Of a stretch of DNA of 43,091 nucleotides, positions 1 to 43,091 are shown in pieces. Origin of the DNA: a virus; the IMG/VR virus record IMGVR_UViG_3300031759_000054, positions 1 through 43,091 of that record. The stretch is one strand, 5' to 3'. Numbering within the stretch: position 1 is the first letter of the stretch; each line of letters opens with the position of its first letter. A model generated the notes under the pieces. It saw nothing but the letters and a program-made list of their open reading frames with translations, ran no database searches and had not been told where the DNA came from. The position numbers and the translations under genes were made by a program.

Positions 1-397
1 TTACTCTGTATATGTGATTGGTATCGTTTAATCCGTCGATACTAAAAATTACATAATCTTTCTGATAAGATAACATTGCACCTAAAGAACTCCACCAAGC
101 AGTAGACCGTAGACCTCCATTGGTATTCATACCCAATGTTATTGCGGGGTTTAATTTACGAAAATATCTATAAATTTCTAAGGTGTGCTTGCCTGCAGCA
201 GGATCACCATAATTTCCACACATATACATCTTGTCTAATGCTTTGATGGTATCTTCTGAAATAGCATCTGCTATATTATCTACAGTTAAATGGTGTAGCA
301 CAGACTTATCAAATGTAGGATCAGTTTCTCTGCTACATTGCGGACACGCTGCATTACAAGCATCTGTAGGTTCTAGATGTAATATTTTAGGTAACAT
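1..397 (-). CDS. Radical-SAM protein, N-terminal part (cut by left edge)
   Basis: This reading frame stays open to the left edge, so about 132 N-terminal residues are visible and the C-terminus is missing. Counting from the ATG at 397, residues 14-21 read CNAACPQC, the CxxxCxxC loop that binds the [4Fe-4S] cluster and SAM in radical-SAM enzymes. It follows the strand LHLEPTD. About 50 residues later MCGNYGDP stands where many relatives have the GGEP SAM-binding motif, and the visible part ends with a FSIDGLNDTNH segment typical of the barrel's middle strands. The start overlaps the gp46 end by 11 bases; an in-frame ATG at 406 is also possible. No Shine-Dalgarno is seen, so translation probably relies on coupling to gp46. 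The family call is strong. The substrate is unknown. The gene is co-oriented with the recombination genes, apart from the radical-SAM group at the right end. Confidence 0.85.
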   Translation of the reverse strand, partial: MLPKILHLEPTDACNAACPQCSRETDPTFDKSVLHHLTVDNIADAISEDTIKALDKMYMCGNYGDPAAGKHTLEIYRYFRKLNPAITLGMNTNGGLRSTAWWSSLGAMLSYQKDYVIFSIDGLNDTNHIYRV

Positions 398-2159
398 CGA
401 CATCATTGTTATATGTTGTGAACCCATTTTCTTTAACTACTGTTAAAATATTGTTTACACGACCTGCTAATTCATCTTTATGCGATACTAACCAAATACT
501 TTTGTTATTCTCTCTGGTCATTTTCTTAAGGATAGCCAGTGCATTTTCTACACCTGAAGTATCCATGCCCGAATCAACAAGCTCATCAATAAACAATAAG
601 TTAATCGGTTGATATAGACTTTCCCACACATCACGGAATGCCCATGACAGGCTAAGGATAAGTCTATTACGCTCACCACGGCTTAGGTTATCAAAATCTA
701 ACTCTCTACCTAGTTCTTCAATTTGCACACTTAGGTCATTTTGGAACTTAACAGTGTGCGGTAGGCCAATCTTATCTAAATAATAACTCAATCGGGCATT
801 TAAGTAGCTTAAGTTCTGGTCAATGATACGTTTACGTATAAACGAATCTTTGTTTGTTAATAGTTTTAGTAAGAATTCTTGGTGTTCTTTGACACGCATT
901 AGTTCATTCATTACTGTATAATCAATTTCAGCTAAGGCAGTGGTCTTCATTTCCTCGATCTGTTCACTATAAGGATCAGTTTCTGCAGTTTTGCTGACTA
1001 ATTGTGTTTGTAAATTAGCCACAGTGCTACGATGATGGATAGCATCCTCTTCTTTATCATAGTAAACTTTAGGCTGTTGACCTAATACACCTAATGCTGA
1101 CTTAGCATTGCCTAGCTCTAATAGTAATTGCTCTGCTGTGGTATATGCAGTTAACGCTTCTTGTAACGCATTAGCCTTGCTTAATAATACTTCTTCGTGC
1201 TTGCTGTCGTGCATGTCTTGTCCGCAGGCATAGCATTTGTGATTGTTTAGGTCAGCAATTTCTTTATCTAGTTTTGTAACAGTTTTTTGTTCGCGATCCA
1301 TATCACTGCTGGCACGCTGTAACGCTGTGTTTAAATCAGCAAGGTCTCTACGTTTTTGATTGTACGCAGTTAGGTCTTTGTGTGCTTGTATTTCTGCATC
1401 AATATCTAATTTTTGCAAATCGTCGATAGAAGTCTGCAATCTACTGATATCTTCTGTGTGTTTAGTAGTCCACAAGGTTTGTCGACGTTTTAGACTCTCA
1501 ATTTGCTCTTCGATACGTTTATTAGCATCAGTAATCGCTTTAATATTGAACTCTTCTTGCTGTATTGCGTCCTTAGTAGCTTTACCCTGCTCTTTAAGAG
1601 AATCTGCTTTTTCACTTAACAACGTAATACCAAGTAACTGCTCAATAATAGTACGTTGATCGTTGGCTTTAAGACTTAAGAACGGTTCAGTGTAGGTGTT
1701 TAATGCTACAACATGTTTAAACATGTCATGGCTCATGCCTAGCAAGCGTTCGATTTCTTGCTGGGTTTCTCTACTGTCACCTTGACTGTTATCATCTTTA
1801 CTTTCACGTTCTACATCACCAATGTAAAATTTAAGTACATTGTGCTTACGTCCACGTTCAATACGATAGCTTTCGCCATTAACTTCAAAGTCAATAGTAA
1901 CTAACATGCCTTTAGCGTTAGTTTTGTTGATTAAGTTATCTTTCTTAATATTAGTAAGTGCTGTACCGTATAGAGCATAGCTTAATGCATTGATAATAGT
2001 AGTTTTACCTGTACCATTACGTGCGCCACTGTCATCTCCGCCCAAGTCAATGTTTTCACCTAGGACTAAGGTTAAGTCTCTACGGTCAAACTCAACGGCC
2101 TGTGTAGCATTGCCTACACTCATGAAGTTTCTTACTGTAAGATTTTTTATTCTAAACAT
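387..2159 (-). CDS. 46: T4 gp46-like recombination endonuclease subunit (Rad50/SbcC-type ATPase)
   Basis: This is the ATPase half of the phage Mre11-Rad50-type complex. In T4, gp46 with gp47 resects DNA ends for recombination-dependent replication and degrades host DNA. Visible landmarks along 590 residues are a Walker A loop GARNGTGKT (45-53), a long predicted coiled coil (about 185-440) broken by the zinc-hook CYAC (309-312), the ABC signature LSRGE (492-496) and a Walker B LLFIDE (521-526). Length is close to T4 gp46 (560). It starts 3 bases after the gp47 stop and overlaps the next radical-SAM gene, so the three are probably one transcript. All catalytic motifs appear intact. Confidence 0.96.
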   Translation of the reverse strand: MFRIKNLTVRNFMSVGNATQAVEFDRRDLTLVLGENIDLGGDDSGARNGTGKTTIINALSYALYGTALTNIKKDNLINKTNAKGMLVTIDFEVNGESYRIERGRKHNVLKFYIGDVERESKDDNSQGDSRETQQEIERLLGMSHDMFKHVVALNTYTEPFLSLKANDQRTIIEQLLGITLLSEKADSLKEQGKATKDAIQQEEFNIKAITDANKRIEEQIESLKRRQTLWTTKHTEDISRLQTSIDDLQKLDIDAEIQAHKDLTAYNQKRRDLADLNTALQRASSDMDREQKTVTKLDKEIADLNNHKCYACGQDMHDSKHEEVLLSKANALQEALTAYTTAEQLLLELGNAKSALGVLGQQPKVYYDKEEDAIHHRSTVANLQTQLVSKTAETDPYSEQIEEMKTTALAEIDYTVMNELMRVKEHQEFLLKLLTNKDSFIRKRIIDQNLSYLNARLSYYLDKIGLPHTVKFQNDLSVQIEELGRELDFDNLSRGERNRLILSLSWAFRDVWESLYQPINLLFIDELVDSGMDTSGVENALAILKKMTRENNKSIWLVSHKDELAGRVNNILTVVKENGFTTYNNDVDVT

Positions 2160-2162
2160 AGG

Positions 2163-3179
2163 TTATAGGTGTCTGTAGATATCAAGTAGTAGATTGGGAT
2201 CGTAATGTTCGCTGTTGATGTTGGTTAATTGGTTGGTAACAATAGTATCAATGCTTTCAAATTGAATGTTGCCTAGAACAATGTCTTGTCCAATATCCAT
2301 ACTCTTAACAGGAATTAGTGTAAGTTCGCGCAGATTGTAGGTGCCAACAAATGTTTCTTTAATAAATGTAGCTTCTTCGTAGGTAATATCAACATCTATA
2401 TTAACTCGACAGTGCATATCGGCTAACAATAGCGTTTCTGGTGTACGTAGTACATCACTAAGACTATACACACGATACTTAGGCTGCCCTGGCCATGCTT
2501 TGAACACAGGTTCTTCTCCCCAGGCAAGTATCATCATACCACGTTCATCATCGCCGGCATCGGCGTAGTTATGCGGGAAAGCATTGCCGATATAGGTAAT
2601 GTTCTTGCTGGTTTGACGTTTGTGAAAGTGTCCACTAAACATATGGTCGATGTGGCCAAAGTGTTCACCACGTAGTTCACCATGCTCTGGCATCTGTACC
2701 ATAGCATTCATAAAAAAGTGCGGCAATTCAAAGTGGCCAAACATATACTTGGCATTGATCTTAGGAATCTTTTTGTGGTCATCGCCTACTAACCAAGGAA
2801 CAATAGCAACATCACCTTCACTGTAGAAATCGTTGACAATTTCAATATTCGGAATGTGTCTAGCCCACTCAGCTGATTGTATATCACGCTTGTCGCGATA
2901 ATATAAGTCATGATTGCCTGGAATAAAGATAACACGGTCAAAGGCTTTACCTAACAGTTCTAGTGCTGTTAGGCTGTAGTTTAAGGTAACGATATTAATA
3001 GCCGCACGGTTGTTGTGCCAGTCACCTAGCATAAAGCAAGTATCACATCCTTCTGCTTTTGCTTTGCTAATGAACCACTTGACAAAATTTAAACAATCGT
3101 CGTTGTGTTGTTGACTGTTAGACTTTAGACCAAAATGAATATCCGTAAGCACGGCTGCTTTTTTAAATAAATTTGCCAT
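2163..3179 (-). CDS. 47: T4 gp47-like recombination nuclease subunit (Mre11/SbcD-type phosphoesterase)
   Basis: This is the nuclease partner of gp46. The metallophosphoesterase motifs appear in the expected order: DIH (13-15), GDWH (52-55), GNHD (88-91), GH (148-149) and GHFH (183-186). These residues bind the two metal ions of the active site. The C-terminal part (about 215-338) should cap the domain and contact the gp46 coiled-coil base. Its 338 residues match the T4 protein in size. The gene lies directly upstream of gp46 on the same strand, as in T4-type phages, and 18 bases after the SGNH-like gene. No strong Shine-Dalgarno is seen before the ATG. Confidence 0.96.
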   Translation of the reverse strand: MANLFKKAAVLTDIHFGLKSNSQQHNDDCLNFVKWFISKAKAEGCDTCFMLGDWHNNRAAINIVTLNYSLTALELLGKAFDRVIFIPGNHDLYYRDKRDIQSAEWARHIPNIEIVNDFYSEGDVAIVPWLVGDDHKKIPKINAKYMFGHFELPHFFMNAMVQMPEHGELRGEHFGHIDHMFSGHFHKRQTSKNITYIGNAFPHNYADAGDDERGMMILAWGEEPVFKAWPGQPKYRVYSLSDVLRTPETLLLADMHCRVNIDVDITYEEATFIKETFVGTYNLRELTLIPVKSMDIGQDIVLGNIQFESIDTIVTNQLTNINSEHYDPNLLLDIYRHL

Positions 3180-3197
3180 AAGTTTAGTATATGTTAA

Positions 3198-3932
3198 TTA
3201 GAGATTAATTCCAATTGTTTTGATAAAATTATTAAATTGATCATAGTACATTTTATTTGCTAAAACCCCGCCATGTTTTTTGTCATCGGCTAGATCAACC
3301 ATATTAGAAAACCAATCTTGCTGATCTAAATTAACCCATCTAGCAGACGTTAGTTTAGACATAGCATCATATTGATCTCGCAATGGTTTATAATAAGTAT
3401 CAATCTCCCAGTCAGGTAACTCTGATCGATGTAACACTATATCTAAAAAATCATCATCGCTTTGATGCCAGACTGGGTAGGTTAAACTATTTAAAAAGTT
3501 TTCGCTACCTTTGATAAAGACATAGTTTAACTTACGTATTGTTAAAAAGTCAGCCATTGCTGAGATTAATGTTAAAAACTCAGATAACGCAATCCTAGGA
3601 TGAATAAAATTTTTCTGCCATATATCGTAAAACTTATCATAGTCTGCTGTAGGGCTATTTAACGTTAAATGTACAAAATTTTCATATATTGTTAATCCTT
3701 TATTTAAACTTAGTCTATATAGAGAAGTCCATTGTATTACAATTAAGTCGTAGTTAAGATTAACTAATAACTCGGTGCACGCCTTAACAAATATCTTATA
3801 ATTGCTGCATCCTCCAATTGATAAATTTGTTACATTGTGGGTTTTAGGTATGTGATGGTGCCATACCTTACCAGTAGGTTCAGTAAATCCACTACTATCA
3901 GAAAACGAACAGCCTACAACTAATATATTCAT
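3198..3932 (-). CDS. SGNH/GDSL-hydrolase-like protein
   Basis: The 244-residue protein begins with a hydrophobic strand and GCSFS (7-11), placed like the GDS block of SGNH hydrolases, with Ser9 as candidate nucleophile. SIGG (38-41) fits the block II glycine, and DKKH (217-220) near the end fits the catalytic DxxH of block V. The block III Asn is not obvious: the matching strand ends in IQWTS (66-70). SGNH enzymes often remove acetyl or other acyl groups from polysaccharides, so a role on glycans or cell-surface polymers is possible, but no substrate can be assigned. The ATG overlaps the gp55 stop by one base, so it should be co-translated with the sigma factor. It could be an inactive SGNH-fold protein. 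Confidence 0.7.
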   Translation of the reverse strand: MNILVVGCSFSDSSGFTEPTGKVWHHHIPKTHNVTNLSIGGCSNYKIFVKACTELLVNLNYDLIVIQWTSLYRLSLNKGLTIYENFVHLTLNSPTADYDKFYDIWQKNFIHPRIALSEFLTLISAMADFLTIRKLNYVFIKGSENFLNSLTYPVWHQSDDDFLDIVLHRSELPDWEIDTYYKPLRDQYDAMSKLTSARWVNLDQQDWFSNMVDLADDKKHGGVLANKMYYDQFNNFIKTIGINL

Positions 3933-4807
3933 TACTCGTCTGCTCCCCAGCCACCACCACCCCAGTCTCCTTGGCGTGTGTATGAGGGGGTATAATTATT
4001 AAGTTCAAGTATATCATCGCGAATGTTTTGATTACGCTTTTCAATGTTTAAAACACGTGTAAAGCTATTGGTAATTGCCGCTGTGTAGTAGGCAAATGGA
4101 TTTTGACTTTTGCTTTCGTCAAACTGTAGACCAATTTGACTTAACTGTAGCAATGCTTGGCTACGCATCTCATCGTTATATGTATAACCTCGCCAATTAG
4201 ATCTAGTAGCATAGCGTTCACATAATTTAACAAACATGTGTGCCAATTTAGGTGTCATCTGGCCATGATCTTTACTAAACTCACCTGGATTTAGGCCATT
4301 AGTCCAGTGACTCTTGCCCACTACGTAAGGTTGATAGTCTTCATTAACACGGAAATGTTGGAAAGGAGGAAAATTAACCTTAACATACTTGGTAGCACCT
4401 TTGACTACAACGGGTTCGTCGTATTCTGTTTCGAAGTTATCTTCGTCCCATTCTTCCTGGGCTTTGGCATCTGCTTTCTTTTGTTTAGCGTCGTCGATTG
4501 GTATATGGTCCCATGTCATAACACGAAACACTACATCTGTAACTGGGATATTTTCTACAGGAATAGCAAACTCATCTAATTTACGTTTGTTGCCTAATGC
4601 TAACTCTGCATCTTGTGCTTCTTTAGCCAGGCGCTCGGCCCGCAATCTACGTGCTTCAGTGACATTCTTTTTAGTAATTGATGAAACATTAGTAACGATA
4701 GTATCGTAACTGGTAACACTTGGATCTATAAAACTACAATAATTTAACTTACTTTTGTGAATTTCTTTTAAAATATCTTTATTATTTAGATAATTTACCT
4801 TTCTCAT
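3932..4807 (-). CDS. 55: T4 gp55-like late-transcription sigma factor
   Basis: T4 gp55 redirects host RNA polymerase to late TATAAATA promoters. The match has two parts: an N-terminal YLNNKDIL (T4 has VNNKELL) and a C-terminal core containing NWRGYT, QFDESKSQNPFAYYT and the following helix with IEKRNQN, which correspond to T4's NFSGYT and FDETKYKNPHAYIT stretch. I start it at the ATG at 4807 (291 residues). A longer frame opens at 4864, but that would begin upstream of the promoter at 4836-4864. A lysine- and acid-rich stretch of about 110 residues separates the two parts, which explains the excess over T4's 185 residues. The C-terminus ends in a Gly/Trp-rich acidic tail and lacks T4's clamp-binding LDFLYE. 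It heads the minus-strand transcript. Confidence 0.82.
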   Translation of the reverse strand: MRKVNYLNNKDILKEIHKSKLNYCSFIDPSVTSYDTIVTNVSSITKKNVTEARRLRAERLAKEAQDAELALGNKRKLDEFAIPVENIPVTDVVFRVMTWDHIPIDDAKQKKADAKAQEEWDEDNFETEYDEPVVVKGATKYVKVNFPPFQHFRVNEDYQPYVVGKSHWTNGLNPGEFSKDHGQMTPKLAHMFVKLCERYATRSNWRGYTYNDEMRSQALLQLSQIGLQFDESKSQNPFAYYTAAITNSFTRVLNIEKRNQNIRDDILELNNYTPSYTRQGDWGGGGWGADE

Positions 4808-4835
4808 TGGTGGAGGTTTCCTTTTAACTACTACT

Positions 4836-4864
4836 ATTATATAGCCTATAAATACACTATACAA
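4836..4864 (-). promoter_or_regulatory. Sigma70-like promoter for the gp55/gp47/gp46 transcript
   Basis: Read on the minus strand, TTGTAT (4864-4859) is followed by a 17-base spacer and a perfect TATAAT (4841-4836). Transcription would start near 4829, giving a leader of about 22 bases before the gp55 ATG at 4807. The -35 box matches TTGACA at three of six positions. This is the arrangement expected for an early phage promoter read by host sigma70. Confidence 0.65.
4847..4854 (+). promoter_or_regulatory. T4-type late promoter TATAAATA
   Basis: A perfect copy of the T4 late consensus TATAAATA lies 22 bases before the first virion gene. By T4 geometry (-13 to -6), transcription would start near 4860, leaving a leader of about 16 bases that carries AAGAGG. 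The gp55 gene that should recognise it is adjacent and divergent. The element lies inside the 17-base spacer of the opposing sigma70-like promoter. Confidence 0.8.
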
Positions 4865-4876
4865 GAGGTTTTATGA

Positions 4877-6334
4877 ATGAGTTACTTAACCGACCACATG
4901 ACAGCACACACGTTAGTGCAGGATCCAACCACTGGGGAATTGGTTGAATACGGTTCACTATCAACAGCAGATCAACAACAGTGGCAAGCTGATAATGCTG
5001 CATCGGATGCTTTTTTCAATAGCGTAGCAACTACTGGTTCATACACTAATGTTCCTGCGGCCGCAGTTAATGGCCCAATTTCAGAAAATGGTGGATCGTA
5101 CAACACTTCTACCGGATATGTAGCAACTGATAGTAGCGGAACCCCTGCAGATACTACAGCAACTAATAGTTACACCGAAGCACCTGCACCTGATTTCTCA
5201 GTAATTGGTGGGTATGATCCTAATGCCATTGGTAGTACAGGAGGCGGTTACGATCCTGATAATCCTAGTTATGGTAATGAAGCTAATAGTATCGGTGGTG
5301 CACCAGCAGTATCACAGGATAATACAGGTGCACCAAGTTTTGCTGGCGGATATTATGGTGATCAAACAGAATCAAGCGGCGGCGGATATGACCCATCAGT
5401 ACAGGGATTGACTGATCCGACAAATCAACGATTAGCAGCAGCAGGTATTAACGCAGGCGGATCGGCAAGTGCGCCAGCCGCATCTCCTAGTGTATCTTAT
5501 CAAACACAAACAAGTAATGGCACCACTGCTATGGCATCTGATTGGCGTATACGCATTAGTCTAGCAGACAAAGCTACTATATTCTATAATGATCCTAGTG
5601 GATCAAATTCTTTAATGATGCCGTTAAAGAAAACAAACGGTGTAATTTTTCCTTATACTCCTAGTATCACAGTTACACATGCGGCAAGCTACTCTGGAAC
5701 AAATCCGACACATAGCAACTATCCGCAACAATTTTATCAAAACAGTGAAGTTAGTGATATAACTATCAGCGGAGATTTTACTGTACAAAGTATCGACGAA
5801 GGTCAGTATCTAATGGCAGCAATTTATTTCTTTAGAAGTTCTACTAAAATGTTTTTTGGTAGTGGAACAAACGTAGGTAATCCGCCCCCTGTAGTATTTT
5901 TAGATGGTTACGGTGATCATTACTTTCCACATGTGCCTTGCGTAATTAGTAGTTTTTCTCATACCTTATCACCTGATGTTGATTATATAGAAATACCTAT
6001 AACATCAACTCTGTTGTCAACGAGTTCTATCAGTGCAAGTGGAACCAGTAGTTCAGGATCGACTGTAGCAACTTCACCTTTTGGTACAACTGCTTACGCA
6101 GGCCAAGTTGCTCCAAATTTTGCAACTAATACATCGGGTTCTACATCAACGCCATCCGGAACAACTGCAACACAGATAACTTCTAAAACAAGAGTACCAA
6201 CAAGTAGCACCATTTCAATTACGTTAAAACCAGTGTACAGTCGTAAAAATCTACATGATAGATTTGATCTTAACAAATTTGCCGCAGGTCAATTGTTACA
6301 AGACAAAACAAATGGTTACGGAGGATTCCTATAA
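4877..6334 (+). CDS. Baseplate tail-tube cap/initiator protein (gp48/gp54-like)
   Basis: This is the first gene of the virion operon, with Shine-Dalgarno AAGAGG at 4863-4868. Residues 1-210 are low-complexity, rich in Gly, Ser, Thr and Asn, and include three GGYDP repeats. The folded part (about 220-385) holds SIDEGQYLMAAIYFFRSSTK and VFLDGYGDHYF followed by PCVISSF. This resembles the tube-like domain of T4 gp48 and gp54, where an IYQYF helix is followed by a FGPCQIQSIRF strand. The end (about 440-485) has SSTISITLKPVYSR and a C-terminal GGFL, like the last strand of those proteins. T4 gp48 and gp54 connect the hub to the tail tube. The next gene is gp53, which supports a baseplate role. Choosing between gp48 and gp54 is not possible by eye. 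Confidence 0.68.
   Translation: MSYLTDHMTAHTLVQDPTTGELVEYGSLSTADQQQWQADNAASDAFFNSVATTGSYTNVPAAAVNGPISENGGSYNTSTGYVATDSSGTPADTTATNSYTEAPAPDFSVIGGYDPNAIGSTGGGYDPDNPSYGNEANSIGGAPAVSQDNTGAPSFAGGYYGDQTESSGGGYDPSVQGLTDPTNQRLAAAGINAGGSASAPAASPSVSYQTQTSNGTTAMASDWRIRISLADKATIFYNDPSGSNSLMMPLKKTNGVIFPYTPSITVTHAASYSGTNPTHSNYPQQFYQNSEVSDITISGDFTVQSIDEGQYLMAAIYFFRSSTKMFFGSGTNVGNPPPVVFLDGYGDHYFPHVPCVISSFSHTLSPDVDYIEIPITSTLLSTSSISASGTSSSGSTVATSPFGTTAYAGQVAPNFATNTSGSTSTPSGTTATQITSKTRVPTSSTISITLKPVYSRKNLHDRFDLNKFAAGQLLQDKTNGYGGFL
5207..5395 (+). repeat. Three GGYDP peptide repeats in the disordered N-terminus
   Basis: GGYDP is encoded at 5207-5221, 5243-5257 and 5381-5395 in the same frame, with varying codons. 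They lie in the low-complexity N-terminal region of the tube cap protein. The codon variation suggests a maintained peptide motif rather than recent slippage. Confidence 0.7.
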
Positions 6335-6636
6335 TGGCTGTATCATATAGCAAAGCAAGTCCATATTACAACAATGAAACATTTGGAGCATTTTTAGATG
6401 TTGCAAATATTCCTAGCATACCCAATGATCCTACAGATGTAGTATATAAGATTGATATTATATACAAAAATCGTCCAGATCTATTAGCCTACGACTTATA
6501 CGGAAGCAGCGCACTATGGTGGGTATTTGCGGTTCGTAACCCAAATACAATACAAGATCCTGTATTTGATTTCTTACCTGGCGCAACTATCTTTATACCT
6601 AAAAAAGAAACATTAACTGCGGCATTGGGATTATAA
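6334..6636 (+). CDS. 53: T4 gp53-like baseplate wedge protein
   Basis: This 100-residue protein matches the conserved part of gp53, which joins baseplate wedges into a ring around the hub. The segment YKIDIIYKNRPDLLAYDLYG, then WWVFAVRNPN and FDFLPGATIFIP, is the LysM-like fold seen in gp53. It is about half the length of T4 gp53 (196), so it is close to a minimal version. Its ATG overlaps the previous stop by one base. Recognition is strong, and its place before the hub and spike genes agrees with a T4-like baseplate cluster. Confidence 0.92.
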   Translation: MAVSYSKASPYYNNETFGAFLDVANIPSIPNDPTDVVYKIDIIYKNRPDLLAYDLYGSSALWWVFAVRNPNTIQDPVFDFLPGATIFIPKKETLTAALGL

Positions 6637-6639
6637 TAG

Positions 6640-9600
6640 ATGGCCTCAACAACTGTTACTGCTGGTTCTTCATCAATCAGTTATACTGCATCAAGTTCTT
6701 CGAATATTATTCGAGTTACTAACCCTACTACAGGTACAGGGCTGGCAACCAGCACAACAAACGCCGCTGATGCAGTGGCACAATTAAATAAGACTGTTGC
6801 TTCAGACAATCAATTGATTCAAGAATTACAACCACAGTTAGCTGAACAACAAGCACGACTTGATCCAAGCAAATCAGCGGCATATAATGCTCAAGTAACC
6901 GCAGATATTCAAGCAATACAGAATCAAATAACTGCAGCACAATCTGATATACAGGCTGCACAAGATGCCTCTGCTGAACTTTCGGCAAATGGTGATACAA
7001 CATTATCTACATTAGCTTCACAAAATATTACTCCAACTACACAAGATACAGCACAGGCCAGCGTAGACAATCAAAATCCTAATGCAGCACAAGCCGCGGC
7101 AGTTAATCCTGCCAATCAATTATCTACACAAGAGCAAATTAATTTGAGCGGAGTTCCGTCAACTCAAATTTCGACAGATGCAGAATCAGCAGTAACATCA
7201 AATCAATCTGAAGTAAATGCAGTTGGCACAGATTACACTATTGCTCCTAATTTTAATCAAACAAATGGTCCACAAACCGAACCGGGTGGCGGAGGATACA
7301 GTGCAACCAATCCAGATAGTTCGGCGGCACTACAAACACCTTTAATGAATCCATTGCATAGCTATCCTAGTTATACTTATGGAATAAGCCTAGCAATGAT
7401 GACTATAGACGAGTATAATCAAGTGGTTAAGACTCAACAGTATACTCCTAAACGAGTAATTATTGCCAGTGCCGGTAGATACAATAATACAAAAGATCCA
7501 AATGATCCTAATGCATTTATTCGTGCTCCGTATTTTGCTGAAGATTTTTATTTTGATTCATTGAGTATTAATACAGTTATTGGATTAAATGAACATAGTC
7601 GAGCAACGAACGCTATTAAAACATCTTTTACTATCATCGAACCGTATGGTATGACTCTAGTAGATAGAATTATTAAATTGTGCTCGAGCCCAGATGTTAT
7701 GGCACGTAATTATGTTGAACAGCCTTATATGTTGCAAATTGATTTCTTTGCTACTGATGATACAGGTGTTATTGTAGGAGTTGTGCCAAATCAAACTAAA
7801 CGAATCCCTATAAAAATATTATCGATGAATATTAAAGCAAGTAATAAAGGTGCAGAATACCAAATTGAAGCTGCACCATTTAATCACTCTGCATTTGATA
7901 TTTCAACAATGTCAACTCCTGCACATTTTGAAGTAGTTGCTGGCACCGTTGCAAGTTTCTTCCAAAGTACAGAAAGTGAATCATATCTTGCATCTGCACA
8001 ATCTCAACGAGAAACTGCTACATCACAAGGAATAGATGCTAACGGCAATAAGGTATTACCTGATGGTACTATACAACCTGTACCGCTAACAACGGTTAAT
8101 CAGACTGTGGTTAATGTTATAAGTTCAGATCCAGTATATCGAGTAAAATCTTACGGAAGTGCTTATAATGCCTGGTTTGATGATATGGTTAAAACAAATA
8201 AGATTAAAGTTGCGGATAAGATATATTTTAAATTTGCCCCAGAACTACAAAATGCAAAATTTATTCTAGGACAAAATTTAAGTCCAAAAGATACACCTAT
8301 GGCAGATGAAGCTACAGAAATATCAATGAGAGCCGGTAATGCAGGAGCAGTTAATGCGGCATTAGATTATAGCACACAAATCTTTTCAATTAATACTGGT
8401 ACAAGTATTGATATGGTTATTAATTATGTAATACGTAATAGTGATTATATACAGAATCAATTAGTGGTACCGGAAGATTTTGGATCAGATTCGGCAGCCT
8501 ATCAAGCTGCTAAACTTAAAAATAAAGATTTACCGTTAAAATGGTTTAAAGTTGTTCCACAGGTAACATTAATTGGATATGATATTATTAGAAAAGTTTG
8601 GGCCAGAGAAATAACCTATAATGTTGTAACATATGATATTTACAACACAAAAATAGCCGCAGCTCCTCAAGGTACATGGACTAAACCTCTTAAGTTATAC
8701 AATTATTATTACACTGGCAAAAATTTAGATGTATTAGATTTTAATCTTGAGTTTAATGCTTTATATTATACTGCGGTAACTGCATATAAAAAGAATATGG
8801 CTGCTACATATGGGTTGACGTTATATGATGATCACGAATTAAATCCTAGTAACTATGATGGTATTGACGATCCTGCAAATGCAGTTCAGCCAATGAAAGA
8901 AAAACCACAAACACTTGATGCTAGAGCACGTGCAACTGGCGGAGATATTACTCCTAAAGATGCAGCGGCAGTTGATACACAAGAATCTTTATATACTTCG
9001 GCTGGTGGCGATATGCTTCAGGGGCAATTAAAGATTATCGGTGATCCACAATATATCAAACAAGATGATACGTTCTATGCACCTGTTAATGTTGTTGATC
9101 CATTATCTGGATCAACAAGTACGCCACCAGCTTCGTCAGATGATAGATTAATTGCTGATGGAAGCCTGCATATGGATCAACAAGAAGTTTATATACAGGT
9201 AACGTTTAGAACTCCTAGTGACCTTGACGAAAGTACAGGTCTAATGAAGTTTGATTCGGACTATCAAAAATCATCTTTATTCTCTGGAATGTTCAGGGTG
9301 TTAACAGTTGAAAGTACATTTAGTGGTGGTAAGTTTGAACAAACGTTAGACATTGTTAGACTTCCGAGACAATCAACACTTGATTATGTTGCAGATAATC
9401 AAACAACGCAACGTTCAGCTGATGGAACTGCTATTCCTACAAATAATGTTACAGTTGCTCCACCGACTACATCTAGTCCAACTACTCAGACAACTGGGGA
9501 TGTTGTAGCACCAAACAGTGCACCTGTAGAAGATAATCCACCACCGATAACCACAGCAGATCAAATTAATCTATCAGATACTGCTAATAATGCACCAACA

Positions 9601-10083
9601 CAAGATATTACTACTCAAAATGAACCACAAGCTGTAGTTAATACTACCAGCATTGGAACCAATGCTAATGCTCCTACAACTCCAGCGCAAGTAGATTCAC
9701 AGGCTAATTCACAATATCAATCACAATTACAAAATCTTTCATCACAACTTACTGCGGCTATTTCGCAACGAGATACGTTAGCTGCACAACGTAATAGTGT
9801 TTCTTCGGCCTTTACTGCATTAGAAGATCAATTAATATCAAGTGACCCAACAGTTGCTGATATGAGCACATCAGAAATAGGTGCAAAATATCCACAGTAT
9901 GCACAATTACAAGGTCAACTAAATGATCTTAGCAGTCAAGTAACAACATTAAATACTCAAATAAATTCTTTAGCAGATCAGGCATCTAATATTCAACCAC
10001 CGCCAAATGCAACTACAGGGGTTGTGGTTACATACAGTAGTAATACTTACGGTCCTGCTCCAACAATTACATTAACAGGATAA
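6640..10083 (+). CDS. Large baseplate hub protein, probable gp27 equivalent
   Basis: This 1147-residue protein has three zones. Residues 1-235 are Gln/Ala/Ser/Thr-rich with a predicted coiled coil at about 45-115. Residues 240-940 are the folded core, with IRAPYFAEDFYFDSL, FTIIEPYGMTL, and KLYNYYYTGKNLDVLDFNLEF near 690. Residues 950-1147 return to low complexity with a second coiled coil (about 1015-1110). The core and its place between gp53 and the gp5-like spike suggest the hub protein that supports the spike, the role of gp27 in T4. It is about three times as long as gp27 (391). A GGGGYSATNP stretch near residue 218 echoes the glycine repeats of the tube cap protein. A different hub or tail-lysozyme support protein is possible. 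Confidence 0.55.
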   Translation: MASTTVTAGSSSISYTASSSSNIIRVTNPTTGTGLATSTTNAADAVAQLNKTVASDNQLIQELQPQLAEQQARLDPSKSAAYNAQVTADIQAIQNQITAAQSDIQAAQDASAELSANGDTTLSTLASQNITPTTQDTAQASVDNQNPNAAQAAAVNPANQLSTQEQINLSGVPSTQISTDAESAVTSNQSEVNAVGTDYTIAPNFNQTNGPQTEPGGGGYSATNPDSSAALQTPLMNPLHSYPSYTYGISLAMMTIDEYNQVVKTQQYTPKRVIIASAGRYNNTKDPNDPNAFIRAPYFAEDFYFDSLSINTVIGLNEHSRATNAIKTSFTIIEPYGMTLVDRIIKLCSSPDVMARNYVEQPYMLQIDFFATDDTGVIVGVVPNQTKRIPIKILSMNIKASNKGAEYQIEAAPFNHSAFDISTMSTPAHFEVVAGTVASFFQSTESESYLASAQSQRETATSQGIDANGNKVLPDGTIQPVPLTTVNQTVVNVISSDPVYRVKSYGSAYNAWFDDMVKTNKIKVADKIYFKFAPELQNAKFILGQNLSPKDTPMADEATEISMRAGNAGAVNAALDYSTQIFSINTGTSIDMVINYVIRNSDYIQNQLVVPEDFGSDSAAYQAAKLKNKDLPLKWFKVVPQVTLIGYDIIRKVWAREITYNVVTYDIYNTKIAAAPQGTWTKPLKLYNYYYTGKNLDVLDFNLEFNALYYTAVTAYKKNMAATYGLTLYDDHELNPSNYDGIDDPANAVQPMKEKPQTLDARARATGGDITPKDAAAVDTQESLYTSAGGDMLQGQLKIIGDPQYIKQDDTFYAPVNVVDPLSGSTSTPPASSDDRLIADGSLHMDQQEVYIQVTFRTPSDLDESTGLMKFDSDYQKSSLFSGMFRVLTVESTFSGGKFEQTLDIVRLPRQSTLDYVADNQTTQRSADGTAIPTNNVTVAPPTTSSPTTQTTGDVVAPNSAPVEDNPPPITTADQINLSDTANNAPTQDITTQNEPQAVVNTTSIGTNANAPTTPAQVDSQANSQYQSQLQNLSSQLTAAISQRDTLAAQRNSVSSAFTALEDQLISSDPTVADMSTSEIGAKYPQYAQLQGQLNDLSSQVTTLNTQINSLADQASNIQPPPNATTGVVVTYSSNTYGPAPTITLTG

Positions 10084-10090
10084 TCAATAA

Positions 10091-12193
10091 ATGGCATTAG
10101 ATTATAGACAGGGTAATAAGGTCATGAAAAGTCAACGCCGAGAGGAAGCTCCCGGCACGCGAGTTGACCCACATCCTTATATAGGTATTGTAATGAATAA
10201 CTTAGATCCTACTAGATGTGGTAGATTGCAAGTATGGATACCTGATCTCGGCGGAGATCAAAACGATAGTAAAAATTGGAGAACAGCCAGTTATTCGAGT
10301 CCGTTTATGGGCACTACTAATATTACACCAGTAGGCACAAACGGTAGCCCTAATGAAACTAACAAATATGGCAATACACCCAATACCTACGGTATGTGGA
10401 TGGTTCCACCTGACATCGGAGTAGAAGTGATAGTTGTATTCATTGCAGGTGATCCTATGCGTGGTTATTGGATTGGCTGTATAAATTCACATATCAGTAG
10501 ATATATGATTCCTGCAATTGCAGGAAGTACAAATGTTGATTTATCAGGTGCCAGCGCAGACGTTACTAAATCGTATCAACAAGGTACACCTGCTCCAGTA
10601 ACAGAATTCAATGAAAACAATAAAGATACATATCAACAACAATCTTTTACAACAAATCCTAAACCTATACATGAACCGCAGTACAATATTTTAAAAGTAC
10701 AGGGATTAGATCGTGACACAACTCGAGGCGTTATTACAAGTAGTAGTCAACGCGAAACACCTAGCAATGTATTTGGAATCAGTACACCGGGTCGTCCTTA
10801 TCCAGATAATGGAGCAGAAAATCCTGAGGCATTCTTGGCTAAAGTACAAGCAGGTACGTTAACAGAAGCAGACTATACATATACTACACGTCGTGGTGGC
10901 CATACATTCCTTATGGATGATGGTAGTATTACTGGTGTAGATCAATTAATTAGATTGCGTACAGGTAAAGGGCATCAATTGATGATGCACGATACAGATA
11001 ACTCAATTTATATCGGTCATGCCGATGGAACAAGTTGGGTAGAATTAGATTCAAATGGGGCTGTGAATATATTTGCTACAAATGGGTTTAATGTTAGAAC
11101 AACAGGTAGTTTAAACTTTCATGCAGATCAAGATATTAATTTCAATGCTGTAAACAATATTAATATAGCATCTAGTGGATTGAATATAAACAATTCTACG
11201 ACTACTATATTAACCGGTGCACTTAATTTACAATCAAGTGGCAGTATAGGATGCAAATCAGGATCTACATTTATCATTGATGCTGGTGCTACAGTGAGTA
11301 TTAAATCGGGTGGCACTGTTGCTTATGAAGGATCATTAGTTAAACAAAACAGTGGTGGCACACAATCTATATCGGCTCTGGCAAGTATACCTGTTAACAG
11401 CTTACCTGATGTAAGTTTAAATTCGGCTACTGGACTGTATGTTTCTAATCCAGGTGTATTGAATACTATTGTAACAGTGGCACCAACACATGAACCATAT
11501 GCTCGTGGTGCAGCTCCTTATGCAGCAACAACTTCACCAGGATTACAACCTAGCACATATACCGGTACACAAGATGCAACAAAGAACACTGGAGGAACAG
11601 TTATTAAAAATCCTGCTACTGCAACTGATCTGCGCAATCAACCTAAGTGTGACTGTTCAGTTGGTAACTTAACTTCAGACCAATTAACTGCTTACTATAC
11701 TACAATAGGCAAGAGCGAAAGTGGTGGCAAGTATGATGTTGTAAACTCAATTGGTTTTGTAGGTAAGTACCAATTTGGATATCCTGCACTTATTGATGGC
11801 GGGTATGTAAGTAAAACTTGTAAATCAAACGCACAACTTAAAAACCCTAATATGTGGAGTCCAAACAAAAACGGAATTGATAGCCTAACTGCTTGGTTAG
11901 CTAATGGTCCAGAACAGGAAGCAGCAATGTGTGCTTACACTAAGCGTAATTATACTGCAATGGTTAAAATTGGTGCAGTTACAAGTGATCAATCCCCAGC
12001 TGATGTTGCTGGTATGTTGGCTGTAGCTCATTTATTGGGTCCTGGCGGCGCCAAAAATTATCGTAACGGACAAAGCGGATCAGATGCTTATGGAACTACA
12101 GGGGCTGATTATTTTGCTAAAGGACAATATGCTGTAGCTGTATTAGCACCACAAATATCTACGTTAGATCAAGCACCATCAACGACAGTATAA
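10091..12193 (+). CDS. 5: gp5-like baseplate spike with C-terminal lytic domain
   Basis: This is the central spike that pierces the outer membrane and cuts peptidoglycan. Residues about 25-150 form the OB-fold domain, with YIGIVMNNLDPTRCGRLQVW and GVEVIVVFIAGDPMRGYWIG, typical of gp5/VgrG proteins. Residues about 270-430 hold short repeats (RLRTGKGHQLMMHD, then strands such as SLNFHADQDINFNAVNNINI) expected to form the triple-stranded beta helix. The last 170 residues hold a lysozyme or transglycosylase-like domain with IGKSESGGKYD, where Glu543 is the likely acid, then GKYQFGYPAL and AHLLGPGGAKNYRNG. T4 gp5 instead has its lysozyme between the OB fold and the helix. Several Cys occur in the last domain. 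AGGAT at 10077-10081 is the ribosome site. Confidence 0.85.
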   Translation: MALDYRQGNKVMKSQRREEAPGTRVDPHPYIGIVMNNLDPTRCGRLQVWIPDLGGDQNDSKNWRTASYSSPFMGTTNITPVGTNGSPNETNKYGNTPNTYGMWMVPPDIGVEVIVVFIAGDPMRGYWIGCINSHISRYMIPAIAGSTNVDLSGASADVTKSYQQGTPAPVTEFNENNKDTYQQQSFTTNPKPIHEPQYNILKVQGLDRDTTRGVITSSSQRETPSNVFGISTPGRPYPDNGAENPEAFLAKVQAGTLTEADYTYTTRRGGHTFLMDDGSITGVDQLIRLRTGKGHQLMMHDTDNSIYIGHADGTSWVELDSNGAVNIFATNGFNVRTTGSLNFHADQDINFNAVNNINIASSGLNINNSTTTILTGALNLQSSGSIGCKSGSTFIIDAGATVSIKSGGTVAYEGSLVKQNSGGTQSISALASIPVNSLPDVSLNSATGLYVSNPGVLNTIVTVAPTHEPYARGAAPYAATTSPGLQPSTYTGTQDATKNTGGTVIKNPATATDLRNQPKCDCSVGNLTSDQLTAYYTTIGKSESGGKYDVVNSIGFVGKYQFGYPALIDGGYVSKTCKSNAQLKNPNMWSPNKNGIDSLTAWLANGPEQEAAMCAYTKRNYTAMVKIGAVTSDQSPADVAGMLAVAHLLGPGGAKNYRNGQSGSDAYGTTGADYFAKGQYAVAVLAPQISTLDQAPSTTV

Positions 12194-12199
12194 TTTTAG

Positions 12200-12207
12200 G
12201 ATAAATA
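12200..12207 (+). promoter_or_regulatory. Near-consensus late promoter-like element GATAAATA
   Basis: One mismatch from TATAAATA. By T4 geometry the start would fall at about 12213, the first base of the gp25 ATG, so a normal leader is impossible. It may be a chance match that also serves as the ribosome site (TAGGA at 12197-12201). Confidence 0.25.
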
Positions 12208-12212
12208 TTTTT

Positions 12213-12593
12213 ATGGCTACTATATATAAAGGTTTTAGTACATTAGTTGATAATAAAAAATTTCGTTTAACTGATATGGAGTTAGTTAAACGAGACATTA
12301 TTAACCACTTTAATATCCGCAAAGGTGAAAAATTAATGAATCCTAGTTTTGGGACCATTATTTGGAATGTACTTCATGAACCATTTACAGAAGAGCTTAA
12401 AGGCGTAATAACTTCTGACATCGAAGCCATTGCTAATTATGATCCACGTGTTAGTTTCGATAACATAGTTGTTACAGAATTTCAACAAGGTCTACAGATT
12501 GTTTTGAACATCAGATATCTTCAAACTGACCAGTCAAGTGTAATGAGTTTGCAGTTTGATAACCAAGCAAATAGTCTATCAGTGACTAATTAA
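12213..12593 (+). CDS. 25: T4 gp25-like baseplate wedge protein
   Basis: The 126 residues match the gp25/GpW-type baseplate family, with the usual order DMELVKRDIINHFNIRKGEKLM, then PSFGTIIWNVLHEPF and a C-terminal strand pair. In T4, gp25 sits at the inner wedge core with gp6 and gp53 and helps start sheath assembly. Length is nearly that of T4 gp25 (132). It is followed after 47 bases by gp6, the same neighbour as in many contractile tails and type VI secretion systems. The assignment is secure. Confidence 0.95.
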   Translation: MATIYKGFSTLVDNKKFRLTDMELVKRDIINHFNIRKGEKLMNPSFGTIIWNVLHEPFTEELKGVITSDIEAIANYDPRVSFDNIVVTEFQQGLQIVLNIRYLQTDQSSVMSLQFDNQANSLSVTN

Positions 12594-12612
12594 CTACCCA
12601 CTTTTTCCTTAT

Positions 12613-12620
12613 AATAAATA
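12613..12620 (+). promoter_or_regulatory. Possible late promoter AATAAATA before gp6
   Basis: One mismatch from TATAAATA, in the 47-base gap between gp25 and gp6. A start near 12626 would leave about 15 bases before the ATG at 12641, similar to the geometry at 4847. AGGAA follows as the ribosome site. Confidence 0.45.
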
Positions 12621-12640
12621 CATTATAACAGGAAATAAGC

Positions 12641-15600
12641 ATGGCAACCACGACACGACAAACCAGTTTATTAGTCTCAGAAGACTGGACTAAACTATAT
12701 CAAACCTTTCGTAATGCAGACTTTCAAAGTTACGATTTTGAAACGCTTCGCGCTTCGATGGTTAGTTACTTAAGACTATATTACCCAGAAGATTTTAACG
12801 ATTTCATTGATTCGAGCGAATTTGTTGCATTAATTGATTTAATTTCTTTTTTAGGTCAATCTCTTGCATTTCGTGGAGACTTAAATACACGTGAAAATTT
12901 TATTGATACAGCACAACGCCGTGATAGTATCCTTAAACTTGCTCGTCTAGTTAGTTATAATCCTAAACGTAATATTCCGGCCAGCGGTTTTCTAAAAGTA
13001 AGCAGTGTTAGTACTACTGAACAAATTTATGACAGTAATGGTATCAATTTAAGCGGACTTGTGATTAATTGGGCCGATGCTGGCAATGATAATTGGTTAG
13101 AACAATTTACGGCTGTGATCAATGCCAGTTTGGTTTCTAATCAAATTATCGGCAAACCAAGTAACAGTCAGATTATCAACGGTATTACTAACGACGAATA
13201 TCAAATTCGCTTAGTGGCCAGTACCGTAGCTACTTATAGTTTTACTACACAAATAGAAGGAACACAGACTGCTTTTGAAATGGTTAGTCCAACAAGTTCT
13301 GGCCAGAGTTATATATACGAAGCGGCTCCTCGTACTAATTTACCGTTTAATATTTTATACAAAAATGATAACTTAGGTAATAGTAGTCTTAACACAGGAT
13401 TCTTTACATATTTTAAACAAGGTGGATTGAAATCTATCGATGTTGCTTTTCAAGAAAGTTTACCTAATCGCGTATACAGTATCAATGTCGATAACATCAA
13501 TAACACAGATATCTGGTTATATAGTTTAGATTCATCAGGTAATCCTAGCGTATTATGGTCACAAGTGCCAGCAGTAGCTAACACTAATGTTATCTATAAT
13601 CAAAGTACAAATAGAAATATCTATCAAATCAATACTCGTGCCAATGACCAGGTTGATTTAGTATTTGGCGACGGATCTTTTGCAAATATTCCACAAGGTA
13701 ATTTCCGTGTTTATTATCGTGTAAGTAATGGATTAGATTATAAAATTACACCAACAGAAATGCAAGGCATTATTATGCCAGTTAATTATGTTAGCCGTAC
13801 AGGACGTATAGAGACAATCACTATACGTGCCAGCTTGCAATATACTGTGGCTAATGCAACAAGTCGTGATACTATTGATGATATTCGTCAAAAAGCACCA
13901 CAACAATACTATACACAAAATCGTATGGTTACAGGTGAAGATTATAACATCTTACCTTATACACTGTTTAATGACATTTTAAAAATTAAAGCAGTTAACC
14001 GTACAAGCTCTGGTATTAGTCGATACTTAGATGTTATTGATGTAACCGGTAAGTATTCAAGTACTAACATCTTTGCACAAGATGGTATACTATATCGTGA
14101 TCCTTTTACCAATACATTTAATTTTGATTATTCTACAACTGCGGATATCTATAGAGTAATTTATAATCAAATTGCTCCTATTGCACAAAGTCAAACAACT
14201 AAACAATTTTTCTATTCTGAATTCCCTACAATATCATTAACAGATATCTATTGGAATTTATCGACTACTTTAGCTAACGGCTCGACTGGATATTTTGTTG
14301 ATAGCACAGGTAAATTGTTGCAAGTAGGTTCATCGATAAGTGGGCCAAATAGCTACATAGTACAAGGTGCTATTGTTAGATTTAATGCAGGTGCTGGCAA
14401 TTATTTCGATGCTCAAAATACTATTCAAGTTGGTGTACCATCTAATAGTGGTGACAAATATTATATCTATGCTGCAATGGAATTAATTGTAGGTGATGGT
14501 ACTAATGGTGGTGCAGGTAACTTATCTAATGGTGTAGGTCCAATTACTATTAATCAGATTCTTCCTGAAGGTGCAATTGCTGATCGTGTATTTTCTGTAC
14601 TTAATGTAGAATTTTCAAATTCTTTAGTTACATCGATGGTAAGTTATATACAGGCATTCTCTAATTTTGGATTACGTTATGACGTACCAACATCTAGTTG
14701 GCAAATAATTGGACCGCAAGATATTAATTCTAGCAATTTTAGTTTACAATATACTGGCAATACCAGTCAACAAAGTCTAGATGCCAGCTGGTTAATATTA
14801 TTTCAAACAGTAGGACAAACCTATACAGTAACTTATCGTGGGCTGAATTACGTATTTGAAAGTGTATTAGAAACAGATTTTTACTTTGATAATTCAGTTA
14901 AGATATTTGATGCTACAACAGGATTAACAGTGTATGATCAAATTAAAATATTAAAAACAAATAGTAATTCCGATGATGCTAATCCATTGGCTTTAGATTA
15001 TATCTGGTATGTATATGACAGTATTACAGAAGTTGATGGGTATCAAGATCCTAATAGGATTTTAGTAACATTCCCAGATACTAACAACGACGGCATCCCA
15101 GATAATCCTGAATTATTTGAGTTATTAGTAAATCCAACAGTTAATACTACTGAAAAATATGTATATCTATATGCATCAACAGGATATGATAACTTTGTAG
15201 TACAAACTCCTGTTGATAATAGTACTATTGTTTCAAGATACCCTGATTTTCAATCAGCACAAATTGCAGCTACTTTATACACTAACGGACAATTATTTTA
15301 TCTAACAAGTGATGATGCATTCTATCAATTATCAGTAAACGGTTCTGTGTATACATTAAATCCAGTTACTGGATATACAGCTAAAGTAGGACGACAAAAT
15401 TTATATTTCCAATATAGACACAATAGTCCGAATAATCGCCGTATTGATCCAAGTCCAAATAATATTATTGACTTATACATCTTAACAAAACAATATTCTA
15501 CAGATTATATTGCATGGATACAAGATACATCAAATACTATTACTGAACCTACTGCTCCTACAAGTGAAGATTTAGATTTATCATACAATACCTTAGATAA

Positions 15601-16024
15601 TTATAAAACTATTAGTGATACTATCATCTATAATCCGGCGGCATTCAAGCCATTGTTTGGAGCAAAAGCAGATACTTCTCTGCAGGCAACATTTAAAGTT
15701 ATTAAAAATCCTAACATTGTTATCAGTGACTATGATATACAAACCAGTGTGATTGCAGCAATTAATAATTATTTTTCTGTTGACAATTGGGATTTTGGTG
15801 AAACATTCTATTTTAGTGAATTATCGGCATATCTACATACTACATTGGCTCCAAATATTTCGAGTATTATTATTGTTCCTGTTAGTGAATCGAGTGTGTT
15901 TGGTAGTTTAATGCAGGTTAATTGTAATGTGAATGAAATCATTACCAGTGCAGCTACAGTAGATAATGTGGAAATTATTACTGCGATTACTGCGGCACAA
16001 ATCAACCAAATTGCGTTGGCTTAA
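12641..16024 (+). CDS. 6: T4 gp6-like baseplate wedge protein
   Basis: This is the large wedge protein that dimerises to form the inner baseplate ring. The N-terminus shows the family's most recognisable stretch: FVALIDLISFLGQSLAFRGD, then TRENFIDTAQRRDSI and ARLVSYNPKR. At 1127 residues it is much longer than T4 gp6 (660); aquatic T4-like relatives also tend to be long. The central part has domains absent from T4, including DTNNDGIPD (813-821), a calcium-loop-like motif. The C-terminal region (about 1000-1127) has the ISDYDIQTSVIAAINNYFSVDNWDFGE type of segment common to gp6/J-like baseplate proteins. Its neighbours gp25 and the giant protein fit the T4 order 25-6-7. Confidence 0.93.
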   Translation: MATTTRQTSLLVSEDWTKLYQTFRNADFQSYDFETLRASMVSYLRLYYPEDFNDFIDSSEFVALIDLISFLGQSLAFRGDLNTRENFIDTAQRRDSILKLARLVSYNPKRNIPASGFLKVSSVSTTEQIYDSNGINLSGLVINWADAGNDNWLEQFTAVINASLVSNQIIGKPSNSQIINGITNDEYQIRLVASTVATYSFTTQIEGTQTAFEMVSPTSSGQSYIYEAAPRTNLPFNILYKNDNLGNSSLNTGFFTYFKQGGLKSIDVAFQESLPNRVYSINVDNINNTDIWLYSLDSSGNPSVLWSQVPAVANTNVIYNQSTNRNIYQINTRANDQVDLVFGDGSFANIPQGNFRVYYRVSNGLDYKITPTEMQGIIMPVNYVSRTGRIETITIRASLQYTVANATSRDTIDDIRQKAPQQYYTQNRMVTGEDYNILPYTLFNDILKIKAVNRTSSGISRYLDVIDVTGKYSSTNIFAQDGILYRDPFTNTFNFDYSTTADIYRVIYNQIAPIAQSQTTKQFFYSEFPTISLTDIYWNLSTTLANGSTGYFVDSTGKLLQVGSSISGPNSYIVQGAIVRFNAGAGNYFDAQNTIQVGVPSNSGDKYYIYAAMELIVGDGTNGGAGNLSNGVGPITINQILPEGAIADRVFSVLNVEFSNSLVTSMVSYIQAFSNFGLRYDVPTSSWQIIGPQDINSSNFSLQYTGNTSQQSLDASWLILFQTVGQTYTVTYRGLNYVFESVLETDFYFDNSVKIFDATTGLTVYDQIKILKTNSNSDDANPLALDYIWYVYDSITEVDGYQDPNRILVTFPDTNNDGIPDNPELFELLVNPTVNTTEKYVYLYASTGYDNFVVQTPVDNSTIVSRYPDFQSAQIAATLYTNGQLFYLTSDDAFYQLSVNGSVYTLNPVTGYTAKVGRQNLYFQYRHNSPNNRRIDPSPNNIIDLYILTKQYSTDYIAWIQDTSNTITEPTAPTSEDLDLSYNTLDNYKTISDTIIYNPAAFKPLFGAKADTSLQATFKVIKNPNIVISDYDIQTSVIAAINNYFSVDNWDFGETFYFSELSAYLHTTLAPNISSIIIVPVSESSVFGSLMQVNCNVNEIITSAATVDNVEIITAITAAQINQIALA

Positions 16025-16051
16025 ATACTATATAACCTTTGAGATATAACG

Positions 16052-19000
16052 ATGGCAGCTATAAAAACTTTAAATTTTCTTCCTGTAATATTCCAATCTG
16101 ATACTAATCAAAAATTTCTATCAGCTACAATGGATCAATTAGTTAGTGAACCTAACTTAACAACATTATATGGATATATTGGTAGAAAATTTGCTCCTAC
16201 ATATAAGACAGGGGATAGTTATATCACAGAATATACCAGTGATAGACAAAATTATCAACTTGAACCAAGTGTAGTTGTTCGTGATTTACAGAATAATATT
16301 TCTTTCTTTAGTAGCTATCCTGATCTATTAAATAAAATCAAATATTACGGTGGTATTGTTAATAATCATAGTAGACTATTTGATAGTGAATATTATAGTT
16401 TTGACCCATTAATTAGTTTTGATAAGTTTGTTAACTTCAGCCAATACTATTGGTTACCTAATGGACCTGATCCTGTAATGGTCGATACCACAGGCATTGA
16501 ATTAACAAAAACCTGGGTAGTAACACGTGATACAACCAATAACCAATATGTGTTTACATCCGAAGGAGAAGTTGATAACTCATTAACATTTGCACGTGGT
16601 GGTACATATACTTTTGTAGTCAACCAACCTGGGTATCCTTTTTGGATTCAATCTCAATTAGGAACCAGCGGAGTGTTATCTGCAACTCCTACTATTAGTT
16701 CACGTGATGTATTAGGTGTAACAAACAACGGCACCGACTCTGGTGTTATCACGTTTCAAGTACCACAATCAACGGCACAAGATGTATATTTGTCTATGCC
16801 TACAATATATAATGTAGATTATGCAACTCCATTAGCATATTCAGATTTAGAAAACCAATTTATAAGTCAATTCCTTGCGGCATTCCCACAATACGGTGGT
16901 ATCACAGGCACCTTAGATGGAAAATATTTAATATTTGCAAATCAAGGGTTATTAGAAAATCAACAAAATATTTGGACTGCTCCTGCTGTTATTGATCCAA
17001 TAACACAGGCTACTATTCCAGGATATGACGCAGGCACAGTAGTTCCGGATTCTGAACAATATGGAATTTGGCAAGTAAAACTTGTAACGGTTCCTGGAGT
17101 AACTGACAAACTAATTAGATTAGTATATATTCAAGATGTAGCGGTTAACCAAAAGGTTTATGTTCGCTACGGACTTGTAAATGCAAATAAAGATTTTTAT
17201 AAAGATTATGATGGGTTCTTTCACCAAGTACCATTAATTACAGCAAGTGCAAATGTTTTGTACATACAAGATGGTATAAATTCTGATATTAACGATTCGA
17301 TTAAATTAGTAGAATTTAGTAATTGGTCAATTGATGTCGAAAACGATATTTTAGGTAAATTAAATTATACCAGCCCTAATGGAGTACAATTTACTACAGG
17401 TCTAAAAATTCAATTTGGCACTGACGTGACTCCTTCAACATATCAAAATAATCAATATTATGTTGAAGAAGTAGGATCAGCTAACGGTATTCGTTTAGTA
17501 GATGTAAATCTATTAGTAACTCCAGAAGCATACCATAATGAATTGGCATTAAATTATCCGGACGAAATATTTCCTGATTATATTACTATTAATCGTAGTA
17601 GTGTTGATCTTAATGCATGGTCACGCAATAATCGCTGGTTTCATAGACAGGTTATTACTGATACAGCAGCATATAATAACACAGTTCCGGTATTTGATCA
17701 ATCTTTACGTGCAACTCGTCCTATTATACAGTTTAATCCTGACATCTTATTATTAAATTATGGGCGCATCGGTAAGCAACCAATTGACATTTTAGATACT
17801 ACTACATTGGATGCCTTTACGCAATTACAAGGACAACCGTTAACAGAAGCATTTGGTATTACAGTAACTGATGGCCTTCGAGTATTATTTGCTAATGACA
17901 TTGATCCGTTGGTTAAAAATAGAATTTATGTAGTTAATCTAGTTCAATACCAAGTTGATGAAAATGGATTACCAACAGGTACTCAATATATCGACTTAAC
18001 ATTAGCTGATGATGGAGTTGCATCAGCATACGATACATTAGTAGTATTACAGGGCAAATATGCAGGTAGCCAGTGGTGGTATGATGGTGTAAATTGGAAT
18101 GATAGTCAACAAAAAACTGGACTACAACAACCGCCATTATTTGATGTATTTGATTCAACTGGTAAAAGTTTTTCTACATATAACAGAAGTACATTTGCTG
18201 GAACGCAATTATTTGGATATTTAAAATCTAGTGCCGGTGTTAATGATCCTGTATTAGGATTTCCATTAAGTTATAGAAATTTAACAACTCAAGGTGAGAT
18301 GGAATTTCAAACTTATTTTAGTACAGATACATTTAATTATGTAGATTCATTAGTGACTACTATGGATGTTTCGTCGGGATTTTTACAAACAATAGTTGAT
18401 GCTAATACGTTAGAGCCTAGAAATACATGGCAAACTGTTGTAGAATATACAAAACAATATCAGTTAATTGGATATATCGCTAATGGCATTAATAGTGTAT
18501 TTCCGATTGATGTTACACCAGATACACAAGCATCTATTCCGTATCTAAAAGTTTATCATAACTACACATACTTAGAACAATCACAATGGCTATATATCGG
18601 TAATAGTGTGCGTTTGACTATTGATCAAACATTTACTGGTGACGGCGTAACTAAAACATTTACTGTTACTAACGGCAATACTGTTAATGGTGTTGTAGTT
18701 ATTGTTGATAATATTGTCCAAACACCATTACAATTTGGTGTTTCTGGGTCAACTATATTATTTGCTACTGCACCAGATGCTGGTGCAAACATTGATATTA
18801 GAGTAATTTCAGTACCGGACGAAGGCGATAAAATCGATATATTAGTTTATAGTTCTGAAGTAAGTAAAATAGGATCTTATCAAATTCCTACTAACTTAGA
18901 ATTAAATGCACAAAATACTGATATATCAACAATGACTTTAGGTCAAATAAGAAACCACTTAGTTGCACTGGCACAAAATAGTACAACGGTAGTCGGCAAT

Positions 19001-22000
19001 GTATTGGGATCTAGCAATCTTCGAGATATCGAAATTAATTCACAAGGTGGCACAATTTTACAAAATAGTGCCCCAGTACCGCATAGCGCAATATTTTTAT
19101 TGGATAATACCGCTAACTTTATTGATGCTACTAGATATGCGCAACAAGAATATACTAAATTTAAAAATAAATTTTTAAACTTGAGTGCGTCATTAAATGG
19201 TATTGATCCAAATGATCCAGTATCTAGTGTTGATTTAATTTTAACAACAATTAACAGTATTAAAAATAAATCATTTCCGTGGTATTACAGTGATATGGTA
19301 CCGTATGGTACATTGAAAAATACATTAACTTATACAGTATTTGATCCGTTAACCACTGATTACGAACTTACGACTATTTTCAATAACCAACAACTAAGCA
19401 ATCTTGCTGTGTTAGTTTACTTAAATGGTGAACAATTAGTTGTTGGTATTGATTTTAATTTTAGAACTGACAGACCTTCTGTGACGTTTTATGATATTGT
19501 AAATCAAGTTTGGTTAACTAATTTTAATGTTGGCGATGTAATTACCATAGTAGAATACGCAAATACTGATGGTGCATTTGTTCCAGAAACACCTACTAAA
19601 TTAGGATTATGGCCAAAATTTATTCCTGAAATGTTTCTAGATGACACATATAGATACGTTGATCCGACAACTAACATACAAGGTATCAATGTTATTCGTG
19701 GCCATGACGGTAGTATTACTCCTGCATTTAACGACTATCGCGATAGTTTCTTATTAGAACTTGAATTACGTATCTACAATAATATTAAACTACCTGACGT
19801 AGGCACATATGAAGATATTTTATCAGTAATTCCTGGCAAATTTAGAACAACTGACTATGCATTAGCTGAAACTACTCAGATTGTATCGCAAAGTTTCCTA
19901 CACTGGTTAGGAAACAATAAATTAGATTTCTCTACTAATGAAACATTTGATAGCAGTGATGCATTTACATGGAATTATAGTAATTTTGTTGACCGTATTA
20001 ACGGAGAACGATTACCGGGTAGCTGGAGAGCATGTTATCAATACTTCTACGATACATTCCGTCCGCATCTAACGCCGTGGGAGATGCTAGGATTCACAGC
20101 AATGCCAAGCTGGTGGGTAGAGTTTTATGGTCCTGCACCTTACACAGGCGGTAATAAATTATTATGGGACGACTTAGAAGCAGGAATGATTAGATTCGGC
20201 CCGCGTCAAGGTATTGATTCAAACTATGTGCGTACAGGACTAAGCCAAATTATTCCTGTAGATGATAATGGCAATTTATTAAGTCCGGCAGCAATATTAA
20301 CGGCATCATTTAACTCAATTAAAGCAGGTAATTCGTGGTCAGTGGGTCAATATGGGCCTGTAGAATATGCTTGGCGTAATAGTAGTGATTTTCCTTATGC
20401 TGTTCAATTAGCATTAGCTGTAGCTAAACCTGGCAGATTCTTTGGCTTGTTGGCAGATACTTACAATTATACATATAACTACACAATAGGTCAATATCTA
20501 ACTTCTAATACAAATCAACATCTAACTCAATTTGATGTAGATTTTAATGGTGATACAACATCAGGCACACCATATCGTGGTGCAGGTTATATAAACTGGA
20601 TTGCAGATTATTTAACCAGTCAAGGAATTAATCCTGCAAGTTATATCACACCTTTATTGCAAAATTATAAAGTTGAATTAGCATATAAAGCAGGTGGATT
20701 CACTGACCAAAAATATTTACAAGTATTAGCTGAACAAGTAAGTCCAGCAAGTACCAGTAATAGTATTGTGGTACCTAATGAAAACTACAGTGTATATCTA
20801 TACAAATCAACACCTATACAGACATTAACATATAGTGCTGTAATTGTTGAAAAAACTGAAAATGGTTATAGTATTCGCGGATACAATCTAAATGATCCGT
20901 ACTTTACAATTATTCCTAGTGAAATTAATTCTAATGCTGTTGGAATTTCAGTATTAAACAACACTGCAACGGTTTTCAAAGATTATCAAAATTTAAAATT
21001 AACTGTGCCTTATGGATATGAATTTACAACACAACAACAGGTTGTAGATTTCCTTATTAGTTATGAACGTTATTTAATTGCACAAGGATTTACATTTACC
21101 GATTCGGATCCGCAATTAGGAGAAATACGTAATTGGACACTAAGTTCTAAAGAATTTTTATTCTGGACACAACAGGGTTGGTCAAATGGTAGTATTATTG
21201 TATTGAGTCCTGTAGCTAATGTGTTAAATGCTATTAGTATTAGTGCAATTACTGACGGCATCGAAGATAGCCAATACGGAAGCAAGGTTTTAGACCAAAA
21301 CTTCGGTCTTGTTAAGAATAATAATTATGACGTACTGCGTAGTCCAAATACATTTAAATTAACGTTAAATGATAGTGCCAGTGTAATTGGGTATGTTGAA
21401 ATTAATCTAGTCCAATACGAGCATGTATTAGTATTTGATAACACAACAGTGTTTAACGATGTTATCTATCAACCAGAAACTGGTAATAGACAATATCGTT
21501 TAAAATTAATTGGACAAAAAACTGCTTTATGGAACGGTAGTTTAAGTGCACCGGGATTCATTTATAGCAGTGGAGAAATTGATATATGGGATCAAGGAAC
21601 TGATTATCTTAAAGGTGATATAGTTCAATATAAAAATCAATATTATACTGCATTGCAAAATATTATTGCTAATCCAGAATTCCAATTTCAATTCTGGCAA
21701 CAACTTAATCGCACGCAAATACAAACAGGTCTTTTGCCTAACTTTGCAACATTAGCAGTTGAATCACAATCATACTATGATAGTTATGGCGAGATTAAAG
21801 ATAAAGATCAAATAGAATATAGTCATGCATTGATCGGTTTTAAACCAAGACAATATTTAAGTGATTTAGGTCTAAGTGAAACTACTCAAATTGAGTTTTA
21901 TAAAGGTTTTATTGCACAAAAAGGTTCTGCCAATGCAGTTAACCAAATGCTTACTGCTACATTTGATAATTTAAGTAGTGAAATAGCATTCTACGAAGAA

Positions 22001-25000
22001 TGGGCAATGCGTGTTGGCGAGTACGGTGCTCTTGATAGTAACCCGTATATAGAAATTCCGTTAGACGAAAAAGCATTTGGTGTAAATCCTTCAATTGCAC
22101 AATTTGTTGCAGGAATTAATAATAATACCGGTAATGGTATTACTATTTTTAATTCAAACCAATTGTATAAATCGGAAGGTAGTTATACTGGTAATATTGC
22201 ATTAAGTAGAACTTCGCATAGTAATTATGATAATGATATTCCTACTGCCGGTTATGTTAATATTAATGATGTTGATTTAACTATATTTGATCTTGCTAAC
22301 TATCAAGATTTAGATAACAACATTAGCCAAATGGGTAGTGGATATCGCATCTGGGTAGCCAAAGATTTTACACAGAATTGGAACGTTTATCGTGTTACTG
22401 AAACTAATAATGGTATAACAACTGTAAGTAATTCATTAAACGGATATGTTACATTTACAACATCTTCTCCGCACCAATTAACTTTAACACAGGTATTCAT
22501 TGTTCAGAATTTTAATTCTGCATTTGATGGTTTCTATCAAGTTTATAAAATTGTTGATGATTATAATGTTATGGTTGCCTACAGCGGTGATACCAGCAAA
22601 TTAACAACATTAAGTGGATCTGGCCTGTTATTGGTATTAGACAGTTTACGTTTTACATACATGGAAGATGCACGTATATTTGGATTAACTAATCCTCCTA
22701 ATGGATGGCAAGTTGGTGAAAAGATTTGGATTGACGATGATGCAGCCACTACATCTACACAAGGACAACCATTTACTACAGTTAGTGGAACGTGGAAAGT
22801 ATATGAAAAAGCCCATCCATGGACATTACAACAACCATTAACAAAGAATACTAATGAATACTTTTCTAACGATGGATTTGGTTCTAGCGTTAAGATGAGT
22901 GCAGATAATATGGTGATTGTATCTGGTAGCCCAACAAGTGGAAATACTGGTATAGTTAATACATTCCTTAAAGATTATCAAGGAAACTATAACGAAAACT
23001 TAAGTTTAATTCCAGATGCAGGCAATGTTATAACTCCGACTTCTGGTTTTGGTACTACAGTTGATCTAGCTCAAGATGCATTAAACAATACTATTCTTGC
23101 TGTAGGTGCTCCGAGCAGTTATAATAATCTTGGGTATGTTTACATATACAATAAACCAAGTGCGGCATATAAATTTGCTAAGGCACAGGTTATTGTTGGT
23201 AATGTAGCATCAACAAACGATGCATTTGGTAGCAGTATTGCATTTAACCAAGACGGTGAATGGATGTTTGTAGGTGCTCCTAATAATAATAAAGTATATG
23301 CGTACGGTTTAAATCGTTTTGTTCCTGTGCAAAGTACAATAATTTCTGTACCATCATCAACAGCGGCATTAACATTGCCATTTACGCCATATGCTACTAA
23401 TGATGCAACTTCATTGTTGATTACAAGTAATAGCAGAACATTTATTCCTAATATTGACTATACATTATCAGGAAAAATTGTATATTTTACAGCACTTCTA
23501 TCAGCCAGTGATATCACAATCGTTCAACAACCGTATTATTCATTAGTAACAACGTTAACAATTCCTACAAGCAATGTTAACAGTCAATTCGGCTATGCAT
23601 TGTCAAGTAGTTTTGATGGCGCACAAATGGCAGTTGGCGCTCCAGGCGATACAGTAACAGACGCAAACGGCATAAATCAGCCAGGTGCAGGTAGTGTCTG
23701 GGTATATGATCGTGTAATCGAAGCATTTAACACGACTGGCGCTCAAGTATACACTACTAAGAATACGATTGCTAATATATATAAAGTAACACTTGATGGA
23801 ATTGAAGTTAATGATTATTTTGTATCTAGTGCAAATACAATTACATTTGTTAGTCCACCACCGGTAGGCCATATATTATATATTGAAGTAAACCAATTTA
23901 ATTTACTAGAACAATTAGTCGGAGTTGATAGTTTACAAGGCGGCCTACAAGCTATTCAAGCTAATGCTGCATTTGGCACAAGCCTAACAATCTGTTCAAA
24001 TAACTGTGCAATTTATGTTGGTGCTCCTTATTACAGCAACGGATTAGAACATAATAGCGGTGCAGTTTGGAAATTCCATAATCGTGGAAGATTATACGGT
24101 ACTAATACTGGATATCAATTAAATCCTGTATTTACTACAGGTGATACAATTCGTTTAAACAATTTTGAAGTTACTGTAGCTAACATAAGTACACCAAGTT
24201 CTAATGTTGCTTCATTAAATGACCTAGTAACAAATATTAATGACGCAGATATTCTAGGTATTAGTGCAGTAAATCAAGGTGGTTATTTAAGATTGAACTC
24301 AGATGTTACTGTATTTAAAGATCAATTGCGTATAGTATCAGGAGTTCGTCAACCAGGTAGTCCGGGAGTATATGTAGATGCCGACTTGCGTGTATTTGCA
24401 TTTATGCAAATTATTATTAATCCGTACGGAATGTCTGGTGAATTTTTTGGTAGCAAAGTTAAATTAGCAAGCAGTGCCTACATGTTAGTAATCGGTAGCG
24501 GTAGAGGAACTACTAAGGCAGATACTACATATGATGTGTTAACAACAGCCTCTGGTACAATTTTCGATCATCATTCTACTAGATGGCTTGATGCTATTCC
24601 GTCTAGCGGTAGTGTTTACATTTATGAATTGTACGATGATCCTCGTAATGTTGTAGAACATCCAGGTCGTTATCAATTTGCACAACAACTAAATCCAGGT
24701 AGTTTAGTTCCAGGTGCAGAATTTGGATATGCATTAGATATCGAAGGACAATACATTACTGTGACAGCACCCGGTTCAACAGTAAATGGTGAGCCTACAG
24801 GTACAGGAACAATTTACGTGTTCCAAAACCCAACATTAGAAAGAGGATGGAATTTAATTAGATATCAACAAGATAAAGTTGACGTTGATAGTATTAGTAG
24901 AATTTATTTATATAACAGTTTATCTAATCAAATTCTTGAAAACTTACAATTTATTGACCCTGCTAAAGGTAAAATCTTAGGACAAGCTGAACAAGAAATT

Positions 25001-28000
25001 AGTTTCAAAACAGAATATGATCCGGCTATTTATAATAGAGGATCTAATCCGGCTGCTGATATCAATACTAATGTTTATTGGGGTACGATGCAAGTTGGTA
25101 AAGTATGGTGGAACTTAAGTCAAGTTCGTTATATTGATTATGAGCAAGATACCTTAACATATCGTAGCATTAACTGGGGTAATTTATTTCCGGGATCTGT
25201 TATAGAAATTAATGAATGGGTACAAAGTTCAGTATTGCCAAGCAAATATGTGGCTAATGGTGGTGATGGAGTTCCTAAGTATGCAGATGATAGCGCATAC
25301 GTTGAAATTATTACTGTAGATCCTATTACTGATATTATCGGCAGTGTTTATTATTTCTGGGTAACGGGTAAAACTACTGTAGATCCTAACAACACTGAAA
25401 GAAGCATACCAACTACATCTATACAGGATATAATTTTAAATCCTAAAAATCAAGGTATTGCTTATGCGGCTGTGATACAAAATAGTGCAATTATCTTATA
25501 CAACGTTGGATCATACTTATCAGCTAAAAATACTATTTTGCATTTAGATTATCAATTGTTGATTAATACAAATATTATTCACAGCGAGTATCAATTAGTA
25601 CAAAAAGGAAAACCAAACGGAATAATTCCAGATAGAGTTGTTAATAAATTAATAGACAGCTTAGCTGGCATTGATAATCAGGGTGCTGCAGTTCCTGATC
25701 CAGGATTAAGTTTGGCAAATAGTTATGGTATTAGTATACGTCCAAGACAAAGCATGTTTGTGGATAGATTAACTGCATTGTCGGAATTAATTGCGTATGT
25801 TAATAGTATATTTGTTATTAATCCAATTACGGAAGAATTTAATTTAACAGCATTAAATGATCAAGAACCAGTACCTAATGCAAAATTAAATGCCTATGAT
25901 TTAAGTATTGATACAGATGCTGAATTGGCTTATATTAATGTTAATGGATTAACTCCTGGATACGTTGTATTAGTACTAAACGATAGTACACAAGATGGAT
26001 TGTGGGTATTGTATCAATTACAAGAAGATTTAACATGGGGAATTTACCAAGTTCAATCTTATAAAAATAGTTTATATTGGAGTTATATTGATTGGTATGC
26101 AACTGGTTATTCATCGGGTACTAAGCCAACATATTCAGTTTCTACTCAAGTTGATGCATTAAAATTATCATTGGCCATTGGTGATATTGTTAAAGTTAAT
26201 AACTCTGATCGTGGTGGTTGGATTTTATTATTAGTTGAAAGTACGGCTCCTACATTTACCACTGTGGGCATTCAAAATGGTACAATACAATTAGATAGTT
26301 CACTTAGCGATTTTGCTAATAATGAAATCGGTTTTGGAAATCAAGGATTTTCAACTAATAGATACGACCAAAATCCGAATATTGAAATTCGCTCAATTGT
26401 AACTGCAATTAAGGATACAATTTTTATTAACCAATTAGAGGGAAATTTTAACAATTTATTCTTTATATTAATTAACTACTTATTAACTGAACAAACATAC
26501 GTTGATTGGTTATTTAAATCTAGTTTTATTAGTGTAGTTCATCAGCTTAGAACACTAAGTCAATTCCCGAGCTATACACCAGATAATCAAACGTATTATC
26601 AAGACTATATCGACGAAGTTAAGCCTTATAGAACTAAAGTTCGTGAATATTTAATTAATTACAGTGGATCTGACACATTTAACGGCAGCATCACAGATTT
26701 TGATTTACCTTCCTATTACGATACTTCAACTATTACAAGTATTTTCCGTAGTCCGAGTGGAGAGTATCCGTATACGGCCGAAGATGAAGCAACATGGCAA
26801 ACATTCCCATACAACCAATGGTATCAAAATAGAACTCTTCAAGTTGATAGCATCTTAATAGAAAATCCAGGATATGGATACACTACACCACCATCGATTA
26901 CTATCGTAGGCGGTGGTGCTACCGCTGGTGGAGCAACTGCAAATTGTTACATCGACGGTAATACAGGAGAAATAACAGCAATTAATGTTATTACACCAGG
27001 TAGCGGATATGTTACAACTCCTACGATAATTATTAATGGTTCAGCTAACATTGCTGCAACTGCATACGCTACATTAAAAAATTATCAAGTTAGAAGTTTT
27101 GATACTACTATTAAATTTGATCGTATTACATATTCAAGTACTGTGCAAGATTGGCAACCTAATACAGCATATACCGCAGGTACTATTGTTAGCTATGCAT
27201 CATCTGAAGGTAATACATCTATTAGATCAGCATATCAAGTTACAGAAGATATAACAACTGGTGCAATATTTAATCCATTGGATTACACTGTATTGTCAGC
27301 TAATTCATTTAGTAATGCAAATGATCGTATTATTGGTTACTATCAACCGAGTGCATCTATGCCAGCAAGAGATCTGACACAATTAGTACCGGGAGTTGAT
27401 TATCCGGGAGTACAGGTGCTAGGTGCAGACTTTGATTTAAATCCAAATTACGGATCATTATTTGGCGGAATTCTAGACAATATCGATTACGATGACAATG
27501 GTAGTCCTATACTAAGCCAAGCCAGCCTAGACACTATTATTCAAAGCCAGTTCACTGATGCAGCATTAGGAACACGTGCAGAAGATATTAACGTTGATGG
27601 CGGTGCGTATGTTGACCAGTATGCAAGTCATGCACCAGAAGAACTTGTTCCGGGTATTGTATTTGATACATTAGATATGCGTATATACACTAAGATAAAC
27701 TCTGGGGCTAATGTAATTGCATATAGAGTATTCAATAACATGTTAAATCAAACAAGTTATCTACGTATTTCTACTGCATATACTACAACATTATCTGCCA
27801 ATTTAGCACTAACTGATACTACGATATCAGTGGTTAACGCTTCTGCATTAACACCGCCAAGTATTGCAAACAATACACCTGGGGTGGTATTTATTGGTGG
27901 TGAACGTATAACTTATTGGACTATTGATCTTGTTAATAATGTATTGGGACAGATACGTCGTGGCACACAGGGTACCGCAGCTGTTAGTTTATACACAAGT

Positions 28001-28255
28001 GGAACATCTGTGATTGATGGAGGTATTGACCAAAACATTGTGGGGTCAAGTAATTATAGTTGGACACCAACTGTTAATGTTACTGATACTACAACATCTA
28101 GTAACACATATACATTTATAGCAAATGTTACATATACTCGAAACTATGCAAATGTATTCTATAATCATGGTATTAGTACTGCAATAGATGGCACAGGATT
28201 AACTGGATCTACAACTCCTGCGGCACTGTTCTTAAAAGCATATCCTATAAGTTAG
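16052..28255 (+). CDS. Giant baseplate/tail structural protein (4067 residues) in the gp7 position
   Basis: This single frame covers over a quarter of the window. It follows gp6, where T4 carries gp7 (1032 residues), so a wedge role is likely by position; I see no direct gp7 motif. The N-terminus (FLPVIFQSDTNQKF; FVNFSQYYWLPNGPDP near 135) and RLPGSWRACYQYFYD (near 1320) look like the large structural proteins of aquatic T4-like phages. Residues about 2265-2935 hold seven FG-GAP repeats, an integrin-alpha-like propeller. At least four immunoglobulin-like modules (about 855, 1090, 2425, 2560) share a strand ending like TITF..PPxxG..I. Two PGxGYxTxP repeats lie near 3600-3675. GERITYW and IRRGTQGT lie near the end. 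It may combine a wedge scaffold with host-surface binding. The frame shows no stop or shift. Confidence 0.8.
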   Translation: MAAIKTLNFLPVIFQSDTNQKFLSATMDQLVSEPNLTTLYGYIGRKFAPTYKTGDSYITEYTSDRQNYQLEPSVVVRDLQNNISFFSSYPDLLNKIKYYGGIVNNHSRLFDSEYYSFDPLISFDKFVNFSQYYWLPNGPDPVMVDTTGIELTKTWVVTRDTTNNQYVFTSEGEVDNSLTFARGGTYTFVVNQPGYPFWIQSQLGTSGVLSATPTISSRDVLGVTNNGTDSGVITFQVPQSTAQDVYLSMPTIYNVDYATPLAYSDLENQFISQFLAAFPQYGGITGTLDGKYLIFANQGLLENQQNIWTAPAVIDPITQATIPGYDAGTVVPDSEQYGIWQVKLVTVPGVTDKLIRLVYIQDVAVNQKVYVRYGLVNANKDFYKDYDGFFHQVPLITASANVLYIQDGINSDINDSIKLVEFSNWSIDVENDILGKLNYTSPNGVQFTTGLKIQFGTDVTPSTYQNNQYYVEEVGSANGIRLVDVNLLVTPEAYHNELALNYPDEIFPDYITINRSSVDLNAWSRNNRWFHRQVITDTAAYNNTVPVFDQSLRATRPIIQFNPDILLLNYGRIGKQPIDILDTTTLDAFTQLQGQPLTEAFGITVTDGLRVLFANDIDPLVKNRIYVVNLVQYQVDENGLPTGTQYIDLTLADDGVASAYDTLVVLQGKYAGSQWWYDGVNWNDSQQKTGLQQPPLFDVFDSTGKSFSTYNRSTFAGTQLFGYLKSSAGVNDPVLGFPLSYRNLTTQGEMEFQTYFSTDTFNYVDSLVTTMDVSSGFLQTIVDANTLEPRNTWQTVVEYTKQYQLIGYIANGINSVFPIDVTPDTQASIPYLKVYHNYTYLEQSQWLYIGNSVRLTIDQTFTGDGVTKTFTVTNGNTVNGVVVIVDNIVQTPLQFGVSGSTILFATAPDAGANIDIRVISVPDEGDKIDILVYSSEVSKIGSYQIPTNLELNAQNTDISTMTLGQIRNHLVALAQNSTTVVGNVLGSSNLRDIEINSQGGTILQNSAPVPHSAIFLLDNTANFIDATRYAQQEYTKFKNKFLNLSASLNGIDPNDPVSSVDLILTTINSIKNKSFPWYYSDMVPYGTLKNTLTYTVFDPLTTDYELTTIFNNQQLSNLAVLVYLNGEQLVVGIDFNFRTDRPSVTFYDIVNQVWLTNFNVGDVITIVEYANTDGAFVPETPTKLGLWPKFIPEMFLDDTYRYVDPTTNIQGINVIRGHDGSITPAFNDYRDSFLLELELRIYNNIKLPDVGTYEDILSVIPGKFRTTDYALAETTQIVSQSFLHWLGNNKLDFSTNETFDSSDAFTWNYSNFVDRINGERLPGSWRACYQYFYDTFRPHLTPWEMLGFTAMPSWWVEFYGPAPYTGGNKLLWDDLEAGMIRFGPRQGIDSNYVRTGLSQIIPVDDNGNLLSPAAILTASFNSIKAGNSWSVGQYGPVEYAWRNSSDFPYAVQLALAVAKPGRFFGLLADTYNYTYNYTIGQYLTSNTNQHLTQFDVDFNGDTTSGTPYRGAGYINWIADYLTSQGINPASYITPLLQNYKVELAYKAGGFTDQKYLQVLAEQVSPASTSNSIVVPNENYSVYLYKSTPIQTLTYSAVIVEKTENGYSIRGYNLNDPYFTIIPSEINSNAVGISVLNNTATVFKDYQNLKLTVPYGYEFTTQQQVVDFLISYERYLIAQGFTFTDSDPQLGEIRNWTLSSKEFLFWTQQGWSNGSIIVLSPVANVLNAISISAITDGIEDSQYGSKVLDQNFGLVKNNNYDVLRSPNTFKLTLNDSASVIGYVEINLVQYEHVLVFDNTTVFNDVIYQPETGNRQYRLKLIGQKTALWNGSLSAPGFIYSSGEIDIWDQGTDYLKGDIVQYKNQYYTALQNIIANPEFQFQFWQQLNRTQIQTGLLPNFATLAVESQSYYDSYGEIKDKDQIEYSHALIGFKPRQYLSDLGLSETTQIEFYKGFIAQKGSANAVNQMLTATFDNLSSEIAFYEEWAMRVGEYGALDSNPYIEIPLDEKAFGVNPSIAQFVAGINNNTGNGITIFNSNQLYKSEGSYTGNIALSRTSHSNYDNDIPTAGYVNINDVDLTIFDLANYQDLDNNISQMGSGYRIWVAKDFTQNWNVYRVTETNNGITTVSNSLNGYVTFTTSSPHQLTLTQVFIVQNFNSAFDGFYQVYKIVDDYNVMVAYSGDTSKLTTLSGSGLLLVLDSLRFTYMEDARIFGLTNPPNGWQVGEKIWIDDDAATTSTQGQPFTTVSGTWKVYEKAHPWTLQQPLTKNTNEYFSNDGFGSSVKMSADNMVIVSGSPTSGNTGIVNTFLKDYQGNYNENLSLIPDAGNVITPTSGFGTTVDLAQDALNNTILAVGAPSSYNNLGYVYIYNKPSAAYKFAKAQVIVGNVASTNDAFGSSIAFNQDGEWMFVGAPNNNKVYAYGLNRFVPVQSTIISVPSSTAALTLPFTPYATNDATSLLITSNSRTFIPNIDYTLSGKIVYFTALLSASDITIVQQPYYSLVTTLTIPTSNVNSQFGYALSSSFDGAQMAVGAPGDTVTDANGINQPGAGSVWVYDRVIEAFNTTGAQVYTTKNTIANIYKVTLDGIEVNDYFVSSANTITFVSPPPVGHILYIEVNQFNLLEQLVGVDSLQGGLQAIQANAAFGTSLTICSNNCAIYVGAPYYSNGLEHNSGAVWKFHNRGRLYGTNTGYQLNPVFTTGDTIRLNNFEVTVANISTPSSNVASLNDLVTNINDADILGISAVNQGGYLRLNSDVTVFKDQLRIVSGVRQPGSPGVYVDADLRVFAFMQIIINPYGMSGEFFGSKVKLASSAYMLVIGSGRGTTKADTTYDVLTTASGTIFDHHSTRWLDAIPSSGSVYIYELYDDPRNVVEHPGRYQFAQQLNPGSLVPGAEFGYALDIEGQYITVTAPGSTVNGEPTGTGTIYVFQNPTLERGWNLIRYQQDKVDVDSISRIYLYNSLSNQILENLQFIDPAKGKILGQAEQEISFKTEYDPAIYNRGSNPAADINTNVYWGTMQVGKVWWNLSQVRYIDYEQDTLTYRSINWGNLFPGSVIEINEWVQSSVLPSKYVANGGDGVPKYADDSAYVEIITVDPITDIIGSVYYFWVTGKTTVDPNNTERSIPTTSIQDIILNPKNQGIAYAAVIQNSAIILYNVGSYLSAKNTILHLDYQLLINTNIIHSEYQLVQKGKPNGIIPDRVVNKLIDSLAGIDNQGAAVPDPGLSLANSYGISIRPRQSMFVDRLTALSELIAYVNSIFVINPITEEFNLTALNDQEPVPNAKLNAYDLSIDTDAELAYINVNGLTPGYVVLVLNDSTQDGLWVLYQLQEDLTWGIYQVQSYKNSLYWSYIDWYATGYSSGTKPTYSVSTQVDALKLSLAIGDIVKVNNSDRGGWILLLVESTAPTFTTVGIQNGTIQLDSSLSDFANNEIGFGNQGFSTNRYDQNPNIEIRSIVTAIKDTIFINQLEGNFNNLFFILINYLLTEQTYVDWLFKSSFISVVHQLRTLSQFPSYTPDNQTYYQDYIDEVKPYRTKVREYLINYSGSDTFNGSITDFDLPSYYDTSTITSIFRSPSGEYPYTAEDEATWQTFPYNQWYQNRTLQVDSILIENPGYGYTTPPSITIVGGGATAGGATANCYIDGNTGEITAINVITPGSGYVTTPTIIINGSANIAATAYATLKNYQVRSFDTTIKFDRITYSSTVQDWQPNTAYTAGTIVSYASSEGNTSIRSAYQVTEDITTGAIFNPLDYTVLSANSFSNANDRIIGYYQPSASMPARDLTQLVPGVDYPGVQVLGADFDLNPNYGSLFGGILDNIDYDDNGSPILSQASLDTIIQSQFTDAALGTRAEDINVDGGAYVDQYASHAPEELVPGIVFDTLDMRIYTKINSGANVIAYRVFNNMLNQTSYLRISTAYTTTLSANLALTDTTISVVNASALTPPSIANNTPGVVFIGGERITYWTIDLVNNVLGQIRRGTQGTAAVSLYTSGTSVIDGGIDQNIVGSSNYSWTPTVNVTDTTTSSNTYTFIANVTYTRNYANVFYNHGISTAIDGTGLTGSTTPAALFLKAYPIS
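22861..24850 (+). repeat. Seven FG-GAP propeller repeats inside the giant protein
   Basis: Seven units begin with a Phe-Gly pair at about 22876, 23047, 23224, 23587, 23971, 24445 and 24721. Each continues with a strand such as AVGAP or FVGAP or YVGAP, then a closing strand such as VYIYNK, VWVYDR or IYVFQN. This is the FG-GAP pattern of integrin-alpha-like beta propellers, and seven units is the number for a closed ring. Units 6 and 1 are the most diverged (IGSG and SGSP in place of GAP). Confidence 0.8.
26850..27070 (+). repeat. Two PGxGY repeats in the giant protein
   Basis: NPGYGYTTPPSITIVGGG and then TPGSGYVTTPTIIINGS, separated by a Gly/Ala-rich strand. This is a short beta repeat found in many tail and baseplate proteins. 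Confidence 0.65.
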
Positions 28256-28274
28256 GCATTCTAAAAGGTATGCT

Positions 28275-28439
28275 ATGATTGAAATAAATAACAATATGGA
28301 TATGAAAACGAAAGAAAAAACTGAGCAATCAGTACAACCAACTAAGAAGCCAGATGAAAATTCTGGCATTCTTGTAGAAGGTTATATTAAGATATTTGAT
28401 CCAAAGACTAAAGAAGTTTTTGTAAACGGGCGAGCATAA
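28275..28439 (+). CDS. 54-residue protein with GYIKIFDP motif
   Basis: A small gene with a good Shine-Dalgarno (AAAGG at 28264-28268, six bases before the ATG). It ends immediately before the next ATG, with no base between, which suggests coupled translation. Residues 1-30 are charged and probably disordered (Lys, Glu, Gln). Residues 36-54 (GYIKIFDPKTKEVFVNGRA) resemble residues 11-30 of the next protein (GFLKIHDP..., ending CNA), including the Gly-aromatic-hydrophobic-Lys-Ile-x-Asp-Pro core. It looks like a lone copy of that protein's N-terminal strand pair. Its function is unknown. It may be a small virion part or an assembly partner of its neighbour. Confidence 0.75.
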   Translation: MIEINNNMDMKTKEKTEQSVQPTKKPDENSGILVEGYIKIFDPKTKEVFVNGRA

Positions 28440-29060
28440 ATGAATTCAACAGCAAATTTAAGCATTATTGGGTTTTTAAAAATCCATGATCCAGAATCAC
28501 AACATACTTATGTAGAGAAATGCAATGCTATTCACTACGAAAACATGAGCTTGGCTCTAGCTCAAAATGTTGCTAACAAAAGCACAAACTTTATTACAGA
28601 AATGCACTTTGGTAATGGCGGTACTACTGTTGACCCTACTGGAGTTATTACATATTTGCCAACAAATACTAATGTACAAAATGCAGATTTGTATAATCCG
28701 ACATATTATAAAATAGTCGATGATACAAATGCCGCTAACCCAGATCCAATTAATAATAAAATAACTGTTAATCATACACCTGGTTTAATTTACACTGATA
28801 TTCTAGTTAGTTGTTTATTAGACTATGGCGAACCAAGCGGTCAGGCTGTTTTTGATAATAGTCAAAATTTAAATGATACCTTTACCTTTGACGAACTTGG
28901 TTTATTTGGCTCAGTATCAGGCGTAAGCGGATTAGGTGTAGGACTACCACTATTAACACATGTAATTTTTAGTCCAGTGCAGAAATCACTGAACAGACTT
29001 ATTCAAATCGATTATACAGTGCGAATTCAAACTCTAACTAACTTGAGTACAAATGCATAA
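28440..29060 (+). CDS. Tail/baseplate protein with GFLKIHDP N-terminus
   Basis: A 206-residue protein. The N-terminus (GFLKIHDPES, 11-20; NAIHYENMSLALAQ, 29-42) is a pattern seen in contractile-tail phages, where a Gly-x-hydrophobic-x-Ile-x-Asp strand is followed by Asn-Ala-hydrophobic-His and a helix. The rest is mainly beta, ending in the strand LIQIDYTVRIQTL. By position between the giant wedge protein and the fibre-like proteins it could be a fibre connector or a peripheral baseplate protein (the gp8-gp11 slot in T4), but I see no specific T4 match. It is directly fused in translation order to the 54-residue gene before it and followed by AGGA at 29063-29066. Confidence 0.6.
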   Translation: MNSTANLSIIGFLKIHDPESQHTYVEKCNAIHYENMSLALAQNVANKSTNFITEMHFGNGGTTVDPTGVITYLPTNTNVQNADLYNPTYYKIVDDTNAANPDPINNKITVNHTPGLIYTDILVSCLLDYGEPSGQAVFDNSQNLNDTFTFDELGLFGSVSGVSGLGVGLPLLTHVIFSPVQKSLNRLIQIDYTVRIQTLTNLSTNA

Positions 29061-29073
29061 TTAGGACATTAAA

Positions 29074-30450
29074 ATGGCGTATACAATAACAACAACGAAC
29101 GGAACAACATTAGGTACTATCCCAGATGGGCAGGTTAATGGACCGAATACTGCGGGTGGATTTACCAGTCTAACATTAGTTGGAAGAAATTATCCTAATT
29201 ACGGGCAGATTATTGCAGATGACTTAGTAGCATTATTAGAAAACTTCTCCGATACAACTGCTCCTGTAAATCAAATTAAAGGACAACTTTGGTGGAACAG
29301 TAGTGCTAATATATTAAGTGTTAACAAAGATGGTACTACCAATGGTTGGAAAACAGTAGGAGGAGCAACATATTCTTCTTCAGCACCTAGTTCCCCAACA
29401 CCAGGTGATTTATGGTACAATAGCAGTTCTAATCAATTTTATGCATATTCAGGTAGTACATGGGTATTAATAGGCCCATCATATAATTCTAACAATGGTG
29501 CAAGTGGCGCAATATGGGAAACTATCAGTGACGGAACTAATAATCATGATGTAGTATCATTATATTTAGATGGTATCAGAACAGCAATTATCAGTAAAGA
29601 TAGTACATTTACACCAAGTCCAAGTATCAGCGGATTTACTTCATTACAACCAGGTTATAATATGTCTTCGACATACACAATCTGGGGAACTGCAAACGTT
29701 GCCAGTTATATTGGCACACAACCTGCCGCCAATGTTTGGTATAATAATCAAAATAACACTGGTACTGGTACATTGTCTGTTGTTAATAATACTGGTATTA
29801 GTGTGGGTACAAATGGTGCATTGACATTATCAGTAAGCGGCAACATTGCACAACTAATTAATTCAGTAACTGGTGGTAACTTGTCGATGTATGTAAATTC
29901 ATCGCAATATGGTTCACAACGTGGATTTAATATTAGTGGTGTAACAGGTCATGTATATGTTAATGCTGATCCAATTTATTCATTGGGAGTTGCAACTAAA
30001 CAGTATGTTGATAATAGTTTTATTAACACAGCATTAACTGGCGTTCCTACTGCACCTACTATGCCTGGCGGTACTGCTAATACAGCAATTGCTACTACTG
30101 CGTTTGTTATTAACAATTCTGGATTCTTTACAAATAAAATCTATCAAGGTAATAGTGGTTTTGAAATTGATGACACTGGCGCAGGTACTGCTACACTAAC
30201 GATCGATAATACAGCAATATTAACAGCCAGCGTTAGTGGTGTAAATTTATTAAACGGTGCTACTGCAATTACTCAACCGGATACATATAATGGTACAGGT
30301 AATGCAGCAGTTGCTACAACACAGTTTGTTAAAAATTCTACACAATGGTGGGGTGGTAGTGCTAAATTTGTAAGTAACGTAGCACCTAATCCAGGTGTAA
30401 ACGATATTGGAAGTAATAACGGTGACTTCTGGTTCCAATATACGACGTAA
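29074..30450 (+). CDS. Fibre-like virion protein, paralog 1 of 3
   Basis: This 458-residue protein shares its first 190 residues with the next two gene products: TTTNGTTLGTIPDG, NYGQIIADDLVALLENFSD, GQLWWNSS, then PGDLWYNSSSNQFYAYSGSTW, VLIGP and a SGFTSLQPG strand. The middle is serine- and threonine-rich beta structure. Two copies of the tail-fibre motif PTAPTMPGG...IATTAFV and its later variant TQPDTYNG...VATTQFV occur at about 325-350 and 405-425. It ends with the short GDFWFQYTT. Such proteins in aquatic T4-like phages are annotated as tail fibres or short-fibre analogues. The ribosome site is AGGA, 7 bases before the ATG. Receptor binding is inferred, not shown. Confidence 0.7.
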   Translation: MAYTITTTNGTTLGTIPDGQVNGPNTAGGFTSLTLVGRNYPNYGQIIADDLVALLENFSDTTAPVNQIKGQLWWNSSANILSVNKDGTTNGWKTVGGATYSSSAPSSPTPGDLWYNSSSNQFYAYSGSTWVLIGPSYNSNNGASGAIWETISDGTNNHDVVSLYLDGIRTAIISKDSTFTPSPSISGFTSLQPGYNMSSTYTIWGTANVASYIGTQPAANVWYNNQNNTGTGTLSVVNNTGISVGTNGALTLSVSGNIAQLINSVTGGNLSMYVNSSQYGSQRGFNISGVTGHVYVNADPIYSLGVATKQYVDNSFINTALTGVPTAPTMPGGTANTAIATTAFVINNSGFFTNKIYQGNSGFEIDDTGAGTATLTIDNTAILTASVSGVNLLNGATAITQPDTYNGTGNAAVATTQFVKNSTQWWGGSAKFVSNVAPNPGVNDIGSNNGDFWFQYTT

Positions 30451-30458
30451 TATAGTAA

Positions 30459-30466
30459 GATAAATA
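30459..30466 (+). promoter_or_regulatory. Possible late promoter GATAAATA between fibre genes
   Basis: One mismatch from TATAAATA in the 39-base gap between the first two fibre-like genes. A start near 30472 gives about 18 bases of leader before the ATG at 30490, with AGGTAAGAG as ribosome site. This matches the spacing at 4847, so it is the better of the two GATAAATA copies. Confidence 0.45.
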
Positions 30467-30489
30467 ACATATAACAATAGGTAAGAGAA

Positions 30490-31731
30490 ATGGCATATCC
30501 AATAACTAACACAGCTGGTACTACTATAGCAACTATTGCAGATGGTACAGTTAACTCATCAGCTACCAGCCTTACCCTAATAGGCAAAAACTATGCCGGT
30601 TACGGTAATTTTTTAAATGAAAATTTTGTAGAATTATTAGAGAATTTTTCATACGGTGCGCCTCCAAGTAACCCATTAACTGGGCAACTATGGTGGGATA
30701 GTGCAAACACTCTATTAAAAATTTGTGTTAGTGGTAGTAGCAATGAATGGAAACCAATTAGTTCGTTAACAGCAGCCAGTGTTGCACCGAGTACTCCAGC
30801 ACCTACAGTAGGCGACCAATATTGGAATACTGTATCAGAACAACTTAGCGTATGGAGTGGTCCTACTAACCAATGGGTTACAATTGGTCCTGCATTTTCA
30901 GCAGTTGGCGGCACATCAGGTGCAGTAGCAGAAACAATTAAAGATAGTAATAATAATAATCAAACAGTGGTTAAATTATATACTGCTGGCACAGTAATTG
31001 GTATTGTTAGTGGTAATGCAACTCCGTTCACTCCGCAAACTACTATTAGTGGGTTTGGTACTATTAACCCAGGTTTTAATTTAATTAGTTCAAATACATT
31101 AACAGGTAGCCAATTCACAGGTAATGCCAGTAATGCACTATTATTAAATGGAATTGGTTCGAATCAATTCTTACGTAGCGATACTGCCGCAACAACAAAT
31201 TATCAATTAGGTGTCGGTTTATTACAAGTCGGTAGCGATTTACTTGTTAGTCCTACTGCATCATCTGAAATATCTTTTTCAAGCAATAGTGCATCTAAGA
31301 AAGACATTAGTTTTTATGTTAATAGCAATTCATTAAGAGCAGTTAATATCAACGGATCAAATGCAGCAATTATCTTGTCTAATACCGTTTCGGTATTAGG
31401 TACATTAAACGCAGGATCAACATTGAATGTAACAGGAAATGCAGTTATACAAGGTATTACTACGCATTCAAACAGTCTATTGCCAAATGTAGCGAACACT
31501 GTTAATATTGGATCTACCGGTACTCCATTTGCCAATGTTTATTCCAATAATCTAAATGGTAATGTTAATGCTACAGGTTATATACAAAATCCAGTATATT
31601 CAACTACTACAGCACGCGATGCAGCTATTACTTCACCAAAAGCTGGTATGACAGTATTTGTAACATCTGGTGCCAATGCAAGTCCAACTTTCTATGGATA
31701 TACTGGTAGCCAATGGGTTTCACTGAACTAA
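30490..31731 (+). CDS. Fibre-like virion protein, paralog 2 of 3
   Basis: The 413-residue protein repeats the N-terminal block of its neighbours: TNTAGTTIATIADG, KNYAGYGNFLNENFVELLENF and GQLWWDS. Its middle (about 200-330) is close to paralog 3, with TLTGSQFTGNASNALLLNG, SNQFLRSD and GVGLLQVGSDLLVSP. Its C-terminal tip is different: PVYSTTTARDAAITSP, AGMTVFVTSG and YTGSQWVSLN. This is a common ending of phage structural proteins that closes a trimeric fibre. The shared base and different tip suggest duplication followed by tip replacement. Confidence 0.7.
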   Translation: MAYPITNTAGTTIATIADGTVNSSATSLTLIGKNYAGYGNFLNENFVELLENFSYGAPPSNPLTGQLWWDSANTLLKICVSGSSNEWKPISSLTAASVAPSTPAPTVGDQYWNTVSEQLSVWSGPTNQWVTIGPAFSAVGGTSGAVAETIKDSNNNNQTVVKLYTAGTVIGIVSGNATPFTPQTTISGFGTINPGFNLISSNTLTGSQFTGNASNALLLNGIGSNQFLRSDTAATTNYQLGVGLLQVGSDLLVSPTASSEISFSSNSASKKDISFYVNSNSLRAVNINGSNAAIILSNTVSVLGTLNAGSTLNVTGNAVIQGITTHSNSLLPNVANTVNIGSTGTPFANVYSNNLNGNVNATGYIQNPVYSTTTARDAAITSPKAGMTVFVTSGANASPTFYGYTGSQWVSLN

Positions 31732-31753
31732 TTAAGAATAAAACTGGAATAAT

Positions 31754-33370
31754 ATGTCATATATAATTACTACAACCGCAGGTGCTACGTTAACAACATT
31801 AGCAGATGATACAGTTAATACTACTTCAACAAGTTTAAGTTTAGTAGGTAAGAACTATGCTGGTTATGGTATTTTTTTAAACGAAAATTTTGTACAATTA
31901 TTAGAAAATTTTAGTAATTCTAATTCACCAAAAGCACCATTAACAGGTCAGCTATGGTACGACAGCACTAACACATTAATAAAATTCTATACTGGTAGCA
32001 TTTGGAAACCGTTGCATACTTCTGCCGCAAGTCCTACAGCACCTCCAGGTCCAGTTCAAGGTGACTTATGGTGGAATACTACTACTTCACAACTTAGTGT
32101 TTATGGTGGGGGTACAGGATCATCAGCATGGGTAATTATTGGACCAGCATATACATCAACCGCAGGAACCAGTGGTGCAATTGCAGAAACTGTGTATGAT
32201 ACAGGTAATAATCCACACATTGTAGTTAAATTATACGTAAATAGTTACGTAGTAGCTATTTTTAACTATGGTACTGCATTTAGTATTCCGCTTACGGGTT
32301 CGAATGCAATTACGGGTTTTTCAACTATTAGTCCAGGTGTAACACTTATCAGTTCTGCGTCGCTTAGTGGAGCACAATTTTCTGGAACTGCTAATAACTC
32401 AACATATTTTAATAGTCTATCATCAAGTCAATTCTTACGTAGTGATGCAGGATCAAATAATGGCACTTATACATTAGGTGTAGGCAAATTACAAGCAGGT
32501 AGTGACTTGCTAATTGATCCAAGTGCCACAGACGTACAAATTTTTAGTAATGGCACTGGTATTAAAGATATAGGCATCTATGTTAATAAAGGCAGTACAC
32601 AAACTAAAGCAATTAATATTTCCGGATCATCTGGAATTACGCAATTTTTTGCCAATGTAAGTAGTCAATACATAATTCCAACAAATGACAATCAATATAC
32701 TCTTGGTCTTTCAGCATCAAGATTTGCTAATGTATTTTCAGTTGGAGTAACAACTACTAACGCATATACCGCTAACGTGTATGCTACTAATTTAAATACT
32801 ACAAATATTATCGGCTCTAGTTTATCTATGGCAACTGGAACATTATCAGGTGCATTAACTGTTAATACTGGCGGTGGTATAAATGCTATCATTAACGGTG
32901 CAAGTGGTTCTGGTGTAGGTAACATTGGTACAGCCGCAAATCCGTTTAACACAGTATTTGCTCGTGCTACCTCAGCACAATACGCTGACGTTGCAGAACG
33001 CTTTGAAGCAGATGTTCCTATGGCACCAGGTACTGTAGTAGAGTTGGGCGGCATTAAGGAAATTACACAGGCAGTTCAAGAATTGTCAGAAGCAGTATTT
33101 GGCGTTATAAGTACATTACCGGGCTTTTTATTAAATGGTACAGCGGGTAGTGATGATACTCACCCAGCAGTAGCAGTTAACGGGCGTGTGCCTGTTAGAG
33201 TTATTGGTCGAGTTAACAAAGGCGATCGTTTAGTCAGTGCTGGTCGAGGCCTTGCACGTGCGGCATTGCGCAGTGAAATGACGGCATTTAATGTAATTGG
33301 TCGCGCATTAGAAGATAAAACAACAGATGGTGAAGGTATGATCGAAGCCATTGTTAAATTAAACAGTTAG
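31754..33370 (+). CDS. Fibre-like virion protein, paralog 3 of 3, with G2-like C-terminal domain
   Basis: The 538-residue protein has the shared N-terminal block (TTTAGATLTTLADD; KNYAGYGIFLNENFVQLLENF; GQLWYDS) and a middle close to paralog 2 (SLSGAQFSGTANNSTYFN; SSQFLRSD; GVGKLQAGSDLLIDP). From about residue 405 there is a distinct domain: SAQYADVAERFEADVPMAPG, FGVISTLPGF, VNGRVPVRVIGRVNKGDRLV and a final ALEDKT..GEGMIEAIV. This resembles the G2-type (intramolecular chaperone, autoproteolytic) domain at the ends of some phage fibre and appendage proteins. If so, the domain would help the trimer fold and may be cut off. That assignment is from pattern memory and moderate. Confidence 0.68.
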   Translation: MSYIITTTAGATLTTLADDTVNTTSTSLSLVGKNYAGYGIFLNENFVQLLENFSNSNSPKAPLTGQLWYDSTNTLIKFYTGSIWKPLHTSAASPTAPPGPVQGDLWWNTTTSQLSVYGGGTGSSAWVIIGPAYTSTAGTSGAIAETVYDTGNNPHIVVKLYVNSYVVAIFNYGTAFSIPLTGSNAITGFSTISPGVTLISSASLSGAQFSGTANNSTYFNSLSSSQFLRSDAGSNNGTYTLGVGKLQAGSDLLIDPSATDVQIFSNGTGIKDIGIYVNKGSTQTKAINISGSSGITQFFANVSSQYIIPTNDNQYTLGLSASRFANVFSVGVTTTNAYTANVYATNLNTTNIIGSSLSMATGTLSGALTVNTGGGINAIINGASGSGVGNIGTAANPFNTVFARATSAQYADVAERFEADVPMAPGTVVELGGIKEITQAVQELSEAVFGVISTLPGFLLNGTAGSDDTHPAVAVNGRVPVRVIGRVNKGDRLVSAGRGLARAALRSEMTAFNVIGRALEDKTTDGEGMIEAIVKLNS

Positions 33371-33382
33371 GATAAAGAAAAT

Positions 33383-34351
33383 ATGTCATATTCATCAGGC
33401 GGCACCATTGCAGCAACGGACTATAATAACTTAGCCTGGGGCGGAACACAGGGTACATACACATCAAGTCCAAATAACGTTGCTTATGTTATGGGCGTTG
33501 GTAGTGGCCAATTTGGGTACGGCCAAGATCTTAGTTTAATTAACACAGTGTCTACTGCTGCTACTGTAACAGCCGTTCAATGGGCCGGTTTGTTCCTTTT
33601 AACTAATCGTGCATTAGGGCATCAAGGTGGTACACAAATTGCTGCAGGTAACTTAAATGCTACATCCGGACAGACAATTACATATTTTTCAAACGTAGCA
33701 ACTGCGGTAACATCAATTAATACTAATAAAGCATCTTACGGCTCACAAGGTACAACTATAACAGGTAGTAACTTTACTGCTTCTTGGACCAATGCTGCTA
33801 CTACTTCGGCACTTGTCTTTGGAGTAACCCGTACTGTAACATTTGCCAGTGGCGATGCTGCTCGTTATTTCTTTAACGCAGGCGGACAAATTAACTTAGT
33901 TATGAGTGGAACTAATAATGACGGTAGCAATCGTAGCGGCGATGTAGTTACATTGTTAGGTTACGTTGGTACTGCACAAGGTTTAAAAGCGACTACCTTT
34001 GGTGGACGCACAGGCACAGGTGGTACAGGTGGTACTGTAAATACCAGCAACGGGTATTATAACTTACCTAATGCAATTGGTAGCCAAGTTAACTTAATTC
34101 AAAATATTTATAGTACCGCAAGTACGTATAATGGTGATTATATATACGTTAATGCGTACAATTCCACTACAAATGCCAGTGGTCATGGTGATAATGGTGT
34201 AACGATCAATTTGAGTATTGGTGTATACTTAGCAGCAAAATCTTTATCATTTAATGAAAGTGTCAACGTAACTGTTACACATCGAGTAGATATTATTCCA
34301 CCAGAATCTACATATTTGACTAATAGCTGGGGTACTCCGACTATTGCATAA
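33383..34351 (+). CDS. Virion structural protein, last gene of the late operon
   Basis: A 322-residue, Gly/Ser/Thr/Asn-rich protein. It begins GGTIAATDYNNLAWG, has DAARYFFNAGGQINLVMSG near 175, a Gly/Thr linker (about 212-222), and ends with the strands NVTVTHRVDIIPPES. The RYFFNAGG signature recurs in structural proteins of aquatic T4-like phages. I do not recognise a specific T4 counterpart. The protein follows the three fibre-like genes and is followed by a terminator, so it is the final virion gene here. It may be a fibre tip, a decoration protein or a receptor-binding accessory. Confidence 0.6.
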   Translation: MSYSSGGTIAATDYNNLAWGGTQGTYTSSPNNVAYVMGVGSGQFGYGQDLSLINTVSTAATVTAVQWAGLFLLTNRALGHQGGTQIAAGNLNATSGQTITYFSNVATAVTSINTNKASYGSQGTTITGSNFTASWTNAATTSALVFGVTRTVTFASGDAARYFFNAGGQINLVMSGTNNDGSNRSGDVVTLLGYVGTAQGLKATTFGGRTGTGGTGGTVNTSNGYYNLPNAIGSQVNLIQNIYSTASTYNGDYIYVNAYNSTTNASGHGDNGVTINLSIGVYLAAKSLSFNESVNVTVTHRVDIIPPESTYLTNSWGTPTIA

Positions 34352-34372
34352 TAGTTAAATAGAGTATATAAT
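34344..34372 (+). promoter_or_regulatory. Sigma70-like promoter for the accessory operon
   Basis: TTGCAT (34344-34349), a 17-base spacer and a perfect TATAAT (34367-34372). The -35 overlaps the end of the last virion gene. The predicted start, near 34379, lies inside the left arm of the terminator at 34373-34403. Its layout mirrors the gp55 promoter (TTG..., 17 bases, TATATAAT). Confidence 0.55.
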
Positions 34373-34403
34373 AAAGGTAAGTTTTTCCTGCTTACCTTTT
34401 TTT
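34373..34403 (+). terminator. Rho-independent terminator after the virion operon
   Basis: AAAGGTAAG (34373-34381) pairs with CTTACCTTT (34391-34399) across a 9-base loop, and a run of seven T (34397-34403) follows. It lies 21 bases after the last virion stop codon. It should end late transcription before the accessory genes. Confidence 0.85.
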
Positions 34404-34419
34404 ACGGCTATATACTTAT

Positions 34420-34734
34420 ATGAGTGAATTAGATCAATTAGTAACACAAATCAAACAAGCGACTGATTATCAAACCAATAAACGTATTCTACGTGAAAAG
34501 ATTCTAACTGATCTGCATGTAGCCTACAACAATGGTTTGTTCAAAGTCAGCCCAGAACTGATTGCGTTCTTAGCCACATGGCCCAGTGACGAATTGTTCT
34601 TAGAAGATACCTACGAAAACCCAATTAAAATTGTTCGTACAGAATTTTTAAGCCTGTGCCAAGATCACTATCAACGTGTAATGAACACATGGCATATTCA
34701 ATTTGAAGAGATTAAGCGTGCAAGACGTATCTAG
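34420..34734 (+). CDS. Small conserved-looking protein of unknown function (104 residues)
   Basis: First gene after the terminator. No Shine-Dalgarno is visible before the ATG. The protein looks soluble and mainly helical, with MSELDQLVTQIKQATDYQTNK at the start, a central LATWPSDELFLEDTYENPIK loop and a basic end (KRARRI). I recognise no family. It overlaps the glycosyltransferase-like gene by 17 bases if that gene starts at 34718, the same overlap length found at several later junctions. This supports it as a true member of the accessory operon. Confidence 0.6.
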   Translation: MSELDQLVTQIKQATDYQTNKRILREKILTDLHVAYNNGLFKVSPELIAFLATWPSDELFLEDTYENPIKIVRTEFLSLCQDHYQRVMNTWHIQFEEIKRARRI

Positions 34735-35461
34735 AGGTGTATTAATCTTTGCTTTTAACACAGAAGCAGTTGACTATGTAGCAATTGCCGAACAAACTGC
34801 ACGTCTTGTTAAGCATACACTTGGACTACCTGTGACTATTATCACAGATCAAGAAGTTGATAATACCTTTACTAATGTGCGTGCTGGTTATGCTGGCGGA
34901 ACTGCTTGGCGTAATGGTGATAGATACACAGCATATGATGTTAGTCCCTACGATGAAACTATTTTAATTGACAGTGATTACCTAGTATTAGACCGTAGTC
35001 TGCTTACCCTATTAGATACTACAGAAGATTATAGACTACAGCATAATGGTGTAGGCAATATGGGTGTGCTTAGTTTAGATTATGTCTGGGCTACTGCTAT
35101 TGTGTTTAAACGCACAGAAAAAACTCGCTTACTGTTTAATCTAGTAGGACGCATACAGCGCAATTACTCTTATTATTGCAAACTCTATCAATTACGTGAA
35201 CGCAACTTTCGCAACGATTATGCGTTTGCTATTGCTAACAATATCATCAATGGCTACACACCTAACCAATCACAGGGAATACCGTGGCCTATGCTGACCA
35301 TTGACAAGCCCGTTAAACAAATAGACATTCGAGGCAATATGCTGATAGTTAGAGAAGATGTTGCTAGGTTTATACCCCGTCAAAACATACACATCATGGA
35401 TAAAGATTATTTACAAAGTGATTTACACGTTAAGTTTGTGGATACCGTATGTCAAGAATAA
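34718..35461 (+). CDS. Glycosyltransferase-like protein A (GT-A type)
   Basis: I start this gene at GTG 34718 (247 residues), since GAAGAG at 34705-34710 is 7 bases upstream; a TTG at 34703 would add five residues. The N-terminal strand RGVLIFAFNTEAVDYVAIAE, LGLPVTIITD and the later ETILIDSDYLVLD form a Rossmann-like half ending in Asp-x-Asp. That is the metal/nucleotide-sugar site expected of GT-A glycosyltransferases. The rest does not match a family I can name. It resembles the next protein in plan (an FAFNTE/FAQNTE opening, then PYDETILIDSD/PFKETIKLESD), so the two are probably distant paralogs. Sugar transfer is inferred. A non-catalytic relative is possible. Confidence 0.6.
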   Translation: MQDVSRGVLIFAFNTEAVDYVAIAEQTARLVKHTLGLPVTIITDQEVDNTFTNVRAGYAGGTAWRNGDRYTAYDVSPYDETILIDSDYLVLDRSLLTLLDTTEDYRLQHNGVGNMGVLSLDYVWATAIVFKRTEKTRLLFNLVGRIQRNYSYYCKLYQLRERNFRNDYAFAIANNIINGYTPNQSQGIPWPMLTIDKPVKQIDIRGNMLIVREDVARFIPRQNIHIMDKDYLQSDLHVKFVDTVCQE

Positions 35462-36312
35462 ATCCATTTATAGAACAGCAAGGGTTTGTTACTTTTGCAC
35501 AAAATACCGAACAGGTCAACTACTTAAAGCTGGCCTATGTACAGGCTATGAGCATTAAACTTGTTATGCCTACTGCTAAGTATGCTGTGATAGTAGACGA
35601 AGCTACGTTAGCCAAAGTCGAAGATCGACATCGACAGATATTCGACTACGTTATCAAACTTCCGTTTGATAGTGCCCAAGACGACACATGGAAGTTACGT
35701 AACGAGCCGCAGGTATTTGAACTAACACCATTTAAAGAAACAATTAAACTTGAAAGTGACATTGTGTTTACACGCAGTATCGAACATTGGTGGACGATGT
35801 TTAGATTGCGTAACGTAGTATTAAGTCTAGGTTGTAGGGATTACCAAGGCGAAGCCAGCGAAGTGCGCCGATATAGAAAAATATTTGATGACAATAATCT
35901 ACCGGATACTTATAATGGACTGATGTATTTCCGTTATAGTCGTGAAGCATATGATTTTTTTGATATAGCAGAAAGTATTTACAATTCTTGGAACTTTATT
36001 AAAGACAACGTATTGGTTAATTGTAGAGAAGAACTACCTACTACAGATGTGGTTTATGCTATGGCTGCCAGTCACCTAGGAGTAGAGAATTGCACCTTAC
36101 CGGAAATAGACTTTGTTAATTTTACACATATGAAAAATGCTATTAACACTTGGCCCGAAACAACTCCGTGGCCAGAATTGGTCTTAAGTGAATTGGACTT
36201 ACCTATGATCAGAGTTAATAATATTAATCAATATCACCCATTCCACTATCAGGATAAAAATTGGGTCACTGATGAAGTAGTAGAGAGATTTGAACATGAA
36301 TTCAGAAGATGA
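35449..36312 (+). CDS. Glycosyltransferase-like protein B, paralog of A
   Basis: The 287-residue protein overlaps the previous gene by 13 bases. Its opening QGFVTFAQNTEQVNYLKLAY, then KYAVIVDE and LTPFKETIKLESDIVF, parallels protein A strand by strand. The presumed Asp-x-Asp is replaced by ESD (LESDI), so metal binding may differ. MYFRYSREAYDFFDIAE and ELPTTDVVYAMAA in the second half resemble the acceptor half of GT-A folds, where a negatively charged pair often follows. No signal peptide or membrane segment is present, so it should act in the cytoplasm. A role in making or attaching a sugar is likely but unproven. Confidence 0.55.
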   Translation: MSRINPFIEQQGFVTFAQNTEQVNYLKLAYVQAMSIKLVMPTAKYAVIVDEATLAKVEDRHRQIFDYVIKLPFDSAQDDTWKLRNEPQVFELTPFKETIKLESDIVFTRSIEHWWTMFRLRNVVLSLGCRDYQGEASEVRRYRKIFDDNNLPDTYNGLMYFRYSREAYDFFDIAESIYNSWNFIKDNVLVNCREELPTTDVVYAMAASHLGVENCTLPEIDFVNFTHMKNAINTWPETTPWPELVLSELDLPMIRVNNINQYHPFHYQDKNWVTDEVVERFEHEFRR

Positions 36313-36646
36313 GTTTCTAAAAGCCATAGCAATGATTGAACTATTGCCTGTGCTAGATAAAGAATATCGTATATACTACGATAAACAGGGCAATATTACT
36401 CATTGTACTATGACTGGGGATCCTTTAGATCAGTCATATATTGTAGTAACCTTGGATGAGTACACTAATTATTCTAAGTACACTGTTGAGAATAATAAAC
36501 TTAAATTGATTGACAACAATCCCGGTTATCGTGTACAATTAAGTAAGAGTGAAGTTGGTTACAAAACTGTAAAAAATCACGCTGGGCTTGTATTAGAGCC
36601 CGGTGAGACCTATGAGAACGTAGAACACTATGACGCAAATAATTGA
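36296..36646 (+). CDS. Small acidic protein of unknown function (116 residues)
   Basis: I start at ATG 36296 because AGAGAG at 36282-36287 is well placed; a TTG at 36290 is the alternative. It overlaps the previous and next genes by 17 bases each. The sequence has two beta-rich parts: KEYRIYYDKQGNITHCTMTG, then YIVVTLDEYTNYSKYTVEN, and after RVQLSKSEVGYKTVKNHAG the acidic end ETYENVEHYD. It has no catalytic pattern and no recognisable domain. Its placement among enzymes could make it a subunit, a carrier or a substrate of the pathway. None of these can be preferred from sequence. Confidence 0.55.
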   Translation: MNSEDEFLKAIAMIELLPVLDKEYRIYYDKQGNITHCTMTGDPLDQSYIVVTLDEYTNYSKYTVENNKLKLIDNNPGYRVQLSKSEVGYKTVKNHAGLVLEPGETYENVEHYDANN

Positions 36647-37529
36647 TATCGCAGACCTGGACTGCATTTACCTAACATATGATGAACCTAATAAAGAACA
36701 AAATTGGATTAAGATTCAAAACATGGTACCATGGGCAAAAAGGGTTGACGGCGTTAAGGGCAGTGACGCCGCACACAAGGCATGTGCTGACATCAGCGAC
36801 ACTGATCGTTTTGTGGTCGTTGACGGTGATAATATTCCCGATCCAGGATTTTTCAACCTTCAGCTTGCTCTTACTGATGCTAATAGCGATAAAGTATTTC
36901 GTTGGCGTGCTCGCAACCATATTAATGGGCTACAGTACGGAAACGGAGGACTAAGCTGCTGGACTAAAGAGTTTGTGTATAACATGCGAACACATGAAGC
37001 CAGTGACGGTGACGCTAAGAACGATGTAGAGTTTTGTTTTTACCCTAACTATTGGGCTATGAGTGACTGCTATTCAACAACATATCCAAATCAAACACCA
37101 TTTCAAGCATGGCGAGCAGGCTTTAGAGAAGGTGTTAAGATGTGCTTAGATCGCGGCACTAAACCTAGCTTACAAGAATTTGAAAGTAAAGTACATCATC
37201 GCAACTATGACCATTTGTGTATTTGGCAGTCAGTGGGCTCGGATGTGGAAAACGGATTTTGGGCAATATATGGCGCACGTTTGGGTACATACTTAACAAT
37301 GCTATGCGATTGGGAATATCGTTGGGTGCAAGACTTTGACACACTTGCAGACCTATGGAATGAATATAACCATGAAGATATTGCTGTGGATCACTGCAAG
37401 GTAATAGGTGATACATTGCGTCAACGTTTAGCATTACCTATTGTGGATATGGATCCAGAAGAAAGCAAGTTCTTTAAACATCATTATAAGAGTAACTTTA
37501 AAAATCAAGGACCAATGGTACGTGAATAA
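36630..37529 (+). CDS. Glycosyltransferase-family-2-like protein C
   Basis: The 299-residue protein opens with DCIYLTYDEPNKEQNW, continues with WAKRVDGVKGSDAAHKACA, and then RFVVVDGDNIPDPGF. This order of a first strand, a GVKG loop and a Asp-Gly-Asp (about residues 64-66) is that of small GT-A proteins found in phage genomes, where the pair binds the metal and nucleotide sugar. The second half has NDVEFCFYPNYWAMSD and a tryptophan-rich C-terminal region (HLCIWQSVGSDVENGFWAIYG). It differs from A and B in sequence, so the operon holds two GT types. Its ATG is 17 bases inside the previous gene. Acceptor and sugar are unknown. Confidence 0.6.
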   Translation: MTQIIDIADLDCIYLTYDEPNKEQNWIKIQNMVPWAKRVDGVKGSDAAHKACADISDTDRFVVVDGDNIPDPGFFNLQLALTDANSDKVFRWRARNHINGLQYGNGGLSCWTKEFVYNMRTHEASDGDAKNDVEFCFYPNYWAMSDCYSTTYPNQTPFQAWRAGFREGVKMCLDRGTKPSLQEFESKVHHRNYDHLCIWQSVGSDVENGFWAIYGARLGTYLTMLCDWEYRWVQDFDTLADLWNEYNHEDIAVDHCKVIGDTLRQRLALPIVDMDPEESKFFKHHYKSNFKNQGPMVRE

Positions 37530-38136
37530 GAATTGGTACCTAGTAGATGTTGACATTACTAATGCTATTAATAGCAATTTTTCTTTTGAGCATTTATTAG
37601 AAAGTTCACCGTTTATTAGTAAAAAACAACACGGTATATGGGGGTATGAGCAAGAGCAATTGACTACAATATTCACAGACCAATGGTTATCATATATGAA
37701 AAGCATTGACCTAGAAGTATTTGTTGCAATGTTATTTTATAGAAGCCCATTTTTTACTCATCCAGAAGCACACGTTGATTTTGTATACAATAATGTACAG
37801 CCTACTATTGCTTTAAATTGGGTCATTAACAATCCCGATATCAGTAGTATGGTATGGTATCAAACACCAGTCAATTCACCTATACATGATCACAGTACTA
37901 CGCCTGCTGCTGATTGGATTAAGTATTCTGGATGGCTAACTGATGGATTAGTTGAAATTGAACGTAGAACCATTGGAGATATACCTACTATAGTCAGAGT
38001 AGATATTCCGCATAATATTGAAGTATTTGACAAAGAACGATGGAGTATAAGTGTTAGATGTAAAGCACCGAGTACTATTGTAAATTGGTGTGACATAGTT
38101 AATTATATAAAACCTAGGATAATCAATGAGCAGTGA
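37522..38136 (+). CDS. 2-oxoglutarate/Fe(II) oxygenase-like protein
   Basis: I start at GTG 37522 (204 residues) because AAGGA lies 10 bases upstream and the overlap with the previous stop is a coupled GTGAATAA. An upstream TTG at 37441 lies well inside the previous gene. EAHVDF (82-87) gives the HxD pair, His84 and Asp86. Next come ALNWVI and VWYQTP strands, then PTIVRVDIPH with His164 and RWSISVR with Arg179. His-x-Asp, His and Arg in this order are the iron and 2-oxoglutarate ligands of the jelly-roll oxygenases. Such enzymes hydroxylate or otherwise oxidise peptides, sugars or bases. The substrate is unknown. It overlaps the first radical-SAM gene by 11 bases. Confidence 0.65.
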   Translation: MNKNWYLVDVDITNAINSNFSFEHLLESSPFISKKQHGIWGYEQEQLTTIFTDQWLSYMKSIDLEVFVAMLFYRSPFFTHPEAHVDFVYNNVQPTIALNWVINNPDISSMVWYQTPVNSPIHDHSTTPAADWIKYSGWLTDGLVEIERRTIGDIPTIVRVDIPHNIEVFDKERWSISVRCKAPSTIVNWCDIVNYIKPRIINEQ

Positions 38137-39520
38137 TTTCATGTCGAGCGCAGAGTCAATGAAGGACAAACTAGGTCCTGCACTCTGCTTGGCTAAATGG
38201 CAACAGGTTAGTCTACACCTAACAACAGGCATGACTAATAGTTGCTACCATCCACCCCTACATGAAATAGATCCACAACCATTGCTGGCCAATCCTAGTG
38301 CCTTACACAACACAGCGTATAAAAAACAGCAACGTGTTATCATGCTTAAACAAGAACGCCCAAGTGAATGTAGTTATTGCTGGTCAGCTGAAGATAACGG
38401 ACAGTTAAGTGACCGTCATTATCGTAGTGGCGAGCCATGGGCCGCAGAACACTTTGACACTATTGTAAACAGCACAGGCCTTGAAGATGCTACTCCTAGT
38501 TATGTAGAAGTAAACTTTAGTCATGGCTGTAATCTAGCATGTAGTTATTGCAGTCCACAATACTCAACCGAATGGGGCAAAGACATTGCTAAGTTTGGTG
38601 CTTATCCTACAAGTACTCCGCACAATGCGCCAGAACACTTTGAAGGTAGACGTAAGCCTATTCCAGTACGTGAACACAATCCTTATGTAGAAGCATTTTG
38701 GTCTTGGTGGCCTAGTTTATATGGTAGTCTTAAACACTTCCGTATGACAGGCGGAGAGCCACTTATGGATAAGAACACGTACCGTGTGTTTGACTATATT
38801 CTGGAACTACCTAAAAGTGACCTACATGTAGACGTTACCAGTAACTTTAGTGTAGAACCAGAACTGTTTGACAAGTATATGGACAAAGTTAAACAACTAT
38901 GCAAAGGTGAGCGCATAGAACACTTCATGCAGTATGTTAGTTTAGATAGTGGTGATCCTGTACAGTCTGCCTACATACGCAGAGGCATGGGGCCGCATCG
39001 CGTAAACACTTATGTACACCGTTTCCTTACACAGATTCCATATCGCAACAGTTTAACTTATATTATTACTATGAGTAACTTAAACATACTTGGATTGAAA
39101 CGCTTATTAGAGCATATTTTAGAATTACGCAAGTTACATAGTACAACCTATCAACGTGTTTGGTTTGACACGCCATTGCTGCGTAGTCCTACATGGCAAA
39201 GTCTACAAATACTTCCAGCAAGTTATTATACTGTGTTAGAAGACGTAATAGCATATATGAAAGAAAATGTCATGCCTGAAGATAGTTTTGTAGGATTTAA
39301 AGACTATGAAATACAGCGTATGGAACGTAACTTACTTTGGATGAAAGAACCTAAGGAACCTAAATATCTTGAAGAACAGCGTGCAGACTTTTATCGTTTC
39401 TTCAGTGAATATGACCGCCGCGATGAATATATGCAAACTGGAAATCCTGGCTTCTTAGCCGCTTTCCCACAAATGAAAGAATTTTGGAACGAATGTAAAT
39501 ATCATGCCGAAAAAGCCTAA
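38126..39520 (+). CDS. Radical-SAM protein with N-terminal cysteine (twitch-like) domain, copy 1
   Basis: A 464-residue protein with CNLACSYC (135-142) as the SAM-cluster loop and GGEP (209-212) as the SAM-binding motif. Before the barrel are four cysteines, C21, C40, C82 and C85, spaced 19, 42 and 3. They lie in CLAKW, TNSCYHPP and ECSYCW, and are candidate ligands of an extra Fe-S cluster. The next gene product has the same spacing. AGGAT about 8 bases upstream is the ribosome site, and the ATG lies in the oxygenase stop region. Proteins of this kind are called twitch-domain radical-SAM proteins. In bacteria such domains often act on peptides or sugars. The exact reaction is unknown. Confidence 0.85.
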   Translation: MSSDFMSSAESMKDKLGPALCLAKWQQVSLHLTTGMTNSCYHPPLHEIDPQPLLANPSALHNTAYKKQQRVIMLKQERPSECSYCWSAEDNGQLSDRHYRSGEPWAAEHFDTIVNSTGLEDATPSYVEVNFSHGCNLACSYCSPQYSTEWGKDIAKFGAYPTSTPHNAPEHFEGRRKPIPVREHNPYVEAFWSWWPSLYGSLKHFRMTGGEPLMDKNTYRVFDYILELPKSDLHVDVTSNFSVEPELFDKYMDKVKQLCKGERIEHFMQYVSLDSGDPVQSAYIRRGMGPHRVNTYVHRFLTQIPYRNSLTYIITMSNLNILGLKRLLEHILELRKLHSTTYQRVWFDTPLLRSPTWQSLQILPASYYTVLEDVIAYMKENVMPEDSFVGFKDYEIQRMERNLLWMKEPKEPKYLEEQRADFYRFFSEYDRRDEYMQTGNPGFLAAFPQMKEFWNECKYHAEKA

Positions 39521-40880
39521 CGAATCAGACTTACAATATAAGCGTAGAGTGATTGACATTAAGTCAGAAAGCTTCTGTGCAGCCAAATGGTACAATGCTA
39601 CTATATGGTTAGGATCAGGACAGACTACAAGTTGTCATCATCCACTACCACATGCCATTGACCGTGATGCTATCTTAATTAATCCTGGTGCTATACATAA
39701 TACACCGCAGAAGAAAGAAGAGCGTCGTATGATGCAACGTGGCGAACGCCCTAGTGGATGTGAATACTGCTGGAAGATTGAAGATATGTACAAGGATCCT
39801 AAGTATGCTGGGGTAGATGTGCCTGTGCCTATCAGTGATCGTGTTTATAAAACTGTTATATATGAGGATCAAGACTTAAATGAAGCTTTTAATACACCTC
39901 CGGAACAGGACGTCAATCTACAAACCTTGGAAATTGCTTTTGATCGCACTTGTCAGTTTGCCTGTAGCTACTGTAATCCTGCTTTCAGTAGCAGTTGGGT
40001 TAAGGATATCCATCGTAATGGACCATATACCGACTTGGTATCCGATGGCCGCAACCATTTTACTCATGAGCATAATAGTAGTCAACTGTATACTATCACT
40101 GAAGTTAATCCTTACGTTGAGGCCTTCTTCCGTTGGTGGGAATCAGACCTACACAGAACACTCAAAGAGCTACGCATCACAGGGGGTGAACCGCTTATGT
40201 CGGGTTACACGTGGAAACTCCTCGACTGGTTTAAAGAGCACAAAGGTCAGAGCAAGACACGTCTTGCATTAAACAGTAACTTAGGATTCGATCGTGATAA
40301 AATTGATAGATTGTTGGAAGCATGTGAAGGTATTGACCTTGATATATATACAAGCAATGAAAGCATGGGTAGACATGCGGTATATATTCGTGATGGTTTG
40401 GATTGGAATCAATGGGTTAGCAATGTTAGTTATCTATTGGATAGTGGCAAACTGCGCGGCCTACATGTTATGTGTACCATCAATGCCTTATGCTTATTGA
40501 GTCTTACTGAATTCCTGTGGAGCATAGTTAATCTTAAACAGAAGTATAGCAAGGATTCAATTAACTTTAGCCTAAACATCTTACGCTTTCCTAGTTTCCA
40601 AAGCCCACTAATCTTACCTGTAGAGTTTAGACAACAAGCCGCAGGAGAATTGACCAGATTCCATATGGCCAATACTCAGATCATACATGAATTTGAAGGC
40701 AATCAAGTGACTAGATTAGTCGACTATCTCGAAACTGTAGATAGTCCACATAGCGGTGCCTTGTCACGTGAGATCTTACAACGTGACTTTAAGAATTTTT
40801 ATCAACAATACGACCAGAGACGTGGTCTAGACTTTAAATATACATTTCCACAATTAGCAGACTGGTACGATACACTATGA
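39504..40880 (+). CDS. Radical-SAM protein with N-terminal cysteine (twitch-like) domain, copy 2
   Basis: The 458-residue paralog of the previous protein. It has CQFACSYC (150-157) and ITGGEP (225-230) for cluster and SAM binding. Its N-terminal cysteines C25, C44, C86 and C89 have the same 19, 42 and 3 spacing as copy 1. SCHHPLPHAID and the ERPSGCEYCW segment line up with copy 1's SCYHPPLHEID and ERPSECSYCW. The gene starts 17 bases inside copy 1 and ends in the ATGA overlap with the double radical-SAM gene. The two copies probably arose by duplication. They may act on different steps or substrates. Confidence 0.85.
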   Translation: MPKKPNESDLQYKRRVIDIKSESFCAAKWYNATIWLGSGQTTSCHHPLPHAIDRDAILINPGAIHNTPQKKEERRMMQRGERPSGCEYCWKIEDMYKDPKYAGVDVPVPISDRVYKTVIYEDQDLNEAFNTPPEQDVNLQTLEIAFDRTCQFACSYCNPAFSSSWVKDIHRNGPYTDLVSDGRNHFTHEHNSSQLYTITEVNPYVEAFFRWWESDLHRTLKELRITGGEPLMSGYTWKLLDWFKEHKGQSKTRLALNSNLGFDRDKIDRLLEACEGIDLDIYTSNESMGRHAVYIRDGLDWNQWVSNVSYLLDSGKLRGLHVMCTINALCLLSLTEFLWSIVNLKQKYSKDSINFSLNILRFPSFQSPLILPVEFRQQAAGELTRFHMANTQIIHEFEGNQVTRLVDYLETVDSPHSGALSREILQRDFKNFYQQYDQRRGLDFKYTFPQLADWYDTL

Positions 40881-43091
40881 GCAAACAACATAAGAATCAC
40901 AATTATAATACTCTCAACCCTGTTTATATAAATGAAGATCAACTAACAACAGATCAAAAATATAAATTAACTGAAAGTAAAACATTCTGTATGATTCCTT
41001 GGATACATCTACATGGATTTCCAGACGGTCGTGCTTATCCTTGCTGTCTGGCAGATTCCCAATTGCCTGTAGGTAATTTCAGAAAAAATACTATGAAGGA
41101 AGTATGGAATGGTGTTGCTTATCGTCGCATGCGTACCAATATGCTCAATGATAAATCGTGTAAGGAGTGTAGTAAATGCTACGAACAAGAATCTAATGGT
41201 TTCTTTAGTATGCGCAACAGTGCTAATAAAAACTTTGGGCATCATATTAAATTAGTTGATCAAACCAAAGAAGATGGTACATTTGAGGACTTTAAATTAC
41301 GCTACTACGATATACGTTTTAGTAACCTATGTAACTTTAGTTGCCGTACCTGTGGTAGTTTGTTTAGTTCAAGTTGGTATCAGGAAGAAACAAAACTGTT
41401 TGGCAAACTAAATCATCCACAGATCATGTATGCTGGTCGAGACAAAGAAGATATGTGGGAGCAGATGCAAGAACATATTCCTTATTTAGAACAAATCTAT
41501 TTTGCCGGTGGTGAGCCATTGATTATGGAAGAACACTATCGCATCTTAGAAGAGTTAGTTAAGCGTAAGATGTTTCATGTACGTTTAATATACAATACAA
41601 ACTTTAGCCATATGAAACTTAAAGACAAGTATGTATTTGACTATTGGAAATTATTTGACAGTGTTGGTGTAGGTGCAAGTTTAGATGACAGTTATTTGCG
41701 TGGTGAATATATGCGCAAAGGACAAGATTGGGCAGAAACTGTAGAGAATCGTCGTAAAATGATAGAAATTTGTCCTAATGTAGATTTTTATATTAGTGCT
41801 ACTGTGAGTATTTACAATGCCTGGCATGTTAGTGAATTCCATAGAGAATGGGCTGATCTAGGATTAATCAAGCCAATGGACTGGAATGTTAATATTCTAC
41901 AAGGACCAGAGCGTGACCGTGTTGATGTATTACCTATTCAATTTAAGGATCGTATTAAACAACGTCTCGAAGAGCATATTGCTTGGCTAGAACCATTGGA
42001 TCACTTACAACGAGCAGTAAGTGGGTATAAGGGTCTTATCTCATTTATGTATCAAGATGATAAGAGTCATTTATTAGGCGAATTCTTTAAAATTAATGAT
42101 CAGACTGATGAACATCGTAAAGAGAAATTTGAAGATGTATTTCCAGAGTATGCTGAACTTCGTAATTACTTAGGTATTAATAAAACGCACGAAAATATTT
42201 GTATGTTACCTTGGGTCAGCATAGAAGCCAGTCCTGTTGGCACAGCACGCCCGTGTTGTTTGGCTAAAGATGAAATTACTAAACCTGATGGTACAGTATA
42301 CAAACTAACAGAAAATAGCCTAGGTGAAATCTACCAAAGCGAATATATGCAGAATTTACGTCAGGAGTTTCTAGACGGTAAGAAACCTAGTACATGTAAT
42401 CGTTGTTGGGATGAAGAAGCAAGTGGTCGAACCAGTAAACGTATCAATAGTCGCATACGGCTAAAGAAGTATTATACAATTGTTGATTGGAATAATGTTA
42501 AACCAGATCAACTGTGGTTTATTGATCTTAAATTAGGTAATATCTGTAATCTTAAATGTCGCATCTGCGGTAGTTGGTCAAGTAGTAAGTGGGCTAAAGA
42601 AGAAGTTGATTACGAAGAAAAAAATCATAAAGATGCTGGTGTAGAATTCTACGATCGTAAAAGTCATTTAGCATATACATTCTTACAAGATGGTGCTTGG
42701 CCACGCAATAATGATATATTCTGGGATAATTTAAAAACACTGCTACCTAATATCAAATATTTTGAATTTACAGGTGGTGAACCATTTTTAATTGAAGAAC
42801 ATTTTAAATTATTGCGATTTGCAGTTGAACAAGAATACAGTCAAAAGATTGACATTCACTATAATACAAATGGTACAGTGTATCCTACAGCTGATGAAGT
42901 TGAACTATGGAAGAAATTTAGTCGTGTAGAAATTGCAGTTAGTATTGACAATGTAGGTGATCGATTTGAATATGAGCGATATGGTGCTAAGTGGGCAGAA
43001 GTAACTGAGAATATTAGCAAGTTTAATCTCCTACGTTCAAAACAAATTGTGACGCAAGTATGTATGACTGTAAACATTCAGAATGTTTACT
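40877..43091 (+). CDS. Tandem double radical-SAM protein (cut by right edge)
   Basis: The frame starts at the ATGA overlap and is open to the right edge, giving at least 738 residues. I followed it codon by codon and found no stop or shift. Module 1 has CMIPW (C38), PCC (55-57), CKECSKC (95-101), CNFSCRTC (152-159) and AGGEP (210-214). Module 2 repeats the order: ICMLPW (C442), PCC (459-461), CNRCW (507-511), CNLKCRIC (557-564) and TGGEP (632-636). So one chain carries two full sets of cluster-binding cysteines, each with a preceding extra-cluster domain. A tandem duplication followed by fusion is likely. The C-terminus of module 2 is missing. The substrate is unknown. Confidence 0.85.
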   Translation, partial: MSKQHKNHNYNTLNPVYINEDQLTTDQKYKLTESKTFCMIPWIHLHGFPDGRAYPCCLADSQLPVGNFRKNTMKEVWNGVAYRRMRTNMLNDKSCKECSKCYEQESNGFFSMRNSANKNFGHHIKLVDQTKEDGTFEDFKLRYYDIRFSNLCNFSCRTCGSLFSSSWYQEETKLFGKLNHPQIMYAGRDKEDMWEQMQEHIPYLEQIYFAGGEPLIMEEHYRILEELVKRKMFHVRLIYNTNFSHMKLKDKYVFDYWKLFDSVGVGASLDDSYLRGEYMRKGQDWAETVENRRKMIEICPNVDFYISATVSIYNAWHVSEFHREWADLGLIKPMDWNVNILQGPERDRVDVLPIQFKDRIKQRLEEHIAWLEPLDHLQRAVSGYKGLISFMYQDDKSHLLGEFFKINDQTDEHRKEKFEDVFPEYAELRNYLGINKTHENICMLPWVSIEASPVGTARPCCLAKDEITKPDGTVYKLTENSLGEIYQSEYMQNLRQEFLDGKKPSTCNRCWDEEASGRTSKRINSRIRLKKYYTIVDWNNVKPDQLWFIDLKLGNICNLKCRICGSWSSSKWAKEEVDYEEKNHKDAGVEFYDRKSHLAYTFLQDGAWPRNNDIFWDNLKTLLPNIKYFEFTGGEPFLIEEHFKLLRFAVEQEYSQKIDIHYNTNGTVYPTADEVELWKKFSRVEIAVSIDNVGDRFEYERYGAKWAEVTENISKFNLLRSKQIVTQVCMTVNIQNVY

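Follow-up and report, generated by a model that had tools for sequence, protein, structure and literature searches.

Tail-fibre genes standing beside glycosyltransferase and radical-SAM genes have already been described for pelagimyophages, whose host recognition cluster, located between VrlC and the neck gene gp14, is presented as an island of tail fibres, several glycosyltransferases (GT8 being the commonest) and radical-SAM cassettes (Zaragoza-Solas et al., 2020; PMC7029224). In that account of the cluster, two similar pelagimyophage genomes differ in the island by added radical-SAM cassettes, the island is described as non-syntenic, and freshwater fonsimyophages are said to be without LPS and radical-SAM genes, unlike the cassette reported here. 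Richness in radical-SAM genes is shared by a T4-like environmental genome carrying 12 of them, which are discussed in connection with iron-sulphur metabolism in a main text where 'glycosyl' occurs 0 times (Nishimura et al., 2017; PMC5332604). Radical-SAM, glycosyltransferase and RmlD genes are also given as typical of the same phage communities in the gene profile of Tasman Sea viral contigs, a community profile in whose description gene order, cassettes and a tail-fibre link do not figure (PMC7150976). Glycans on virion proteins, namely capsid and tail tube, are reported for mycobacteriophages in the summary of Freeman et al. (2023) given in PMC12619734.

The stretch analysed here (the window) comprises all 43,091 nucleotides of IMG/VR virus record IMGVR_UViG_3300031759_000054 and ends in a cassette of nine genes, P1 to P9. 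It resembles the pelagimyophage cluster in its T4-superfamily setting, in the combination of tail fibres with glycosyltransferase and radical-SAM genes, and in LPS-type sugar genes (PMC7029224), and is set apart by its kept gene order. Assignment of the cassette-bearing phages to the T4 superfamily is based on gp23, found in 11 of 15 large contigs, and a search for gp14 (PF11649) was silent in 15/15 contigs and likewise in all 14 controls. Many of these contigs presumably come from lakes. The glycosylated mycobacteriophages are a different phage group from the cassette-bearing phages, and we know of no radical-SAM series in them. The features of the window are as follows.

28440..34351, plus strand: tail-fibre side, possible acceptors, upstream of P1 in relatives
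28440-29060, plus strand: c9-type protein, upstream of P1 in relatives
starts at 29074, 30490 and 31754, plus strand: three tail-fibre-like proteins, from PHROG matches or clustering
33383-34351, plus strand: tf5, last tail-fibre-side gene before P1
34367..34419, plus strand: cassette start, with TATAAT at 34367-34372, hairpin arms at 34374-34381 and 34391-34398, then a T run
34420..34734, plus strand: P1, conserved protein of 104 aa, first gene of the cassette (alignment A7)
34718..35461, plus strand: P2 (GTa), GTG start, putative GT-A-type glycosyltransferase with invariant DxD, linked by hhalign to the P3 family
35449..36312, plus strand: P3 (GTb), putative GT-A-type glycosyltransferase, GT8/glycogenin-like by profile match
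36296..36646, plus strand: P4, small, fast-evolving protein of 116 aa (alignment A6)
36630..37529, plus strand: P5, well-conserved core enzyme with a GT-A-like fold domain and a helical C-terminal part in the model
37522..38136, plus strand: P6, GTG start, optional cargo resembling a 2OG-Fe(II) oxygenase by motif
38126..39520, plus strand: P7, N-terminal-twitch radical SAM protein 1 (NF033640)
39504..40880, plus strand: P8, N-terminal-twitch radical SAM protein 2 (NF033640)
40877..43091, plus strand: P9, fused pair of N-terminal-twitch radical SAM units (NF033640), cut by the record end

On the tail-fibre side, PHROG matches identify the protein starting at 29074 as tail fibre or virion structural and that at 30490 as virion structural; the protein at 31754 was placed by clustering with neighbouring tail-fibre-like proteins, outside the PHROG scan, and tf5 gave no match in that scan. 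The nine open reading frames (34420-43091) overlap by 17, 13, 17, 17, 8, 11, 17 and 4 bases, exactly the lengths listed in a first-pass annotation of this DNA. All eight junctions from P1 to P9 overlap, against 1/12 among the upstream plus-strand structural genes, the junction into P1 included. In 54 loci with the P1 gene (from L001-L066 and the window), 621 of 702 junctions after P1 overlap versus 9 of 240 before it, under a mechanical longest-ORF rule that inflates overlaps on both sides. Where computable (four pairings), dN/dS of the window genes ranges from 0.02 to 0.38, except for P4 (0.62) and P1 (0), both relative to the near-identical locus L002; with many dS values above 1 these are rough figures, which speak for selection on the genes.

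Among 43 non-identical relatives, 31 have a sigma70-type site scoring at least 10 upstream of P1, where 2.2 would be expected; the corresponding site in the window reaches 9.5 only, as in L001. The late box, present before tail-fibre genes in 13/69 cases, occurs before P1 in 0/43 relatives and before c9 in 0/39, and its frequency before tf5 is about that of chance (2/52, 1.1 expected). Sites scoring at least 10 also exceed the shuffle expectation before P5 (11/56, 2.0 expected), the distal gene c10 (7/34, 1.2 expected) and tf5 (8/52, 2.1 expected), and are therefore not unique to P1. Promoter type and the missing late box suggest that the P1 cassette may be expressed separately and early.

In all 36 viral loci containing both P1 and c10, which were selected for that presence and include 30 distinct P5 sequences, the two glycosyltransferase genes, P5 and the radical-SAM genes lie between them in that order, with P4 also present in 35/36; the core genes are thus not scattered. 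The kept order is P1-GTa-GTb-(P4)-P5-radical-SAM series-c10, with defined slots. A strict ordered-core label pattern was passed by 52 of 66 loci in set A (L001-L066, found with P7) and by 62 of 80 in set B (L096-L175, found with P1); the sets share contigs and contain near-identical records (e.g. L034, L036, L038) and, being for that reason not independent, were kept separate; set B, the best 80 of 317 P1 relatives by similarity, is biased towards agreement. Among the 14 misses of set A, seven begin or end inside the cassette (L003, L010, L020, L030, L035, L043, L066), three keep the order and fell outside the pattern through the choice of ORF or a single additional small ORF (L027, L028, L037), and four are arranged differently (L062, L063, L065 and L060, the last of which also begins at a contig end). 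Every one of the 18 set B misses preserves the order up to the limit of its fetched stretch, which for 17 is a contig end and for L099 a point within the contig. The gene-order comparison proposed in the first-pass annotation thus came out in favour of its view of nine tightly coupled genes, likely forming one pathway, here glycan-directed, and its remark that the set is unlike nucleotide-metabolism operons was borne out.

In tblastn against isolate phages, P5 remained without a match at an E limit of 1e-3, and the sole matches for P7 and P9 were Vibrio phages K566 and K567 (22-24% identity). The searches with P5, P7 and P9 thus yielded no close cultured relative from which host and expression timing could be read. 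The annotated K566 stretch carries four radical SAM annotations with a PagP (lipid A acylation) annotation within, and a glycosyltransferase annotation is absent from the annotated Vibrio phage stretch.

P2, P3 and P5 look like GT-A glycosyltransferases; the GT-A likeness noted earlier holds, and the supposed pair becomes a group of three. The P3 family profile matches glycogenin structures (E 2.5e-6) over 109 profile positions (4-112 only), and P3 matches phrog_1903, whose function is not assigned (E 1.8e-4). P2 is a paralogue of P3 (hhalign 99.6%), with D85 and D87 invariant in the family alignment; a PDB search with P2 gave no match worth naming. The AF2 model of P5 (pLDDT 90.3) indicates a GT-A-like domain at approximately residues 3-155, with a DGDN motif in which D65-G66-D67, of DxD type, is invariant. 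The model matches RmlT in Foldseek (E 9e-4) and B4GALNT1 by VIA (Z 9.3, rmsd 3.2, 139 aligned), and the fold is also close to nucleotidyltransferases, which share the fold and appear in the same match list. Against Pfam glycosyltransferase families, P5 reached 15.3 bits versus a cut-off of 27, and P2 and P3 had no match. PHROG searches matched 0/33 members for P1.

Four radical-SAM domains had been counted in the window, and the CxxxCxxC motif does occur once in P7, once in P8 and twice in P9. The curated cut-off of 170 bits for NF033640, a family of twitch domain-containing radical SAM proteins whose description names no substrate, is exceeded by P7 (272 bits), P8 (276 bits) and the two halves of P9 (676 bits over two stretches); in the window, four such units stand in a row beside transferases. 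Seven cysteines (C21, C40, C82, C85, C135, C139, C142) are invariant in 14/14 rows of an alignment to which the window contributes four, so that, as judged from this alignment, the units combine CxxxCxxC with N-terminal cysteines for one extra cluster. The two units of P9 are separate genes in many relatives; its L001 counterpart has 844 codons with a stop. A PDB sequence search with P9 alone gave no match. With the 14-row profile, viperin comes out as the nearest solved relative by sequence, followed by the sugar-nucleoside enzyme BlsE and the peptide enzyme SkfB, and the substrate is therefore not fixed by likeness. Viperins are the top PDB matches of this profile, although the viperin model NF038283 remains below its cut-off of 180 (best 48.8 bits, P9); viperin-like nucleotide chemistry was rejected on this score.

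The oxygenase-like character of P6, proposed earlier, stands as a motif (H84-x-D86, H164, R173/R179) that a homologue of 37% identity retains (two non-identical sequences), and does not extend to a family or PDB sequence match: searches of Pfam, PHROG, NCBIfam and PDB sequences were negative. A viral scan with P6 found again only the L001 contig; diverged copies occur in L014 and L103. Its suggested place in the core of the pathway found no support, as the P6 type is present in 1/36 of the P1 and c10 loci and is missing from the near-identical cassette of L002, where the flanking genes join cleanly. On gene content, P6 is to be classed as optional cargo. Another protein, c28, 2OG-like by eye, occurs in a few loci.

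Relatives continue past the end of the window with GT-B transferases, SGNH proteins, a carbamoyltransferase (E 2e-46) and nucleotide-sugar enzymes; their glycan-enzyme matches include NAD epimerase (E 5e-38), DegT (E 9e-56 and 3e-107), PIG-L (E 3e-14) and CTP_transf (E 2e-15). The GT-B fold of c4 comes from a structure model only, a Pfam search by sequence with 50 members giving nothing useful, and PHROGs matched 0/30 members of c10. The relatives' nucleotide-sugar enzymes, GT-B transferases and carbamoyltransferase favour a sugar over a peptide as the product.

Our preferred reading, with a probability of roughly 0.45, is that the nine genes form the first part of a phage glycan pathway whose acceptor is a virion protein, most likely a neighbouring tail fibre. 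Phage enzymes would make or tailor an activated sugar, on which the radical-SAM enzymes would perform radical chemistry such as epimerisation, dehydration or oxidation; P2, P3 and P5 would assemble and transfer the sugar, and slot genes (P6, extra glycosyltransferases, SGNH proteins) would vary the decoration between phages. P1 and P4 may be helper or acceptor-linked proteins, and the decoration would vary the particle surface, acting as a shield or in adsorption.

The tail fibres directly upstream of the cassette speak for a virion acceptor. With P5 and radical-SAM 1 controlled for, co-variation with tf5 over 21 loci, computed without p values, gives partial r values of 0.33 for P1, 0.53 for P2, 0.38 for P3 and 0.61 for P4, compared with -0.08 for radical-SAM 2, 0.16 for c9 and 0.31 for the distant c10, as much as for P1; Mantel p values from 32 loci do not keep relatedness. 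As P1-P4 adjoin tf5, this co-variation may be linkage, and since neighbours on a genome have a common history, it was not accepted as proving a virion acceptor. A membrane helix is predicted by a crude filter in 3 of 753 proteins after P1, so that no phage-encoded lipid-carrier export is seen. Position, tf5 co-variation (partly linkage) and the scarcity of membrane proteins together favour the virion acceptor.

The promoter before P1 keeps open a change of the host surface, in which an early-expressed glycan pathway would alter host lipopolysaccharide or capsule and block superinfection by competing phages, a reading we consider possible but somewhat unlikely. Besides the sigma70-type site and the missing late box, it draws on the PagP annotation near the distant radical-SAM relatives in Vibrio phage K566 and on kinase- and nucleotidyltransferase-like genes (PfkB, CTP_transf) in a few relatives, which we take to belong to a heptose-type route. 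The description cited above also infers a change of the host O-chain where pelagimyophages carry such clusters of GT8 and radical-SAM cassettes (PMC7029224). With so few membrane proteins by the crude filter, however, the host would have to supply flippase, polymerase and ligase, and the transferases adjoin and co-vary with a tail-fibre gene, subject to the linkage caveat.

It is improbable that the radical-SAM enzymes act in a RiPP-like manner on a peptide or tail protein backbone that the transferases then glycosylate. SPASM/twitch radical-SAM enzymes are described as often peptide-modifying in the relevant part of PMC11002830, and weak matches include SkfB in the PDB and sactipeptide maturases in NCBIfam; against this, RiPP maturase models reached at best 38.4 bits with P9 against cut-offs of 625-650 (25 best of 29 families), and among ORFs of at least 50 aa no precursor-like small gene stood out, the only small conserved ones being P1 and P4.

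Carbamoyltransferases and glycosyltransferases are known in DNA-hypermodification clusters, the fold matches of c4 include T4 beta-glucosyltransferase (Z 12.5), and a thymidylate-synthase-family gene is present in 10/15 large contigs, near the far end of the cassette in the four fetched stretches including that gene. A role of the transferases, the carbamoyltransferase and the radical-SAM enzymes in decorating bases of the phage DNA is nevertheless very improbable, since the match of this gene to thymidylate synthase covers (nearly) all 266 positions (~340-370 bits), the gene adjoins a DHFR-like gene (by eye) and has a dCMP-deaminase-family gene nearby in 3/4 stretches (by clustering, Pfam-confirmed in one), thus an ordinary dTMP set, while TET/JBP matches number 0/15 contigs (the control also silent) and the cassette adjoins tail fibres, not replication genes.

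If the preferred reading, a glycan pathway with a virion acceptor, is true, many uncultured aquatic phages build decorated sugars beside their host-recognition genes. Phage host range or evasion would then gain a chemical component, the high number of radical-SAM genes in such phages would be explained, and a series of radical enzymes that are still uncharacterised and probably modify sugars would have a defined genetic context. More tentatively, the cassette may be a modular line of radical-SAM enzymes and glycosyltransferases with swap-in slots, by which a widespread T4-superfamily lineage puts sugars new to phages on its tail fibres; the chemistry of the glycan would then tune host range or evasion alongside the sequence of the fibres.

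Gene overlap is a property of the P1-P9 segment, a run of nine ORFs whose extents and overlap lengths, as claimed in the first-pass annotation, were confirmed by the starts and stops in the sequence. The window is the complete IMG/VR record (43,091 bases); with P9 cut at the end, it is evidently a fragment. Features along it include:

387-3179, minus strand: SbcC- and SbcD-like nuclease subunit genes, side by side
16052-28255: lone 4067-aa ORF ahead of the tail-fibre genes (relatives in fetched loci mostly clipped at the flank limit, sizes not comparable)
28440-29060: c9-type gene
33383-34351: tf5, the tail-fibre-side gene just upstream of P1
34420-43091, plus strand: P1-P9

Overlaps were found at 8/8 junctions from P1 to P9 and at 1/12 among the structural genes upstream. 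Across 54 loci with the P1 gene (window included), 621/702 junctions after P1 overlapped vs 9/240 before it, using throughout a single ORF rule (longest ORF) that inflates overlaps on both sides.

The cut-off of the N-terminal-twitch radical-SAM family NF033640 was exceeded by P7, P8 and two units within P9, and seven cysteines of the radical-SAM units were invariant across a 14-row alignment. The P3 family matched glycogenin, and P2 is a paralogue of P3. For P5, the family search gave no match above cut-off; its confidently predicted model (pLDDT 90.3) appears GT-A-like over the first 155 residues, a fold shared by nucleotidyltransferases, which occur in the same structural match list. In our judgement, the invariant DGDN motif of P5 favours a transferase rather than a nucleotidyltransferase. 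P6 carries the 2OG metal motif, beyond which family and PDB searches provided no further support.

The cassette is real, ordered and mostly under purifying selection, its product being putative. A viral scan with P7 retrieved 66 loci (set A); from a P1-family scan, the top 80 of 317 relatives were taken. Gene kinds were assigned by ORF clustering. One main architecture emerged: tail fibres, tf5, P1, two glycosyltransferase genes (GTa and GTb, P2 and P3 in the window), P4, P5 and a slot; then radical-SAM 1, slot, radical-SAM 2, radical-SAM 3 and 4 (fused in some loci, as in P9), slot and radical-SAM 5; and distally c10, SGNH genes and a carbamoyltransferase. Among the 36 set A loci having P1 and, downstream of it, c10, the order of at least two GT genes, P5 and radical SAM was kept in 36/36 (30 distinct P5 sequences), with 4 to 7 radical-SAM genes per locus; P4 occurred in 35/36, c4 in 18/36 and the P6 type in 1/36. 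Locus L002, with a P7 98% identical to that of the window, lacks P6, and its P5 joins P7 directly with an overlap, so slots gain or lose entire genes. Also observed in or near the cassette of relatives were:

L073:8670-10001: P4 position occupied by a 444-aa protein that weakly matches a carbohydrate-binding module (CBM_5_12, E 0.009, under cut-off)
L013:4368-5045, minus strand: example of cluster c18 (also L007, L008, L170, L181), opposite-strand genes, HNH homing-endonuclease-like by eye
L050:8146-9960: slot cargo c21, radical-SAM protein, B12-binding-domain match under cut-off
L022:8004-9041 and L180:9405-10430: slot cargo c31, amidinotransferase-like by eye, no Pfam match

The cargo of relatives (epimerase, DegT, carbamoyltransferase and others) amounts to nucleotide-sugar chemistry, with identities taken from one to ten representatives per scan rather than all cluster members. 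The predicted c4 model (pLDDT 95.0) has a GT-B fold, matching 8xsh (Z 13.8, rmsd 4.1, 271 aligned) and T4 beta-glucosyltransferase (Z 12.5). Further clusters comprise a carbamoyltransferase (c11), an NAD epimerase (c14), DegT aminotransferases (c20, c27), PfkB-like (c22), cytidylyltransferase-like (c32) and SGNH-like (c6; PDB E 1e-4, first 69 profile positions) proteins, and one locus holds PIG-L and GFO/IDH/MocA proteins. In 4/6 fetched distal stretches (L176-L179), the carbamoyltransferase end is followed by epimerase and DegT cluster members, then by thymidylate synthase and a DHFR-like gene; in L180 and L181, epimerase, DegT and carbamoyltransferase members share one neighbourhood. P5 relatives of 744-1267 aa lie at the cassette's distal end (L176:2254-4659, L178:5009-7243, L180:3318-7118); neither of the two scanned had a glycosyltransferase Pfam match.

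The major capsid protein gp23 of T4 was found in 11/15 contigs (75-349 kb), indicating T4-superfamily phages. Bacterial records likewise yielded P5 relatives, at 24 loci, some of them phage-like by gene order, others being Bdellovibrionota and Rhodobacteraceae contigs with no tail-fibre genes close by. Bdellovibrionota contigs L078, L079, L083, L087, L094 and L095 carry P5 relatives, tandem in the first four, alongside radical-SAM genes that fall into the same clusters; L087 additionally encodes a c10 relative and, judged by eye, an asparagine-synthase-like protein. Rhodobacteraceae contigs (Tateyamaria, Ruegeria; L085, L088, L090, L092) carry a P5 relative, which in L085 and L090 lies downstream of a GT4-like gene, with caspase-like genes near (by eye). 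In Vibrio phage K566 (L071), one stretch has genes for NAD salvage, four genes annotated as radical SAM and an annotation of the PagP type (lipid A acylation).

The 110 bases 5' of P1 were scanned in 43 non-identical relatives, with expectations from shuffles. Sigma70-type sites scoring 10 or more preceded P1 in 31/43 (2.2 expected), and the exact T4 late box in 0/43; before tail-fibre genes, that box occurred in 13/69 (0.7 expected). A weaker sigma70-type excess was seen before P5, c10 and tf5, and the window's own site (34367-34419 region) is weaker, scoring 9.5. With the score threshold at 9, 15/43 relatives have a -10 hexamer ending 3-9 bases ahead of the P1 start codon, a layout suggestive of a leaderless message; in several, the -35 apparently lies within the terminator hairpin that follows the tail-fibre genes (by eye). 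From these sequences we infer early expression of the cassette.

The acceptor is tentatively placed on the virion (probability about 0.45), in line with the cassette's position, the rarity of membrane helices after P1 (3/753 proteins, crude filter) and co-variation with tf5 over 21 loci (partial r: P1 0.33, P2 0.53, P3 0.38, P4 0.61). Co-variation is partly explained by linkage, and the contrast with control genes (radical-SAM 2 -0.08, c9 0.16, c10 0.31) is not clean, given the value for c10. Modification of the host surface, favoured by the promoter type before P1 and by the same inference published for comparable clusters (PMC7029224), is the less probable alternative.

The host recognition clusters of pelagimyophages combine tail-fibre genes with glycosyltransferase genes and cassettes of radical-SAM genes (PMC7029224), 12 radical-SAM genes have been reported in one T4-like environmental genome (PMC5332604), radical-SAM and glycosyltransferase genes are enriched in Tasman Sea viral contigs (PMC7150976), and virion glycosylation is known in mycobacteriophages (as cited in PMC12619734); passages of PMC10783043 contain single mentions only. 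No fixed-order cassette of this kind was found in the literature searched (open-licence papers, consulted in part), and the cassette is a variation on an already known kind of cluster.
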